From Rubellimicrobium sp. (lineage in GTDB: Bacteria > Pseudomonadota > Alphaproteobacteria > Rhodobacterales > Rhodobacteraceae), in assembly GCA_020852925.1 (NCBI GenBank), contig JADYZU010000028.1, positions 1 through 64,000 of the forward strand: a stretch of DNA of 64,000 bases, read 5' to 3'. The first letter of the stretch is position 1; each line of letters opens with the position of its first letter. The notes beneath the pieces were generated by a model. That model searched no databases. It was given only the letters and a program-made list of their open reading frames with translations, and was not told the origin of the DNA. Made by a program: the position numbers and the translations under genes. Below are positions 1-64,000 of this stretch, one piece after another.

Positions 1-275
1 GGCGAAGCTGACACCGCATCATCGAGAGAACAATCCCCCTAGCGGCGCGATACACAGACAGTCGATCCATCGAAAACAGACCAAACCGCCCACATATCCC
101 TTCAGATATCAATCATGTCAAAGAGCACGCACCGAACACCGAACGACACGCTTGCGCCACAACTTGATGGCGCAGCCGCATCATCCTGTCTTCGCTGCTG
201 TCCGTCGTGGCTTTGGTCGTTGCCGTCCGCTGCCGCGCCGTCCCGCTGCGCTGTCGTTGCCGTCAGCGCCGCGTT
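1..275 (-). other. rRNA operon 5' leader (16S gene lies beyond left edge)
   Basis: I see no gene in the first 578 bases. Read on the minus strand, this part resembles the leader of a Rhodobacteraceae rRNA operon. It holds a boxA-like antitermination element (116-127), followed by a stretch around 70-112 that I recall from 16S leaders of this family (TGAAGGGATATGTGGGCGG on the minus strand). A strong promoter lies just upstream at 283-311. The 16S gene itself is not in the window and would begin left of base 1. The frames open here are short and low in complexity, so I do not call them genes. The identification rests on memory of leader sequences, not alignment. Confidence 0.75.
116..127 (-). 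promoter_or_regulatory. boxA antitermination element of rRNA leader
   Basis: The minus strand reads TGCTCTTTGACA, one base away from the E. coli rrn boxA TGCTCTTTAACA. BoxA in the nascent RNA binds NusB/S10 and makes the elongation complex resistant to Rho. Its place, about 150 bases after the promoter and before the presumed 16S gene, is the usual one. Confidence 0.75.
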
Positions 276-282
276 GAGGGGG

Positions 283-311
283 CTTTTAGGCAGAGGTGCG
301 GGGGGTTGCAA
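283..311 (-). promoter_or_regulatory. Probable rRNA operon promoter
   Basis: On the minus strand a -35-like TTGCAA (306-311) and a -10-like TAAAAG (283-288) are separated by exactly 17 bases. A run of six A on the minus strand (317-322) sits just upstream, like an UP element. The C-rich spacer and post -10 sequence match the style of rrn promoters in Rhodobacter relatives. Transcription would start near 275 and run left. The cardiolipin synthase gene diverges from it. Confidence 0.6.
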
Positions 312-593
312 GCGGATTTTTTCACCCCTCGCAGCGATTTCAGGAAGAATGCTGTAACCACCTGTATAGACTGAAATATTTCTCGTGCGCCCGGTTCACG
401 GCCCGGAGGGGTCGGAAAGAAATTTGCGCGCCGCTGGGGCGGTTGGTAGTTTTCTTTCGCCTCCGTTCCGAATCCCGGCGAATCCCGATTCCCCGCGACC
501 GAATCCGTCAGGCCCTTCCCGCCAACAGTGCCGACTCGCTGCCGGACCTGACTGCCGCATGGACGTGGCCCGCAGTCCGTGCCAGCGTCGGCC

Positions 594-2033
594 ATGATGC
601 TGGACGGTTTCAACACCCTGCCCGCCGTGATCCTGCACTACACCATCACCGCGCTGGTGGTGTGGCGGGTGCTGCTGCGCGACAATCTGATGCCTCCGGT
701 GCGGCTTGCCTGGGTGATGGTGGTCGGGCTGCTGCCGGCACTCGGGCCTCTGGCCTATCTGCTGTTCGGCGAGGTCCGCGTCAGCCGGTCAGACCGGCGC
801 CACGCCCGCGACGTGGAGCGGCGGCTGCGCGCGGTCTGGGATCCGGACGATGCCCATGCGCCGATCCCCCCCAAGGTCGAGCCGGCCTTTGCCATGGGCC
901 GGGCCACGTCGGACTTTCCGCCGGTGGGCGGCAATCGCGCGACCATGCTGCCCGAAGGGGACGAGGCCATGGCTGACATGATCGTGCGCATCGCCACCGC
1001 GGTCAGCCATGTGCATCTGCTGTTCTACATCTGGCTGCCCGATGTGACCGGCACCGCCGTGGCCGAGGCGGCGATCGCGGCGGCGCGGCGCGGGGTGGCG
1101 GTGCGGGTGCTGGTCGATCAGCTCGGGTCGCGGCAATTCATCCGGTCGGACCTCTGGCAGCGGATGCAGGCGGCGGGCGTGACCTGCCGCATCGCGTTGC
1201 CGGTCGGCAACCCTCTGGTCGAGACGCTCTACAAGCGGCTGGACCTGCGCAATCACCGCAAGATCGCGGTGATCGACAACCGTGTCACCTGGGCCGGAAG
1301 CCGCAACTGCGCCGATGCCGCCTTTGCAATCAAGCCGCGGTTCGCGCCCTGGGTCGATGTGCTCATGCGGATCGAGGGGCCGGTGGTGCGGCAGTTCCAG
1401 GCGGTGTTCCTGTCGGACTGGATGACCCATTGCGACGAGGATCTGAGCCACCTTCTGGCCGAGGCACCGGGCCCCTTTGCCGGCGGGTTCACCGGGCAGG
1501 TGGTTGCCTCCGGCCCGGACCAGAGCCAGAGCGGCATGTCCGAGACCCTGACCGCCATGCTGTATTCCGCCCACGACCGGGTGACGATCACCACACCCTA
1601 TTTCCTGCCCGACGCCGCCCTGCACGAGGCGATCTGTGCCGCCGCGCGGCGCGGGGTCGAGACGACGCTGATCCTGCCGGAACGCAATGACAGCCGGATC
1701 GTCGCCGCGGCAAGCGAGGGGCTCTATCTCACGCTCCTGCGCAGCGGGGTGCGGCTGCATCTGTTCCGGGGCGGACTGCTTCATGCCAAGATCATCACCG
1801 TCGACGGCGATATCGCGATGGTCGGGTCGGCCAACCTGGACCGGCGGTCCTTCGATCTCAACTACGAGTGCAACCTGCTGCTGCATTCGGCCGAGGAAAC
1901 GGCCAAGCTGGACCGGCGGCAGGACAGCTATCTGGCGCGCTCGCGCCCGGTGACGATCGCCGAGGTGCGCCGCTGGCACGCGCTGCGCCGCATCCGCAAC
2001 AACGCGATGGCCCTGGCCGGCCCGCTGTTGTGA
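594..2033 (+). CDS. cls: Cardiolipin synthase (phospholipase D family)
   Basis: This enzyme makes cardiolipin in the inner membrane by transphosphatidylation. The protein is about 479 residues, normal for bacterial Cls. The N-terminus carries two hydrophobic segments (about residues 8-55). Two HKD catalytic motifs are present, HRKIAVID near residue 221 and HAKIITVD near residue 397, each followed by the usual GS.N motif (AGSRN, VGSAN). I start at the ATG at 594; an ATG at 597 and a GTG at 579 are also in frame and cannot be excluded. The gene diverges from the leftward rRNA operon and is convergent with the CorC-type gene, with 6 bases between the stops. Confidence 0.9.
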   Translation: MMLDGFNTLPAVILHYTITALVVWRVLLRDNLMPPVRLAWVMVVGLLPALGPLAYLLFGEVRVSRSDRRHARDVERRLRAVWDPDDAHAPIPPKVEPAFAMGRATSDFPPVGGNRATMLPEGDEAMADMIVRIATAVSHVHLLFYIWLPDVTGTAVAEAAIAAARRGVAVRVLVDQLGSRQFIRSDLWQRMQAAGVTCRIALPVGNPLVETLYKRLDLRNHRKIAVIDNRVTWAGSRNCADAAFAIKPRFAPWVDVLMRIEGPVVRQFQAVFLSDWMTHCDEDLSHLLAEAPGPFAGGFTGQVVASGPDQSQSGMSETLTAMLYSAHDRVTITTPYFLPDAALHEAICAAARRGVETTLILPERNDSRIVAAASEGLYLTLLRSGVRLHLFRGGLLHAKIITVDGDIAMVGSANLDRRSFDLNYECNLLLHSAEETAKLDRRQDSYLARSRPVTIAEVRRWHALRRIRNNAMALAGPLL

Positions 2034-2039
2034 CCGCGA

Positions 2040-3320
2040 TCAGGTTGCGGCGCTGCGGCTGACCAGAACCTTGTCGATGCGGCGCCCGTCAAGATCGAGC
2101 ACCTCGACCGTCCAGCCCTCGATCATCACCTTGTCGCCGACGCCCGGCAGCACCCCCGCCAGATCGAGGACAAGGCCCGCCACCGTCTCGAACCCGCGAT
2201 CATCCTCGAGCGAGATCCCGATCCGGTCGGCAAATTCGTCCACCGGCATCCAGCCTGCAACGATGAGGGAACCGTCGTCGCGCTCCACCATCTTGGGTTC
2301 GTCGGTCACGTCCTCGTCAAAGCCGCCGGTGATGGCGCCAAGGATGTCCATGGGCGTGATGATGCCCTCGAACGTGCCGTATTCGTCAAAGATGAGGACC
2401 ATGCTGGCCGGGGCGGAACGCAGGGTCTCGATCACGTCGAGCGCGGGAAGGGAATCGTGGATCACCGGCGCGGCCTGAAGATAGCGGCGCGGGTCGAAGG
2501 GTGCCGCTGTCTCGTCGGTCATGATGTCGCGCGCGGCGATGACGCCCACGATCTCGTCCGGGCCGCCGTCGCGCAGCGGCAGGCGCGAATGCCCCGAGGT
2601 CCGGAACCGGGCGACGATCTGTTCGCGCGTCTCGCCCGCGTCCGCGACCTCGACATCGTGGCGCGGGGTCATGAGGCCGCGCGCGCTGCGGTCGGCGATG
2701 CGCATGACCCCGGCGATCATCGCCGTTTCCGCCTCTTCGATCACCCCGGCGGAATGGGCCTCGGCGATGACGAGTTTCACCTCCTCGTCGGTCATGTTGC
2801 GCCCGGTCTCTCCGGACTGGCCAAGGAGGAACAGGATGAACGCGGCCGACCGGTCGAGGATCCAGACCACCGGCGCCGCCGCCACCGCGATCGCCTGCAA
2901 GAGCGGCGCGATGCGCGTGGCCGCCGCCTCGGGCGCGCGCAGGGCGATCTGCTTGGGCACCAGTTCCCCGAAGATGAGCGAGACATAGGTGACCACCATG
3001 ACCACGCCGCCCACGCCCAGCGTGCCCGCCGTCGCCGGATCAAGGCCCGCCACGACAAGCACCGCCGCCAGTCGCACCCCGAGGGTCGCCCCCGAGAACG
3101 CACCGGCCAGAACCCCCACCAGCGTGATGCCGATCTGCACCGACGACAGGAACCGCCCCGGATCCTCGGCCAGGCGCATGGCGATGCGCGCGCCGCGGCT
3201 TCCGGCTTCGGCCAGGACCTGAAGCCGGGTCTGGCGCGAGGACACGATCGCCAGTTCCGACATGGCGAGAACCCCGTTGAGCAGGGTCAGGACAAGGATG
3301 ATGGCGATTTCCAGGATCAT
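2040..3320 (-). CDS. CorC/HlyC-type (CNNM) membrane protein
   Basis: The 426-residue protein has the classic order of the hemolysin/CorC family: a DUF21 membrane domain with about four hydrophobic helices (residues 1-190), a CBS pair (about 200-320) and a C-terminal CorC_HlyC transporter-associated domain (about 335-420). Members are linked to magnesium or cobalt efflux and are usually annotated as hemolysin family proteins, though true haemolysis is doubtful. The start overlaps the stop of the upstream exoD-like gene by 4 bases, so the two are probably translated together. Confidence 0.85.
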   Translation of the reverse strand: MILEIAIILVLTLLNGVLAMSELAIVSSRQTRLQVLAEAGSRGARIAMRLAEDPGRFLSSVQIGITLVGVLAGAFSGATLGVRLAAVLVVAGLDPATAGTLGVGGVVMVVTYVSLIFGELVPKQIALRAPEAAATRIAPLLQAIAVAAAPVVWILDRSAAFILFLLGQSGETGRNMTDEEVKLVIAEAHSAGVIEEAETAMIAGVMRIADRSARGLMTPRHDVEVADAGETREQIVARFRTSGHSRLPLRDGGPDEIVGVIAARDIMTDETAAPFDPRRYLQAAPVIHDSLPALDVIETLRSAPASMVLIFDEYGTFEGIITPMDILGAITGGFDEDVTDEPKMVERDDGSLIVAGWMPVDEFADRIGISLEDDRGFETVAGLVLDLAGVLPGVGDKVMIEGWTVEVLDLDGRRIDKVLVSRSAAT

Positions 3321-4057
3321 GGCGTCAGGGGCACTTCGGCCGCAAAGGCGTTGAGGACGACAAAGAGCACGGCGCGCGAGATCGCATAGACCACGCCGGC
3401 CGACACGACGAGGGCGCCGGCCGAGGCGATCAGGCCGAACACGACCCAGAGTCCGTCGCGTTCCAGGATGCCCAGCGCGATCAGGCAGATCGCGAAGGCC
3501 GGGAACATGTTGCCCAGCGGCACCGGCAGCGTCAGCACGACCGCCAGCACCAGGCAGATGGCCCCGAGGAACCGTTCGGCGACATGCCCCGACAGCGGGC
3601 GCCAGCGCGGCCGCAACAGCCGTTCGGTCCGCCCGAGATAGGGCACCATCCGCTCGACCAGCAGGGCGAACTTGTCACGCGGCAGGCCCCGGTTGGCGAT
3701 GATCCGGGGCAGCCAGGGGATCCGCCCCATGAGCATCTGCGACGTGAGGTAAAGCAGCGGCACCCCGAGGATGCCCGATGTGCCGGGGATCGCCGGCAGC
3801 GCGTTGGGCAGGGCAAAGATCAGGATGAGCGCGGCACGCGCCCGCCCCTCCATCAGATGCATGAGCGCGCCGATGGTGATCACGTCATGAGAGGGATCGC
3901 CGGCAATCTCGGTCAGAACTTCGGACAGCCGCTTTTTCGGCGGATGACGCCCGGCGGCGTCGTGTCTTCGCTCTTCCTCGGGATCGAGGGCGACCGGCCG
4001 GTCGGGCACCGCCTGCGCGGCGTCCCCGCTCTTGCCTTGATGGGTCGATGCGTTCAT
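3317..4057 (-). CDS. exoD: ExoD-family exopolysaccharide synthesis protein
   Basis: The 246-residue protein has a hydrophilic N-terminus (about 60 residues) followed by several hydrophobic segments (about residues 70-115 and 160-235). The PxxLPAIPGTSGILG-like stretch near residue 85 and the PWLP segment are typical of the ExoD family. ExoD was first found in Sinorhizobium as a gene affecting exopolysaccharide production and alkali tolerance; its biochemical activity is unknown. It is the first gene of a two-gene leftward operon with the CorC/HlyC-type gene. The only link to polysaccharide elsewhere in the window is distant (kpsTE, wzc/yjbH). Confidence 0.8.
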   Translation of the reverse strand: MNASTHQGKSGDAAQAVPDRPVALDPEEERRHDAAGRHPPKKRLSEVLTEIAGDPSHDVITIGALMHLMEGRARAALILIFALPNALPAIPGTSGILGVPLLYLTSQMLMGRIPWLPRIIANRGLPRDKFALLVERMVPYLGRTERLLRPRWRPLSGHVAERFLGAICLVLAVVLTLPVPLGNMFPAFAICLIALGILERDGLWVVFGLIASAGALVVSAGVVYAISRAVLFVVLNAFAAEVPLTP

Positions 4058-4164
4058 GCGCCCTGGGTCCAGGTTCCGAATCGCACATTAGGGTGTGACA
4101 GCGCCAAGGAAAAGCACATGTTGCGCGCAGGCCCGGGACTTTGGGCGGCAAGGCGGAGGTGACG

Positions 4165-4527
4165 ATGACGGCCCGGTTGTTTCTGCGCCTGTTCTTCGAT
4201 GGGCTGGTCCTTGGCCCCGGCAAGGTCGAACTGCTCGAACGGATCCACGAGACCGGTTCGATCTCGGCGGCGGGGCGCGCCATGGGGATGAGCTATCGGC
4301 GCGCCTGGTCGCTGGTCGAGGAGATGAACCAGGCGCTGCGCGAACCCGCCGTCCTCAGCATCAGGGGCGGACCCGGCGGGGGGGGCGCGCTGGTCACGCC
4401 AACGGGGACGGCGCTTGTCCACCACTACCGCGCCCTGATGCGCCTCCTCGAGGAGGAGGGCGCCGAAGAGGTCGCCGCGATCACGGCGCTGTTGCGCGAC
4501 TGCGGCGATATGTCCGACGGAAAATAA
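4165..4527 (+). CDS. ModE-like winged-helix regulator (N-terminal domain only)
   Basis: This 120-residue protein matches the N-terminal LysR-like winged helix of ModE, with the signature stretch ISAAGRAMGMSYRRAW (about residues 32-47). It lacks the C-terminal molybdate-binding MOP domains of E. coli ModE. I chose the ATG at 4165 because GGAGGT lies 4 bases upstream; an earlier in-frame start at 4141 has no such site. It stands directly in front of modABC and is the likely regulator of that operon. Without MOP domains it may sense molybdate through a partner, or act constitutively. Confidence 0.8.
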   Translation: MTARLFLRLFFDGLVLGPGKVELLERIHETGSISAAGRAMGMSYRRAWSLVEEMNQALREPAVLSIRGGPGGGGALVTPTGTALVHHYRALMRLLEEEGAEEVAAITALLRDCGDMSDGK

Positions 4528-4552
4528 CGCTTGTCATTCCCGCCGCTCGCGC

Positions 4553-4560
4553 CGTTATAT
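4553..4560 (+). promoter_or_regulatory. Candidate Mo-box half site
   Basis: CGTTATAT lies 30 bases before the modA start. It resembles one arm of the Mo-boxes bound by ModE-type regulators in Rhodobacter. A second pair of related arms, CGATAT (4506-4511) and ATAACG (4524-4529), forms an imperfect inverted repeat across the end of the regulator gene. The evidence is resemblance only. Confidence 0.35.
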
Positions 4561-4589
4561 CCGCCTGAACACATCGAGCGGAGTCCCGC

Positions 4590-5336
4590 ATGCGCCACCT
4601 GCCCCTTGTCCTCGCCCTGTCCACTCTCCCGCTTTCGGTCGCGGCCGAAGAGGTGACGGTCTTTGCCGCCGCCTCGCTTGCCAATGCGCTTGATGCCATC
4701 GCCGCCGATTTCAGCGCCCGCACCGGCGATACCGTCACGATCAGCTATGCCGGGTCGGGCCAGCTTGCCACCCAGATCATCGAAGGGGCACCCGCCGATA
4801 TCTTCGTCTCGGCCGCGACCGCCTGGATGGATGCGGTCGAAGAGGCCGGGTTGGTCGTTCCCGGCGCGCGCCATGACCTGCTGGGCAACACCCTTGTCCT
4901 TGTCGCAGCGGCCGGGGCCGCGCCGGTCGTGATGGCGCCCGACCTCGATCTCGTGGCGCTGCTCGGGGATGGGCGCCTGGCCATGGGGATGGTCGATTCG
5001 GTGCCGGCCGGCCAGTATGGCAAGGCCGCGCTCGAATCCCTCGGGCTTTGGGCCGGGGTCGAGGATCATGTGGCCCAGACCGACAACGTGCGCGCCGCGC
5101 TCTCGCTCGTGGCGATGGGCGAGGCGCCCTATGGCATCGTCTATGCCAGCGACGCGATTGCCGAACCGGCGGTCACGGTCGTCGCCGCCTTTCCCGCCGG
5201 TTCGCACCCGCCGATCACCTATCCGGCCGCCCTTCTGACCCGGGCCGCGGACGCCGCCGACCGCGCCTTTCTCGACGAGCTTTCCTCCGACGGGGCGGCT
5301 GCGGTATTCGCGGCCAACGGCTTTGCCGTGCCCTGA
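4590..5336 (+). CDS. modA: Molybdate ABC transporter, periplasmic binding protein
   Basis: The 248-residue protein is the usual size for ModA. It has a signal peptide ending near AVAAEE (residue 18-20), then VTVFAAASLANALDAIA, the hallmark start of mature ModA whose early serine binds oxyanion. Further typical segments are SYAGSGQLATQI and GAPADIFVSA. It binds molybdate (and usually tungstate) in the periplasm and delivers it to ModB. modB follows 20 bases downstream. Confidence 0.95.
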   Translation: MRHLPLVLALSTLPLSVAAEEVTVFAAASLANALDAIAADFSARTGDTVTISYAGSGQLATQIIEGAPADIFVSAATAWMDAVEEAGLVVPGARHDLLGNTLVLVAAAGAAPVVMAPDLDLVALLGDGRLAMGMVDSVPAGQYGKAALESLGLWAGVEDHVAQTDNVRAALSLVAMGEAPYGIVYASDAIAEPAVTVVAAFPAGSHPPITYPAALLTRAADAADRAFLDELSSDGAAAVFAANGFAVP

Positions 5337-5356
5337 GAGCGAAAGGCGACCGTCGC

Positions 5357-6052
5357 GTGATCCTCGGACTTGGACCGGACGAATGGCAGGCGGTCGCGCT
5401 GTCGGTGCGGGTGGCGCTGGTGGCCACCCTCATCGGACTGCCGCCGGCGGTCCTTGTGGCCTGGGCGCTGGCGCGCTGGCGGTTCCCGGGGCGGCAGGTG
5501 CTCAACGGGATCGTGCACCTGCCGCTGATCCTGCCGCCGATCGCCACCGGCTATCTGCTGCTGGTGGTGTTCGGGCGCCGCGGGATCGCCGGCGAATGGC
5601 TCGACTCCATCGGTATCGTCCTTGCCTTCCGCTGGACCGGGGCGGCGCTTGCGGCCGGGGTCATGGCGTTTCCCCTCATGGTGCGGGCCATCCGCCTGTC
5701 GATCGAGGCGCTCGACCCCCGGCTGGAACAGGCGGCCGCCACCCTTGGCGCGCCGCGCGTCATGGTGTTCCTCACCCTGTCGCTGCCGCTGATCCTGCCG
5801 GGCATCACCGCCGGTGCCATTCTGGGCTTTGCCCGCGCCATGGGCGAATTCGGGGCCACGATCACCTTTGTCTCCAACATCCCCGGCGAAACCCGCACCC
5901 TGGCCTCGGCGATCTATGCGCTGTTGCAGGTGCCGGGGGGGGCGCCCGCGGCGATGCGGCTGGTGTGGGTCTCTCTCGGGATCGCGATGGCGGCGCTGAT
6001 CCTGTCCGAGTGGCTGTCGCAGGCGATCGCCCGCAGGATGGGGACCACATGA
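5357..6052 (+). CDS. modB: Molybdate ABC transporter permease
   Basis: The 231-residue inner-membrane protein has about five to six hydrophobic helices and the cytoplasmic EAA loop (EQAAATLGAPR near residue 127 onward) that contacts the ATPase. I place the start at the GTG at 5357, which gives the N-terminus expected for ModB (LGPDEWQAVALSVRVA). Starting further left would run back through modA in another frame. The stop overlaps the modC start (ATGA). Confidence 0.92.
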   Translation: MILGLGPDEWQAVALSVRVALVATLIGLPPAVLVAWALARWRFPGRQVLNGIVHLPLILPPIATGYLLLVVFGRRGIAGEWLDSIGIVLAFRWTGAALAAGVMAFPLMVRAIRLSIEALDPRLEQAAATLGAPRVMVFLTLSLPLILPGITAGAILGFARAMGEFGATITFVSNIPGETRTLASAIYALLQVPGGAPAAMRLVWVSLGIAMAALILSEWLSQAIARRMGTT

Positions 6053-7140
6053 CCCTGTCCGTGCGCCTGCGCCACGCCTTTGCGGATTTCTCCCTTGATG
6101 TCGCGTTCGAGGCCCCGGCGGGGATCACCGCGCTGTCGGGCCCGTCCGGTTCGGGCAAGAGCACCATCGTCAACGCCATCACCGGGCTGCTGCGCCCCGA
6201 TTCCGGGCGGATCGACGCCGGAGGGGTCTGCCTTCTCGATTCGGTGCGGCGCCTCCGGGTGCCGCCGCACCGGCGCCGGATCGGCTGCGTGTTTCAGGAT
6301 GCGCGGCTGTTCCCGCATCTCGATGTGCGGGGCAATCTCCTTTACGGACGGCGGTTCGCGCGCGACCGGCAGGGGCCGGACCCCGATCAGGTGGCCGCGC
6401 TCCTCGGGATCGGCGGACTGCTCGGGCGACGGCCGGGCACATTGTCCGGGGGCGAAAGGCAGCGCGTGGCGCTGGGCCGGGCGTTGCTGTCCGGGCCGCG
6501 CGTTCTGGTGATGGACGAACCCCTCGCCTCGCTCGACGAGGCCCGCAAGGCCGAGATCCTGCCCTATCTCGAACGGCTGCGCGACGAGACCGGCCTGCCG
6601 ATCCTCTATGTCAGCCATTCCGCAGCCGAGATCGCCCGCCTTGCCACCACCGTGGTCCTGATCGAATCCGGGCGCGTCACCGCCTCGGGTCCGGCGGCGC
6701 GCATCCTGTCCGATCCCCGCGCCACCCCGGCCTTCGGAAGGCGCGATCTGGGCGCGATCATCACCGCCCGCGTCAGGGGCCAGGACGACGACGGGCTGAC
6801 TGCGGTCGATTCGGCGGCGGGGCCGCTCTGGCTGGTGCGGATCGGGGCCGCGCCGGGCGAGGCCCTGCGCCTGCGCATCCTTGCGCAGGACGTGATGATC
6901 GCGCGGCAGCGGCCCGAGGGGATTTCGGCCCTCAACATCCTGCCCGCGACCGTCAGCGACCTTGCCGACGAAGGCGCGGGCGTGATCGTGGGCCTCATGC
7001 TCGGGCCGGAACGCATCGTCGCCCGGATCACCCGCCGTTCGGCCGTTGCGCTGGGCCTTGCGCCGGGGGTGCCGGTCCACGCCGTGCTCAAGGCCATGAC
7101 CATCGCCGACGACAGCATCGGCCACGCCGGCCGCGCCTGA
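6049..7140 (+). CDS. modC: Molybdate ABC transporter ATP-binding protein
   Basis: The protein is 363 residues. Visible motifs are Walker A GPSGSGKST (31-39), the Q-loop segment CVFQDARLFPH (81-91), the ABC signature LSGGERQRVALGRA (from 133) and Walker B VLVMDEPLASLDE. The C-terminal third carries a TOBE/Mop-like domain (about 290-355) with SALNILPA, which can bind molybdate and damp transport. It is the last gene of the operon and overlaps modB by 4 bases. The minus strand opposite this gene is open in a neighbour's frame; see the entry at 7141-8232. Confidence 0.95.
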   Translation: MTLSVRLRHAFADFSLDVAFEAPAGITALSGPSGSGKSTIVNAITGLLRPDSGRIDAGGVCLLDSVRRLRVPPHRRRIGCVFQDARLFPHLDVRGNLLYGRRFARDRQGPDPDQVAALLGIGGLLGRRPGTLSGGERQRVALGRALLSGPRVLVMDEPLASLDEARKAEILPYLERLRDETGLPILYVSHSAAEIARLATTVVLIESGRVTASGPAARILSDPRATPAFGRRDLGAIITARVRGQDDDGLTAVDSAAGPLWLVRIGAAPGEALRLRILAQDVMIARQRPEGISALNILPATVSDLADEGAGVIVGLMLGPERIVARITRRSAVALGLAPGVPVHAVLKAMTIADDSIGHAGRA

Positions 7141-8232
7141 TCGCGGGGGCCTGCGCCCGCCGGGGCGCCGGCGCGGGCGGCGCAGGTCGGCCCAGACGAT
7201 CCGGTGCGGCCCCGCGGCGCGCCCGTCCGGCCCCATCAGCGGCGCCAGCGGATCGTCCGGGCCGGGCCAGAACACGCCTGCATCCGTCACCTCCCACGCC
7301 GCCGCGGGCAGGACATAGCTGACGCGCAGGTTTCCCGGATCCTCCCAACTGTCGGTGGCCTGTCCGGGCGGGCCGGTCCCGCCCGCGTTCGCGGCGGTTC
7401 GCGCGCCCGCGCTGGCCTGTCCGGGGTCGGTCAGGCGCGGATCGGCCAGAAAGGCCGCCATGGCCGCGCGGTCCCCGTCGCCGCCGAACGGATCGAGGTT
7501 GGCATTCCCGGCCAGAACAAAGAACCGCCCCGGCGGCGGGCCCAGCGCACCGTCAAGCACCACCTGCCACAGGCGCAACTCGTCGCGGGCGCGCAGACCG
7601 TTCCGGTCCTCCGGTCCGTCAAAGACCGGCGGCGTGGCCGACCACACCATGAGGTCGACCGGCCCGCCCGGCGCAAGCACCGGCACGATCCAGTGCCCCG
7701 TGCTGGACAGGCGCTGCGCCGCCTGCGCTTCGGCCGAGGGAAAGGGGCGGCCATCCCCCTGCGGCAGGGTCGCGCCGGGCAGATCCCGCCACAGCAGCGC
7801 CGAGAAATCGCGCACCCCGCCCGCGTCGACCGGCCAGCGCGACAGGATGGCAAGCCCGGCCTGACCGGCGAACCGGCCAAAGCCCTGCGCATCGCCTGCG
7901 TCGCCCAGGCGCCCGTCACCATCAAGGTCCAGCCCGCTCGCCATGCCGGAATTGGGCAGGAGGCTGAACCCGTGGGGCAGGTCCACCCCCGCCAGCGCAA
8001 GCGCATCGCGAAACGCCGCCAGCGCCGCGCCCCCGGCGTCATGATCGAACGCGGTCAGGACCAGGATATCCGGGGCAACCGCCGCGATCTGGGCGATGGT
8101 CGCGTCGATCCCGGCATCCCCGCCGCGCAGGATGTCGCGCAACAGCAACCCCGGCCCGGCCCGCGACAAGGGCGCGGCAAAGGTGGCCACCCGCAGCGTT
8201 TCCGCCGCGGCGGGCAGCAGCGCCGCCAGCAT
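7141..8232 (-). CDS. Exported endonuclease/exonuclease/phosphatase family protein, 3' end unresolved
   Basis: The first 350 or so codons match the Rhodobacteraceae group of secreted EEP-fold (DNase I-like) proteins: a short hydrophobic signal ending in PAAA, a core with LTAFDHD, LPNSGMASG, DLDGDGR, AILSRWP and ALLWRDLPGA, a fold-typical VLAGNANLDPFGGDG and the closing HRIVWADL. Family members normally stop within a few residues of that last motif. Here the frame stays open for about 410 more codons, antisense to modC and modB, to a stop at 5914. I list only the part outside modC. I chose the ATG at 8232; the true start could be a rarer codon a little upstream, overlapping the preceding gene, which would give a longer signal peptide. 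A frameshift, a lost stop or a sequence error near 7090-7180 is likely. Confidence 0.65.
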
Positions 8233-8252
8233 CCAGCCGATCAGCGCCGCGA

Positions 8253-9089
8253 TCAGGCGTGGCGCAAGGCCACCTCGCCCTCGCCCCGGGCGCGGCGGCG
8301 TTGGGCGGCGATCAGATGCGAGACCCGCATGAGCGCCATTCCCCGCATCAGAAGCACCGCCGGTAGAAATGCCCATGCCGTCACCGCCCAGACAAGCCCG
8401 TGCGGCGACCCGAGCACCGCGAAGTCGAAGGCGTCGGCCACCAGCCGGATCGCCGCCGGGATCAGGAATGGCAGGAGAAACCCTAAGATCAGGTTAATCT
8501 GCGCGTCCCGATCCAGCCTGCGCACCACATCGCCCCCGGCCACCGGATCGAACACCGGCAGGTTCACCCAGACGTTGAACCCGGCACGCCGCACCGGCCA
8601 GCCCCCCAGCCGCATCAGCCCGGCAAAGGCCACAAGCATCAAGAGGGTGAAAAGATAGGCAATGCTCGCCGCAACCCGGACCTGCTCCACGGTATGCGCC
8701 CCGCTTTCACCGGCGACGACAAGGACGACAAGGCGGACCGGCGAATAGGGAAAGTCCAGGACATCCGCGGTCCGGCCTCCGAACAGCGCGAACAGGCGGG
8801 TCAGGGTCGTGGGCATGAATTCGCCGCGCAAGAGCAGCGACAGCGCCGCGACGGTCGCGAACAGCGTGACAAAGCGGATGCGGTTGAAAGGCGGAGCGTC
8901 GCGGAATTCGACCACCGTCGGCCAGGCCGCGCGGTATTCCAGATAGGTGAATCCCCCCGCGACCAGCGCCGCAAGCGCCGCCACCTGCGTGGTGTCGGTC
9001 GCCGTGGATGGCAGGATCAGTGCCGGGAGCGCTACCAGGAACGCCACCAGAAACGCGCGCAACAGCGCGCCCGACAGGCGCCACACCAT
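8253..9089 (-). CDS. Conserved multi-spanning membrane protein
   Basis: The 278-residue protein has about six hydrophobic segments: near residues 10-25, 30-50, 75-90, 115-125, 140-160 and two between 205 and 250. It ends in a basic tail with RRRARG. I do not recognise a named family with catalytic motifs; it resembles uncharacterised inner-membrane proteins found beside the EEP-family gene in Rhodobacteraceae. It is the upstream partner of that gene and ends 20 bases before its chosen start. Function is unknown. Confidence 0.6.
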   Translation of the reverse strand: MVWRLSGALLRAFLVAFLVALPALILPSTATDTTQVAALAALVAGGFTYLEYRAAWPTVVEFRDAPPFNRIRFVTLFATVAALSLLLRGEFMPTTLTRLFALFGGRTADVLDFPYSPVRLVVLVVAGESGAHTVEQVRVAASIAYLFTLLMLVAFAGLMRLGGWPVRRAGFNVWVNLPVFDPVAGGDVVRRLDRDAQINLILGFLLPFLIPAAIRLVADAFDFAVLGSPHGLVWAVTAWAFLPAVLLMRGMALMRVSHLIAAQRRRARGEGEVALRHA

Positions 9090-9401
9090 GTCTGCCCATC
9101 CTTTCGCGGCGGTCCGCCTTGTTCCTGCGGTCCCGGCCGTTTGTCCCGCGCCTCACGCGGGCCGTGCCCCAATCATGCCATCTTTCTGCCCAGATCGTTC
9201 CGGCCCGGCAACGGCGGAATCGCCGGGCCACCGGCCGGACCGGCGTTTGCATTGCAAGGTGATGCGCGAATGCAACCGTCCCCGGCGCAAGGGGAGCACT
9301 TCAAACGATTGAAAATGCCGTGAAATAGTTCAGGGGGCGCCGGCATCCGGCCATATCTTGGGGGGCGCGTCCCGCCCCCCACTACCGATGCGCGTCCGCG
9401 C
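9090..9401. other. 312-base intergenic region
   Basis: I see no gene here. The stretch holds a GGCCCGGC / GCCGGGCC hairpin (9202-9209 with 9222-9229) and, close to the end of leuD, the G/C-only hairpin listed separately. The promoter for the leftward membrane-protein gene should lie here, but I cannot point to a convincing -35/-10 pair. Confidence 0.5.
9360..9380 (-). terminator. Hairpin after leuD
   Basis: A perfect 8-base stem (GGGGGGCG with CGCCCCCC) closes a 5-base loop 22 bases beyond the leuD stop. No T-run follows on the minus strand, so it may protect or end the transcript with Rho rather than act as a classic intrinsic terminator. Confidence 0.4.
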
Positions 9402-10007
9402 TCAGACCCAGGGGCGCGCCTTGGCCGCGACCCCCTCGAAGGCGGTGATGGCGCTCTCCTTTTCCATCGTCAGCCCGATATCGTCGAGCCCGTTGACAAG
9501 GCAGTGCTTGCGGAACGGATCGACCTCGAAGCCGATGCGTGTCCCGTCGGACAGCGTGACGGTCTGGCTCTCGAGATCGACCTCGATCCGCGCGTTGGCG
9601 CCCTTCTCGGCATCCTTCATGCACAGGTCGCGCTCGGCCTCGGGCAGGACGATCGGCAGGATGCCGTTCTTGAAGCAGTTGTTGTAGAAGATGTCGGCAA
9701 AACTGGTGGAGATCACGCAGCGGATGCCGAAATCGGCCAGCGCCCAGGGCGCATGTTCGCGTGACGAACCGCAGCCGAAATTGTCGCCCGCGACCAGGAT
9801 CTGCGCCTGCCGGTATTGCGGCCGGTTCAGGACGAAATCCGGGATCTCAGCGCCGTCGGGCGTGTAGCGCATCTCGTCGAAAAGGTTCTTGCCCAGGCCC
9901 GTCCTCTTGATCGTCTTGAGGAATTGCTTGGGGATGATCATGTCGGTGTCGATATTGACCAGCGGCATGGGCGCCGCGATGCCCGACAGGTTGGTGAACT
10001 TGTCCAT
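9402..10007 (-). CDS. leuD: 3-isopropylmalate dehydratase small subunit
   Basis: The 201-residue protein is normal length for LeuD. It carries the swivelling-domain motif [17 protein letters not shown] (about residues 74-90) that closes over the substrate. Together with LeuC it isomerises 2-isopropylmalate to 3-isopropylmalate in leucine synthesis. It lies downstream of leuC but is separated from it by an HdeD-like membrane gene, 3 bases before the leuD start, so all three are probably one transcript. Confidence 0.95.
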
Positions 10008-10010
10008 GTC

Positions 10011-10529
10011 CTAGAGATCCGTATTCCGTTTGAGGACGACCCCGAGCGCGAGCAGCGTCACGCCCACCGGGATCAGTTCGATGGCAAGAAGCGTGCCGAT
10101 CAGGACCGGCGTCGCCATGAAGGGCGCGAACAGCGCATAAAGCCCGATCGCGATCGAGACGATGGCGGCAAGGACCAGAAGCCAGAACGCCCCGCCCCCG
10201 AAAGCGCGGGCGACAAGGAACCGGCCCAGCCCCGACAGGACCAGAAGCACGCCGGCAAACACGGTGAGCGACACCAGCCCCTGGAACGGGTTGGCGATCA
10301 TCCAGACCCCGAGGATCACCTCGACCAGGCCGAAGAAGAATACCCATCCGGCATGCGGCTGACCCCATCCCGAAAAGCCGCCCCACATGCCGACCACGCC
10401 CGAGACCAGAAACGCCCAGGCGACCAGCACCGTGACCGCAAGGCCCGCCGGCAGCGGGAACGCCAGCGCGGCGATACCCGCGACCAGCGCAAGCGCGCCG
10501 GCGATGACAACATGGGTCGATCCCTTCAT
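10011..10529 (-). CDS. HdeD/DUF308-family membrane protein inside the leuCD operon
   Basis: The 172-residue protein is almost all hydrophobic, with six evenly spaced helices in repeats of the type LVAGIAALAFP, VEVILGVWMIANP and IAIGLYALFAP, which is the DUF308/HdeD pattern. HdeD in E. coli is linked to acid resistance at high cell density; the role of most homologues is unknown. The gene ends 3 bases before leuD and starts about 40 bases after leuC. It has no obvious part in leucine synthesis. Confidence 0.8.
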   Translation of the reverse strand: MKGSTHVVIAGALALVAGIAALAFPLPAGLAVTVLVAWAFLVSGVVGMWGGFSGWGQPHAGWVFFFGLVEVILGVWMIANPFQGLVSLTVFAGVLLVLSGLGRFLVARAFGGGAFWLLVLAAIVSIAIGLYALFAPFMATPVLIGTLLAIELIPVGVTLLALGVVLKRNTDL

Positions 10530-10568
10530 GACCCTTCTCCCTTGTCCTGTCGGTCCGTCCGTCCGATC

Positions 10569-11972
10569 CTACATCAGTTCGCGCGCATCCGTCAGATGCC
10601 CGGTGATGCCCGCGGCCACGGCCATGACCGGGCTCATGAGATGGGTGCGCCCGCCGCGGCCCTGCCGGCCCTCGAAATTGCGGTTCGAGGTCGAGGCGCA
10701 GCGTTCCCCCGGGGCAAGCTGATCGGGGTTCATGCCCAGGCACATCGAACAGCCGGCCAGCCGCCATTCAAAGCCCGCGTCGGTAAAGACCTTGGCAAGG
10801 CCCTCTTCCTCGGCCTGGCGGCGCACGAGACCCGATCCCGGCACCACCAGCCCGGTCACGCCCGACGCCAGATGGCGCCCGCGCAACAGGGCGGCGGCGG
10901 CGCGCAGATCCTCGATCCTTCCGTTGGTGCAGGAGCCGATGAACACCGTGTCGATGCGGATGTCCGACAGCTTTGTTCCCGGCTGAAGGCCCATGTATTC
11001 CAGACTGCGGCGCGCGGCCTCGACCTTGCCGCCCTGGAACGATTCGGGATCGGGGACCACGGCGGTGATCGGCAGCACATCCTCGGGCGAGGTGCCCCAG
11101 GTGACCACGGGGGCGATATCCTCGCCGCGGATGGTCACGACCTTGTCCCAATGCGCGTCGTCGTCGGATTTCAGCGTCTGCCACCAGGCCAGGGCGGCGT
11201 CCCAGTCGGCCCCCTTCGGGGCATGCGGGCGGCCCTTCACATAGGCGAAGGTCTTGTCGTCGGGGGCGATGAGGCCGGCGCGCGCGCCGCCTTCGATCGC
11301 CATGTTGCAGACGGTCATGCGCCCTTCCATCGTCAGGTCGCGGATCGCCTCGCCCATGTATTCGATGACATGGCCGGTGCCGCCGGCAGTGCCGGTCAGG
11401 CCGATGACGGACAGGGTGATGTCCTTGGCCGTCACCCCGGGGGTCAGCCGCCCGGTGATCTCGACCTTCATGTTCTTCGACTTTTTCTGGATCAGGGTCT
11501 GGGTCGCCAGCACATGCTCGACCTCCGACGTGCCGATCCCGTGCGCCAGCGCGCCAAAGGCGCCATGCGTCGCCGTGTGGCTGTCGCCGCAGACCACGGT
11601 CATGCCCGGCAGCGTCCAGCCCTGTTCCGGGCCGACGATGTGGACGATGCCCTGCCGCACGTCGCTGACCGGATAGTAATGGATGCCGAAATCGCGCGCG
11701 TTGCGGTCCAGCGTCTCGACCTGGATGCGCGATTCCTCGTTGTCGATATGCGCCTCGCGGCCGGGGGTGGTGGGAACGTTGTGGTCCGGCACGGCGATGG
11801 TGCGCCCGGGCGAGCGGACCGGGCGGCCGGCCATGCGCAGCCCCTCGAATGCCTGCGGCGAGGTCACCTCATGGACGAGGTGGCGGTCGATATACAGAAG
11901 GCAGGTGCCGTCCTCGGCCTCGTGGGCGACATGGGCATCCCAGATCTTGTCGTAGAGCGTCTTGCCGGACAT
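10569..11972 (-). CDS. leuC: 3-isopropylmalate dehydratase large subunit
   Basis: The protein is 467 residues from the ATG at 11972, which gives the standard N-terminus [14 protein letters not shown]. The frame is open further back through the tRNA-Gln gene, which cannot be coding. The 4Fe-4S ligands are visible in [11 protein letters not shown] and in [10 protein letters not shown], and the C-terminal motif [13 protein letters not shown] is present. It catalyses the leucine-pathway isomerisation with LeuD. It is first in the leftward leuC-HdeD-leuD unit. Confidence 0.95.
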
Positions 11973-12222
11973 TGGTCCTCTCCGGTTCGGAAAATGGCGG
12001 GTGAGGGGGCGCGCGATCGCCGCACGCGCCGGGCGGCGGTCATCAGGGCCGTGCAGGAATGGACAGCGCAGCACCGTGGAACCGCCAGGGCAGCCGCGCG
12101 CGATCATCCATGTCGAAGACCATCTGCATGCCCCCGCCCATACACCCGCGGGCCGCCCCGGACAAGCCACCGCCGCAGGCCGGACGGCATCGGGCGGGCG
12201 GATCGCGTTGTGGCGGGAATAC

Positions 12223-12297
12223 TGGCTGGGGAGGTAGGATTCGAACCTACAACCTGCGGTACCAAAAACCGTTGCGCTACCGTTGCGCCACTCCCCA
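12223..12297 (-). tRNA. tRNA-Gln(TTG)
   Basis: On the minus strand the 75 bases fold as a full cloverleaf: acceptor TGGGGAG/CTCCCCA, D-stem GCGC/GCGC, anticodon loop TTTTGGT with anticodon TTG, T-arm GTAGG-TTCGAAT-CCTAC, discriminator G and an encoded CCA. The top pair of the anticodon stem (27-43) is A-C rather than Watson-Crick. It lies between leuC and kdsA, all on the minus strand. Confidence 0.95.
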
Positions 12298-12368
12298 GCA
12301 GTGGGGCGGTGAATAGCCAAGAGTTCCGGCCGGTTCAAGCCCCGTCGCGCGCCTTTTTCGGGCCTGTC

Positions 12369-13202
12369 TCATGCATCGACGGGGTCGGCCTTGGCCAGCC
12401 GGTCAAAGGCCATGAGCCCCTTCACCAGCGCCTCCATCCGCGCCAGCGGAATCATGTTCGGCCCGTCGGATGGGGCGCGGTCGGGGTCTTCGTGGGTTTC
12501 GACAAAGACGGCGGCGATGCCGATGCTGACCGCCGCGCGCGCCAGCACCGGCGCGAATTCCCGCTGCCCACCCGAGGAAGCACCCTGCCCGCCCGGTTGC
12601 TGCACCGCGTGGGTCGCATCCATGACCACGGGCCAGCCCGTGCGTTTCATGATCGGCAGAGACCGCATGTCCGCGACCAGGGTGTTGTAGCCGAAGGACA
12701 CGCCCCTTTCTGTCAGGAGGATCCGGCGATTGCCGGTCGAGGCGACCTTGGCCGCGACATGGTCCATGTCCCAGGGCGCGAGGAACTGGCCCTTCTTCAC
12801 GTTCACCGCCGCCCCCGTGGCCCCCGCCGCCAGCAGAAGATCGGTCTGCCGACAGAGGAAGGCCGGGATCTGGAGCACATCCGCCACCTCGGCCACCCGG
12901 GCGCATTGTTCGGGCGCGTGCACATCGGTCAGGACCGGACAGCCGATGGTCGAACGCACATCGCCAAGGATGCGCAGCCCTTCGTCCATGCCGACGCCGC
13001 GGCGCCCGGACAGCGAGGTGCGGTTGGCCTTGTCGTAGCTGGCCTTGAAGACATAGCCCGCGCCATGGGCGGCGCAGATGCGGGCCATCTCGGCCGCGAT
13101 CATCAGCGCGTGGTCGCGCGATTCGATCTGGCAGGGACCGGCGATCACCGTGAGCGGGCGGTCGTTGGCGATGCTGAGCGGGCCGATGGTCACGTCGGTC
13201 AT
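12369..13202 (-). CDS. kdsA: 3-deoxy-8-phosphooctulonate synthase (Kdo-8-P synthase)
   Basis: KdsA condenses phosphoenolpyruvate with arabinose-5-phosphate to make Kdo-8-phosphate for lipopolysaccharide and for Kdo-linked capsules. The 277-residue protein shows [43 protein letters not shown] and [12 protein letters not shown], all diagnostic. I use the ATG at 13202, preceded by GGAGG, over an in-frame ATG at 13223 with no ribosome site. It follows kpsT-kpsE on the same strand after a gap of 94 bases, consistent with a capsule gene group. Confidence 0.95.
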
Positions 13203-13296
13203 GGGGCCTCCGGTGCCGGACATGCGGATGGCGCCCCATAGCGCGACCGGCCCGCCCTGTCACGGGTGCGCCGATCCTGCCCGAGCGGGCGCTGCC

Positions 13297-15114
13297 CTAG
13301 CTTGTCACCTGTTCGCGCAGGATCGAGGCGGTGAGCGAGATCATCAGATACACACCGCTGAGCACCAGCAGCGCGAGCAGCGTATTCTCGAACGCGCGCG
13401 GGTAGGTGGCCACGTCGGGGGCGATGGGCGGCACGCCGGTTGCCAGATAGCGCACCTGACGGTTGGCCTCGACCCGGGCGGTTTCCATCTGGGTCAGCGC
13501 CTGCTGCACCATCAGGGTCTGGAAGGTGTAATTCTCTTCGGCCAGCCGCAGTTCGGTATTGCGCGCGGCCAGCGACGACCCCTCTTCGCCGGCGCGGGTC
13601 ATCTCGTTGCGCAGTTCGGCGATCAGGTTCTCGATATTGGCGATCTGGCTGCGCAGCGCATCGACCTGCGCCTGATTCGGCCGCGACACCGACAGCCGTT
13701 GCTCAAGCTGGAGCTGCGCCTGCTGCCGTTCGGTCTCGAGCGCCGAAATCTGCGCCGTGCGCGCCGCGGTTTCGCCCACCGGGTCGATCTGCTGCACCTG
13801 CTGCTGGATCCCCAGCCATGTCTGCAACGCCTCGGCACGGCGGGCCTCGGCTGATTCGTAGCTCTGGCGGGCGCCGGCCATCTGATCCTCGCGCAGGCGC
13901 AGCGAAAGCTGGTCCACCTGCTCCTCGGCATAGTGGATCAGCGCCTCGGAGAAGGTCTGGCTGGTCGCCGGATCGGCGGCGATCACCTCCATGCGGATGA
14001 TACCCTCGGTCGGGTCGTAGGAGATGCGCACATGCCGCAGGTAGGCGCGGTAGGCCTCTTCGTTGGTGGCCTGCGGATCGAGGCGCTGGATCGGGTCGAT
14101 GCCTTCCTGGCTGAAATGCGCCTTGAACCCGTGTTCGGCATCGAGGCGCAACATCGCCTCGCGCGAGGACAGGTAGTCCTGCACCGCGATACTGTCCTGC
14201 TGCGTGGCCATCGACGTGCCCTGGAACAGCCCGCCCAGCCCGCCGACCGGACTTGCCGGCTGGGCCTGCTGGATCACGAAGGCCGAGCGCGTCGCATACA
14301 TCGGGGTGGCGATGGTGTAGAAATACCACCCCACAAGCAGCGTGGGCAGCAGGATGAAGAACGTCAGCCGGGTCAGGAGGGCGGCCACCTTGCGCTGGCG
14401 GCGCCGGGCGATGTCGCGCTGGATGCGCATGATTTCGTCCGAGCGCCGTTGCGCCGCCGCCCGTTGCGGCGTCATGATCTCGGTCGAGGGCAGGTTGTGC
14501 TGCCCCTTGGCCGGGACCGTCTGCGGCAACTGGATCCGCCCGAGCGCGGCGCCCGCGGCCCCCTGTGCGGCGGCGGGCTGAACCAGTTCGAGGATCCGGT
14601 TCATCTGGAAGGGATCGACACCCCGCGCGCGCAACTGGCGCACCGCGTCGTAGTCCGAGGCGACCTCAAGCCCGTGTTTCTGCGCAACCCGCCGCGCCAT
14701 GCGCAACTGCCGCCCGGTCAGCCCCTCCTGCCGGATCGCCTCAAGCTCCTGTTCGGAACTGGCGGTCAGCGCGGTGCCGGTCTGCACTGTGCCGGTCTGG
14801 GCTGCGGCGGGCGGGTGGGCTGGCGCCGGAGCGGGTGCAGGTTCTGCCGCGCCTTTCGCCGCGCGTTCGGGCGCAGGCGATGCGGCGGGACGCTGCCCGC
14901 CGGACCTGAGCGCGCCGATCATGTCGCGCACGCCCGAAGCGGCGGGGGCGCCGGGGGCGGTGGCGCCTGCCGGGGCGCCGGTATGGGCCGGCGGAAAGGC
15001 GGACACCCTGACCTCGGTGCGGGGCGCCCCGGTCGCGGATCCGTTCGCCGCCCCCGCGGCCGCGGGCGCGGTGCGCCGTATCCGGAATTTCAACGCCTTA
15101 GGCCTGGTAGTCAT
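13297..15114 (-). CDS. kpsE: Capsule polysaccharide export inner-membrane protein (KpsE/BexC/CtrB family)
   Basis: KpsE-type proteins bridge the KpsMT ABC exporter to the outer-membrane channel. The 605-residue protein has the expected two membrane helices, about residues 245-268 and 575-598, with a long periplasmic coiled-coil part between them (about 400-560, rich in Q/E/A/L). The first 235 residues are unusual: a low-complexity Ala/Pro/Gly stretch and a small basic domain (GLTGRQLRMARRVAQKHG) on the cytoplasmic side. Many family members are near 380 residues. The start overlaps the end of kpsT by 17 bases. Confidence 0.85.
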   Translation of the reverse strand: MTTRPKALKFRIRRTAPAAAGAANGSATGAPRTEVRVSAFPPAHTGAPAGATAPGAPAASGVRDMIGALRSGGQRPAASPAPERAAKGAAEPAPAPAPAHPPAAAQTGTVQTGTALTASSEQELEAIRQEGLTGRQLRMARRVAQKHGLEVASDYDAVRQLRARGVDPFQMNRILELVQPAAAQGAAGAALGRIQLPQTVPAKGQHNLPSTEIMTPQRAAAQRRSDEIMRIQRDIARRRQRKVAALLTRLTFFILLPTLLVGWYFYTIATPMYATRSAFVIQQAQPASPVGGLGGLFQGTSMATQQDSIAVQDYLSSREAMLRLDAEHGFKAHFSQEGIDPIQRLDPQATNEEAYRAYLRHVRISYDPTEGIIRMEVIAADPATSQTFSEALIHYAEEQVDQLSLRLREDQMAGARQSYESAEARRAEALQTWLGIQQQVQQIDPVGETAARTAQISALETERQQAQLQLEQRLSVSRPNQAQVDALRSQIANIENLIAELRNEMTRAGEEGSSLAARNTELRLAEENYTFQTLMVQQALTQMETARVEANRQVRYLATGVPPIAPDVATYPRAFENTLLALLVLSGVYLMISLTASILREQVTS

Positions 15115-15751
15115 AAAGTTCCCTTGCCTCTTCCAGCGTGTCGAACATGGTGATGCGCCCGTCCTTGAGCACCGCTGCCGTGGTCGCGAACCGTTCGAGC
15201 ACCTCTGGCTGGTGCGAGACGATCACGACCGTGGTCTTTTCCAGCCGCTCCCGCAGGATTTCGCCGGCCTTGCGGTTGAATTCGGCATCGGTGGTCTGCG
15301 GCATCCCCTCGTCGATCAGATAGATGTCGAAATCGAGCGCAAGCATGAGCGAAAAGGTGAACCGCGCCCGCATCCCGGCGCTGTAGGTGCCCACCGGCAT
15401 GTCGAAATATTCGCCGATTCCCGACAGCCAGCGCGAGAACGCCTCGACATAATCGGGGTCGAGCCCGTAGAGCCGCGCGATGTAGCGGCTGTTTTCCTTG
15501 GCGGTGTGCTTGCTCACCACCCCGCCCATGAAGCCGAGCGGGAAAGAGATGCGGCAGGCGCGCGTGATCTCGCCCTCGTCGGGTTTCTCGAGGCCGGCCA
15601 TCATGTTGATGAGCGTGGTCTTGCCCGTCCCGTTCGGGGCGAGGATGCCAAGCGACCGGCCGAGATCGACACGGAACGAGGCGCCGTCAAGGATCACCTT
15701 GCGCCGCTGTCCCGTCCAGAACGATTTGCTCACATTTCGAAACTCGAGCAT
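15098..15751 (-). CDS. kpsT: Capsule polysaccharide export ATP-binding protein
   Basis: The 217-residue protein matches the KpsT/BexA/CtrD group in length and motifs: Walker A APNGTGKTTL (about 37-46), an unusual signature YSAGMRARFTFSL (about 131-143) and Walker B IYLIDEG. The ATG at 15751 gives the family N-terminus MLEFRNVSKSF with a purine-rich site upstream; earlier starts in frame have no family match. It should pair with a KpsM permease, but no kpsM lies on either side (kpsE downstream, nhaA upstream). Confidence 0.9.
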   Translation of the reverse strand: MLEFRNVSKSFWTGQRRKVILDGASFRVDLGRSLGILAPNGTGKTTLINMMAGLEKPDEGEITRACRISFPLGFMGGVVSKHTAKENSRYIARLYGLDPDYVEAFSRWLSGIGEYFDMPVGTYSAGMRARFTFSLMLALDFDIYLIDEGMPQTTDAEFNRKAGEILRERLEKTTVVIVSHQPEVLERFATTAAVLKDGRITMFDTLEEARELYDYQA

Positions 15752-15898
15752 GGCCCGCCTCTCGACTCCGCCCGCCCTTTCTGCCCCATCGGCGTTAACG
15801 GCGCGTTTCATCGCCTCGTCGCATCCGATTGTGGCGAAAGCGGGCCCCGGTGTCACCCATTTCCGGGCAGGGGCGGCGCGGGCGGGCGGGTCCGCGCC

Positions 15899-17191
15899 TC
15901 AGTGACGTTTCTCGATCCGCAGGATCAGCCCCGCCGCCACCGCCACCACCGATCCGGCAAAGGACAGAAGCGCCCCCATCTTGGCCGCTTCCTGCACCGG
16001 GATCGTGCCCAGCATCGTGTCGGGCGCGAAGGCGACCGAGGCCACGAACAGCGCCACGGTAAAGCCGATCGCCGCCACGCAGCCCAGCACGAAGAGATCG
16101 CGCATCCCCATCCCCTCGGGCAGGCCAAGGCGCAGCGGATAGGCCGCGATCCAGCCCAGAAGCGCGATCCCGAGAGGCTTGCCCAGCAGAAGCCCGGCCA
16201 GAACCAGCCAGGTGGGCGTGCCGATCGAGGCGAATTCGACCCCGGCATTGGTCAGGCCGAAGAGGAACAGGACGATCTGCACCGGTGCCTTGAGCAGATG
16301 TTCCACATGGTTGAGAAGGTCGGGCATCGCCGCTTCGCGGTGATCGAAGATGCCGAAGTCGCGGTCGGCATGGGGCAGCGTCGGCACGATCGGCAGAAGG
16401 CCCAGCGCCGGATGGATCCCGGCCTTCTGGAAGGCGAACCAGGACACCGCCCCGGCCAGGGCATAGGGCCAGAACGACAGTTTCTCGCGCGTCCAGGTGG
16501 AATGCGGGCGGTCCTGCCGGTGCCGGTCAAGGCGGCGCGGCAGCCAGTTGGCCAGGACGAACACCGCCACCGCGGCGCCAAGCGAGAGGAGAAGCCACGC
16601 CGGCGCCAGCGCCCCGGTGGGATAGAAGATGGCAAGGATGATCAGGCCGCCCGCATCGTCGGCAATGGCCAGCAGCAGCAGAAAGCGCACCGCCGGATGG
16701 GCCGCGCCGAACACCACCACGCCCACGAGATAGGAAAACGCGATATCGGTCGCGGTCGGGATCGCCCAGCCATGCGCAACCGCCTCCCAGGTGGCCGAAC
16801 CCAGCAGCGCCGCCAGCCCGAGGTAGACCGCCACCGGCCCCGCCATGCCGCCCAGCGTGGCGATGAGCGGCGTCGCCGCCTTGCGCCCGCGCAACGGCCC
16901 GTCCTTCAGGATCACCGCCTCCCACACCTCCTTGGCGGCGATGGCGAAGAAGAAGGCCATGAGGATATCGTTCACGAGGAAATGCAGCGTGAGCGTGCGC
17001 CCGCCCGTCCCGTCGCCCGTCCCGCCGCCCGCTGAGTCATGCGCGGCACCGATGGGCAGTCCCTCGGCGATGATGTAATCGACAAGGGCGCGATACTGCT
17101 CGGGGGCGAGATTCGCCCAGACCAGGGCCAGGAGCGCGCCTCCGAGAAGCAGGAGCGAGTAGGTGGTGACGAAATTCCAGATTCGATGCAT
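15899..17191 (-). CDS. nhaA: Na+/H+ antiporter NhaA
   Basis: This 430-residue inner-membrane antiporter exchanges sodium for protons in pH and salt homeostasis. The unwound-helix motif PTATDIAFSY and the double-aspartate site AIADDAGGLI, the ion-binding pair of NhaA, are both visible, with about eleven or twelve hydrophobic helices. I start at the ATG at 17191 (MHRIWNF); the frame extends upstream but into the divergent glycosylase promoter. It is divergent from the uracil-DNA glycosylase gene, with only 52 bases between the starts. Confidence 0.93.
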   Translation of the reverse strand: MHRIWNFVTTYSLLLLGGALLALVWANLAPEQYRALVDYIIAEGLPIGAAHDSAGGGTGDGTGGRTLTLHFLVNDILMAFFFAIAAKEVWEAVILKDGPLRGRKAATPLIATLGGMAGPVAVYLGLAALLGSATWEAVAHGWAIPTATDIAFSYLVGVVVFGAAHPAVRFLLLLAIADDAGGLIILAIFYPTGALAPAWLLLSLGAAVAVFVLANWLPRRLDRHRQDRPHSTWTREKLSFWPYALAGAVSWFAFQKAGIHPALGLLPIVPTLPHADRDFGIFDHREAAMPDLLNHVEHLLKAPVQIVLFLFGLTNAGVEFASIGTPTWLVLAGLLLGKPLGIALLGWIAAYPLRLGLPEGMGMRDLFVLGCVAAIGFTVALFVASVAFAPDTMLGTIPVQEAAKMGALLSFAGSVVAVAAGLILRIEKRH

Positions 17192-17243
17192 CGTGGTCCT
17201 GCCCAGAGGCCCGCGCCCGGGCGGCCGGGACAAGAGCTAGGGC

Positions 17244-17873
17244 ATGCCCGTCCCGGACGCAACCGCGCCAGAGGGCGGCGACGCCTCGGCGCCGCTGCGC
17301 GCGCGGATCGCGGCCTGCCGCATCTGCGCCGCGCGCTTTGCCGCCACCGCCACCGCCCACGAGCCGCGCCCGGTGGTGTGGTTCCGCCCGCAGGCGCGGC
17401 TGCTCATCGCCGGGCAGGCGCCGGGGCGGCGGGTCCATGCCTCGGGCATCCCGTTCGACGATCCCTCGGGCGACAGGTTGCGCGACTGGCTCGGGCTGAC
17501 GCCGGAGGCGTTCCATGACCTTGGCCGGGTGGCGATCGTGCCGATGGCCTTCTGCTTTCCGGGGCAGGACGAAAGGGGCGCCGACCTGCCGCCGCCGCCG
17601 GTCTGCGCGCGCACCTGGCGCGATCAGGTGATGGCGGCGCTGCCCGCGGTGCGCATGACCGTCCTTGTCGGCGGGGCTGCGATCCGCTGGCATCTCGGGG
17701 CCGCGAATGTCACCCGGGCGGTCCGGGACTGGCGCGCGCAGTTTCCGCGCATCGTCCCCTTGCCCCATCCGTCCTGGCGCAATACCGGCTGGCTTGGGGC
17801 CAATCCGTGGTTCGCCGCCGAAGTCCTGCCCGCCCTGCGCGACGAGGTCGCGCGCCTGATGGAGACGCCATGA
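17244..17873 (+). CDS. Uracil-DNA glycosylase family protein
   Basis: The 209-residue protein has the family's active-site GQAPGRRVHASGIPFDDPSG (about 55-74) and the second motif PLPHPSWRN (about 173-181). The CxxC pair in RIAACRICAARF near the N-terminus fits the iron-sulfur-associated UDG-like groups. The group acts in base excision repair; the exact substrate of this subfamily cannot be told from sequence. It overlaps the next gene by 4 bases (ATGA). Confidence 0.82.
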   Translation: MPVPDATAPEGGDASAPLRARIAACRICAARFAATATAHEPRPVVWFRPQARLLIAGQAPGRRVHASGIPFDDPSGDRLRDWLGLTPEAFHDLGRVAIVPMAFCFPGQDERGADLPPPPVCARTWRDQVMAALPAVRMTVLVGGAAIRWHLGAANVTRAVRDWRAQFPRIVPLPHPSWRNTGWLGANPWFAAEVLPALRDEVARLMETP

Positions 17874-18658
17874 CAACCCCGCTCGACGCTGCCCATGCCG
17901 CGATGGAGGCCGCACCGGGGGACGATTCCCGCCGCCTGGCCTTTTTCGGCCTGCTCGCCGATACCGAACTGTTCCTGCTGCTGGAGGATGATTCCGACGG
18001 CGACCGGATCACCCCGGCGCTGTTCGATGTCGAGGGCGCGCAATATCTTGTGGCCTTCGACAGCGAAGACCGCCTGACCGCCTTCACCGGCAAGGTCACG
18101 CCCTATGCGGCCCTGCCCGGGCGCGGTCTGGCCGCGATGATCGCGGGCGAGGGAATCGGCGTCGCGCTCAATGCCGAACTGCCCTCGGCCATGCTGGTTC
18201 CGCCCGAGGGGGTGGACTGGCTGGCCGAGACGCTGCAAGGCACGCTGGCCGGGGCGCCCGACCGGATCGAGGCGCGGCCGCAAAGCCTGCATCCCCCCGG
18301 CGATGTGCCCGCCGCGCTGCTGGCCGCACTTGAAAGCCGGCTCGGGGCTTCGGGGGGGCGGGCCACGGGCGCGTGGCTGGCCTCGGTCGCCTATGACGAC
18401 GGGACCGGGGGCCATGTCCTTGCCATCGCCGGGGCGGCACCGGGCAGCGAGAACGCCTTTGCCACCGCGGTGCGCGAGGCGCTGGTGTTTTCCGGGCAGG
18501 AGGAGGGCTGGCTTGACGTGACATTCCTTGCGCCCGGCGATCCCGTGGCCGCCGCCTTTGCCCGCACGGGGCTGGCCCTGCCGCTGCCCGCGCCACCACG
18601 CGCCGCGCCCGCGTCCGCGCCCGATTCAGGCGCGACAAGGCCGCCGCGGCTGCGCTGA
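17870..18658 (+). CDS. SseB-family protein
   Basis: The 262-residue protein has two SseB-type domains. The first (about 1-120) includes PGDDSRRLAFFGLLADTELFLLL and the AFTG/AALPGRGLAAMIAG segment; the second (about 140-235) includes LASVAYDDGTGGHVLAIAG. The C-terminus is a disordered Pro/Ala tail. The name comes from a domain also found in a Salmonella effector, but in this family it is a small cytoplasmic protein of unknown role, not evidence for secretion. The start overlaps the stop of the glycosylase gene. Confidence 0.75.
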   Translation: MTTPLDAAHAAMEAAPGDDSRRLAFFGLLADTELFLLLEDDSDGDRITPALFDVEGAQYLVAFDSEDRLTAFTGKVTPYAALPGRGLAAMIAGEGIGVALNAELPSAMLVPPEGVDWLAETLQGTLAGAPDRIEARPQSLHPPGDVPAALLAALESRLGASGGRATGAWLASVAYDDGTGGHVLAIAGAAPGSENAFATAVREALVFSGQEEGWLDVTFLAPGDPVAAAFARTGLALPLPAPPRAAPASAPDSGATRPPRLR

Positions 18659-18718
18659 CCCAGTGGAGCGCCTGCGGCGCGAGTCCCTGTCTCGTCGTCG
18701 CATCCGCTCCTCCTCGGG

Positions 18719-18752
18719 GCCTCCGGCGGGGGTATTTGCCGCAAAGATGAAG
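18719..18752 (+). repeat. Rhodobacteraceae-type intergenic repeat, copy 1
   Basis: GCCTCC, a G-rich stretch, then TATTTGCCGCAAAGATGAAG. The same core returns on the other strand at 55886-55920. I recall it as a frequent intergenic element in this family. It lies in the 194-base gap between the SseB-family gene and hisS, the rest of which shows no gene. Confidence 0.65.
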
Positions 18753-18852
18753 AGAGCCGGCCGGAACCGCCGCCAGACCGGGGGCCGGGGCCGCGGTTGC
18801 CGAGACGGCCGTGCCGCGCTAAAGGCGGCACGAAGCCGCAAGGAGGGCCGCC

Positions 18853-20346
18853 ATGGCCGCAAGCAAGGGACCGCGACGCCCGCGCGCAGAGACGCCAAAG
18901 GGCTTTCGCGACTGGTTCGGCGCCGAGGTGACCGACCGGGCAGAGATGCTCACGCGGATCGCCGAGGTCTATCACCGCTACGGCTTTGACGCGCTCGAGA
19001 CCAGCGCGGTCGAGACGGTCGAGGCGCTGGGCAAGTTCCTTCCGGATGTGGACCGCCCGAACGAGGGGGTCTTTGCCTGGAAGGAGGACGAGGACTGGCT
19101 GGCGCTGCGCTATGACCTGACGGCGCCGCTGGCCCGGGTCTATGCGCAGTTCCGCGCCGATCTGCCCACCCCCTACCGCCGCTACCAGATGGGGCCGGTC
19201 TGGCGCAACGAGAAGCCGGGGCCGGGCCGGTTCCGGCAGTTCACCCAATGCGACGCCGATACCGTGGGCACGCCGACCGTCGCGGCGGATGCGGAAATCT
19301 GCGCCATGCTGGCCGATTGCCTCGAGGTCGTGGGGATCGCGCGCGGGGACTATGTGGTGCGTGTGAACAACCGCAAGGTGCTCAATGGGGTGATGGAGAC
19401 CGCGGGCATCCTTGACCCCGCCGATCCCGGAAGGTTCGCCGCCGAGCGCGGCATCGTGCTGCGCGCCATCGACAAGATCGACCGCCTGGGCGAAGCGGGC
19501 GTGCGCGCCCTTCTGGGCGCGGGGCGCAAGGACGAGTCGGGCGATTTCACCCGGGGGGCGGGTCTGAATGCGGCGCAGGCGGATGTCGTCCTCGCCTTCA
19601 TGTCGGCGCGGGGCGCCGATGGCGCGGCCACCCTGGCCAACCTGCGCGCGCTCGTGGCGCAGTCGGAAACCGGCCGGGCCGGGGTTGACGAACTGTCCGT
19701 CATCGCCGGGCTTCTGTCGGCGCAGGGCTATGGCCCGGACCGCATCGTCATCGACCCGGCGGTGGTGCGCGGCCTGGGCTATTACACCGGGCCGGTGTTC
19801 GAGGCCGAGCTGACTTTCGAGATCCTCGACGAGAAGGGACGCCCGCGGCAGTTCGGATCGGTCGCGGGCGGCGGGCGCTATGACGATCTGGTCAGGCGCT
19901 TTACCGGCGAGACGGTGCCGGCAACCGGGGTCTCGATCGGGGTGGACCGGCTGTTGTCGGCGCTGCGGGCCAAGGGCCGGATCGGGCAGGAGCGCGCCGC
20001 CGGCCCCGTGGTCGTCACCGTCATGGATCGCGACCGGATGGACGACTACATGGCGATGGCGGGCGAGTTGCGCGCCGCCGGCATCCGCGCCGAGGTCTAT
20101 CTCGGCAATCCGAAGAACTTCGGCAACCAGATGAAATACGCCGACCGACGGCACGCGCCCCTTGCCATCATCCAGGGCAGCGACGAGGCCGCGCGCGGCG
20201 TGGTGCAGGTGAAGGATCTCGTGCTCGGAGCCGCGCTGGCCGCGGGCGCAAGCCTCGAAGAATGGAAGGACCGCCCGGCCCAGGTCGAGATCGCACGGGG
20301 CGATCTGGTGGCGCGGGTGCGCGCGATGCTGGGGCAGGCGCGGTGA
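18853..20346 (+). CDS. hisS: Histidine--tRNA ligase
   Basis: This class II synthetase charges tRNA-His. The 497-residue protein is somewhat longer than E. coli HisS, as is common in alphaproteobacteria. Class II motif 1 lies near RGTP-like KGFRDWFG and [11 protein letters not shown], motif 2 in [20 protein letters not shown], and the His-binding loops in [14 protein letters not shown]. Motif 3 lies in [13 protein letters not shown]. An AGGAGGG site sits just before the ATG. The gene overlaps hisZ by 3 bases, linking tRNA charging and histidine synthesis. Confidence 0.95.
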
Positions 20347-21452
20347 TCGCCTCGGACGTGCGCGCCCATGCCCGCGCCGAGGCCGCGCGGATTTCGGCGC
20401 GTTTTGTCGAGGCCGGCGCCCTGCCGGTCGAGGCCGCGATCCTGCAACCGGCCGAGACCCTGCTCGACCTCTATGGCGAGGACATCCGCGCCCGCGCCTA
20501 TGTCACGGCCGACCCGCTGCGCGGCGAGATGATGCTGCGTCCCGACTTCACCGTGCCCGTGGTGCAGATGCACATGGAATCGGGCGCCGATCCCGCGCGC
20601 TATACCTATGCGGGCGAGGTGTTCCGCCGGCAGGAGACCGATGCCGAACGGCCCTGGGAATTCCTTCAGGTCGGGTTCGAGATCTTTGGCGGCGAACGCC
20701 CGCATGAAGCGGATGCCGAGGTCTTTGCCGCCATCTCGGGGGCGCTGGCCGGGCTGGGGCTGCGGGCGGCGATGGGCGATATCGGCATCCTCATGGCCGC
20801 GGTGAAGGGGCTGAAGACCACCGCTGCGCGCAAGGCCGCGCTGGCGCGCCACATCTGGCGGCCCCGGCGGTTTCGCGCGCTCATGGAACGTTTCTCGGGG
20901 CGCGTGCCGGCGCCCGCGCATCGCGCCGCCTTGCTGACGGCCGCGGATCCCTTTGCCGGCGCGGGACCGGAGATCGGGCTGCGCACCCGCGCCGATGTCG
21001 GCGCGCGCATCTCGACCCTGCGCGAGGATTCGCAGAGTCCGCCGATTTCCGGCGAAGAGGTGGAACTCATCGAATCGCTGGTCGCGATCCGCGAGGACGC
21101 GCCCTATGCGCTGTCGGCGCTGCGCGATCTTGCCGTGGACCTGCCGGCGATCCGCCCGGCGGTGGCGCGGCTTTCGGACCGGCTTGGCGCGATGTCGGAG
21201 CGCGGGGTCGATGTCGAGACCCTGGAATTCGAGGCGAGCTTCGGGAGGACTACCCTCGAATATTACGACGGTTTCGTCTTTGGCCTGCATGCGCCCGCCC
21301 GCCCCGATCTTCCGCCGGTTGCCACCGGGGGCCGCTATGATGCGCTGACCCGCGTGCTGGGGCGCGGACGCGAGGTGCCGGCGGTGGGCGGGGTGATCCG
21401 GCCGGAACTGGTGCTGCGGCTGCGTGCCGCGCCCATGGGGAATGCGCGATGA
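20343..21452 (+). CDS. hisZ: ATP phosphoribosyltransferase regulatory subunit
   Basis: HisZ is a catalytically dead HisS paralogue that pairs with short-form HisG to make the active, histidine-inhibited enzyme. The 369-residue protein keeps the class II core ([39 protein letters not shown]). It starts with GTG at 20343, overlapping the hisS stop (GTGA), and overlaps hisG by 4 bases. A paralogue placed directly next to hisS suggests an old tandem duplication. Confidence 0.92.
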
Positions 21453-22141
21453 GCCTGCGTCTGGGCGTGCCGTCCAAGGGGCGGCTCATGGAAAAGACCT
21501 TTGAATGGTTTGGCGCGCGCGGGCTGCGTCTGCGCCGTGCCGGTTCCGAACGCGACTATGCCGCGATCGCCGAGGGAATCGACGGGATCGAGCTTGTCCT
21601 GCTGTCCGCGGCCGAGATTCCGACCGAACTTGCGCAGGGACGGCTGCACCTGGGCGTCACGGGGTCGGACCTCGTGCGCGAGAATGTCGCGCTGTGGGAC
21701 ATGAAGCTGCGCCCGCTGGCGGAACTGGGATTCGGCAATGCCGATCTGGTGATCGCGGTGCCGCAGTTCTGGGTGGATGTCGATACACTCGACGATCTGG
21801 ATGCGGTCGCGGCGGCATTCCGGCGCCGGCACGGATTCCGCCTGCGCATCGCCACGAAATACCACCGCCTCGTGCGCGAATTCCTTCAGGGTCATGGTGT
21901 GGCCGATTACCAGCTTGTCGACAGCCAGGGCGCGACCGAGGGCACGGTGAAGAACGAGACCGCCGAGGCGGTGGCCGACATCACCTCGACCGGCGACACG
22001 CTGCGCGCGAACGGGCTGCGGATCCTCTCGGACGGGCTCATCCATTCGAGCCAGGCCACCCTCTACAAGAGCCGCACCGCAGGCTGGGGCGAGGAAGAGC
22101 GGCGCGTCATGCGCGCGCTCGAGGAGCGGTTCGCACTCTGA
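21449..22141 (+). CDS. hisG: ATP phosphoribosyltransferase catalytic subunit (short form)
   Basis: HisG joins ATP and PRPP in the first step of histidine synthesis. At 230 residues it lacks the C-terminal regulatory domain of long HisG, so it depends on HisZ, encoded just upstream with a 4-base overlap. Visible motifs are LGVPSKGRLMEKT, LGVTGSDLV and the PRPP loop DITSTGDTLRANGL (about 171-184). Confidence 0.95.
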   Translation: MSLRLGVPSKGRLMEKTFEWFGARGLRLRRAGSERDYAAIAEGIDGIELVLLSAAEIPTELAQGRLHLGVTGSDLVRENVALWDMKLRPLAELGFGNADLVIAVPQFWVDVDTLDDLDAVAAAFRRRHGFRLRIATKYHRLVREFLQGHGVADYQLVDSQGATEGTVKNETAEAVADITSTGDTLRANGLRILSDGLIHSSQATLYKSRTAGWGEEERRVMRALEERFAL

Positions 22142-22255
22142 GCGGGCGGGCATGACGCAAGGGCGCCGCCGCGCCGGGGGGGTGGCGGCAGGAGCGCCTT
22201 TGTGGCAGGCAGGGTCAGGGCCCCGCCGGGCCGTCCTGATTTCGAGGTGACGAAC

Positions 22256-23530
22256 ATGCGCAATGCTGAGATCGCCGAAAGGCGCAAGACCGCCATCGCC
22301 CGCGGCGTGGGGATGCAGACCCAGATCTATGTCGAGCGGGCCGAGAACGCCGAAGTCTGGGATGTCGAGGGCAAGCGCTACATCGACTTTGCCGCCGGCA
22401 TCGCCGTGGTGAACACCGGCCACCGCCATCCCCGGGTCATGGCGGCGGTGAAGGCGCAACTCGACAGCTTCACCCACACCTGCCATCAGGTGCTGCCCTA
22501 CGAGAACTACATCCGCCTTGGCGAACGGCTCAACGCACTCGTCCCCGGCGATTTCGAGAAGCGCACGCTCTTTGTCACCACCGGCGCCGAGGCGATCGAG
22601 AACGCGATCAAGGTTGCACGCTTTGCCACCGGCCGGCCCGCGGTCATCGCCTTTGGCGGCGGTTTCCACGGGCGGACCTATCTGGGCATGGCCCTGACCG
22701 GCAAGGTGCAGCCCTACAAGGCGGGATTCGGACCGATGATGCCGGGGGTCCATCACGTCCCCTTCCCGATCTCGCTGCATGGCAGCGATGCCGAAGACTC
22801 GCTCGAGGCGATCCGCGCGCTGTTCAGGGCCGATCTCGACCCGAAGGACGTTGCCGCCATCATCATCGAGCCGGTGCAGGGCGAGGGTGGGTTCTATCCG
22901 GCGCCCGCGGAACTCATGCGCGGGCTGCGCGCCCTGTGTGACGAGCACGGGATCGTGTTCATCGCCGACGAGGTGCAGACCGGTTTTGCCCGGACCGGCA
23001 AGATGTTCGCGATGGAGCATTATGACGTGGTGGCCGATATCACCACCATGGCCAAGGGGCTGGGCGGCGGCCTGCCGCTGGCGGCCGTGACCGGGCGCGC
23101 CGATCTGATGGACGCGGCCAATCCGGGGGGACTGGGCGGCACCTATGCCGGCAATCCGCTCGGCATCGCCGCGGCGAATGCCGTGATCGACGTGATCGAG
23201 GAAGAGGGGCTCTGCGCCCGGGCCGAGATGCTGGGCGCGCGCCTGAAGCAGCGGCTCGAGGGGTTGCGCGACGCGGTGCCGCAGATTGCCGACATCCGCG
23301 GACCCGGCTTCATGGTCGCGGTCGAGTTCAACGTGCCGGGCGGCAAGACCCCCGATGCCGCCTATACCAACCGCGTGAAGGCCGAGGCCGAGAAGCGCGG
23401 GCTGATCCTGCTGACCTGCGGGGTTTTCGGCAACGTGATTCGTTTCCTCGCGCCGATCACGGTTCCCGACGCGGTGTTCAGCGAGGCGCTCGATATCGTC
23501 GAGGCGGCGATGAAGGCGGCGCAGGCCTGA
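22256..23530 (+). CDS. gabT: 4-aminobutyrate aminotransferase family (class III, PLP)
   Basis: The 424-residue protein is a class III aminotransferase, closest in look to GabT (GABA to succinate semialdehyde). The segments GIAVVNTGHRHPRV, TTGAEAIENAIKVAR, GGFHGRT, EPVQGEGG, FIADEVQTGFARTGK and the PLP lysine in MAKGLGGGLPLAAV are all in place. I use the ATG at 22256, just after GAGGTGACGAAC; an upstream in-frame start lacks family similarity. Substrate is inferred from overall similarity; 5-aminovalerate or other omega-amino acids are possible. No succinate semialdehyde dehydrogenase is adjacent. Confidence 0.8.
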   Translation: MRNAEIAERRKTAIARGVGMQTQIYVERAENAEVWDVEGKRYIDFAAGIAVVNTGHRHPRVMAAVKAQLDSFTHTCHQVLPYENYIRLGERLNALVPGDFEKRTLFVTTGAEAIENAIKVARFATGRPAVIAFGGGFHGRTYLGMALTGKVQPYKAGFGPMMPGVHHVPFPISLHGSDAEDSLEAIRALFRADLDPKDVAAIIIEPVQGEGGFYPAPAELMRGLRALCDEHGIVFIADEVQTGFARTGKMFAMEHYDVVADITTMAKGLGGGLPLAAVTGRADLMDAANPGGLGGTYAGNPLGIAAANAVIDVIEEEGLCARAEMLGARLKQRLEGLRDAVPQIADIRGPGFMVAVEFNVPGGKTPDAAYTNRVKAEAEKRGLILLTCGVFGNVIRFLAPITVPDAVFSEALDIVEAAMKAAQA

Positions 23531-23540
23531 TCCGGACCGG

Positions 23541-23564
23541 GACCGATTTTCTCGAAAATCGGTC
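23541..23564. terminator. Bidirectional hairpin 1 between gabT-like gene and folC
   Basis: Ten-base perfect stem (GACCGATTTT with AAAATCGGTC) with a 4-base loop. It sits between convergent genes. The A/T-rich upper stem gives a T-run on either strand, as in bidirectional terminators. Confidence 0.55.
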
Positions 23565-23568
23565 CCCC

Positions 23569-23596
23569 CGCAAGGCTTTTCGCGAAAAGCCTTGCG
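23569..23596. terminator. Bidirectional hairpin 2 between gabT-like gene and folC
   Basis: A second perfect stem of 12 bases (CGCAAGGCTTTT with AAAAGCCTTGCG) with loop CGCG, 4 bases after the first hairpin. One hairpin per direction would give each convergent gene its own stop. Confidence 0.55.
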
Positions 23597-23617
23597 CCAC
23601 CCGACCCTGGAGGCAGG

Positions 23618-24889
23618 TCAGCCCCCCAGGCGCAGGACATGCCCCGCAAGATAGAGCGATCCGCAGATGAGGATCCGCGCCCCGGGATCGCGCGCGGCGA
23701 TGGCGCGGACCGCCTCTTCGACATCCGCTGCCGTGGAGGCGGGAATCCCGGCGGCGCGGGCATGGGCGGCGGTTTCCGAAGCCGGCAGGGTGTTGGCCTC
23801 GCCCGGGATCGAAACCGCGGTCAGGTCCCGGACGACCGGCGCCAGCGGCGCCATGAACCCGGCGACATCCTTGGTATTCAGCATTCCGCAGATCAGATGC
23901 ACCGGACGCGGCGACATCCGGGCCAGCGTTGCCGCCACCGCCCGCCCCGCATGCGGATTGTGCCCGCCGTCGAGCCAGAGTTCGCCCGGAGCGGCCAGCG
24001 CGGCCAGCCTCCCGTCGAGGCGCTGCATCCGGGCCGGCCATTCGGCGCGCGTCACCGCCGCCTCGCAAGCGCCATCGCCCTGCCCGAGCAACCGCAATGC
24101 CGCAAGCGCGGTGCCCGCGTTCGTGATCTGATGCGGCCCGGCCAGCACCGGCAACGGCAGATCGAGCAGCCCGTTCTCGTCCTGGAACACCAGCCGCCCG
24201 CGTTCTTCCGACACATGCCAGTGCTGGCCATGGGCGAAGACCGGCGCACCCAGCCGCGCGGCGCGTTCCTCGATCACCGCCATCGCTTCTTCCGGTTGCG
24301 GCGCCACGACCACGGGCACGCCCCGCTTGACGATGCCGGCCTTCTCGCCCGCGATCTGCGCCAGCGTATCGCCAAGGAAACTCTGGTGGTCGAGATCGAC
24401 CGGCGTGATCACCGCAAGCCGCGGAACCACGACATTCGTCGCATCGAGTCGCCCGCCAAGCCCGACCTCGAGCAGCGTCCAGTCGGCCGGGGTTTCGCAG
24501 AAGGCCAGGAAGGCCGCGCAGGTGGTGATCTCGAAGAAGGTGATCGGATCCGTCCCGTTTGCGGCCAGACAGCGGTCGAGGACCGCGCTCAGCTCGCCCT
24601 CGTCGATCAGGGTTCCGGCAAGGCGGATACGTTCGTGGAACCGCGCCAGATGCGGCGAGGTATAGGCATGGACCCCTGCGCCGCCCGATTCGAGCCCGGC
24701 GCGGATCATGGCGAGGGTCGATCCCTTGCCGTTCGTGCCGGCGATGTGGATCGCGGGCGGGATGCGCGCCTCGGGATGGCCGAGCGCGGCCAGAAGCCGT
24801 TCGACCCGGTCGAGCGTAAGGTCGATGACCTTCGGATGCAGCGTCATCATCCGCTGAAGGATCAGGTCGGAGCCGGGAAGCGCGGTCAT
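23618..24889 (-). CDS. folC: Bifunctional dihydrofolate synthase/folylpolyglutamate synthase
   Basis: The enzyme adds glutamate to dihydropteroate and further glutamates to folates. The 423-residue protein has the Mur-ligase-like P-loop [10 protein letters not shown] (about 49-58), [28 protein letters not shown] and [10 protein letters not shown]. It overlaps accD by 4 bases, the usual accD-folC arrangement of proteobacteria, so lipid and folate synthesis are transcribed together. Confidence 0.95.
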
Positions 24890-25821
24890 TTCTTCGCGCC
24901 CGGCCCCTTGGATGGCGCGGGGGCGGCGGGCGCGGGCGCGGGCGGCGGGGGCAGCTCGCCCTTGATCTCGGGCGAGAGGCCCATCAGCATCCGCAGGATC
25001 GTCACCAGTTCATCCCTGATCCTGCCGCGTGGCGTCACCCGGTCGAGCATCCCGTGATCGAGCAGGTATTCCGCGCGCTGGAATCCTTCGGGCAGTTTCT
25101 CGCGGATGGTCTGTTCGATCACCCGCGGCCCGGCAAAGCAGATGAGGGCGTTGGGTTCGGCGATCTGGATATCGCCCAGCATCGCATAGGAGGCGGTGAC
25201 GCCGCCGGTCGTGGGATGGGTCAGGACCACGACATAGGGCAGCCCCGCCTCCTTGAGCATCTGCACCGCCACCGTGGTGCGCGGCATCTGCATGAGCGAG
25301 AGGATTCCCTCCTGCATCCGCGCCCCGCCCGCGGCGGAAAAGAGGACAAGCGGGCGCTTGGTCCGGACCGCGCGTTCGGCGGCGGCGATGATCGCATTGC
25401 CCACATGCATGCCCATGGACCCGGCCATGAAGCTGAAATCCTGCGCCGCGGCGACGATGGGGGTGCGGCCGATCTCGCCCTCGGCGACCAGCATCGCCTC
25501 CTTCTCGCCGGTGGCGGCGCGGGCCTCCTTCAGGCGGTCGGGATATTTCTTGGTGTCGCGAAAGCGCAACGGATCGGCCACCGGTTCGGGCACCTTCACC
25601 TCGGTGAACACGCCGCCGTCGAACAGCGCGGCAAAGCGCGCGCGCGGGCTGATCGCCATGTGATGGCCGCAATTGGTGCAGACGTTCAGGTTGTCGGCCA
25701 ACTCGCGGTGAAAGAGCATCTGGCCGCATTCGTCGCACTTGGTCCAGAGGTTCTCGGGAACTTCGCGCCGCGAGAAGAGCGAGTTGATCTTCGGGCGGAC
25801 GTAGTTCGAAATCCAGTTCAT
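24886..25821 (-). CDS. accD: Acetyl-CoA carboxylase, carboxyltransferase subunit beta
   Basis: AccD carries half of the carboxyltransferase that makes malonyl-CoA. The 311-residue protein has the N-terminal zinc ribbon (Cys 29, 32, 48, 51), the crotonase-type core with [14 protein letters not shown] and [13 protein letters not shown], and a Pro/Ala-rich tail of about 25 residues. Upstream of folC in the same operon, with a 4-base overlap. Confidence 0.95.
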
Positions 25822-26015
25822 GCGTGTCTCTCGCCGGCGGGTTCAGGCATGTGAGATAGGCCCCGGGGCCGCGGAATGCAATCGCGTGCGGGGCGGGCGT
25901 CCGATGTGATGCGCGCGCAAGGACCGTCCGGGTCGCGCGAAACCGGCCCGTGCCGCTCTTGCCCGGTGGCGGTTGCGCGCCTATCCATCATGCGCCGGCG
26001 GCTGGGGAGGGCAGG

Positions 26016-26663
26016 ATGGCGGGAACCGGAGCGAGGGCGCGGCTGTTTGCCGGCAGGATGGCGGCGATCGCGCTGGCGCTGGCGCTGGCCGGATGCGGCG
26101 GCCTGCGCCTGCCCGAATCCGGGGTGCGCGCCATGGCCCTTGCCGACGGCGGGGTCGTGGCGCAGGCGCCCGAGGGCTATTGCCTTGACCGGCGCACCAG
26201 CCGCGCGGAAACCGGGTTCGCGGTCATGGGGGGCTGTGCGCTCCTGTCGCGGTTGGGGGTGGTGCCGCCGGTCGAGGGGATGATCACCGTGCAGGTCGGC
26301 GCGCCCGGCAGCGCGGCCGTGACCGGCGCCGAGGAGGATCTGGTCACGCTCCTGCGGTCCGCGCGCGGGGCGCAGCTCCTGTCGTCGAGCGGCGTGCCCG
26401 AGAGCATCCTTGTCGAGGCCATCGACCATGAACCGGGCGCGGTCCTCGTGCGGTTCCACGACGCCGCGCCACCGATCGCGCGCGGGCTGGAGCGGACCGA
26501 GTGGCGGGCCTTTTTCGATGTGGCGGGGCGGCTTGCGACGCTGACGGTGCGCGGGTTCGAACGCGCGCCGATGGCGCGCGAGACCGGCCGCGCCCTGCTG
26601 CATGAGGCGATGGAGGCCCTGCGCGCGGCCAATCTGCCGCAGGAGACGGGCGAACCGGCCTGA
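26016..26663 (+). CDS. Probable lipoprotein of unknown function
   Basis: The 215-residue protein starts with a basic stretch and a hydrophobic run ending in the lipobox LAGC (Cys27), so it should be lipid-anchored in the envelope. The mature part is alpha/beta-like with no motif I recognise (VVAQAPEGYCLDRRTSR, GCALLSRLG). Similar proteins occur in Rhodobacteraceae near this locus, as far as I recall. The ATG at 26016 has a GGGGAGGGCAGG site upstream. The accD gene diverges from it with about 190 bases between, in which I see no gene. Confidence 0.65.
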   Translation: MAGTGARARLFAGRMAAIALALALAGCGGLRLPESGVRAMALADGGVVAQAPEGYCLDRRTSRAETGFAVMGGCALLSRLGVVPPVEGMITVQVGAPGSAAVTGAEEDLVTLLRSARGAQLLSSSGVPESILVEAIDHEPGAVLVRFHDAAPPIARGLERTEWRAFFDVAGRLATLTVRGFERAPMARETGRALLHEAMEALRAANLPQETGEPA

Positions 26664-26776
26664 TCGGCGTTTTCAAATGCGAAACGATTTGGCACCAGTG
26701 TTTCGATAGGGTCCGCAATCCGCCGCCGCGCGCGGAGGGGCGGGGAGGGGCGGACTCAGGCAGGAGACGGGAACGG

Positions 26777-27553
26777 ATGGCGGCATCGCGGATGCGACAG
26801 GCGCTCGACTGGATGATGCAGCGCAGGGCTCTGGCCCGCTGGGAGCGGCGGGCCGAACAGGCCGGGCGGGCCGAACTGTCGGAGTTGCGCCGGCAGCGGG
26901 CGCAGGCGCAGGCGTTGCGTCAGCCGCTCGACCGGCTGCTGATGGCCGCCGAGACCCGGCTGGCCCTGCCGCGCGTGGGCTCGACCGCCTTTCCGCGCCC
27001 TGCCGGCACCGACTGGGGCTGGCGGCCGATGCTGTGGCGCGGCCCCCTTGGCATCCGCGGCCTGGCCGGGGTCGAAAGCCAGACCCGCATCGGCGACGAG
27101 ATCACCCTGTTTCATGATTGCAGGTCAAGCGAGATCACCTTGCGGCAGATGCGCAACCACCGCGAGGACGACCTTGCGCCCTTCGGCCTGCACATGGATG
27201 TCTTTGCCTTCGACGGTTCGTTCCTGAGCCTTGTCCTCGACCTGCCGCCCGAGGCGAGTGCCGGGTTGAAGAAGCGCCACCTGATCCGCGTCGAGATGGA
27301 CGTGGAAACCGAACGGCCGCTCGAGATCTTCCTGCGGCTCAATGTCCGCCATGGCCCCAATGTCGAGCAACTGGTGCGCGAGGTGCCCAACCCTTCGGGG
27401 CGGGTGGTGACCGAATTCGACATGGCCTATTCGGCGCTGAACGAAAGGCGCAGCGAGGCGGCCTGGCTCGACCTCATCCTCGAGGGGCCGCAGATGAACC
27501 GGGTGGTGCTGCGCGATCTGACCTTCGCGCGCTGTCCGCGTGCCGAACTGTGA
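26777..27553 (+). CDS. Conserved protein of unknown function (DUF6478-like)
   Basis: The 258-residue protein has a basic, Arg-rich helical N-terminus (about 1-60) and a beta-rich body with RIGDEITLFHDC, LDLPPEASAGLKKRHLIRV and LNVRHGPNVEQL. No signal peptide or membrane helix is clear. I associate it with an uncharacterised Rhodobacteraceae family; the DUF number is from memory. It is followed 9 bases later by another small unknown gene, and the two look co-transcribed. Confidence 0.65.
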   Translation: MAASRMRQALDWMMQRRALARWERRAEQAGRAELSELRRQRAQAQALRQPLDRLLMAAETRLALPRVGSTAFPRPAGTDWGWRPMLWRGPLGIRGLAGVESQTRIGDEITLFHDCRSSEITLRQMRNHREDDLAPFGLHMDVFAFDGSFLSLVLDLPPEASAGLKKRHLIRVEMDVETERPLEIFLRLNVRHGPNVEQLVREVPNPSGRVVTEFDMAYSALNERRSEAAWLDLILEGPQMNRVVLRDLTFARCPRAEL

Positions 27554-27562
27554 GGTGAACGC

Positions 27563-27928
27563 ATGGCCGAGTGGAAACTGACGCGCGCGCGGCTGATTGC
27601 CGGAGTGTGGGAAGGGGTGCTGTCGGGCGGGACGGGCACGCCCCCGCCGCTCGAGGCGCGGCATCTCGACCGGGTGCTGCCCGGCCTGAGCGTGACCGCC
27701 GCCGAGGGGGCGCATGTCGTGCGGCTGTCGCTGCCCGCCGATGTCATCGCCGACGGGGTGCAGACCGTGGTCATCCTTGACCGGGACAGCGGCCGGCCGC
27801 TCGATTCGGTCGCGCTCATCGCCGGGGATGCGCTGGCGCATGACATCCGCGCCGAGGTCGATCTGCTGCGCGCCGAACTCGACATGCTCAAGCGCGCCTT
27901 CCGCCGCCACTGCAACGAGACCGCCTGA
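27563..27928 (+). CDS. Small conserved protein of unknown function
   Basis: The 121-residue protein has a beta-sheet-like body (ARLIAGVWEGVLSG, VVRLSLPADVIADGVQTVVILD) and a C-terminal amphipathic helix, probably a coiled coil (AEVDLLRAELDMLKRAFRR). The start is preceded by GAGGTGAACGC. It is linked to the DUF6478-like gene upstream by a 9-base gap, so the two proteins may act together. I do not recognise it otherwise. Confidence 0.6.
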   Translation: MAEWKLTRARLIAGVWEGVLSGGTGTPPPLEARHLDRVLPGLSVTAAEGAHVVRLSLPADVIADGVQTVVILDRDSGRPLDSVALIAGDALAHDIRAEVDLLRAELDMLKRAFRRHCNETA

Positions 27929-28016
27929 AACCGGCCGGGAGCCCGCAGGGGGTTTCGCCTGCCCCGCGCTCCGCGCTAGAGAGGCGCGGCGCAGGCCCGT
28001 TGCGCAGGAGACCGCC

Positions 28017-29540
28017 ATGACCGCCCCAAGCAAACCCGTCGCCCTGTGCATCCTCGATGGCTGGGGCAAGCGCGCCGAGCGTGCGGCGAACGCCCCCGCC
28101 CTGGCCCATGTGCCGACCTTCGACCGGCTCATGGCCGGATGCCCGAATGCCGAACTTGTCACCCATGGCCGCGACGTGGGCCTGCCGACCGGCCAGATGG
28201 GCAATTCCGAGGTCGGCCACACCAACATCGGCGCGGGCCGGATCGTGGCGATGGACCTTGGCCAGATCGACCTGGCGATCGAGGACGGCAGTTTCGCCTC
28301 CAATGCCGCGCTGCTCGATTTCATCGCACGGCTGAAGGCTTCGGGCGGGCGGGCGCATCTGATGGGCGTGGTCTCGGACGGGGGGGTGCATGGCCACATC
28401 GACCACCTGCGCGCCGCCATTGCCGCGATCACCGCGGCGGGGGTGCCGGTCGTCGTCCATGCCGTCACCGACGGGCGCGACGTGGCGCCCGATTCGGCGC
28501 CGGGTTTCGTCGCCGCGCTGGTCGATGGCCTGCCCGCGGACGCGCGCATCGGCACGGTGACCGGGCGCTACTACGCCATGGACCGCGACCACCGCTGGGA
28601 ACGGATCCGCCCGGCCTACGAGGCCATGGTCGCAGGCGTCGGCGCCCGCGCCGCCACGGCCATCGCCGCCGTGACGCAGGCCCACGACGCCGGCACGACC
28701 GACGAATTCATCCCCGCCACCGTGATCGGCGATTATGCGGGCATTGCCCCGGCGGACGGGTTCCTGTGCCTCAACTTCCGCGCCGACCGGGCGCGCGAAA
28801 TCCTGACCGCGCTGGGCGATCCCGCCTTCACCGGGTGGGACCGCGGCCCGGCGCCGATGCTGTCGGCGCGTCTGGGGATGGTCGATTATTCGGTCGATCT
28901 GAACGCCTTCTGGCCGGCGATGTATCCCAAGAAGAAGATCGCGAACACGCTGGGCGCCTGGGTTTCGGCGCAGGGTCTGCGCCAGTTCCGGGTGGCCGAG
29001 ACCGAGAAATACCCCCATGTCACCTTCTTCCTCAACGGCGGCGAGGAGAGGCCCTTTCCCGGCGAGGACCGCCACCTTGCCCCCTCGCCCAGGGTGGCGA
29101 CCTATGACCTCAGGCCCGAGATGTCGGCCGCCGAAGTGACCGATGCCTTCGTGGCCGCGATCGGCGCGGGCTATGACCTGATCGTGTGCAACTACGCCAA
29201 CCCCGACATGGTGGGCCACACCGGCAGCCTGCCCGCCGCCATCGCCGCCTGCGAGGCGGTGGACCGCGGCCTGGCCCGGGTCGTCGCGGCGCTGGAGGCG
29301 GCGGGCGGCGCGATGATCGTCACCGCCGACCACGGCAACTGCGAGGTGATGGTCGATCCCGTGACCGGCGGGCCGCATACCGCGCATACGACCAATCCGG
29401 TGCCGGTGATCCTGGTCGGCGGGCCGGCGGGCGCGACCCTTGCGAACGGGCGGCTGGCCGATCTGGCGCCGACGCTTCTCGATCTCATGGGAATCGCGCC
29501 GCCCCCCGACATGACCGGACAGAGCCTGATCCGCCGATGA
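28017..29540 (+). CDS. gpmI: 2,3-bisphosphoglycerate-independent phosphoglycerate mutase
   Basis: GpmI interconverts 3- and 2-phosphoglycerate with two manganese ions. The 507-residue length is normal. The metal motif ILDGWG opens the protein, the phosphorylated serine is Ser64 in GQMGNSEVGH, and VTADHGNCEVM and HTTNPVP complete the site. I chose the ATG at 28017, after GCAGGAGACCGCC. The stop overlaps the start of the EnvC-like gene (ATGA), an arrangement I recall from other alphaproteobacteria. Confidence 0.95.
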   Translation: MTAPSKPVALCILDGWGKRAERAANAPALAHVPTFDRLMAGCPNAELVTHGRDVGLPTGQMGNSEVGHTNIGAGRIVAMDLGQIDLAIEDGSFASNAALLDFIARLKASGGRAHLMGVVSDGGVHGHIDHLRAAIAAITAAGVPVVVHAVTDGRDVAPDSAPGFVAALVDGLPADARIGTVTGRYYAMDRDHRWERIRPAYEAMVAGVGARAATAIAAVTQAHDAGTTDEFIPATVIGDYAGIAPADGFLCLNFRADRAREILTALGDPAFTGWDRGPAPMLSARLGMVDYSVDLNAFWPAMYPKKKIANTLGAWVSAQGLRQFRVAETEKYPHVTFFLNGGEERPFPGEDRHLAPSPRVATYDLRPEMSAAEVTDAFVAAIGAGYDLIVCNYANPDMVGHTGSLPAAIAACEAVDRGLARVVAALEAAGGAMIVTADHGNCEVMVDPVTGGPHTAHTTNPVPVILVGGPAGATLANGRLADLAPTLLDLMGIAPPPDMTGQSLIRR

Positions 29541-30664
29541 GGCTGGCCGCCGCCCTGTGCCTCGCGCTTCTGCCCGCACCCGCCGCGCTGCGCGCCGGGG
29601 ACGACGCGGCCACGGCCGCGCGCGCCGCCGCCGCCCGGATCGGCGCGGCGGCTGCCCTGCTGGATTCGGCCTCGACGCGCGATGACCGGATCGCCTCGCT
29701 GACGGAAACCGTGCGCGCCTTCGAGGACGGCCTCGTTGCCCTGCGCCAGAGCCTGCGGCGCGCCGCGATCCGGCAGGGCGCGCTCGAGGCGGATCTGGCC
29801 GGCCGGTCCGAAGAGGTGTCACAACTTCTGGCCGTGCTCATGACCATCGGCCGCACCCCGGCGCCGGTCCTGACGCTGCACCCCGACGGCGCGCTGGGCA
29901 CGGCGCGTTCGGGCATGATCCTTGCCGATGTGACTCCGGCGCTTCAGGCGCGGGTCGACAGCCTGCGCGGCGAACTGGAGGAACTGGCCGATCTGCGCAC
30001 GATCGAGGACAGCGCCCTGCGGCAGGTCGGACAGGCGCTTGATCTGGCGCAGCGGGCACGGGCCGAACTGGCCGCGGCCGTGGCCGACCGCACCGACCTG
30101 CCGCGCCGCTTCACCGAAGACCCCGAGGCGATGGCCGCCCTCATCGGTGCGGCCGCCACCCTCGAGGCCTTTGCCGCGGGGCTGGACGCCACCGTGGGCG
30201 AGGACCTGGCGGTGATCGTGCCCGACGCCCTTGACCGCAAGGGGGCGCTGGCGCTGCCGGTGGCGGGAACCGTGGTGCGCCGCGCCGGCGAGGCCGATGC
30301 CGCCGGCACGGTCCGGCCCGGCTGGATCGTGGCCACGCGGCCGCGCGCCCTTGTCACCGCGCCGGTCGCGGCGACGGTGCGCTATCTCGGGCCGCTTCTC
30401 GATCAGGGCAATGTCGCCATCCTCGAACCCGCGCCCGATGTCCTTTTCGTGCTGGCGGGCCTGGCCGAGGTGTTCGGCGAGGTGGGCCAGATCGTGCCCG
30501 AAGGCGCCCCGATCGGCCTGATGGGCGGGACGATGCCCGACGCGGGCGCAATTCTGGGTGATGATGCGGGCGCCGGCGGCCTTGCCCAGACAGAGACCCT
30601 TTATCTCGAGGTCAGGGAAGGGCAATCTGCCGCAGATCCCGCGACCTGGTTCGTGACAGGCTAG
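29537..30664 (+). CDS. EnvC-like murein hydrolase activator (LytM domain)
   Basis: The 375-residue exported protein has a signal peptide (about 1-20), a long Ala-rich coiled coil (about 22-210) and a C-terminal LytM/M23-type domain (about 230-370) with LALPVAGTVVRR, RPRALVTAPVAATVRYLGP and TLYLEVREG. EnvC-type proteins do not cut peptidoglycan themselves; they activate amidases at the division site. The zinc ligands of active M23 enzymes are not evident (LYLEVREG where LHYEIR-like appears), which fits an activator. ctpA follows 14 bases on. Confidence 0.8.
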   Translation: MRLAAALCLALLPAPAALRAGDDAATAARAAAARIGAAAALLDSASTRDDRIASLTETVRAFEDGLVALRQSLRRAAIRQGALEADLAGRSEEVSQLLAVLMTIGRTPAPVLTLHPDGALGTARSGMILADVTPALQARVDSLRGELEELADLRTIEDSALRQVGQALDLAQRARAELAAAVADRTDLPRRFTEDPEAMAALIGAAATLEAFAAGLDATVGEDLAVIVPDALDRKGALALPVAGTVVRRAGEADAAGTVRPGWIVATRPRALVTAPVAATVRYLGPLLDQGNVAILEPAPDVLFVLAGLAEVFGEVGQIVPEGAPIGLMGGTMPDAGAILGDDAGAGGLAQTETLYLEVREGQSAADPATWFVTG

Positions 30665-30678
30665 ACTGAGGCACCCCT

Positions 30679-32019
30679 ATGAAGAAAATCGTGCTGGCCG
30701 CCGGTGGCGGAATCCTCCTCGGACTTGCGGTCACCACGCAGGTGGCGGGACCGCTGATCGCGCAGGAGGCGGCGGCCAACCAGAGCGTCTATCAGCAGCT
30801 TGACCTGTTCGGCGACATCTTTCAGCGCATCCGCGCCGATTACGTCGAAGAGGTCGAGCCCTCGGACCTGATCGAGGCGGCGATCAACGGCATGCTCTCG
30901 TCGCTCGATCCGCATTCGAGCTATCTCTCGGCCGAGGATGCGGCCCGGATGCGCACCCAGACGCGCGGCGAATTCGGGGGGCTTGGCCTTGAGGTCACGC
31001 AGGAGGATGGCTGGGTCAAGGTCATCTCGCCGATGGACGGCACCCCGGCCGAAGCGGCGGGACTCATGGCCGGCGATTTCATCACCGCCGTGAACGGAGA
31101 GACCCTGATGGGCATGACCCTCGACGCGGCGGTGACGCTGCTGAAGGGGCCGGCCGGATCCGAAGTGACGATCACCGTCGCGCGCGAAGGCACGCCCGAG
31201 CCCTTTGACGTGACGCTGGTGCGCGACATGATCGAACTGACCGCGGCGCGCGCCCGCCTCGAAGGTGAGACGGTGGTGCTGCGCGTGACCACCTTCTCGG
31301 ACCAGACCTTCGACCAGATGGCCGCGGGCCTTGCCGCGCAGATCGAACTTGCCGGCGGGATCGAGAACGTGAACGGCATCGTCCTTGACCTGCGCAACAA
31401 TCCCGGCGGCCTGCTCAACCAGGCGGTGCTGGTGTCGGACGCCTTCCTCGACGCGGGCGAGATCGTCTCGACCAGGGGGCGCGGCAATGTGGTGGGCGAC
31501 CGGTTCAATGCCTCGCCGGGCGATCTGGCCCAGGGGCTGCCCATCGTGGTGCTGGTCAATGGCGGCACCGCCTCGGCCTCGGAAATCGTCGCGGGCGCGC
31601 TTCAGGACCATCGTCGCGCGGTGGTGGTCGGCACCCAGAGCTTTGGCAAGGGATCGGTGCAGACGCTGATGCCGCTTCAGGGCGATGCGGCGATGCGGCT
31701 GACGACCGCGCTTTATTACACACCCTCGGGCCGGTCGATCCAGGCACTGGGCATCTCGCCCGATATCGTCGTGCAACAGCCCCTGCCCGATGCCGACGCT
31801 GCCGGAGTGGTCGAGGAGGGCTTTCACGAGGCCGACCTGCGCGGCGCCTTCGGCAACACCACCCTGACCGAGGACGAGGCCCGCCAGCTCGAGGAGGAGC
31901 GCGCCCGTGCCGAGGCCGCCGCCGCCCTGCGCGCCGAGGACTATCAGCTGGCCTATGCGATCGACATCCTGCGCGGGCTCTCGACCCTGGGCGCGATCCG
32001 CCCCGTGTCCGCACAATGA
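30679..32019 (+). CDS. ctpA: C-terminal processing protease (S41 family)
   Basis: The 446-residue periplasmic protease has a signal/anchor (about 1-26), a PDZ domain (about 85-175, [17 protein letters not shown]) and the S41 catalytic core. The Ser-Lys dyad is in TASASE (Ser299/301) and SFGKGS (Lys324). CtpA trims or degrades envelope proteins, often cell-wall hydrolases; the EnvC-like activator encoded just upstream makes a role in wall turnover plausible, as inference. It overlaps rppH by 4 bases. Confidence 0.92.
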
Positions 32020-32543
32020 CCGGCGCGCGCGCGATGACCCCGGAGGAAATCGCGCGCCTGCCGTGGCGCCCCTGCGTGGGGGTCATGCTGGCCAATCGCG
32101 CCGGGCAGGTCTTTGTCGGGCAGCGGCGCGACCGTTTCCGCGACGCCTGGCAGATGCCGCAGGGCGGCATCGACCCCGGCGAGGACGTACAGGCCGCCGC
32201 GCTGCGGGAATTGCACGAGGAAACCGGCATTCCGCCCGCCCTTGTCCGGATCGAGGCGATGACCGCCGAACCGATCCCCTACGACCTGCCGCCCGAGGTG
32301 GTGCCCGGCTTCTGGGGCGGGCGCTATCGCGGGCAGGCGCAGACCTGGGTGCTGATGCGGTTCCTGGGGCAGGATGCGGATATCGACATCGCCACGCCCG
32401 AGCCCGAGTTTTCCGCCTGGCGCTGGTGCGCGGTCGGGGAGCTGGTCGCCAACATCGTGCCGTTCAAGCGCGCGGTCTACGAAAGGGTGGTCGCCGAACT
32501 GGGGCCGCGGGCGGCGGCGGCACCGGAGGTGCCGGGACCATGA
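32016..32543 (+). CDS. rppH: RNA pyrophosphohydrolase (Nudix)
   Basis: RppH removes pyrophosphate from 5' triphosphate RNA and triggers decay; in alphaproteobacteria the same family also cleaves diadenosine polyphosphates. The Nudix box starts at Gly50 (GGIDPGE) and ends with RELHEETG (64-71). The 175-residue form starts at 32016, overlapping the ctpA stop; an in-frame ATG at 32034 gives an N-terminus closer to other RppH. Neither has a clear ribosome site, so coupling to ctpA is likely. Confidence 0.9.
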
Positions 32544-33964
32544 CCGCGGACACCGCCCCTCCGCCTGCGGATCCGGCGGTTGCCGTCGCCGCGGCCTTCG
32601 AGGCCCAGCGCCTGACCCGCGACGCCCGGCGCACGGGTTTCGATCTGACCGCACGGCGGGCCGCGCTGCGGGCGCTGTCGCAGGCGCTGCGCCGCGAGGA
32701 ACGCGCGATCATCGCCGCCCTTGCCGCCGATTTCGGCAAGCCCGAGGCCGAGACCCTGCTGACCGAGATCCTTCCCGTCCAGCACGAGATCCGCCACGCC
32801 CTGCGCCACCTGCGCCGCTGGATGCGGCCGCGACGGGTGCGGCCGACGCTGGCCACCATCGGCACAAGCGCCCGCATCGTGCCGCAGCCGCGCGGCGTCT
32901 GCCTCATCATCGCACCGTGGAATTATCCGCTGAACCTGTGCCTCGGGCCGCTGGTATCCTGCCTTGCCGCCGGCAACAGCGCGGTGATCAAGCCATCCGA
33001 ACTCACCCCGGCCACTTCAGCGCTGATTGCGGGGCTGGTCGCGCGCACCTTCGCGCCCGATCTTGTCACCGTGGTCGAGGGCGGGGCGGATACGGTCAGG
33101 GCACTCATGGCGCATCCGTTCGACCATGTGTTCTTCACCGGCAGCGCCGCCGTCGGGCGCGAGGTGATGGCCATGGCCGCGCGCCACCCGACCTCGGTCA
33201 CGCTCGAGCTTGGAGGCAAGTCGCCGGTGATCGTCGGGCCGGATGCCGACATCGCCCGCACCGCCGCCTGGATCGCCTTCGGCAAGTTCGCGAACGCGGG
33301 CCAGACCTGCATCGCCCCGGATCACCTGTTCGTCCACGAATCGGTGCATGATGCGCTGATCGCGGCGCTGAAGAGGCGGATCGGCGCGATCAGCGGCCCC
33401 GATGGCGCGGGCCCGCATCTTGCCCGCATCGTGAGCGACCGGCACGCCGACCGCCTTGCCGCGATGCGCGCCGGGGCCGAGGCGCAGGGCGCGACGATCA
33501 TTGCCGGGGGCGTGCAGGCGGGGCGATCGGTCGGCCCCGCGCTCCTGTCCGGGATGCCCGAGGGCAGCACCCTTGCCCGCGAAGAGATCTTCGGCCCGCT
33601 CCTGCCGGTCATCCCCTACAGCGACATCGGCGACGTGATCGCCCGCATCAATGACGGGCCGGCGCCGCTTGCGCTTTATGTCTTTGGCCGCGACCGCGCC
33701 CGGACGGCGCGCATCCTGGCCGCAACCACGTCGGGCGGGGCGGCGGTGAACCTGACCGTGGCGCATTTCACCCATTCCCGCCTGCCCTTCGGCGGGGTCG
33801 GGGCCTCGGGGACCGGGGCGGCGCATGGCGTGCACGGGTTCCGCACCTTCAGCCACGAGCGTGCGGTGATCGAGAACCGCTTCTCGCCGCTGCCACTGGT
33901 CTTTGCGCCTTACCACCGGCTGCGCCGCACCCTGATCCGCCTCGCCGCGCGCCATCTTGGCTGA
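32540..33964 (+). CDS. Aldehyde dehydrogenase family protein
   Basis: The 474-residue protein is a NAD(P)-dependent aldehyde dehydrogenase of the shorter, class 3-like group (coniferyl or fatty aldehyde type). It has APWNYPLNL, the catalytic glutamate segment LELGGKSP, the catalytic Cys257 in [10 protein letters not shown] and [10 protein letters not shown]. Two hydrophobic C-terminal runs may tether it to membrane. It overlaps rppH by 4 bases. The substrate cannot be read from sequence. Confidence 0.85.
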
Positions 33965-34058
33965 GGCGCTGTGCCCGCGCCAACCCTGGCGCAACAATTC
34001 CCGCAAAACCGCCCGGCAGGAACTGGACCCCACAGCGCGTTTGCGGTTGACTGGGCGC

Positions 34059-36176
34059 ATGTCCCGCCTCATCGCGCTCTGCCTTCCTGCGGCCCTTGCC
34101 ACCGTTGCCGCTGCCACCACCGCCGCCGCCGAACCTGCGGCCTGGGGCATGAACAGCTATGGCATTCCGGGGCTGGTCGACATGCCGCAGGCCATGCCGG
34201 CCGGCGACGGCGACCTTGCCTTCACCACCAGCCATTTCGTCAACCAGACCCGCAACACCCTGTCCTTCCAGATCAGCCCGCGCCTGACCGGGGCCTTCCG
34301 CTATTCGCTGCTTTACGGGATCGACCGCTATGAAAACGGGGTGATCTACCCCTACATCTTTGACCGCAGCTTTTCGCTCCAGTTCCTGATCGCGCCCGAG
34401 TCGCGGCATTTCCCGGCGCTGGCGATCGGGTTGAACGATTTTCTCGGCACCGGAATCTATGCCTCGGAATACCTGGTGGCGACGCGCAGCCTTGGCGACC
34501 GGCTGCGTCTGTCGGCCGGGATCGGCTGGGGCCGGCTGGCGGGGGTGGGAAGTTTCGACAATCCGCTCTCGTTCTTCGGCGAGGAATGGGAGACGCGGAT
34601 TCCGCGCCAGTCCGGGACGAACATGGGCGGCCTTCTCGAGTCGCAGGCCTGGTTCCACGGGCCGGCCGCCCTGTTTGGCGGGGTCGAATGGCGCCCCGAC
34701 GACAACTGGACCCTGATCGCGGAATACTCGTCGGACGCCTACCCCTACGAAAGCCCCGCCGTGTTCGAGCGCCGCTCGCCCCTGAACCTGGGCCTGCGTT
34801 ACCGGCTGGGCGATCACTGGACGCTCGGGGCGCAATATCTTCATGGCTCGGAACTCGGCGTGCAGGTGACATGGGCGATGAACCCGGATCGCCCGCCGCA
34901 CCCTTCCGGGCTCGAGCCGATGCCGCCCCTCGTGCAGGCCCGCGACCCGGGGGCTGCGGCAAGCCGGGATGCCACGCCCGACGCGACCGCACGCCTTGCC
35001 GCACAGGCGCGGGCGGCCCTGACCGCGCAGGGGCTGACGCTGCACGGGCTGGCCGTCACCGGCGACGAGGCCCGGATCGAGATCGAGAACGACAGCTATC
35101 CCGCCGCCGCGCAGGCCATCGGCCGCGCCGCCCGCGCACTGAGCGGCATCCTGCCCGCGCAGGTCGGGACGTTCCGGATCGTCATCGTCGAATCGGGGAT
35201 GCCCGCGGCCGAGGCCGTGCTGTCGCGCGGCGATCTCGAGGAACTGGAATTCGCCTTTGACGGCGCCTGGCAGATGCAGGCGCGCAGCAGCGTCGGCGAT
35301 CCCGGATCCGGCACCGATCCGCTGCCCGGCCTGTTCCCGCGCTTTTCCTGGGGGATCGACCCCTATCTCGCGCCCGCGCTCTTTGACCCGGACGCACCGC
35401 TGCGCGCCGATCTGGGGATTGATGTCTCGGCCGCGTGGGAAGTGCGGCCGGGTCTCGTGTTCTCGGGGATCCTGCGGCAGCCGATCCTGGGCAACCTTGA
35501 CGAATCGACCCGCGAATCGACTTCGGTGCTGCCGCATGTCCGTTCGGACGGATGGCTTTATGACAAGGCCGACACGCAACTGTCGCGCCTCACGGGTGCC
35601 TGGTATTTCCGTCCCGGCGGGGATCTGTTCGGCCGCGTCACCGCCGGCCTTCTGGAACCCATGTTCGCCGGCGTCTCGGCCGAAGTGCTGTGGTATCCGA
35701 TCGACAGCCGGATCGCGCTGGGGGCCGAGATCGCCCATGTCGTGCAGCGCGACTACGATCAGGGGTTCGGCCTGCTTGATTACGAGGTCACGACCGGCCA
35801 CCTGTCGGGATATTGGGACATCGGTGGCGGCTATCAGGCCCAACTCGACCTTGGCCGCTATCTTGCCGGCGACTGGGGCGCGACACTGTCGCTTGACCGG
35901 CGGTTCGACAATGGCTGGAGCGTGGGGGCCTTTGCCACGCTCACCGATGTGCCCTTCGGCGACTTTGGCGAAGGATCCTTCGACAAGGGCATCCGCATCA
36001 CCATGCCGATAGGCTGGATCGGCGGACAGGCGACGCGCGATGCGCGCACCCTTGTGATCCATCCGGTGCAGCGTGACGGCGGCGCGCGCCTTGATGTGGA
36101 CGGGCGCCTCTACGAGGTGCTGCGTCCCACCCATGGCGGCGCGATCGCCGATGGCTGGGCGCGGTTCTGGCGCTGA
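34059..36176 (+). CDS. YjbH-family outer-membrane exopolysaccharide protein
   Basis: The 705-residue protein has a signal peptide ending in AAAEPAA and a body with the features of YjbH: NSYGIPGLVDMPQA at the N-terminus, many beta strands ending in aromatic residues, and the C-terminal YDQGFGLLDYEVTTGHLSGYW and KGIRITMPIGW. YjbH is thought to be a double beta-barrel in the outer membrane that helps export a polysaccharide. It is convergent with the Wzc-like gene with 27 bases between. No yjbEFG partners are present. Confidence 0.85.
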   Translation: MSRLIALCLPAALATVAAATTAAAEPAAWGMNSYGIPGLVDMPQAMPAGDGDLAFTTSHFVNQTRNTLSFQISPRLTGAFRYSLLYGIDRYENGVIYPYIFDRSFSLQFLIAPESRHFPALAIGLNDFLGTGIYASEYLVATRSLGDRLRLSAGIGWGRLAGVGSFDNPLSFFGEEWETRIPRQSGTNMGGLLESQAWFHGPAALFGGVEWRPDDNWTLIAEYSSDAYPYESPAVFERRSPLNLGLRYRLGDHWTLGAQYLHGSELGVQVTWAMNPDRPPHPSGLEPMPPLVQARDPGAAASRDATPDATARLAAQARAALTAQGLTLHGLAVTGDEARIEIENDSYPAAAQAIGRAARALSGILPAQVGTFRIVIVESGMPAAEAVLSRGDLEELEFAFDGAWQMQARSSVGDPGSGTDPLPGLFPRFSWGIDPYLAPALFDPDAPLRADLGIDVSAAWEVRPGLVFSGILRQPILGNLDESTRESTSVLPHVRSDGWLYDKADTQLSRLTGAWYFRPGGDLFGRVTAGLLEPMFAGVSAEVLWYPIDSRIALGAEIAHVVQRDYDQGFGLLDYEVTTGHLSGYWDIGGGYQAQLDLGRYLAGDWGATLSLDRRFDNGWSVGAFATLTDVPFGDFGEGSFDKGIRITMPIGWIGGQATRDARTLVIHPVQRDGGARLDVDGRLYEVLRPTHGGAIADGWARFWR

Positions 36177-36203
36177 ACCGGCGGTTGCCGGGGTGCCTGG
36201 GCC

Positions 36204-38354
36204 TCAGGCCTCGTAATAGCCGCGGGCATAGCGCGAATAGGCGCCGTAATGCCCGCCATAGCCATAGCGACGCATCCCTTTGGGGTCGATCTGCGACAGC
36301 ACAAGGCCGGTGACATTCACGTTCACCGTGCGCAACTGCTTCAATCCCTCGGCCACCTGCGCGCGCGTGGTGCGGTCCCAGTTGACGGTATAGATCACCG
36401 CATCCGCCAGCGGCGCGATCACCCGCGCATCGGGCACGACCAGGACCGGCGGCGTATCGAGGATCACATAATCGTATTCCTCGCGCAGCCGCGTCATCAA
36501 CTCGCGGAAACTTTCGGACGAAAACACGTCGGCGGCGTTGATCGACGACTTTTCGCCCATGAGAACGTCGACCTTCAGCACCGGGTGGCGCCAGACCGCC
36601 TCGGAGAGCGGGGTCTTGTGCGAGATCACCGACAACACGCCAGGGTGTTTCGAGGCTTCGGGGAAATAGTCGGTGAAGGTGCGGCGGCGGATGTCGCCCT
36701 CGACCAGGATCACCTTCTTGTCCAGCCCGGCCAGATTCTGCGCCAGCGCGATCGCCTGCGTGGTCTTGCCCTCGCCGGGGATCGAGGAGGTGGACAGGAT
36801 CACCCGTGGCGGCTGGTCCACGTTCGACAGCAGGATCGAGGTGCGCAGGTTGCGGATCGCCTCGGCGGCGGCGGAGGTGGGCTTGTCCGACAGATAGGCG
36901 ATGGTGTCGCGCCGGGTGCGCGCGGGAATGCGCGGCACCTGCCCCAGGACGGTGATGCCGGTGCGCTGTTCCAGATCGTCGGCGGTGCGGAACGTGTTCT
37001 GCAACATCTCGCGGACAAGGACGATGGCCGCCCCCGTCATGAGCCCGAGCAACAGCGAGATGGCCAGGATCATCGCCTTGCGCGGCGCGACCTGATCGGC
37101 CTCGACCGCCTCGTTGAGGATGCGGGCATCGGCCTGATGCCCGCCGATCTGGAGCGAGGTTTCCTTCAGCCGGGTCAGGAAGGTGTCGTAAAGCAGCCGC
37201 GTCGCCGCAAGATCCTCTTCGCGCTGGGTGATCTCGGCCAGCGCGGCATTCTGCGTCGCGACCTGCGCCGACAGGGCCGCCACTTCGCCCGCGACGGTGG
37301 TCGCCGCCTCGGCAAGGCGGGTCCGGTCGATCTGGGCCTGCGCGCGCACCTGTTCGAACCGGCGGTCGAAACGCAGCACGGCGGCCTGATCGCCGCCGTC
37401 GGCCGCCTCGACCAGCGCCCGCAACTGCGCATCGTTCGCCGCCTCGGCGCGCGCCGAACGGCTGGCGTCGGCGGCGGCCTCGATCCGCGCCACCGCGGCC
37501 TCGGCCCCGGCAAGGGCGGTGTCGGCCTCGAACTTGCGGGCCTCGGCCGCGGTCGCCTGCGTGGTGAGGGCGGCAACCCCCGCCGCGGTGGTCAGCGCGC
37601 TTTGCGACTGCAGCGCATTGATTTCGGCCTGCCCCGCGTCAAGATCGCGGCCAAGCTCGGCCGTCCGTTCGGACAGCCAGACCGCTGCGGTCTCGGTCGC
37701 TTCGGACTTCTGCGCGATCTGGTCGTCGCGATAGACCTGCGCCAGCGTGTTGGCGATCATGACCGCATCCTCGGGCGTGCCGACCGTGGCCGAGATGCTG
37801 AACAGGTAGGATTGCCGGGTGGCCGAAGTGGTGATCGCCTCCTGCACGGCGGTGATCGTCTCTTCGCGCTGCTGCGCGGCGTCCGGGACGGGTTCGGGCA
37901 CGGGGGCCTCGGCCCCGGTGACGCGCCGAATCAGCTCCGCCGCAGTTCCGGCGATGTCGAAGCGGGTCCGGGGCGGGGCGATCCAGCGGTTGAAACCCGG
38001 ATTCGCCGTCAGGTTCAGCCGGTCGACAAGCTGCCCGATCAGGGCGCGCGACCGGATCACCTCCATCTCGGTATTGAGCGAAGTCTGGTCGCCCGAAACC
38101 CCCGAAAAGACCGCGCCCAGATCAATGGCCGGCGAATTCTGAAGATTGACGGCCAGCGAGGCGGTGGCGCGAAATTGCGGATCGACCAGATTCGTCGCGT
38201 GATACCAGCCGTATCCGCCTGCGACGATTGCACACAGCGCAATGACGATCTTGCCGCGCCACAATGTGCGGGCCAGTGCCAGCAGGTCGATCTCGTCACG
38301 GTCGCCTTCGGGATTTTCCCCCACGGGACGGCGGTCGTCGGTCCTGGTCTGCAT
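36204..38354 (-). CDS. Polysaccharide co-polymerase / tyrosine autokinase (Wzc/ExoP family)
   Basis: The 716-residue protein has an N-terminal membrane helix (about 35-55), a Wzz domain, a long coiled-coil region (about 220-400), a second helix (about 435-455) and a C-terminal BY-kinase. Walker A' is SSIPGEGKTT (about 520-530), Walker A-like VEGDIRR follows, then VILDTPPVL. The tail holds a cluster of seven tyrosines within the last 20 residues, the usual autophosphorylation sites. I use the ATG at 38354, after GAGGGGAAAG, over a GTG at 38378. It controls chain length and export of a polysaccharide. No glycosyltransferases lie nearby, so the sugar genes must be elsewhere. Confidence 0.9.
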   Translation of the reverse strand: MQTRTDDRRPVGENPEGDRDEIDLLALARTLWRGKIVIALCAIVAGGYGWYHATNLVDPQFRATASLAVNLQNSPAIDLGAVFSGVSGDQTSLNTEMEVIRSRALIGQLVDRLNLTANPGFNRWIAPPRTRFDIAGTAAELIRRVTGAEAPVPEPVPDAAQQREETITAVQEAITTSATRQSYLFSISATVGTPEDAVMIANTLAQVYRDDQIAQKSEATETAAVWLSERTAELGRDLDAGQAEINALQSQSALTTAAGVAALTTQATAAEARKFEADTALAGAEAAVARIEAAADASRSARAEAANDAQLRALVEAADGGDQAAVLRFDRRFEQVRAQAQIDRTRLAEAATTVAGEVAALSAQVATQNAALAEITQREEDLAATRLLYDTFLTRLKETSLQIGGHQADARILNEAVEADQVAPRKAMILAISLLLGLMTGAAIVLVREMLQNTFRTADDLEQRTGITVLGQVPRIPARTRRDTIAYLSDKPTSAAAEAIRNLRTSILLSNVDQPPRVILSTSSIPGEGKTTQAIALAQNLAGLDKKVILVEGDIRRRTFTDYFPEASKHPGVLSVISHKTPLSEAVWRHPVLKVDVLMGEKSSINAADVFSSESFRELMTRLREEYDYVILDTPPVLVVPDARVIAPLADAVIYTVNWDRTTRAQVAEGLKQLRTVNVNVTGLVLSQIDPKGMRRYGYGGHYGAYSRYARGYYEA

Positions 38355-38574
38355 TGCCGGTCTTTCCCCTCGCATCACGCTGCGGTTAGCGGTTGCCCGG
38401 CCATCAGGTCAAGCACTTGGCCCATCTTCTGGCATCACATTGCGGCAATTGCCATCCTCTGCCCGTCTGGATGGGAATGGGGCCATTGTGCGGGTTCATG
38501 CCATCTGCCCGCAGCGGCGGAAACCTGATAGGATCGGTCCCACGTCGCCCCCTGCCCCAGCCGAGGACATGATC

Positions 38575-39387
38575 ATGCGCTTTGCCCTCAACCATATCAT
38601 CGCCCCGCAGATGCCCCTGGGCGAATTCTTTGCCATGGCCCGCGATCTGGGGTGCAGCGAGGTGGAGATCCGCAACGACCTCAGGGGGGCGCCGGTCGAT
38701 GACGGCACTCCGCCCGCCACCGTCCGCCACGCGGCGGAATCGGCCGGGGTGGTGATCCTGGCGATCAACGCGCTTTATCCGTTCAACCAGTGGTCGGCCG
38801 ATCTGTCCGACCGGGCCGCGCGTCTGGCCGATTACGCCGCGGACTGCGGAGCGAAGGCGCTGGTCATGTGCCCGTTGAACGAAGGCATCTCCGTCGGCCA
38901 TTCGCGGGTGGTCGCCGCGCTCGAGTCGCTGGCGCCGATCCTGCGCGAGCGTGGCCTTCTGGGCATGGTCGAGCCGCTGGGCTTTGCCAGATCGTCGATG
39001 CGCACCAAGAGCGAGGCCATTGCCGCGATCGAGGAGGCCGGCGCCTGGGATGTCTACCGGCTGGTGCATGACACGTTCCACCACCATCTTGGCGGCGAGG
39101 CGGAATGCTATCCGCGGCGCACCGGGCTGGTGCATGTCTCGGGCGTCTCTGACCCCTCCGTGGCGGTCGCGGACCTGCTCGATGCGCATCGGGGGCTGGT
39201 CGACGCGGACGACCGGCTGAACAATATCGCCCAGATCCGCCGCCTGATCGCCGGTGGCTATGCCGGGCCCTTCAGCTATGAACCCTTCGCCGCCGAAGTT
39301 CAGGCCCTGGCCGATCCGCGCGCGGCGCTGCGGGCCAGCATGGACCATGTCCGTGCCGCCGTTGCCGCGCCCGAACCGGGTGCATGA
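38575..39387 (+). CDS. Sugar phosphate isomerase/epimerase-type TIM barrel protein
   Basis: The 270-residue protein belongs to the xylose-isomerase-like TIM barrel group (AP endonuclease 2 superfamily), as shown by EVEIRNDL, MCPLNEG, GLLGMVEPLGF, VHDTFHHHLGG and FSYEPFA, which place the metal-binding Glu and His residues. Such enzymes act on inosose, hydroxypyruvate, tagatose or other sugars; I cannot tell which. ATGs at 38569 and 38575 are both possible; GAGGA at 38563 favours 38575. It lies at the edge of the 40-52 kb sugar locus but faces away, and need not belong to it. Confidence 0.75.
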   Translation: MRFALNHIIAPQMPLGEFFAMARDLGCSEVEIRNDLRGAPVDDGTPPATVRHAAESAGVVILAINALYPFNQWSADLSDRAARLADYAADCGAKALVMCPLNEGISVGHSRVVAALESLAPILRERGLLGMVEPLGFARSSMRTKSEAIAAIEEAGAWDVYRLVHDTFHHHLGGEAECYPRRTGLVHVSGVSDPSVAVADLLDAHRGLVDADDRLNNIAQIRRLIAGGYAGPFSYEPFAAEVQALADPRAALRASMDHVRAAVAAPEPGA

Positions 39388-39398
39388 ACCGGCCATGC

Positions 39399-39878
39399 TC
39401 AGCAGGAGGGATAGCCCATCCGGATGAGTTCGGCGCCGCTCAGCCGGGAATAGTCCGATCCGCTGCGGTAACGCGGGCCTTCCATGAACCAGTTGCGCAG
39501 CGGCGGCGCATAATGGCGGGCCATCACCGCCGTCCAGCGCTCGAAATCGGCGCCGCCCAGCGGACGGCCGTCCCGTGTCGGCCCGTGAATGCCGAAGGTG
39601 GTGCGCGGGCTGACGCAGACATCGCCCACGCCCAGATACCTGGTGCAGGCGGACAGGCAGATGCTGCCGCGGATCTCGACCCGGATCCGGGCCTGGCGCA
39701 GGCCCTCGATCTCGGAGGCGCGGGCGCCGACCATGCCGCCGCGGTCGTCCCCGACGATGAGAACCCCCGCCACCTGCCCCAGCGCCGGCAGCGCGGCCAC
39801 GGTCAGGGTCAGGCCCGCCACAAGGGCAAGCCCGACCCGGCGCACGGCCACGCGGCCGCGCGATACGGTCTTGAACAT
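39399..39878 (-). CDS. Small exported protein with ClpP-like fold (COG3904-like)
   Basis: The 159-residue protein has a basic N-terminus and hydrophobic signal (about 1-35). The stretch EIRGSICLSACTRYLGVGDVC, split here as EIRGSIC and LSACTRYLG, followed by TTFGIHGP, resembles periplasmic ClpP/crotonase-fold proteins where the Ser of SAC is the presumed nucleophile and the His of GIHGP a partner. Proteolysis has not been shown for this group as far as I know. I use the ATG at 39878; GGGAGA lies upstream. The gene is convergent with the TIM barrel gene with 11 bases between the stops. Confidence 0.6.
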   Translation of the reverse strand: MFKTVSRGRVAVRRVGLALVAGLTLTVAALPALGQVAGVLIVGDDRGGMVGARASEIEGLRQARIRVEIRGSICLSACTRYLGVGDVCVSPRTTFGIHGPTRDGRPLGGADFERWTAVMARHYAPPLRNWFMEGPRYRSGSDYSRLSGAELIRMGYPSC

Positions 39879-40022
39879 TCCGGTCTCCCACACACCGGTG
39901 AGAGACCGGCACCATGCCGGATCAGACCCACCGTTCCCGCGAGGCAGGAGACACGACAGACGCTAAGGAACGGTTGAGGTTAGAATTTTCCGGATTCCAT
40001 CCGGACAGGACGCATGAAAAGT

Positions 40023-40043
40023 GCCGCATCACCCGGATGCGGC
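40023..40043 (-). terminator. Terminator after the aldolase-dehydrogenase gene
   Basis: Seven-base stem GCCGCAT/ATGCGGC with a 7-base loop, followed on the minus strand by ACTTTTC, 29 bases beyond the gene's stop. Confidence 0.5.
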
Positions 40044-40071
40044 CCCTGTCCGGGCAGGCCGGGCGCGCGCT

Positions 40072-42132
40072 TCAGCGCAGCGCCGCCTCGATATTCCCGC
40101 CGTCCACCGTCATCACATGGCCGGTGGTGCGTTCGGCGCGCGCCAGCATGACAAAGGCATCGGCGACATGGCGGGCCTCGACCTCGGCGTGCAGCAGGTT
40201 GCCGGCCATGTAGGTGCCCTCGTCCACACCGCGCGCCGAGGACCGCGCCGCGATCATGCCGGGCGTGAGCAGGCCCGACCGGATGCGATCGGCGTTGATC
40301 CCGTTCACCCGCACCCCTTCGCCCCCGAGTTCAAGGGCAAGTTGCCGCAGGAGGAAGAAGGTGGTCGCCTTGGGCAGGCCATAGGCGGCAAAGCCCTTGC
40401 CGGGGTTCACCGCCTGTTTCGACACGTTGAACAGGATCTGCCCAGGTTCGGCCCCGCGGACACCACGCGCGCCGCTCTGGGTGCGGAACGTGGCCGCCGC
40501 CGCCTGGGCAAAGGCGAAATGGGCAAAGAAGTTCAATTCGAAGCTGTCACGCAGCACCTGTTCGGGCAGGGTCGCCACATCGCCGGTCATCGCCGCGCCC
40601 GCGTTCGACACCAGGATGTCGAGCCCCCCGAACCGCGCCACGCAGGCCGCCACCGCCGCGGCCGCCGCCCCCGGCCCGGTGATGTCGCAGCCATGGCCGC
40701 CGTGGTCGCGCCCCAGCGCCGCCAGCGCGGCATCAAGTGCCTCTCCGGGCCGGTCCACCAGGAACAGCGTCGCCCCCTGCGCCGCAAAGGCGCGCGCCGT
40801 CGCCAGCCCGATCGCCCCGGCGCCGCCCGTCACCAGCACCACGCGGCCCTGAAGCGCGGGCGGCTTGCCCTTGCCCAGCTTGGCCTGTTCCAGCGACCAG
40901 TATTCCATGTCGAAGAGATCGGCCGGCCCGATGGGGTGGAACCCGCCCACTGCTTCGCCATCGGCGCGCACGCGGGCGGACTGGCCGCCGATATCGGCCG
41001 CGATCCGCGCGGCGGCGGCAGTGGCGCCCACGCCGACGATCCCCGCCCCCTCGAGCCAGACAAGCCCCGGCATCGGCGAAAGCATGGTCCGCGGCCCCGC
41101 GGCAAGCGGGGCGTGGCTGTCGAAATAGCGCCGGTAGTCCGCGGCAAAGGCCGCGACGGCGGCGCGCATCCCCTCGGGCGTCTGCGCCCCCGCGCGCAGC
41201 ACGAGCGGCCAGCCCTTGGTGCGGATGACGTGATCGGGCGTGGCCACGCCGCGGGTCGCCAGATCCTCGAGATCCGGCCGCGCGACAAAGGCGCGCTCGC
41301 CCGCGCCCGCGCGCAGGTCGAGAACCGGCAACGCCGCCCCCTCGGGCAGGACCGAGGCAAGCGCGCCGCGCAGCCCGGCCAATACCGGCGCGCTCTCTGC
41401 CGCCGGCAGCGCCGCCGCCGGACGCAAGGGCGCGGGGCGGCGGTCGGCCAGCCAGGATTCGACCAGGTTGGTGTGGTCGATGATCCGGTCATAGGACGCC
41501 TTCGCATCCGGCCCCCAGGCGAAATGCCCGTGGTTGACCAGCAACAGCCCCTCGGCCTCGGGATTGCACTCGAACGCGTCGGCCGCGGCCTTGGCCAGGG
41601 CGAAACCCGGCATGACATAGGGCACCAGCGTCAGCCGGTCGCCAAAGAGTTCGCGCGTGGCGTCCGCGACTTCGGGCAGGTTGGCCAGCACCAGAAAGGC
41701 GGTCGCATGGGTATGATCGACATAGCGATGCGGGATCCAGGCGTGCAGCAGCGTCTCGACCGAAGGGTTGGGCGCCGACGGGTCGAGCAGGTTCAGCCGC
41801 TGCACGTTCACCATCGCCTCGTCCGACAGCGCCGGCAGCGCCCGCAGCCGCATCAGCGGCGCCAGCCGCACCGCCGGCAGGCCCGCGGCCTCGATCACCT
41901 CGAGATCCCAGCCCGAGCCCTTGATGTGGAGCACCTCCACCTCCTCGCCGAACACATCCGTGGCGGTGGACTTGAGCGAGGTATTGCCCCCCCCGTGCAT
42001 CACCAGATCGGGGTCGCGCCCGATGAGGCGCGAGGTCAGCACTCGCAGCGCCAGTTCCCGCGCGCGCGGATCGCCGCCGGCCGCCTGCTGCATGGCAAGG
42101 GCCTCGGCCTCGGTCCAGAGATTTGCGATCAT
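40072..42132 (-). CDS. Bifunctional class II aldolase / short-chain dehydrogenase fusion
   Basis: The 686-residue protein fuses two enzymes. The N-terminal part (about 1-390) is a class II sugar-phosphate aldolase with VMHGGGNTSLK, the phosphate/zinc-site ETLLHAW, the zinc ligands in HTHAT and NHGHFAWG. The C-terminal part (about 430-686) is a short-chain dehydrogenase with TGGAGAIG, SNAGAAM and the catalytic YGLPK. The family includes rhamnulose-1-phosphate aldolase/dehydrogenase fusions that make DHAP plus an aldehyde and then oxidise the aldehyde. Beside MtnK and MtnA a likely substrate is 5-(methylthio)ribulose- or 5-deoxyribulose-1-phosphate, as inference. L-rhamnulose-1-phosphate remains the alternative, but no rhamnose isomerase or kinase is present. 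It diverges from the sorC-type gene. Confidence 0.85.
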   Translation of the reverse strand: MIANLWTEAEALAMQQAAGGDPRARELALRVLTSRLIGRDPDLVMHGGGNTSLKSTATDVFGEEVEVLHIKGSGWDLEVIEAAGLPAVRLAPLMRLRALPALSDEAMVNVQRLNLLDPSAPNPSVETLLHAWIPHRYVDHTHATAFLVLANLPEVADATRELFGDRLTLVPYVMPGFALAKAAADAFECNPEAEGLLLVNHGHFAWGPDAKASYDRIIDHTNLVESWLADRRPAPLRPAAALPAAESAPVLAGLRGALASVLPEGAALPVLDLRAGAGERAFVARPDLEDLATRGVATPDHVIRTKGWPLVLRAGAQTPEGMRAAVAAFAADYRRYFDSHAPLAAGPRTMLSPMPGLVWLEGAGIVGVGATAAAARIAADIGGQSARVRADGEAVGGFHPIGPADLFDMEYWSLEQAKLGKGKPPALQGRVVLVTGGAGAIGLATARAFAAQGATLFLVDRPGEALDAALAALGRDHGGHGCDITGPGAAAAAVAACVARFGGLDILVSNAGAAMTGDVATLPEQVLRDSFELNFFAHFAFAQAAAATFRTQSGARGVRGAEPGQILFNVSKQAVNPGKGFAAYGLPKATTFFLLRQLALELGGEGVRVNGINADRIRSGLLTPGMIAARSSARGVDEGTYMAGNLLHAEVEARHVADAFVMLARAERTTGHVMTVDGGNIEAALR

Positions 42133-42186
42133 CGTCGACTCCTCGGTTGCGCGGTGCGGGGTCGCAGGGCATTCTTCCGCTCGACT

Positions 42187-42215
42187 TTTCTACTTTTGTC
42201 ACCTATGTCTGTCAA
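42187..42215 (-). promoter_or_regulatory. Promoter of the aldolase-dehydrogenase gene with overlapping operator-like repeats
   Basis: The minus strand has a perfect -35 TTGACA (42210-42215), a 17-base spacer and -10-like TAGAAA (42187-42192). On the plus strand the same stretch reads TTTGTCA (42195-42201), TATGTC (42204-42209) and TGTCAA. Related words occur between mtnK and the ABC operon, so a regulator, most simply the SorC-type protein encoded next door, may bind both. Confidence 0.55.
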
Positions 42216-42236
42216 ACGTCCAGAACGGGAACCGGG

Positions 42237-43208
42237 ATGAACGGAACTGCGCGGCGCCGCAATCGGGCGCAGACAAGCGGAGAGAATGCGGTCATCCAGG
42301 TCGCCTGGATGTATTATCAGGACGGCCGCAACCAGCAGGAGATCGCCCAGACGCTGGGCATTTCCCGCGCCACGGTGGTGAACTACCTTCAGGAGGCCCG
42401 CGAACAGGGCCTGATCCGCATCACCCTTGCCTCGCCCGCCTTCACCACGCATCGCCTTGCGATCGAACTGACCGAACGCTTCGGCCTGACCGCAGCCTAT
42501 GTCGTCCCCGACGAGGGGGTCGACCTCGAAGCGGCGTTCGTGCGTGTGGTGCGCGGCGCGGCGCTGTGGCTGCCGGAGCTTCTGTCACCCGGCGACCGGC
42601 TGGGCGTGGCCTGGGGGCGCACGGTGCATGACCTGGCCGAGGCGCTCGAGACGCGGCCGGTGCCGGACATGACGGTGCTGCAACTGGTCGGCTGCATGGC
42701 GACGCCCTATGGTTTCACCGCCGAAGCCTGTTCGACGCTGCTGGCGCAGCGGCTGAACGCGCGTTGCCTGAACCTGCACGCCCCGGCGATCCTCAGCCGC
42801 ACCGCCCTGGCCGAGGCCCTGCGCGAGGAGCCGATCCTCAAGGCCCAGCTCGATCAGCTCGAGACGGTGAACAAGCTGCTGTTCTCGGTCGGGACGGCGA
42901 CGCAGGACAGCCATATCGTGCTGAGCGGACTGGCGACGCAGGAAGACCTGGAATGGTATGTCGCGCATGGCGCGGTCGGCGTCATCTGCGGCCGGTTCAT
43001 CGACGCCGAAGGCCGCCCGCTTCCCGGCCCGATGGAAGAGCGGATGATCGGCATTCCCCTGGCGCGGCTGGTCGGACTCGAGATGGGGATCCTCGTCACC
43101 CCCGGCCTTGACAAGCTGGAGGCGACCCGGGCCGCGATCCGGGGCGGCTATGTCACGCATCTGGTGACGGGAACGGGCGTGGCCGAGGCCCTGCTGGCCA
43201 CGCCCTGA
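42237..43208 (+). CDS. SorC-family sugar-binding transcriptional regulator
   Basis: The 323-residue protein has an N-terminal helix-turn-helix (about 18-62: AWMYYQDGRNQQEIAQTLGI then SRATVVNYLQEA) and a C-terminal SorC effector domain that binds phosphorylated sugars (about 75-320) with LGVAWGRTVHDLA, LVGCMATP, FSVGTA and GVICGRFID. SorC proteins usually respond to a pathway sugar phosphate, here perhaps the product of MtnK or MtnA. It is divergent from the aldolase gene and convergent with mtnA with 3 bases between, in the centre of the locus it is likely to control. Confidence 0.88.
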   Translation: MNGTARRRNRAQTSGENAVIQVAWMYYQDGRNQQEIAQTLGISRATVVNYLQEAREQGLIRITLASPAFTTHRLAIELTERFGLTAAYVVPDEGVDLEAAFVRVVRGAALWLPELLSPGDRLGVAWGRTVHDLAEALETRPVPDMTVLQLVGCMATPYGFTAEACSTLLAQRLNARCLNLHAPAILSRTALAEALREEPILKAQLDQLETVNKLLFSVGTATQDSHIVLSGLATQEDLEWYVAHGAVGVICGRFIDAEGRPLPGPMEERMIGIPLARLVGLEMGILVTPGLDKLEATRAAIRGGYVTHLVTGTGVAEALLATP

Positions 43209-43211
43209 GGA

Positions 43212-44315
43212 TCAGGCCGCCGCGGCGGCCTTGAGATCGGCGAACATCGCCGACATCCCCGATTCGGTCGCCGGGCACAGGCCGCGTTCGGTCAGAAGCC
43301 CGGTGACGAGTTCCGCCGGCGTCACGTCGAAGGCCGGGTTGCGGGCGGGCGTGCCGTCGGGGGAAATCTGCACGTTCCGGATCGTGCCGTCGCTGGCGCG
43401 GCCCTGCACCTGGGTCACTTCGGTGCCGCTGCGTTCCTCGATCGGGATTTCCTTCACGCCGTCATGCACGCGCCAGTCGATGGTGGGCGAGGGCAGGCCG
43501 ACATAGAAGGGGACGCCGTTCGCCCGTGCCGCCAGCGCCTTGAGATAGGTGCCGATCTTGTTGCAGACATCGCCGCGCGCGGTGGTGCGGTCGGTGCCGA
43601 CGATCACCATGTCCACTTCGCCGTGCTGCATCAGATGGCCGCCGGCATTGTCCACGATCAGGTCATGCGGAATCCCGTGCGAGTTCATCTCCCATGCCGT
43701 GAGTTGCGCGCCCTGATTGCGCGGGCGGGTCTCGTCGACAAAGACATGGACGGGGATGCCCGCCTCGTGCGCATGATAGATCGGAGAGGTGGCGGTGCCC
43801 CAGTCGACGGTGGCCAGCCAGCCCGCGTTGCAATGCGTCAGGATGTTCACCGGGCGGCCGCCCTTGCGGGCCGCGATCTCGCGGATGATCTTCAGGCCAT
43901 GAAGCCCGATCTGGCGGTTGATCTCCACATCCTCGTCGCAGATTTCCGCCGCCCGTTGTGCCGCAGCCGCCGCGCGCATCGCGGGGGGCAGCGGGGCGAG
44001 GGTGCGGTGCATCTCGTCCAGCGCCCAGCGCAGGTTGATCGCGGTCGGGCGCGTCTCGTGCAGCACCTCCCAGGTCTCGGCCAGCGAGGCGTCGGACGGA
44101 TCGGCCTCCATCTGCACCGCCACGCCCCAGGCGGCGGTGGCCCCGATCAGGGGGGCGCCGCGCACCCACATGTCGCGGATCGCGGTGGCGAATTCGGCGC
44201 GGTCGCGCAGCGGAACGATGCGCAGTTCATGCGGCAGCCAACGCTGGTCGATCACCTGCACGGTGCCTGAACCGTCACGCCAGATGGTGCGATAGGGTGT
44301 GCCGTCGATCTTCAC
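43212..44315 (-). CDS. mtnA: S-methyl-5-thioribose-1-phosphate isomerase
   Basis: MtnA converts 5-methylthioribose-1-phosphate to 5-methylthioribulose-1-phosphate, and can also take 5-deoxyribose-1-phosphate. The 367-residue protein has the eIF2B-like fold with the catalytic cysteine in [10 protein letters not shown] and aspartate in [19 protein letters not shown]. It starts with GTG at 44315, 9 bases after AAGGAG, and overlaps the mtnK stop (GTGA), so kinase and isomerase are made together. Confidence 0.94.
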
Positions 44316-45577
44316 AGGTGGTTCTCCTTGTCCATCCGCCGCGCCATGGCGATCACCGCATCCATGCCATGGATCGCCCCCGCCCCCAGCATGAGCTGCC
44401 GTCCCATCGCCAGCGTGCGCGCCTCGCATTCGGCACGGCGCCCCTCGTCGGCGATCTTCTCGAAATCGGCATTATGCGCCAGGCTGAGGATGCGGCGGTG
44501 CATCTCGATCCCGCAAAAGCCCAGCGTGTCGCGCCACACCTGCCCCAGCACGTCCGACAGCGCCTGTTCCGAGGCAAGGGCATGGCCCTGATCCTCGTAG
44601 AGGCTGGCCTGATGCAGGATGCCGCGCCGCTCGCTGCGCCACAGATGCGCGAATTCGGCGGCGAACACCTCCCAGATGGTGGCGGCGGTCCCGAGCAGCC
44701 AGTCCTGATGCCCGGCACGTTCCCCGGCATGGCCCTCGTGGCCGGGCTGGCTGAAATAGGCCATGAGGAAGTTGCCGATGAGCATGCCCACATCGAAGCC
44801 GATCGGCCCGTAGGTGGCGAATTCCGGGTCGATCACCCGCGTCTCGGTGCCGGTCACCATGACGGACCCGGTGTGCAGGTCGCCGTGCAGCAGGGTCTCG
44901 GCCCGGCTGGTGAAGGCCATCTTCAGATGCTGCGCCGCCACCTTGAGCGACAGATCCCCCCGCAACCGCGCCACGATCCCGTCAAGGCCGGGCGTGTGGC
45001 GGTTCATCGGCGCGTCGAAATAGGGGTCGGAAAAGATCAGGTTCTCGGTGATGTCGCACAACTCGACATTGCCGGCGAACAGCGCGGTATCCGCCTTCTT
45101 TGCCGGCGCGGGCAGCGACAGGTCGGATCCCCGGAACAGCGTGCGCGCGCAGAACAGGCCAAGGCGTTCGCCCAGATCGGCCACCCGCCGCCCCTCGATC
45201 AGAGCCTGACGCAGGATCACATGCGGCTGGAGGAACTCCATCACCACGATCGCCTGCGCCTCGTCAAAATGGAACACTTCGGGGACAGAGCCCGGATCGC
45301 GCGCCTCCTGACGGATGAGGGCGTTGTATTCGAAGAACGACCGCCTGAGCGGCAGGGGCCAGCTTTCGCCCACCAGCCGCACATAGGGCAGCGCCTGCTT
45401 CACCACCGCGGCGCCGTTCGCGCCCTCGACGATGAAGACAAGGTTGAGGTTGCCATCCCCGACCTCGCGCACCTTCCAGCCCTCGGCCGGCCCGACGCGT
45501 TCGGCCAGTTGCGGCAACGTCCCGAGGCGCTGCGCCAGCGTGTCCGGCGTCAGCGCAACATAGTCCTGTGCGGTCAT
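44312..45577 (-). CDS. mtnK: 5-methylthioribose kinase
   Basis: MtnK phosphorylates free 5-methylthioribose at C1. The 421-residue protein has the choline-kinase-like fold with GDGNLNLVF near the N-terminus, the catalytic loop [13 protein letters not shown] and the metal-binding [16 protein letters not shown]. The ATG at 45577 has GGGGAGGAG upstream; the longer frame has no family match. A kinase acting on the free sugar, together with the neighbouring importer, suggests uptake of methylthioribose or a related 5-deoxy sugar rather than internal recycling only. Confidence 0.94.
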
Positions 45578-45630
45578 CCACTCCTCCCCGGCAGGGCTGT
45601 TTCGGGCAGGATTTCCGCAAAAGCGGCATA

Positions 45631-45670
45631 TGTCAAATGTTATTGACAAATGACGACAGGCGGGTAGCGT
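45631..45670 (+). promoter_or_regulatory. Divergent promoter/operator between mtnK and the ABC operon
   Basis: A perfect inverted repeat TGTCAA-N6-TTGACA (45631-45636, 45643-45648) lies here. The right arm is an ideal -35 for the ABC operon, with a 16-base spacer to TAGCGT (45665-45670). The left arm is an ideal -35 for mtnK on the other strand. A regulator on this repeat would control both directions. TATGTC (45629-45634) and TGACAAA (45644-45650) recall the sequence in front of the aldolase gene. Confidence 0.55.
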
Positions 45671-45694
45671 GGCATCGGGAAAGGGAGAGCCCGC

Positions 45695-47209
45695 GTGCCG
45701 TCAGCAGCAGTCACCATCCGCGGCCTGACCAAGGCCTTTGGCCGCAACACCGTGCTTCGCGGGGTCGATCTTGACCTGCCCCCCGGTCAGGTGACGGTCC
45801 TCATGGGCGCGAACGGCGCCGGGAAATCGACGCTGGTCAAGGTGCTTTGCGGGGTCCACCGCGCCGATTCGGGCGAGGTGCGGCTGACGGGCGAACCCTT
45901 TGCCCCCGCGGATCCGGCCGCGGCGCTGCGCGCGGGCATCGTCACCGTGCACCAGAACATCAACGACGGGGTCGTGCCCGATCTCGACGTGGCGTCGAAC
46001 CTGCTGCTCGATTCGCTGGCGGGGGGCGGGGGCACCTTTCTCAACACCCGCCGCATGCGGGCCGAGGCCCGGCAAATCGCCGCGGCGGTGGGCCTCGACC
46101 TTGACGTGACGCGGCAGGTGTCGGGACTTGCCCTTGCCGACCGTCAGCTTGTCGCCATCGCCCGCGCCATGGCGCAGCGCCCCAAGCTCCTGATTCTGGA
46201 CGAACCCACTTCCTCGCTCTCGATGGCCGAGGCCGAACGCCTGTTCGCCCTCATTGACCGGCTGCGCGCCGATGGTGTGGCGATCCTCTACATCTCGCAC
46301 CGCATGTCGGACATCCGCCGCCTTGCCGACCGCATCGTGTCGATGCGCGACGGCCAGATCGCCGACCTGTTCGAGAGCGCGCCCCTCGATTACGCGGGGG
46401 CGGTGCGGGCGATGCTCGGGCACGAGATCACCGAGGTCGATATCGCCATCCCCGAACAGGGGCGCCCGGTGCTGCGCGCGCGGGGACTGCGCCTGCGCCC
46501 GGAATCGCGGCCCTTCGACCTGACGCTTCATGAGAACGAAGTGGTGGCGATCACCGGGCTGGTCGGTTCGGGCAAGTCGGCGCTGGCCGGCGTCCTTTAC
46601 GGGCTTGCCCGGCCCGAAGCCGGCGAGATCACGCTGGACGGGCGGCCCCATGCGCCGGTCAACCCCGGCGCGGCGGTGGCGGCAGGCGTGTTCCTTGCCT
46701 CGAAGGACCGGCGCAGCAATGCCGTGATCCCCGATTTCGACATCCAGAAGAACCTGACCCTGCCCTTCACCGCGCGGCATTCGGGGTTCCTGTCGCTGTT
46801 GCGGCGGGCATCGGAACGGGTGACGGCCGACCGCAGCATCCGCGAGATGGGCGTGGTCTGCCAGGGGCCGCGCGACGGCATCATGACGCTGTCGGGCGGC
46901 AACCAGCAAAAGGTGGTCGTCGGCCGCTGGATGGCCGAGGCCTCGCGCCTGCTGATCCTTGACGAACCGTTTCAGGGCGTGGACATCCAGGCCCGCCGCG
47001 ACATCGGCCGGCGCATCCGCGACAGTGCCGGCACCCGTGCCACGCTGGTGCTCTGCGCCGAGATCGACGAGGCGCTCGAGGTCGCGGACCGCATCCTCGT
47101 GATGAGCGAGCACACCATCGTCGGCGAACACCGCAATGACGGCATCGACCTTGGCCGCCTCATGGCCGAGGTCGCCGGAACCGCCCTGACACTGGAAAGA
47201 ACGGCATGA
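45695..47209 (+). CDS. Sugar ABC transporter ATP-binding protein (two NBDs, RbsA-like)
   Basis: The 504-residue ATPase has two fused nucleotide-binding domains, as in ribose-type (CUT2) importers. Domain 1 has Walker A GANGAGKST, a degenerate signature SGLALADRQ and ILDEPTSSLS. Domain 2 has Walker A GLVGSGKSA, signature LSGGNQQKVVVGRW and ILDEPFQGVD. The start is a GTG at 45695 with AAGGGAGAG before it. It overlaps the permease gene by 4 bases. Beside mtnK and mtnA it is probably an importer for 5-methylthioribose or a similar pentose, as inference. Confidence 0.9.
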   Translation: MPSAAVTIRGLTKAFGRNTVLRGVDLDLPPGQVTVLMGANGAGKSTLVKVLCGVHRADSGEVRLTGEPFAPADPAAALRAGIVTVHQNINDGVVPDLDVASNLLLDSLAGGGGTFLNTRRMRAEARQIAAAVGLDLDVTRQVSGLALADRQLVAIARAMAQRPKLLILDEPTSSLSMAEAERLFALIDRLRADGVAILYISHRMSDIRRLADRIVSMRDGQIADLFESAPLDYAGAVRAMLGHEITEVDIAIPEQGRPVLRARGLRLRPESRPFDLTLHENEVVAITGLVGSGKSALAGVLYGLARPEAGEITLDGRPHAPVNPGAAVAAGVFLASKDRRSNAVIPDFDIQKNLTLPFTARHSGFLSLLRRASERVTADRSIREMGVVCQGPRDGIMTLSGGNQQKVVVGRWMAEASRLLILDEPFQGVDIQARRDIGRRIRDSAGTRATLVLCAEIDEALEVADRILVMSEHTIVGEHRNDGIDLGRLMAEVAGTALTLERTA

Positions 47210-48216
47210 AGCCTGCAAACTCCCTGACCGATCTGGCGATCCGCTACGGTTTCCTTGTCCTGATGGCAGGGCTGATCGTGGTGTTCTCGATCGCCAAGCC
47301 CGCCTTCATGTCGCCGCAAAGCGGGGTCTTCATCCTTCAGTCGGTGGCGATCACCGGCATCCTTGCGCTGGGCGTCACCGCGACGCTGGTGGTGGACGGG
47401 TTCGACCTGTCGATCGGCTCGGTCGCCACGTCGGCGCTCATGCTGTCGGCCTATGTGCAGGTGATCTGGGGCCTTGGCGCGGTCGAGGCGGTGGTGCTCT
47501 GCCTTGCGATGGGGGCGGTTGTCGGGCTGGTCAACGGGTTGCTCATCGTCAAGATGAAGGTGCCCGATCTGCTGGCCACGCTGGGCATGATGTTCCTGCT
47601 GGTCGGGCTTCAGCGCATCCCGACCGAGGGCAATTCCATCTCGACGGGCATGGTTCTCAAGGACGGAACCACGGCGACCGGCACCTTCTCCGAGGCGTTT
47701 CTCATGCTCGGCCGGCACCGGATCGACTTCATCCTGCCGGATCTGGTGCCGCTGTCGGTGGTCTTCCTTCTGGTCATCGCCGTGCTGATCTGGGTGTTCT
47801 TCGAACGCACGCGGCACGGGCGGGTGATGTATGCGATCGGCTCGAACGCGCAGGCGGCGGCGCTGGCGGGAATCAACGTCTCGGGTTACCGCATCCTTGC
47901 CTATGTGATTTCCGGGGTCATGGCCTCGTTCGGGGGCGTCCTTCTGGCGGCGCGGCTGGGGCGGGGCGACGTGGCCTCGGGCAACAACCTGCTGCTCGAT
48001 TCGGTGGCGGCGGCGCTCATCGGCTTTGCCGTCCTCGGCGCGGCCAAGCCCAACGCCTTCGGCACCGCCATCGGCGCGCTCTTTGTCGGCATCCTGCTTC
48101 AGGGGCTGACCATGCTGAACGCGCCCTATTACACGCAGGACTTCATCAAGGGCGCGGTTCTTGTCGTCGCGCTCGTCTTCACTTTCGCGCTGTCGGCGCG
48201 CAGGGGGCGCGGCTGA
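47206..48216 (+). CDS. Sugar ABC transporter permease (RbsC-like)
   Basis: The 336-residue membrane protein has about eight to ten helices and the CUT2 permease pattern: GFDLSIGSVATSALM, GLVNGLLIVKMKVPDLLATLG, MYAIGSNAQAAALAGINV and the C-terminal LNAPYYTQDFIKG. It probably forms a homodimeric channel with the double ATPase encoded upstream (4-base overlap). The binding-protein gene follows after 47 bases. Confidence 0.9.
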   Translation: MKPANSLTDLAIRYGFLVLMAGLIVVFSIAKPAFMSPQSGVFILQSVAITGILALGVTATLVVDGFDLSIGSVATSALMLSAYVQVIWGLGAVEAVVLCLAMGAVVGLVNGLLIVKMKVPDLLATLGMMFLLVGLQRIPTEGNSISTGMVLKDGTTATGTFSEAFLMLGRHRIDFILPDLVPLSVVFLLVIAVLIWVFFERTRHGRVMYAIGSNAQAAALAGINVSGYRILAYVISGVMASFGGVLLAARLGRGDVASGNNLLLDSVAAALIGFAVLGAAKPNAFGTAIGALFVGILLQGLTMLNAPYYTQDFIKGAVLVVALVFTFALSARRGRG

Positions 48217-48263
48217 GGCCGGCCCGGATCACGAAACGACTCATCGGAGAAAGGGAGGATACC

Positions 48264-49304
48264 ATGATCTCCAGACGGACCTTCGGCATGCTTCTGGGCA
48301 GCGTCGCGCTGATCCCGGCCGTGGCGCGCGCGCAGGCGACGCCGCCGGCGCCGCTCGACAATCCCGGGCAGGTGACCATCGCCCTCGTGCGCTACCTGTC
48401 CACCGGCGACTTCTTCCAGGCCTATCTCTCGGGCGTGGAAAAGCAGGCGGCCGCGCTTGGCGTCAATCTCCAGGTGTTCGACAGCCGGCAGGATGCCGCG
48501 CTGCAGGCCGACATGGTCGATCAGGCGATCGCGCTCGGGGTGCAGGGCATCATCATCCAGCACGGCCTGACCGAATCCATGAAGGAGGCCGCCCAGCGCG
48601 CGGTCGATGCCGGGATCAAGGTCGTCGCCTTCGACGTGAACGTCGAGAACGACGCCATTCCCCAGATCGAGCAATCGGACCGCGACCTTGCGCGCCTCGC
48701 GCTCGAGGCGGCGCTGGCCGACAACGGCAACGAATTCGTCGCGGGTTACGTCTATGTCCCCGGCATCGCCCCGCTCGACCGCCGCGACGAGACCTGGCGC
48801 GAAGTGAAGGCCGCCAACCCCGGCATCAACGAAGTGGCGATGTTCGGCACCCTCGACAACCCGATCGCGAACTCGGTCGCCAACCAGGCGCGCGCGGTGC
48901 TGTCGGCCAACCCGAACATCACCGTCGTGTTCGCGCCCTATGACGAATTCGCCAAGGGCGTGAAGATCGCCGTGGACGAGGCCGGCATGTCCGGTCAGGT
49001 GTCGATCTATGCGGCCGACATCTCGACCGCCGACATCGCGCTCATGCGCGAGCCGGGGTCGAGCTGGAAGGCCACCGCCGCCACCAACCCCGCCGTGGTG
49101 GGCGAGGTGTCGGTGCGCGCGCTGGCCATGATGCTGGCCGGAGAGGATCCGGGCCACAACGTCATCGTGCCGCCCACCCTGATCACCCAGGCGATGCTGA
49201 ACGAACTCGACATCAGCAACATGGAGGAACTGGGGGCCAAGCTTCCGGCCTTCGCCCATGCCGATGTCGTCGTCCCCGAGTGGATGCCGCTGCCGGCGCG
49301 CTGA
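48264..49304 (+). CDS. Sugar ABC transporter substrate-binding protein
   Basis: The 346-residue protein has a twin-arginine-like start (SRRTFGMLLGSVALIPAVARA, signal about 1-25) and a type I periplasmic-binding fold as in RbsB: VTIALVRYLSTGDFFQAYLSG, VFDSRQDAALQADMVDQAI, GIIIQHGL, DAGIKVVAFDVN, VVFAPYDEFAKG. It is the ligand-sensing part of the importer. Two strong hairpins follow it (49317-49373), which often stabilise the mRNA of binding-protein genes so that they outnumber the membrane parts. Confidence 0.9.
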   Translation: MISRRTFGMLLGSVALIPAVARAQATPPAPLDNPGQVTIALVRYLSTGDFFQAYLSGVEKQAAALGVNLQVFDSRQDAALQADMVDQAIALGVQGIIIQHGLTESMKEAAQRAVDAGIKVVAFDVNVENDAIPQIEQSDRDLARLALEAALADNGNEFVAGYVYVPGIAPLDRRDETWREVKAANPGINEVAMFGTLDNPIANSVANQARAVLSANPNITVVFAPYDEFAKGVKIAVDEAGMSGQVSIYAADISTADIALMREPGSSWKATAATNPAVVGEVSVRALAMMLAGEDPGHNVIVPPTLITQAMLNELDISNMEELGAKLPAFAHADVVVPEWMPLPAR

Positions 49305-49316
49305 TCCCGCTGCCGG

Positions 49317-49332
49317 CCGCCCTGCCGGGCGG
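49317..49332 (+). other. mRNA hairpin 1 after the binding-protein gene
   Basis: Stem CCGCCC/GGGCGG with a 4-base loop, 13 bases beyond the stop. With the next hairpin it fills the 112-base gap before the first transketolase gene. Confidence 0.4.
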
Positions 49333-49350
49333 TCGGCCCCGTCTGCTGTC

Positions 49351-49373
49351 ACGGGCCGGTCATTCCGGCCCGT
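49351..49373 (+). other. mRNA hairpin 2 before the transketolase genes
   Basis: A perfect 9-base stem ACGGGCCGG/CCGGCCCGT with a 5-base loop. No T-run follows, so it is more likely a stabiliser or a partial block that lowers expression of the downstream enzymes than a full terminator. Confidence 0.45.
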
Positions 49374-49416
49374 GGCCATCTGTCTGCCTGCTGCCGTCGC
49401 CGAAGAGGAGAAACCG

Positions 49417-50349
49417 TTGCGCAACGAACGAACCACCGAGGAAATCGCCCACGGCATCCGTGCGCGCGTCTTCGAACACACGATCCGCAACAACGGCGGC
49501 TATCTGAGCCAGGCCGCCTCGGCGGCGGAACAGCTCGCCTTTCTCTACAACGAGGCGCTGAACCTTGGCCCCTCGACCATGCCGATGGTGCCGCCGCCCT
49601 TTGCCGGCGTGCCTTCGGCCTCGAACCACGACTACCGCACCGGCGCGGGCTACAACGGCCCGTTCGACGCGGTGCACGACCGGCTGTTCATCGCCCCCGC
49701 GCATTACGCGCTTGTCGCCTATGCCTGCCTCATCGAAGTGGGCCGCATGGCGCCCGAGGGCCTCGAGATGTTCAACAAGGACGGCTCCTCGGTCGAGATG
49801 ATCGGCGCCGAACATTCGCCGGGGATGGAGGTGCACAACGGCACCCTCGGCATCGGGCTGTCGACCGGCGCGGGCCTGGCCTGGGGGCGCAAGCGCAAGG
49901 GTGACACCGGCGAGGTCTGCGTCTTCATGTCCGACGGCGAGGTGCAGGAGGGCCAGACCTGGGAGGCGGTGCAGGCCGCCGCCCATCACGGGGTCGACAA
50001 TCTCTGGGCGATCATGGACGTGAACCGCCAGCAATGCGACGGCGCCATGGACAGCGTGATGACCGTGGGAGACATCGCCACCAAGCTGCGCAACTTCGGT
50101 GCCGTCGTGGCCGAGGTGGACGCCCATGACATCCCCGCCCTGCGCGAGGCCAGGGCCACCCCGCACGAGGGGCGCCCCCTCATCATCCTGGCGCATTCGA
50201 GCCCGACCCAGGGCATGGATTTCCTCATGCGCCGCTTTCCGCGGCTGCATTACGTCCGCTTCAAGACCGAGGAGGAGCGCGCCGAGATGAACATCGCCAT
50301 CGCCGCGGAACTGGGCATCGAACCTGTCGATCTGGGCGGAGGGCACTGA
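49417..50349 (+). CDS. Transketolase-like protein, N-terminal (thiamine diphosphate) half
   Basis: The 310-residue protein corresponds to the first third to half of a transketolase. The ThDP motif is MSDGEVQEGQTWEA followed by MDVNRQQ, with Ser in place of the first Gly of GDG. HSPGMEVHNGTLGIGLSTG (substrate and cofactor loop) and HYALVAYACLIEVG are typical. I start at a TTG at 49417, 6 bases after GAGGAG; there is no ATG in the right place, and the frame upstream is not family-like. Its partner is the next gene, whose start is 2 bases after this stop. The pair is a split transketolase, as in apulose-4-phosphate transketolase and other two-subunit forms. Confidence 0.88.
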   Translation: MRNERTTEEIAHGIRARVFEHTIRNNGGYLSQAASAAEQLAFLYNEALNLGPSTMPMVPPPFAGVPSASNHDYRTGAGYNGPFDAVHDRLFIAPAHYALVAYACLIEVGRMAPEGLEMFNKDGSSVEMIGAEHSPGMEVHNGTLGIGLSTGAGLAWGRKRKGDTGEVCVFMSDGEVQEGQTWEAVQAAAHHGVDNLWAIMDVNRQQCDGAMDSVMTVGDIATKLRNFGAVVAEVDAHDIPALREARATPHEGRPLIILAHSSPTQGMDFLMRRFPRLHYVRFKTEEERAEMNIAIAAELGIEPVDLGGGH

Positions 50350-50350
50350 C

Positions 50351-51355
50351 ATGGTGGAAATGGTCAATCGCCCCTACGCGCGCGCCTTCGAATCCTACGC
50401 GGTGCAGCATCCCGAAGTGCTCTGCCTGTCGGCCGACCTCACCTCGAGCTGCGAGATCGACGGTTTCCGTGATCGTCACCCGGATCAGTTCCTCTCGCTC
50501 GGCATGGCGGAACAGAACATGCTGAGCTTTGCCGGCGGCCTCGGCCTTGCCGGGTTCCGGCCGTTCCTGCACAGCTTCGGCGTGTTCCTCTACCGCCGGC
50601 CCTATGATCAGCTCATGGCCTCGATCGCCTATCCGCGGCGGCAGGTGCGGCTCATGGGGTTCCTGCCCGGCGTCACCACGCCCGGCGGCATGACCCATCA
50701 GGCGATCGAGGACATCGCCGTGATGCGCACGATCCCGAACATGACCGTTCTGGAAACCGGCGACGCCACCGAGGTGGAATCGGTCGTGGCCGAGGCCGAC
50801 ACCGTCGATGGCCCGGTCTATGTGCGCATCCTGCGCGGATCGGTGCCGCGCCTGTTCGACACGCCGCTGCGCATCGGACAGATGCGGGTGCTGTCCGAAG
50901 GGACCGATGTCCTTGTCGTCACCGCCGGCATCACCACCGAAGAGGCGATCCGCGCGCGCGGTGCCCTTGACCGGGCCGGGGTCTCGGTCCGGCATCTGCA
51001 TCTGAACACGCTCAAGCCCTTTGACGCGGCGCAGATCGTCGCCCATGCGCAATCGGTGCGCCACGGGGTCGTCACGCTGGAAAACCACCTTGTCGCGGGG
51101 GGTATCGGCTCCATGGTGGCCGAGGCGCTGGCCGAAGCCGGCCTTGCCCGCCGCCTGATCAGGCTTGGCCTTCAGGACACCTATGCGCATGGCGGCTCGC
51201 GCCCCTATCTCATGAAATTCTACGGGATGGACGCGCTGTCGCTGGTGCGGGCGGTCGAGCGGCTGACCGGCGAAGCGACCGGCATCGACGAGGATGCGCT
51301 GGCCGAGGCGCGCGTCGAGGCGGTGCATTCCGCGGTGAAGGCAGAGGCGCTCTGA
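50351..51355 (+). CDS. Transketolase-like protein, C-terminal (pyrimidine-binding) half
   Basis: The 334-residue protein has the pyrimidine domain (about 5-165) with the glutamate of SLGMAEQNMLSFAGGL that activates thiamine, and the C-terminal transketolase domain (about 190-315) with VLVVTAGITTEEAI and ENHLVAGGIGSMVAE. The layout is also shared with DXP synthase and E1 beta subunits. It forms one active site with the upstream half. It overlaps the RLP gene by 1 base (TGATG), so the three products should be made in similar amounts. Confidence 0.88.
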   Translation: MVEMVNRPYARAFESYAVQHPEVLCLSADLTSSCEIDGFRDRHPDQFLSLGMAEQNMLSFAGGLGLAGFRPFLHSFGVFLYRRPYDQLMASIAYPRRQVRLMGFLPGVTTPGGMTHQAIEDIAVMRTIPNMTVLETGDATEVESVVAEADTVDGPVYVRILRGSVPRLFDTPLRIGQMRVLSEGTDVLVVTAGITTEEAIRARGALDRAGVSVRHLHLNTLKPFDAAQIVAHAQSVRHGVVTLENHLVAGGIGSMVAEALAEAGLARRLIRLGLQDTYAHGGSRPYLMKFYGMDALSLVRAVERLTGEATGIDEDALAEARVEAVHSAVKAEAL

Positions 51356-52506
51356 TGCGGTTTCGCGTCACCTACCGCCTTCTTGCCGCCGACGGCCCCG
51401 AGGCGCGCAACCGCGCCGAAGGCATCGCCCGCGAACAGACGGTCGAGATCCCGCGCGACGTGATCCCGCGCGGCTATGTCCGCGACGAAATCCTGGGCCG
51501 GATCGAGGATGTGGGCCAGATCGCCGCCAGCGTGTGGGAGGCGGTCATCTCCTATTCGCCCGACAGCGCCGGGGATGAGGTGACCCAGTTCCTCAACGTG
51601 GTGTTCGGCAATTCCTCGATCCAGCAGGGCATCCGCGTCACCGCCATCGACCCCGGCGAGACCATGGCCGACCGCCTGCCGCGCCCGCGTCACGGCATCG
51701 CCGGCATCCGCAGGCTGGCCCGGCGCGAACGCGGCGCCCTCATCGCCCCGGTGCTCAAGCCGATGGGTCTGCCGCCGGACTATTTCGCCCGCATCGCCGC
51801 CGGCTGCGTGCGCGGCGGCGCCGATATCGTGAAGGAGGACCACGGCCTTGCCGGTCAGCCGGCGGCGCCGTTCCGCGCCCGCGTCGCCGCCACCGCCCGC
51901 GCCGTGGCCGAGGAAAACGCCCGCAGCGGGCGCAACGCGCTCTATTTCCCCAATCTCTCGGGCCGGCCCGAAGAGATCGCGGACAACCTGCATTTCGCCA
52001 AGGAGGCCGGCGCCCACGGGATCATCGTCATGCCGGGCCTGTTCGGTTTCGGCACGGTGGCGCGGATCGCGCAGGACGCGGCCCTTGATCTGCCGGTGAT
52101 GACGCATCCTGCCTTCCTTGGCCCCTATGTCCTGGCGCCCGATACCGGGTTCGACCACGGCACGCTATTCGGCACGATCCAGCGGCTCTCGGGGGCCGAT
52201 ATCTCGGTGTTTCCGAACGTGGGCGGACGTTTCGGCTTCAGCGCCGCCGAATGCCGCCAGATCGCCGATGCCTGCCGCGATCCCGCCGGCCACGGCCCCG
52301 CGATCCTGCCCAGCCCCGGCGGCGGCATGAGCGTGGAGCGCGCGGCCGACATGACCGCGATGTATGGCGAGGATGCCGTGCTGTTGCTGGGCGGCAGCCT
52401 GCTGCGCGACCCCGACCGCATCGGCGACGAGATCGCCCTCATGCGCGAGGCGCTGGACCGGGCCGGGAACGGGAACGGGGCCGTGGACGGTATCGGGGCC
52501 GGCTAG
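51355..52506 (+). CDS. RuBisCO-like protein (type IV)
   Basis: The 383-residue protein is a RuBisCO large-subunit homologue, shorter than true RuBisCO (about 470). N-terminal domain about 1-115 with EQTVEIP. The barrel keeps Lys135 (LKPMGL), the carbamylated-type lysine Lys160 and Asp162 (IVKEDHGL), FPNLSG, HPAFLG, FPNVGGRF and the phosphate loops PGGGM and LLGGS. RuBisCO's second lysine of KPKLGL is missing (Met, one residue shorter) and the Glu after the metal Asp is His163. Carboxylation is therefore unlikely. Known RLPs enolise or isomerise methylthioribulose-phosphates or act on oxo-isoapionate phosphate. Beside MtnK and MtnA, isomerisation of a 5-(methylthio/deoxy)ribulose-1-phosphate is my best guess. 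Confidence 0.9.
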   Translation: MRFRVTYRLLAADGPEARNRAEGIAREQTVEIPRDVIPRGYVRDEILGRIEDVGQIAASVWEAVISYSPDSAGDEVTQFLNVVFGNSSIQQGIRVTAIDPGETMADRLPRPRHGIAGIRRLARRERGALIAPVLKPMGLPPDYFARIAAGCVRGGADIVKEDHGLAGQPAAPFRARVAATARAVAEENARSGRNALYFPNLSGRPEEIADNLHFAKEAGAHGIIVMPGLFGFGTVARIAQDAALDLPVMTHPAFLGPYVLAPDTGFDHGTLFGTIQRLSGADISVFPNVGGRFGFSAAECRQIADACRDPAGHGPAILPSPGGGMSVERAADMTAMYGEDAVLLLGGSLLRDPDRIGDEIALMREALDRAGNGNGAVDGIGAG

Positions 52507-53663
52507 CCGCCCCTGCCCGCCCCCCGCGCCAGTTCGGCAGCGACGATCATGCGCTGGATGTCGCTCGTGCCTTCGTAGATGCGGCAGATCCGGGCATCGC
52601 GAAAGAGGCGCTCGGCGGCATGATCCCGCAGATAGCCATAGCCGCCCAGCACCTGGATCGCCTCTGACGCGACCCATTCCGCGCTTTCCGATGCATGAAG
52701 CTTGGCCAGCGCGGCCTCGGTCCGGCAGTCCTGTCCGGCATCGCGCAACCGCGCCGCATGGTGCAGATAGGCCCGCCCGGTCTCGAGGCGCATGCGCATG
52801 TCGGCCAGACGGAACCCGACCGCCTGATGCTCGATCAAGGCCTTGCCGAAGGTGCGCCGCTCGCGCGCATGGGCAAGCGCCAGGTCGAAGGCCGCCCGCA
52901 TCAGCCCCACCGATTGCGCCGCGATGCCAAGCCGCCCCAGTTCCAGCGTCCCCATCGCCAGCGCATAGCCCCCGCCCAAGGTGCCCAGCACATGGTCATC
53001 GGCCACGAACACGCCATCCAGCCCGACCTGCGCGGTTTCCGAGGCCGACAGGCCCAGCTTTTCCTCGATCCGCAGCACCGAATAGCCGGGCGCCCCCGGC
53101 GCGACCAGAAAGGCGGTGATGCGGCGGCGGGGATCGTCGCTGTCCACCGCGGCAAAGACGATGGCGATATCGGCGGATTTCCCGTTCGACATGAACTGCT
53201 TGGTGCCGCTCAGCCGATAGCCTCCGGCAACGCGTTCGGCCCGCGTGGCAAGGGCGAATGCGTTCGATCCCGCCTCGGGTTCGGTCAGGCCGAAGGCCCC
53301 CATCATCCGCCCCCGGGCCAGCGGCCGCAGGTAACGCTCCTGCTGCATCGGCGTGCCGTGCCGCAGGAGCGGGTTCAGGACAAGGCCGTTGTGCAGCGCC
53401 ATCATCGCCCCGATGCTGCCGTCGGCGGCAGCCATCTCCTCGATCGCCATGACATAGCTCAGGTGATCGGCGCCCACCCCGCCCAGCGCCTCGGGCACGA
53501 GCATGCCAAGAAACCCCTGCGCGCCCAGCGCCTGCATCTCCTCGTGCGGGAAGGCCCCTGACCGGTCGCGCGCGGCGGCGCCGGGGGCAATGCGCCCCTG
53601 CGCGAACGCGCGGGCGCTGTCGCGGATCATCCGCTGGTCTTCGCTCAAGAGGATGTCGTGCAT
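52503..53663 (-). CDS. Acyl-CoA dehydrogenase
   Basis: This FAD enzyme oxidises an acyl-CoA to the 2-enoyl-CoA. The 386-residue protein has GAFGLTEPEAGSNA and the FAD segment GTKQFMSNGKSADI, with AIQVLGGYGYLRDHAAERLFRDARICRIYEGTSDIQ seen in pieces (QVLGGYGYLRDH and IYEGTSDIQR); the catalytic glutamate is the one in YEGT. I use the ATG at 53663 (MHDILLSEDQ). The gene overlaps the upstream CoA transferase gene by 19 bases and ends 4 bases inside the RLP gene's stop. Chain length is unknown. Confidence 0.9.
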   Translation of the reverse strand: MHDILLSEDQRMIRDSARAFAQGRIAPGAAARDRSGAFPHEEMQALGAQGFLGMLVPEALGGVGADHLSYVMAIEEMAAADGSIGAMMALHNGLVLNPLLRHGTPMQQERYLRPLARGRMMGAFGLTEPEAGSNAFALATRAERVAGGYRLSGTKQFMSNGKSADIAIVFAAVDSDDPRRRITAFLVAPGAPGYSVLRIEEKLGLSASETAQVGLDGVFVADDHVLGTLGGGYALAMGTLELGRLGIAAQSVGLMRAAFDLALAHARERRTFGKALIEHQAVGFRLADMRMRLETGRAYLHHAARLRDAGQDCRTEAALAKLHASESAEWVASEAIQVLGGYGYLRDHAAERLFRDARICRIYEGTSDIQRMIVAAELARGAGRGG

Positions 53664-54886
53664 GTCCGGCCCCCCTGTGCCGATTGTCCGGGAAGGTGAA
53701 GGATGCCATCCGCCACCAGACGGGCGATCTCCTGCGGCCCAAGGCCAAGGCGGCCGGACAGGATTCCCGGTCCGTCCCCGCCCAGTTCCGGCGCCGCCCG
53801 GTCCGGCGCCGCCCACATCGCGGAAAACCGCACCGGCTGCGCCATCACCCGTTCGTCCCCGCGCGGCCCCGGCACCCGCGGCAGCAGGCCCCGCGCCCCG
53901 ACCTGCGGCCCCGCCACCGCCTCGGGCAGGGTCAGGATCGGCGCTGCCGGCACGTCATGCGCGCCCAGCGCGGCCAGCACCTCTCCGACCCCGCGCAGCG
54001 CGCTCCAGCTCTCGATCTCGGCCCGAAGCGCGGCGTGATTGTCGTTGCGCACCCCGTTCGAGGAAAACCGCGCGTCATCAGCCAGTTCCGGCCGCCCCAT
54101 CGCGGCGGCGAGTTTCGCGAACTGCCGCGGGTTCAGCACCGCAATGGTGAAATGCCCGTCGCGTGCCGCGAACACCCCGAAGGGCGCCCCCAGCGGATGC
54201 CGGTTGCCGACCCGGCCCGGTGGTGCGCGGCCATGCACAAGCTGGGCCAGCGCCGCGGGCATGAAGCTGAACAGGCAGTCATGCATCGCCACATCGACAT
54301 GCTGCCCCCGCCCGGTCGTGCCGCGCGCGATCAGCGCCGCCAGCGCCGCCCAGGACGCGAACAACCCCGAGGCAAGATCCGCGATCGACTCGCCGGTCAT
54401 GGTCGGCGGGCCGTCCGGCTCTCCGGTCAGGGTCATGAATCCGGTCACGGCCTGGATCACAAGATCATAGGCCGGCAGGTCGCCCATCGGGCTGTTCCTG
54501 CCAAAGCCCGAGATCGACACCTGGATGAGACGCGGATTGTCCGCAGCCAGCAGATCGAACCCCAGGCCCATGCGGTCCATCACCCCGGGGCGGAAATTCT
54601 CGACCAGAATGTCGCTCTCGCGCGCCAGCGCCCGCAGGATGCCCCGCCCTTCGGCGCTGCGCAGGTCAAGCGCCAGGCTCTTCTTGCCGCGATTGAGCAG
54701 GCGAAACAGCCCCCCGGTCCCGTCGCGCAGGGGCGGCACATGGCGATAGTCGTCGCCCTGCGGCGTCTCGATCTTCACCACCTCGGCCCCCAGATCGGCC
54801 AGCAGCGCGGTGCAGAACGGCCCCGCCAGCACCCGCGTGAGGTCAAGCACGCGAATCCCGTCCAGACAGGGTGCCATCATCGCCAT
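53645..54886 (-). CDS. CaiB/BaiF-type (class III) CoA transferase
   Basis: The 413-residue protein moves CoA between carboxylic acids. It has VLDLTRVLAGPFCTALLADLGAEVVKIE cut here to VLDLTRVLAGPFC, NRGKKSLALDL, YDLVIQAVTGFM and the catalytic aspartate in GRGQHVDVAMHD (about residue 182-183). With the acyl-CoA dehydrogenase it makes a small operon for activating and oxidising an organic acid, regulated presumably by the divergent LysR gene. Close by ATG codons at 54880 and 54877 are possible starts. Confidence 0.88.
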   Translation of the reverse strand: MAMMAPCLDGIRVLDLTRVLAGPFCTALLADLGAEVVKIETPQGDDYRHVPPLRDGTGGLFRLLNRGKKSLALDLRSAEGRGILRALARESDILVENFRPGVMDRMGLGFDLLAADNPRLIQVSISGFGRNSPMGDLPAYDLVIQAVTGFMTLTGEPDGPPTMTGESIADLASGLFASWAALAALIARGTTGRGQHVDVAMHDCLFSFMPAALAQLVHGRAPPGRVGNRHPLGAPFGVFAARDGHFTIAVLNPRQFAKLAAAMGRPELADDARFSSNGVRNDNHAALRAEIESWSALRGVGEVLAALGAHDVPAAPILTLPEAVAGPQVGARGLLPRVPGPRGDERVMAQPVRFSAMWAAPDRAAPELGGDGPGILSGRLGLGPQEIARLVADGILHLPGQSAQGGRTCTTSS

Positions 54887-54975
54887 CCTCCGCCCCAGAT
54901 TACCCGGCGACAGGATGACAAGGCCCCCGTATAGAAGTAAGAACCGATTTCAAGCGATGATCATAGAAATTTCCG

Positions 54976-55863
54976 ATGAAAACCAGCCTGCGTCAGCTTC
55001 GCTATTTCGCCGCCGTCGCCCGCACCGGCAGCGCCACACGCGCGGCAGCCTTGCTCAATGTCTCGCAGCCCTCGGTCTCGGCCGCGGTGCGCGACCTCGA
55101 GGAAACCCTCGGCCAGCCGCTGTTCCTGCGCCGCCCGGCGCAGGGCCTGACCCTCACGCCGTTCGGGGCCGAAAAGGCGCGCGCGGCCCACGACATTCTC
55201 TCCCGCGTCGAGGCGCTGGCCGAAACGCCGGACGCCCCGCCACGCCAGCGGCTCCAGCTTGGCTATTTCGCAACCCTGGGGCCCACCTGGATCCCGGCCA
55301 TCGCCCGCCACCTGGCCACGGCGCTGCCCGCGCTCGACCTGGGCCTGCACGAATGCGATCTCGACCGGATCGCGCGCGACCTGGCCTCGGGCGTCATCGA
55401 CTGCGCGATCAGCTATGACATCGGCCTGCCGCCGGGCACCCCGCGCCGGGTGCTGGCCGAGGTCGCCGCCCAGGCGCTGGTCCCGCCGGATCATCCGCTG
55501 GCCACCCGCGCCCGGGTGGATCTGGCGGCGCTGGCCACTTGCGACTTCATCCTCATCGACCTGCCGATCAGCCGCGAATTCCTGATGGTGCCGTTCTGGC
55601 AACGCGGGCTTTCGCCCCGCATCAGGCTGCGCACCGCCTCGATCGACATGGCCCGGCAGATGGTGGCCGCGGGCCTTGGCGTCTCGCTGCTCTACACGCC
55701 GCCCGGCCCCGCCGCGGCGGGCGGCGCCGTCCTGCGCCCGCTTGCCGATCCGCTGCCGGTCCAGCGCCTCGTGCTTGCCCATGAGGAACGCCGCGCCGCC
55801 GATCCGCTCATCGCCGCCACCGCCGGCGCCATCGCCGCCTGCTTTCCCGGTGCCACGGGCTGA
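54976..55863 (+). CDS. LysR-family transcriptional regulator
   Basis: The 295-residue protein has the LysR winged helix at the N-terminus (about 3-62: LRQLRYFAAVARTGSATRAA, then SQPSVSAAVRDLEE) and a periplasmic-binding-type effector domain (about 90-293). It is divergent from the CoA transferase/acyl-CoA dehydrogenase operon, with 89 bases between the starts, the standard layout for a LysR regulator and its target. That gap is richer in A/T than its surroundings and should hold both promoters. Confidence 0.9.
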   Translation: MKTSLRQLRYFAAVARTGSATRAAALLNVSQPSVSAAVRDLEETLGQPLFLRRPAQGLTLTPFGAEKARAAHDILSRVEALAETPDAPPRQRLQLGYFATLGPTWIPAIARHLATALPALDLGLHECDLDRIARDLASGVIDCAISYDIGLPPGTPRRVLAEVAAQALVPPDHPLATRARVDLAALATCDFILIDLPISREFLMVPFWQRGLSPRIRLRTASIDMARQMVAAGLGVSLLYTPPGPAAAGGAVLRPLADPLPVQRLVLAHEERRAADPLIAATAGAIAACFPGATG

Positions 55864-55885
55864 TCCCCTTCCCTTCGACCGCCTC

Positions 55886-55920
55886 CTTCATCTTTGCCCC
55901 AAATACCCCGGGGGGGAGGC
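55886..55920 (-). repeat. Rhodobacteraceae-type intergenic repeat, copy 2
   Basis: Minus-strand reading: GCCTCC, a G-rich stretch, then TATTTGGGGCAAAGATGAAG, matching copy 1 at 18719-18752. It follows the LysR gene by 22 bases, in a 256-base gap before the receiver gene that holds no other feature I can name. Confidence 0.65.
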
Positions 55921-56119
55921 CCGCGAGGGCCGGGGGGGCAGCGCCCCCCCCTGCGCCCATCCCTGCGTCCACCCGCCGCATCCGCGCCGCGCGGGAACGA
56001 CTTCACGCCGCATGAATGACAAATTTTCACCAGATTTGAAATGCAACGATCAAGGATATGTCCTGCTGCCGACGGTGAGGCACCCCGCCGTCAGAACCGC
56101 CTCAAGGGGGAGAAACCTC

Positions 56120-57076
56120 ATGAAGATCCTTGCCGTCGACGACGAACCGCTCTTTCTCGAAATCCTCGAGATCGCCCTGGCGGAAATCGGTCACTCCGAA
56201 TTCACTCCGGCCTATTCCGCGCAAGCGGCGCTGCGCGAACTGGAGCAGGGCAAGGAACCTTTCGACTGCATCCTCCTCGACATCAGGATGCCGGGGATGG
56301 ACGGGATCGCATTGTGCCGCGCGATCCGGGCCATCACGCGCTACCGGCGGGCGCCGATCATGATGGTCACCTCGATGGCCGAACGCGGCCATATCGACGC
56401 GGCCTTTGCCGCCGGCGCCACCGACTACCTGACCAAGCCGCTCGACCCGGTCGAACTGAAGGCGCGGATGGGGGTCATGGAGCGGCTGGTGTTCGAACAG
56501 ATGCGCTCCACGCTTCTTGAATACCGCGCCGCCGCGGTCGAGGACCGGGGCGACCTGGCCTTTGCCCTGTCCACCCCGGTGACCATCCTGGGCTATGACC
56601 GGGTGATCGAATATCTCGCGCTCGAGAACTACCTTCTCAGCCTCGGCCGCAAGGAAAGCTACGGCGTCTCCGCCTTCGCCATCTCGATCACCAATGCCGC
56701 GCTGATCTTCGACGCGGCAACGCCGGTCGCCTTCATGAACCTGCTGGCCGATGTCGCCTCCTGCATCGACGAGGCCCTGCGCGCCACGCCGGCGCTGGTC
56801 TCCTACGCCGGCAACGGCAATTTCGTCGTCGTGCCCAACGGCACCCATGGCGAGGTCGATACCGCGACGATCCAGGACGAGATCAACATGGGCCTTGCCG
56901 GGTTCGAGGGGATCTATCTGGTCGACCGCGTGCCGCTGCCGACCGTCCTGGTCGGGGCCGAGGTGCGGCGCAACCTGTTCTCGCGCTTCAGGGCCTCAGA
57001 ACTGCTCGAGCGGGCGATTGCCTCGACCTGGACCGGGGGGCTGGCCCGCCCGCCGCGCAGCAGCAGGATCGCCTGA
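56120..57076 (+). CDS. Response regulator with degenerate GGDEF-like C-terminal domain
   Basis: The 318-residue protein has a full receiver domain (1-125): acidic pair Asp7/Asp8, phosphoacceptor Asp54 (LLDIRMPG), Thr84 and Lys106. After a linker the C-terminal part (about 155-300) looks like a worn GGDEF domain: VSYAGNGNFVVVPNG occupies the place of the signature, with GNGNF at 231-235 instead of GGDEF. It should not make c-di-GMP. The GGDEF likeness is my reading of pattern, not an alignment. I start at the ATG at 56120, after GGGGGAGAAACC. The stop and the Hpt start share one base. Confidence 0.8.
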   Translation: MKILAVDDEPLFLEILEIALAEIGHSEFTPAYSAQAALRELEQGKEPFDCILLDIRMPGMDGIALCRAIRAITRYRRAPIMMVTSMAERGHIDAAFAAGATDYLTKPLDPVELKARMGVMERLVFEQMRSTLLEYRAAAVEDRGDLAFALSTPVTILGYDRVIEYLALENYLLSLGRKESYGVSAFAISITNAALIFDAATPVAFMNLLADVASCIDEALRATPALVSYAGNGNFVVVPNGTHGEVDTATIQDEINMGLAGFEGIYLVDRVPLPTVLVGAEVRRNLFSRFRASELLERAIASTWTGGLARPPRSSRIA

Positions 57077-57402
57077 TGACCGTCGCTGCGCCTTTCCCGA
57101 CGATGGACAGCCTGCGGCAGCGCTTTGCCGCGCAGAACCGCGTCCGCGCCGGCGAACTTGCCGGGTTGCGCGACCGGGTCGCGGCTGGCGCCGACCCGCG
57201 CGAGGCGATCCAGGCCATCGGCGGGATCGCGCACAGGATTGCGGGCGTTGCGGCGACGCTTGGCCATGCCGACATGGGCCGCCTTGCCCATGACATCGAC
57301 CTGATCGCCACCGCGCTGCAGAACCGCGACCTGACCACCACCGAGGCCTGGCGTCTGGCCGGCCCGGTGCTCGAACGGCTGATTTCCGCCATGGCCGACT
57401 GA
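57076..57402 (+). CDS. Free-standing Hpt (histidine phosphotransfer) protein
   Basis: The 108-residue all-helical protein carries the Hpt motif around His53 (IAHRIAGVAATLGHADM, where others have HxLKGxAxxxG). It shuttles phosphate between receiver domains, most simply from the hybrid kinases encoded downstream to the two single receivers. It shares one base with the upstream response regulator gene (TGATG). Length is normal for a single-domain Hpt. Confidence 0.82.
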   Translation: MTVAAPFPTMDSLRQRFAAQNRVRAGELAGLRDRVAAGADPREAIQAIGGIAHRIAGVAATLGHADMGRLAHDIDLIATALQNRDLTTTEAWRLAGPVLERLISAMAD

Positions 57403-57514
57403 TCCGCCCACCTCCGGGGCCCGCCTCCGGACCGGCACCGACCGCGTGCGTTGTTGATGTTCCCGAGTATCCCTGCGGCAGGTTCCCGCCGCATGCAGAC
57501 AAGAGAGAGACCCC

Positions 57515-60460
57515 GTGCTCCACGATCCCGTCACCGCCAGGGCCCCGCAGGGTCAACCGGTTTCCCACGGCGCGCGGGTGGCGCAGGGGGTCGGGCGGAT
57601 GCTTGACCGGATCGTGCCGCATGTCGGCGGCGGGCGGGTCTGGTTGATGCATTTCGGCCCGCCGGGCGTGGCCGGGGTCTATGGTGGCGGTGACGGCAGC
57701 CGTCCGGGCGCGGTCTTTCGCGGGCGGGCGAATCATCTGATCGCGCCCTGGCTCGAACCCCTGCGGCGCGGCGAGAACGTGCTGGCCGACAGCGCGGCGA
57801 TGGCCGGGGACGGCGCCACGCCCCGCGTGCAGGGCGCGCTCTCGGTCATGGCGGACAACGGCCTCGGGCGCTGCCTTCTCCTGCCCGTGGTCGAGAACGG
57901 CGCCCTGGACGGGGTGCTCTGCATCGAGAACGCGGACATCGACCCTGTGCGCCTCGGGTATCTGGCGGACATGGTCGGCACGATGGTCGCGGCTCTGTCG
58001 CTGCGCGAGGACATCCTTGTGCGCGAATCGCAGCAGGTGCGCAGGCAGATGGAAAGCGCCCTGAACGCGCTGCCGGATTCGGCGGTGCTTTATGACGCCG
58101 ATGAGCGTTTCGTCACCTGCAACCCGGCCTTCCACCGCCATTTCCCCGAATTCGCCGAGGTCGCCCGACCGGGGATGAAGCTTGAGGAACTGTTTCGCCG
58201 CGTGCTCGCAGGCGGCAGATACCTTCCGCCCGACACAAGCCTTTCGGGCGAGGAGTGGATTGAACAGGCGCTTCCGGCCTTTCGCCGGGACTACCACACC
58301 GACGAGATCCGCATGGCGGACGGGCGCTGGTTTCGTCGGGTGCACAGCCGCACGTCAGACGGGGGCCTGATCTGCATCGCCATCGACATCACCGCGCGCC
58401 AGCGCCATATCGCCGCGCTCGACGCGATGAACGACGAACTCGTCACCGTGCTGAGAGAGCGCGACGAGGCCCGCCGTCGCCTGGTGGCGACGATGGCCGC
58501 GGCCGAAGTCGGGACATGGGAACTCGATGCGAGGACCGAGACGGTCACCATCGGCGACCACTGGGCGGAAATCCTGGGCTACGGGCACGAACTGCCGCGC
58601 AGTTTCCCGCTCGCCCGGCTTGAAGAGATGGTGCATGCCCAGGACCGCGACGTGCTGCGCTATCACCCGGCCTACGATCCCGACTATGGCGCACGCGGCT
58701 TTGAATTCGAGATGCGCCTGCGCCACCGCGCCGGGCACTGGGCCTGGGTGCTTTCGCGCGGGCAGGTCATGCAGCGCGACGACGACGGCCGCCCCCTGCG
58801 GATCGTCGGTGTCCATCTCGACATCTCCGAACGCAAGCGCCTTCAGGAAGAGGTGGACGCCGGGCAGGCGCAACTGCGCACGGCGATGGAAAACAGCGTC
58901 GCGGCCATCGTGCTTTATGACGATGAGGGCCGGCTGGTGTTCCACAATGCCGAGGCCGCGCGCATCCTGCACATGGTGCCGGGAATGCGCTGCGGCAATC
59001 CCGACGGAGACGCGCCCTGGGCGCTCGAGGCAGTCGACGGCGGGCCGCTGCCTCACGAGGACACGCCCTATGTGCGCGCCCGCGCCGCCAGCGGGCCGGT
59101 GCGCGACATCCGCTATGCCGTGCGCTGGCCTGACGGGACGCGCCGGATCCTGACCTGCAACTCGGTCGCCATCGACGCGGGCGGCGGGCGGCGCAACGTG
59201 GTCCTGTCGTTCCAGGACATCACCGATCAGCTTCGGGCGACCGAATCGCTCGAACAGGCGCTGGCCAGCGCCGAAGAGATGAACCGCGCCAAATCGGTGT
59301 TCCTCGCCAACATGAGCCACGAGATCCGCACGCCGCTGAACGGCGTTCTCGGCCTGGCCGAGGTTCTCGACATGCAGCTTGTCGATCCGGCGCACAAGCG
59401 CATGGTCGCCTCGATCCGCCAGTCGGGGGCCACGCTGCTGACCGTGCTCAACTCGATCCTCGACATGTCCAAGATCGAGGCGGGCAAACTCGAACTCGAC
59501 AGCGTTCCCTTTGCCATCGAGGAGGTGATCGCGCCGGTCGCCGCCGTCTATGCCGTCCAGGCCGAGGAGAAGGGCCTCGAGTTCGAGGTGTTCTCGTCCT
59601 CGGGCTGCAAGGCGCGGCGCATCGGCGATCCGCACCGGATCCGGCAGATCCTGCACAACCTGCTGAACAATGCGGTGAAATTCACCACCGACGGCTCCGT
59701 GACCCTTGATGTGTCGTGCCGGCCGGGGCGTCCGGTCGTGCTGCGGGTTTCGGACACCGGGGCGGGCATGACCCGCGAACAGGCCGCGCGCGCGTTCGAC
59801 AAGTTCGAACAGGCCGACGCCGGCACCACCCGCCGCTTTGGCGGGACCGGCCTGGGCCTGGCGATCGTGCGCGAACTGGTCGGGATGATGGGCGGGACGA
59901 TCACGCTGGAGGCGGCCCCGGACGAAGGGACCACCGTCATCGTGTCGCTGCCGCTCGCCTGTCAGGACGCCGGAGAAGCACCCGCCCCGGTGGCGGCCCG
60001 GACCCGGGCTGCGATGCCCGCCACCATTCCCCCCGAGGCGGCGGCGCCCGGCGCCACGCGCCCGCTGCGCATCCTCGGGGCCGATGACAACGCCACGAAT
60101 CTCGAGGTGCTGTCTGGGATGATCGCGCAGATCGGCGGCAGCCTTGAAACCGCGACGAACGGGCAAGAGGCCGTCGCGTGCTGGGAGGCCGCCCGCGCCC
60201 GGGCGGAGCCGTTCGATATCGTGCTGCTCGACATCGCCATGCCGGTCATGGACGGCCCCGCCGCCATGGAACGGATCCGCGCCGTCGAGGCGCGCGACGG
60301 CCTGCCCCGCGTGCGCATCGTCGCGGTCACGGGCCACGCCCCGCCGGAAGGTCCGCTGGCAAGCCAGGCCGGGGGCTTCGACGCCTATCTGCAAAAGCCC
60401 TACGATCTGAGGGCGCTGCGCGACATTCTGGCGGGCGGCAGCGCCACCGGACAGGACTGA
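57515..60460 (+). CDS. Hybrid sensor histidine kinase with GAF-like and three PAS domains
   Basis: The 981-residue protein has no clear membrane segment, so it probably senses inside the cell. Order: GAF-like (about 20-170), PAS (about 180-295), PAS with PAC (about 310-445, ends near GVHLDISERKR), PAS (about 455-570), HisKA with His602 (NMSHEIRTPLNG), HATPase (NAVKFT, DTGAGMT, GGTGLGLAIVREL) and a receiver with Asp906 (LLDIAMPVMDG). It starts at a GTG at 57515 after AAGAGAGAGA. Autophosphorylation then transfer to its own receiver, then to the Hpt, is the expected route. Confidence 0.9.
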   Translation: MLHDPVTARAPQGQPVSHGARVAQGVGRMLDRIVPHVGGGRVWLMHFGPPGVAGVYGGGDGSRPGAVFRGRANHLIAPWLEPLRRGENVLADSAAMAGDGATPRVQGALSVMADNGLGRCLLLPVVENGALDGVLCIENADIDPVRLGYLADMVGTMVAALSLREDILVRESQQVRRQMESALNALPDSAVLYDADERFVTCNPAFHRHFPEFAEVARPGMKLEELFRRVLAGGRYLPPDTSLSGEEWIEQALPAFRRDYHTDEIRMADGRWFRRVHSRTSDGGLICIAIDITARQRHIAALDAMNDELVTVLRERDEARRRLVATMAAAEVGTWELDARTETVTIGDHWAEILGYGHELPRSFPLARLEEMVHAQDRDVLRYHPAYDPDYGARGFEFEMRLRHRAGHWAWVLSRGQVMQRDDDGRPLRIVGVHLDISERKRLQEEVDAGQAQLRTAMENSVAAIVLYDDEGRLVFHNAEAARILHMVPGMRCGNPDGDAPWALEAVDGGPLPHEDTPYVRARAASGPVRDIRYAVRWPDGTRRILTCNSVAIDAGGGRRNVVLSFQDITDQLRATESLEQALASAEEMNRAKSVFLANMSHEIRTPLNGVLGLAEVLDMQLVDPAHKRMVASIRQSGATLLTVLNSILDMSKIEAGKLELDSVPFAIEEVIAPVAAVYAVQAEEKGLEFEVFSSSGCKARRIGDPHRIRQILHNLLNNAVKFTTDGSVTLDVSCRPGRPVVLRVSDTGAGMTREQAARAFDKFEQADAGTTRRFGGTGLGLAIVRELVGMMGGTITLEAAPDEGTTVIVSLPLACQDAGEAPAPVAARTRAAMPATIPPEAAAPGATRPLRILGADDNATNLEVLSGMIAQIGGSLETATNGQEAVACWEAARARAEPFDIVLLDIAMPVMDGPAAMERIRAVEARDGLPRVRIVAVTGHAPPEGPLASQAGGFDAYLQKPYDLRALRDILAGGSATGQD

Positions 60461-60576
60461 TGCGATGACCACGAACCTTTGCCGCAAATGCCCTGTTTCC
60501 GCCGCGATTGTCCGTGAAACAGGCGCAGAAGCGGCAGCCCATGCCCCGAAGGGTCAATGTAGCAACGAGTGAACAG

Positions 60577-60989
60577 ATGCAGACGACCGACAAACGCCAG
60601 CACCGCATTCTTCTGGCCGAGGATGACGAGATCAGCCAGGGCCTTGTGAAGATGCTTCTGGGCGAGACCGGCGAGATCGACCTGACCATCGCCGGTGACG
60701 GCCGGACCGCGCTTGTCGCGGCGCTGACCGAAAGGTTCGATCTCATGATCATCGACCAGAACCTGCCGCAGATCACGGGCGACCGCATCGTGCGCCAGAT
60801 CCGCGCCGGTCAGGGGCGCAACGCGCGCACCCCGATCCTGCGCTTCAGCGCCTCGATCCAGGCACCGGGCTGTCGCGGCACCGGGCCGGGTTTCGAAACC
60901 CTCCTGCCCAAGCCGATCGCGGGCGAGATCTTTGTCTCTACCGTCCGCGGGCTTCTGGCCGGGGGCGCCAAACCGGGAGAGACGGACGG

Positions 60990-60993
<4 letters not shown>
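60577..60993 (+). CDS. Single-domain response regulator
   Basis: The 138-residue protein is a receiver only: acidic pair EDD (15-17), phosphoacceptor Asp60 (MIIDQNLPQ), a Ser/Thr in RFSAS and Lys in LPKPIAGE. No output domain follows, so it may act by protein contact or as a phosphate sink, like CheY-type or DivK-type proteins. I use the ATG at 60577 (MQTTDKRQH); a GTG at 60508 and ATG at 60541 are in frame. It overlaps the second hybrid kinase by 4 bases (ATGA). Confidence 0.85.
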
Positions 60994-63399
<2,406 letters not shown>

Positions 63400-63401
<2 letters not shown>

Positions 63402-63471
63402 CCGCCCGCGCCGGCCCGACTGCCCGTGCCGGCCAGACCGCCCGCGCCGGCCCGACCGCCCGCACCCGCCA
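63400..63471. repeat. Four tandem 18-base GC-rich repeats
   Basis: Units start at 63400, 63418, 63436 and 63454; units 1 and 3 are identical (GACCGCCCGCGCCGGCCC), units 2 and 4 differ at a few bases. The array begins within the stop codon of the hybrid kinase gene. As 18 is a multiple of 3, it may be former coding sequence of the gene's tail. Confidence 0.8.
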
Positions 63472-63491
63472 CCCCGCCCGCGGGGGCGGGG
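63472..63491 (+). terminator. GC-only hairpin after the phosphorelay operon
   Basis: Perfect 8-base stem CCCCGCCC/GGGCGGGG with loop GCGG, directly after the tandem repeats. There is no T-run, so intrinsic termination is uncertain. Confidence 0.4.
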
Positions 63492-63646
63492 CTGCGCGCG
63501 AAAGTGATTGCGGGAATCGCTCTCATTTGTCAGACATATGTCATTGGCCCTCGCCCCGAGCGTTGCGCCGGTGACGGCCGTTGCCCAGGCGCCCGGGTCC
63601 GGCCATGAGGGAGAGGGCGCGAACAGACGGACAGGAGAGGACGCGA

Positions 63647-64000
63647 ATGAACGCAATCCTGAGATGGGCCGGTGCGGCGATTGTCGCGGTGGGCCTTGCC
63701 TCGGCCGTGACGGCAGAGCCGGGGGTGGTCCTGGCACCGGGCGACAACACGTCCGGCGGCTATTTCGACTACATGAAGACGGTCTACGCCCGCGCCGGCC
63801 AGCCCGAGATGGTGCAGCTCCCGCTCACCACCTTCGATTCGAACTACGAACTGCACGGCATGGGCGCCGAAAGCTGGGAACAGTCCGAGGACGGGCTGAC
63901 CTGGACCTTCCACCTGCGCGAGGGGCTGGTCTATTCCGACGGGCATCCGCTTCTGGCGGGGGACTACATCTTTGCGCTGACCCGCGCGGCGACCTCGGGC
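63647..64000 (+). CDS. Peptide/solute ABC transporter substrate-binding protein, partial (5' end)
   Basis: The window cuts this gene after 118 codons. The ATG at 63647 follows GGAGAGG. A signal peptide (about 1-23, ending SAVTAEP) is followed by a family 5 solute-binding N-terminus: VQLPLTTFDSNYELHGMGAESWEQSEDGLTWTFHLREG, seen in pieces (LPLTTFDSNYE, AESWEQSEDGLTWTFHLREG), and YSDGHPLLAGDYIFAL, as in OppA/DppA-type proteins. The ligand (peptide, opine, nickel or other) cannot be told from this part. Confidence 0.88.
   Translation, partial: MNAILRWAGAAIVAVGLASAVTAEPGVVLAPGDNTSGGYFDYMKTVYARAGQPEMVQLPLTTFDSNYELHGMGAESWEQSEDGLTWTFHLREGLVYSDGHPLLAGDYIFALTRAATSG

Follow-up and report, generated by a model that had tools for sequence, protein, structure and literature searches.

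A predicted RuBisCO-like protein-dependent methionine salvage locus with a split transketolase in place of the cupin

We analyzed a 64,000-nucleotide stretch of DNA (the window) from Rubellimicrobium sp., whose genome is available as a MAG of 85% completeness. Each of the genes that a sequence-only reading had named between positions 40072 and 52506 was found, open, where it had been placed. The first (40072-42132, minus strand) encodes a predicted bifunctional class II aldolase/short-chain dehydrogenase (aldolase-SDR fusion) that matched NF006192 (817.6 vs. a cut-off of 639) and Pfam Aldolase_II and adh_short. Next to it is a gene for a SorC/DeoR-type sugar-binding transcriptional regulator (42240-43208, plus strand; Pfam Sugar-bind, 182 bits) that scored 192 bits with the DeoR model, under the cut-off of 420. 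mtnA (5-methylthioribose-1-P isomerase; 43212-44315, minus strand; TIGR00512, 425 vs. 279) probably starts at the GTG at 44315, based on start context; the longest open reading frame extends to 44429. This start gives a 4 nt overlap of mtnA with the stop codon of mtnK (5-methylthioribose kinase; 44312-45649, minus strand, exact start uncertain; TIGR01767, 478 bits vs. 275). The relatives of MtnK in the PDB include the methylthioribose kinases 2pyw and 2olc.

The remaining six genes (abcA, abcP, sbp, tktN, tktC and rlp) are collinear on the plus strand. Three of these make up a CUT2 sugar importer with an ATPase (45695-47209; family-profile and Pfam matches), one permease (47206-48216; family-profile match) and one periplasmic binding protein (sbp; 48264-49304; phmmer and Foldseek). 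tktN (49417-50349; Pfam Transketolase_N) encodes the ThDP-binding half of a split transketolase (TKT), and its true start is probably the TTG at 49417, behind AGGAG, rather than 49258. tktC (50351-51355; Transket_pyr and Transketolase_C) encodes the pyrimidine-binding and C-terminal half. rlp (51355-52506; RuBisCO_large) encodes a RuBisCO-like protein (RLP), predicted to be a 5-methylthioribulose-1-P 1,3-isomerase. The proposed two-gene transketolase overlapping the RLP gene was borne out: tktN and tktC are contiguous with rlp, whose first base is also the final base of the tktC stop codon, a one-base overlap.

The substrate of the locus is probably 5-methylthioribose (MTR) or a close analogue. 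By sequence (phmmer, 6.2e-63) and predicted fold (Foldseek, E 6.5e-30, 38% identity, TM 0.82/0.90) the binding protein belongs to the group of 4ry8, the binding protein of a 5-methylthioribose ABC importer, whose bound ligand we take to be 5-methylthioribose. Cells that use S-adenosylmethionine form methylthioribose as a by-product, and some excrete it. Together, the importer and MtnK indicate breakdown of an external sugar, beyond internal salvage alone.

The RLP is most similar to 3qfw from R. palustris, both by sequence and by fold, among PDB entries. In a tree of chosen rows, RLPs linked to TKT formed one clade (30 rows, support 100), and cupin-linked RLPs together with 3qfw formed another (16 rows, support 100). 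The two clades differ consistently at four positions, and have in common GGRF and a His at the position that, presumably in RuBisCO numbering, is Glu204; MtnW has neither. A distant Vibrio RLP is without the His163 signature, which counts against the route proposed below. PMC5893883, the source of the name DeepYkr, describes isomerisation of 5-methylthioribulose-1-P to 1-(methylthio)xylulose-5-P (MTXu-5P) by DeepYkr RLP1 in vitro; we infer that 3qfw is of the RLP1 type, since R. palustris rlp2 is 2qyg. The comparison with 3qfw, the tree and the signature thus back the suggestion that this RLP makes MTXu-5P, and support its assignment as a DeepYkr-related protein of the 5-methylthioribulose-1-P isomerase type. 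Two other assignments were rejected. As an MtnW enolase, the RLP scored 108 vs. 513.6 with TIGR03332 and 153.4 vs. 409 with NF007095, and fell outside MtnW in the tree. As the 3-oxo-isoapionate-4-P decarboxylase OiaX, it scored 67.7 vs. 700 bits with NF042437.

We found that the split transketolase and the RLP are linked in many genomes. At 77 of 80 named loci, tktC is immediately upstream of the RLP gene and on the same strand (77/77), with 3-64 nt between aligned ends. The other three genomes have a tktC that is 74-75% identical, located elsewhere. Among 198 genomes of the family, 14 have a close RLP, and all 14 have TktC; tktN-tktC-rlp is contiguous in the window and in the 13 others (13/13). 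Co-occurrence of the RLP (14 genomes) and TKT (16 genomes) had a hypergeometric probability of 1.2e-19, with kinship ignored. Because of the contiguity in 13 of 13 genomes and the tktC-RLP order at 77 of 80 loci, the pairing is more than chance juxtaposition. As a point against the route proposed below, TKT does not strictly need the RLP: it occurs without one in genomes G109 and G029 (in G029, 0.9 kb past tktC is without an RLP before the contig ends) and in plasmid stretches from Marinovum and Paracoccus seriniphilus. The Marinovum TKT (74-75% identical) adjoins a XylB-like kinase and an AraD-like epimerase, and the Paracoccus TKT is beside similarly annotated kinase/epimerase-type genes. 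Enzymes of these types could also supply a xylulose-5-P analogue.

The neighborhood that had been proposed for a search, mtnK with an RLP and a split transketolase, does recur: mtnK is at 66 of the named loci. Genes of the mtnA family are at 71 of 80, and in the four genomes checked from the other nine loci, mtnA is elsewhere (4/4). On three plasmids, MtnK-MtnA is in one run with tktN-tktC-rlp. There is a second upstream context, with PNP, a deaminase-like protein and another MtnA (loci L043, L108, L111 and L123). Two upstream contexts thus converge on MtnA, TKT and RLP, which we count in favor of the route proposed below. Locus L122 counts against it: neither mtnK nor mtnA adjoins its TKT-RLP genes, and mtnA is elsewhere in that genome. 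BisC-family-like S/N-oxide reductases adjoin TKT at L043, L122 and L198 (810-910 bits vs. a cut-off of 1018), and L199 has an annotated molybdopterin oxidoreductase at the corresponding place. The amidohydrolase and S/N-oxide-reductase-like proteins of these other contexts are under the curated cut-offs, a further point against. Any other gene family is found at 9 or fewer of the 80 loci, as expected if the products enter general metabolism.

In related systems, the partner of the RLP is a cupin. The best PDB match of our cupin query was Rru_A2000, the MTXu-5P sulfurylase of R. rubrum as described in PMC4958253. The cupin had been noted as missing, and this held in a wider search: there was no match to the R. 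rubrum-type cupin in the window's genome (which, for an 85% complete MAG, would be a weak absence if alone), at the 80 named loci or at the 14 family loci. Nine of the 198 family genomes gave weak partial matches, the strongest at 37% over 70 aa (E 1.8e-7); all nine are outside the set of 14 with a close RLP. We also located 16 related RLPs from other families among 385 genomes of the class. Thirteen are directly beside a cupin, two are beside TKT, none is beside both, and one is at a contig end. These results support the view that the split transketolase replaces the cupin methylsulfurylase as the partner of the RLP.

Of the 80 named loci, 54 carry the aldolase-SDR fusion. Since mtnK and the fusion occur together in eight family genomes that have neither a close RLP nor TKT, the fusion probably represents a parallel branch of the DHAP-shunt type. 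It is not near mtnK at 17 of the 66 mtnK loci (some contigs are short), and two of these 17, L118 and L120, have a separate class II aldolase. A parallel aldolase makes the RLP-TKT branch look redundant, which counts against the proposed role of that branch.

The split transketolase has the ThDP and metal site and the catalytic Glu of transketolase (EC 2.2.1.1). The best PDB matches of TktN and TktC are the N-chain (6yak) and C-chain (6yaj; 2.4e-58) of a split transketolase. TktC also has DXS-like similarity (154.8 bits, under the cut-off of 466), and two plasmid copies of tktN are annotated as a DXS N-terminal domain. We aligned 100 TKTs, a set with many members from shared genera and with some genomes represented twice. 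All 100 retain the E. coli TktA residues Asp155, Asn185 and Glu411, and also His66 and His473. The conserved substrate histidines and Asp469 are not all present. His26 is Tyr in 99 of 100 (one gap), His100 is Met in 99 and Leu in one (the alignment here may be off by one residue, and neither candidate position has a His), and Asp469 is Gly in all 100. For His461 this alignment has a gap, and in a pairwise alignment with human TKT the facing residue is Leu. We assume that His26, His100, Asp469 and similar residues contact substrate, some of them on its C3/C4 side. Changes on that side are not explained by MTXu-5P as donor, which counts against it. The changes at His26, His100 and Asp469 are also found in split transketolases of unrelated contexts and so are no specific sign of a methylthio donor.

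Gene content and linkage, the exchange of cupin for TKT, and the families of the RLP, importer, MtnK and MtnA suggest the following route. The ABC importer would bring in MTR, and MtnK and then MtnA would convert it to 5-methylthioribulose-1-P. The RLP would isomerise this to MTXu-5P. TktN-TktC, standing in for the cupin methylsulfurylase, would cut the C2-C3 bond of MTXu-5P to give glyceraldehyde-3-P and a ThDP-bound two-carbon unit bearing the methylthio group. In the parallel branch, the fusion would split 5-methylthioribulose-1-P (or 5-deoxyribulose-1-P) into DHAP and an aldehyde. We put the probability of uptake-linked MTR catabolism, through to the step in which the split transketolase cleaves what the RLP makes, at about 0.7. 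We infer each catalytic step in this organism, the transketolase reaction above all. For the ThDP-bound unit, the likeliest fate would be expulsion of methanethiol and departure as acetyl-phosphate or acetate; the chemistry of phosphoketolase and of sulfoacetaldehyde acetyltransferase provides precedents. We give elimination by the thiamine enzyme slightly less than even odds. Equally tentative is the fuller proposal that the ThDP enzyme enables conversion of MTR to glyceraldehyde-3-P, acetyl-phosphate (or acetate) and methanethiol, and that its XylB-fed, RLP-less relatives with an S/N-oxide-reductase-like enzyme handle oxidised relatives of MTR.

It is possible, but rather unlikely, that MTXu-5P is cleaved with the methanethiol kept, the methylthio-bearing unit being released as 2-methylthioacetaldehyde or moved to an acceptor aldose, as ordinary transketolases pass their two-carbon unit to an aldose (PMC7403953). 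The SDR domain of the fusion, or another dehydrogenase, could take the aldehyde; however, the mtnK loci without the fusion mean that no dedicated aldehyde enzyme is conserved. In addition, a thiolate beta to the ThDP-bound carbanion should be a good leaving group, and transfer to common acceptors would yield dead-end 1-methylthio ketoses. It is improbable that 5-deoxyribose is the main substrate, with the RLP converting 5-deoxyribulose-1-P to 1-deoxyxylulose-5-P and TKT releasing glyceraldehyde-3-P and a hydroxyethyl unit (acetaldehyde). MtnK and MtnA of the DHAP shunt are described as accepting both sugars (PMC10986504, PMC12632272), and the DXS-like features of TktC and of the two plasmid tktN copies would fit. 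But a hydroxyethyl unit has no leaving group and must be released or transferred, and the 4ry8 kinship and the oxidoreductase genes beside TKT at L043, L122, L198 and L199 point to sulfur. Of the two substrates in the sequence-only reading, then, methylthioribose or an analogue stands, and 5-deoxyribose is less favored for the RLP-TKT branch.

We consider it quite improbable that TKT and RLP act on another sugar, as in a D-apiose-like pathway with an OiaX-type RLP and an ApsAB-type transketolase, mtnK-mtnA being adjacent by accident. Split transketolases of D-apiose pathways were reportedly described by Carter and colleagues in 2018. RLPs of such pathways are mentioned in PMC6302742, but the RLP here falls far short of OiaX, and the frequency of mtnA and the single MtnK-MtnA-TKT-RLP run on three plasmids argue against accident. 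More improbable still is a transketolase for which the incoming deoxy sugar serves as acceptor, the product being a heptulose substituted at position 7. A promiscuous Synechococcus transketolase is reported to make 7-deoxysedoheptulose from 5-deoxyribose (PMC8102628). That notion leaves the RLP pairing and the cupin exchange unexplained, and several canonical substrate residues are changed. Least probable is that an ordinary MTA-isoprenoid shunt, its cupin encoded elsewhere, operates alongside a DHAP shunt. The genome is incomplete, and mtnK with the fusion does occur without RLP and TKT, but no convincing cupin was found in the 198 family genomes or at the 80 named loci (for the latter, the search covered the loci themselves).

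We conclude that the locus represents an RLP-dependent methionine salvage, so far predicted, with a split transketolase in the place of the cupin. In the RLP-cupin shunt, as described in PMC4958253, the carbon backbone is channelled into 1-deoxyxylulose-5-P and on to isoprenoids. In many alphaproteobacteria, and on plasmids of rhizobia, an exit through a transketolase would let central metabolism regain all five carbons of the sugar, and methanethiol, which is a volatile sulfur compound, would be set free. If true, it would involve phosphoketolase-like C-S cleavage, and MTR could be used as a source of carbon, energy and sulfur without oxygen. It would also give a group of split transketolases a concrete, assignable reaction and the RLP group a second fate.

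Several known systems share parts of this locus. The D-apiose enzymes OiaX and ApsAB (the latter, we assume, the split transketolase of that pathway) also combine an RLP and a split transketolase in sugar catabolism. The RLP here is far under the OiaX cut-off, and the locus proteins matched no NCBIfam model named for ApsAB. Carboxydothermus 6yak/6yaj and SqwGH of the sulfo-TK pathway are likewise two-gene transketolases, and the TKT here differs in the listed replacements of TktA His26, His100 and Asp469. SqwGH also serves a sulfur-bearing sugar, as described in PMC11659671, but moves a non-sulfonated two-carbon unit; here that unit would carry the sulfur. TLET_1677 (4ry8) of the Thermotoga lettingae 5-methylthioribose transporter, to which the binding protein is closest among solved structures, is alike in overall sequence and fold. 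The DHAP shunt (mtnK-mtnA-ald2; DrdKIA) has MtnK, MtnA and a class II aldolase in common with the locus, as well as a repressor (MtnR in E. coli, according to PMC12632272). What sets the locus apart from that shunt is an SDR joined to the aldolase, the presence of an ABC importer and the added RLP-TKT branch. In the MTA-isoprenoid shunt (Rru_A1998 RLP and Rru_A2000 cupin of R. rubrum; RLP1 and cupin of R. palustris), a related RLP bearing the same signature likewise takes up the MtnA product, and the predicted intermediate, MTXu-5P, is the same, as given in PMC4958253 and PMC5893883. There, the RLP is paired with a cupin, whereas in the locus described here it is paired with a split transketolase.

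We found that the split transketolase (TKT, encoded by tktN and tktC) and the RuBisCO-like protein (RLP) form a conserved module. An RLP at least 50% identical to that of the window is encoded by 14 of 198 Rhodobacteraceae genomes, the window's own included. tktN, tktC and rlp are contiguous in all 14; 12 of them also have mtnK-mtnA within the 20 kb stretch, and 11 have the importer there. TktC was found at 72% identity or more in 16 of the 198 genomes, all 14 RLP-bearing genomes among them (hypergeometric 1.2e-19, phylogeny not corrected for). No RLP gene follows tktC in the other two, G109 and G029; the G029 contig ends 0.9 kb further on.

A scan of named genomes yielded 177 relatives of the RLP, and the best 80 were used as a locus set that overlaps with the 13 other family genomes. 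Several of these contigs are truncated, and ORF calling by GC was rough. The nearest relative (81%) is from a Rubellimicrobium MAG. The linkage for which the sequence-only reading had proposed a genome-neighbourhood search was borne out: in 77 of these best 80 loci of 177, tktC lies directly upstream of the RLP gene on the same strand. Of the same 80 loci, 71 have an mtnA family gene, 66 have mtnK, 66 have importer genes and 54 have the aldolase-dehydrogenase (SDR) fusion. The three loci lacking TKT (L076, L088 and L100) come from genomes with a 74-75% identical TktC elsewhere. mtnA was absent nearby in 9 of the 80, and in the four of these that were checked (L066, L069, L113 and L122) it is elsewhere in the genome. 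Plasmids of Rhizobium rosettiformans, strain NT-25 and Mariluticola carry mtnK-mtnA-tktN-tktC-rlp as a single run. In a sample of 299 genomes of the phylum, TktC (E<=1e-75) was found only in the window's own genome and one other of the same class, so the module seems centred on Alphaproteobacteria.

We found that beside the RLP, TKT takes the place of a cupin. Close RLPs other than the window's own numbered 16 among 385 genomes of the class. Thirteen directly adjoin a cupin at least 63% identical to the query, two adjoin TKT, none adjoins both, and one is at a contig end. These counts are from a cupin search, which also placed tree rows L171 and L174 with the cupin-linked RLPs; inspection of the ORF list by eye gave 11 of 16. 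The best PDB match of the query cupin is Rru_A2000 (3jzv, 1.1e-58), which PMC4958253 names as the Rhodospirillum rubrum sulfurylase of 1-methylthioxylulose-5-phosphate (MTXu-5P). The absence of a cupin, noted earlier for the window, held for its relatives: none of the 14 RLP-bearing family genomes has a match, weak partial matches occur in 9 of the 198, and a search of the 80 loci (best 80 of 177) found none. Most simply, this exchange would mean that the RLP product is handled by TKT here and by the cupin in other lineages. On a plasmid of Terrarubrum flagellatum (L201:7920-10467), RLP, cupin and a serine acetyltransferase annotated as cysE lie in a row; that is, a cupin-type shunt adjoins a cysteine biosynthesis gene.

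Every gene named for 40072-52506 was present in sequence and profile checks of the window, whose genome is an incomplete MAG (2.99 Mb, 85% complete). abcA, abcP, sbp, tktN, tktC and rlp are collinear on the plus strand. The start of tktN is most likely TTG at 49417, and the reported overlap of the two-gene transketolase with the RLP was confirmed: the RLP start shares one base with the tktC stop. mtnK and mtnA, which overlap each other by 4 nt, are divergent from this run, and the SorC gene and the aldolase-SDR fusion lie beyond them. The genome also encodes an MTA phosphorylase (above its cut-off), so MtnA could receive both internal MTA and imported sugar. No RNA element reached the gathering threshold in 38000-54000, and a promoter scan of 42000-52800 found none, versus 0.9 expected. 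ORFs named by eye from translations flank the locus: an acyl-CoA dehydrogenase-like and a class III CoA-transferase-like ORF downstream, convergent to the RLP gene (52503-54886), and a Wzc-like polysaccharide tyrosine kinase upstream (36204-38378).

By sequence and by predicted fold (pLDDT 88), the nearest solved relative of the window RLP is 3qfw, a Rhodopseudomonas palustris RLP listed separately from rlp2 (2qyg). The trees were built by a quick method from rows selected among the loci, and Vibrio and the outgroups sit on long branches. In them the window RLP belongs to a clade of 30 TKT-linked rows (support 100), of which 27 have TKT next to the RLP gene and 3 have it at another site. The cupin-linked RLPs and 3qfw form a separate clade of 16 rows (support 100). 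Other TKT-linked RLPs, those of rhizobial plasmids, L165, L166 and Vibrio, branch around these two clades. Both groups have a GGRF motif and a His at the metal-ligand position that we take to be Glu204 of RuBisCO, where MtnW and the other RLPs in the comparison have Glu; the two groups differ from each other consistently at four positions. According to PMC5893883 and PMC4958253, the DeepYkr RLPs of R. rubrum and R. palustris convert 5-methylthioribulose-1-phosphate to MTXu-5P. We predict the same reaction for the window RLP, and the relationship to 3qfw, the tree and the signature residues lend good support to this reaction type, as first proposed. A D-apiose reading of the RLP was rejected on its OiaX score. 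A conjugative plasmid of the gammaproteobacterium Vibrio nigripulchritudo carries a distant tktN-tktC-RLP-FGGY kinase run (L197:9054-13673), whose RLP (32%) lacks the His (His163 signature).

In the proposed chemistry, TKT would cleave MTXu-5P at C2-C3 to glyceraldehyde-3-phosphate and a two-carbon unit, bound to thiamine diphosphate (ThDP) and bearing the methylthio group. The thiolate is positioned beta to the carbanion and is expected to be a ready leaving group; acetyl-ThDP would form, and from it acetyl-phosphate or acetate. Such an elimination has precedents in phosphoketolase and sulfoacetaldehyde acetyltransferase. Alternatively, the methylthio-C2 unit would be released as methylthioacetaldehyde or transferred to an acceptor. 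Beyond the core genes and a FucU-like mutarotase (19 of the best 80 loci of 177), the commonest neighbour family occurs at 9 of these 80; the lack of a widely recurring extra enzyme is expected if the products are common metabolites. The aldolase-SDR fusion appears to form a parallel branch, because 8 of the 198 genomes (G003, G090, G095, G108, G112, G132, G164 and G169) have mtnK and the fusion without this RLP and TKT; in R. palustris, too, aldolase and RLP branches operate together (PMC5893883). Our guess is that the aldolase serves 5-deoxyribose and RLP-TKT methylthioribose.

Across 100 TKT sequences, with some genomes represented twice, no change occurs in the catalytic Glu or in the ThDP and metal site. 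Arg358, Ser385, Arg520, His66 and His473 (E. coli TktA numbering) are invariant too. His26 is Tyr and His100 is Met in 99 of 100 each, and Asp469 is Gly in all. His100 presumably contacts the C1 hydroxyl of the donor, and its loss might have marked a donor lacking that hydroxyl. We rejected this as specific evidence: His26, His100 and Asp469 are likewise missing from split transketolases encoded next to unrelated genes (that alignment was one residue off E. coli at His100, His461 and His473, for which others were used). The residues thus indicate an unusual enzyme, not its donor. Divergent split transketolases at L209:6060-7927, L210:6045-7918 and L212:6045-7930 have LysR regulators and oxidoreductases as neighbours; in L210 and L212 the oxidoreductases are of SDR type and TRAP importers are also adjacent. 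These transketolases have lost His26 and Asp469 as the RLP-linked TKT has.

Plasmid TKTs of Marinovum and Paracoccus seriniphilus are 74-75% identical and nested within the RLP-linked group, with no RLP nearby. Next to the Marinovum TKT are an AraD-like epimerase and a kinase resembling XylB (262 bits against a cut-off of 380), and the Paracoccus TKT has similarly annotated neighbours. Should the Marinovum kinase phosphorylate O5, each of the two routes would yield a xylulose-5-phosphate analogue, fitting such a donor. In these clusters (L198:1472-10005, M. algicola pMaD5; L199:1441-11704, P. seriniphilus) TKT is divergent from a regulator, an AraD-like/class II aldolase, a dehydrogenase, an FGGY kinase and a molybdopterin reductase (BisC-like in L198), near a sulfatase and a sulfonate-type importer. 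It is possible that they are a route for an oxidised sulfur sugar.

The closest relative of the binding protein is 4ry8 (6.2e-63 by sequence), whose title reads 5-methylthioribose transporter solute binding protein. Foldseek with the predicted model (11 sequences, pLDDT 78.7) gave E 6.5e-30, 38% identity and TM 0.82/0.90. Upstream of TKT-RLP, the Rhodobacteraceae locus L043:832-10523 (G002) has a purine nucleoside phosphorylase and a second kind of MtnA, both above their cut-offs, as well as a BMP-type binding protein. Also there, with scores below cut-offs, are a BisC-family-like S/N-oxide reductase and an amidohydrolase akin to the 5'-deoxyadenosine/MTA deaminases. L108, L111 and L123 are related arrangements minus the reductase; BisC-like reductases also adjoin TKT in L122 and L198, and L199 has an annotated molybdopterin oxidoreductase. 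The agreement of the 4ry8-type binding protein with the reductase, phosphorylase and deaminase-like contexts indirectly favours a sulfur-bearing sugar over plain 5-deoxyribose, and the substrate class suggested earlier has good sequence-based support. A FucU-like mutarotase near the importer (L035:8906-9349, also L037, L039 and L042; 63 bits, below the cut-off of 141) fits free-sugar import. In Pleomorphomonas carboxyditropha (L122:1170-13428) one run holds a PfkB-like kinase (by eye), a SorC regulator, a different sugar importer, TKT, RLP and the BisC-like reductase, with neither mtnK nor mtnA beside it.

As a whole, the sequence-only reading is partly supported: strongly for gene linkage and cupin exchange, and well, from sequence comparisons, for substrate class and RLP reaction type. 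In the open-access literature covered by the search we found no paper describing an RLP-transketolase methylthioribose route, and none joining RuBisCO-like protein, transketolase and apiose. The defining feature of the MTA-isoprenoid shunt is the cupin, which the window system lacks, and it therefore does not belong to that shunt. We regard it as a new form of RLP-dependent methylthioribose metabolism, with a predicted thiamine enzyme step.
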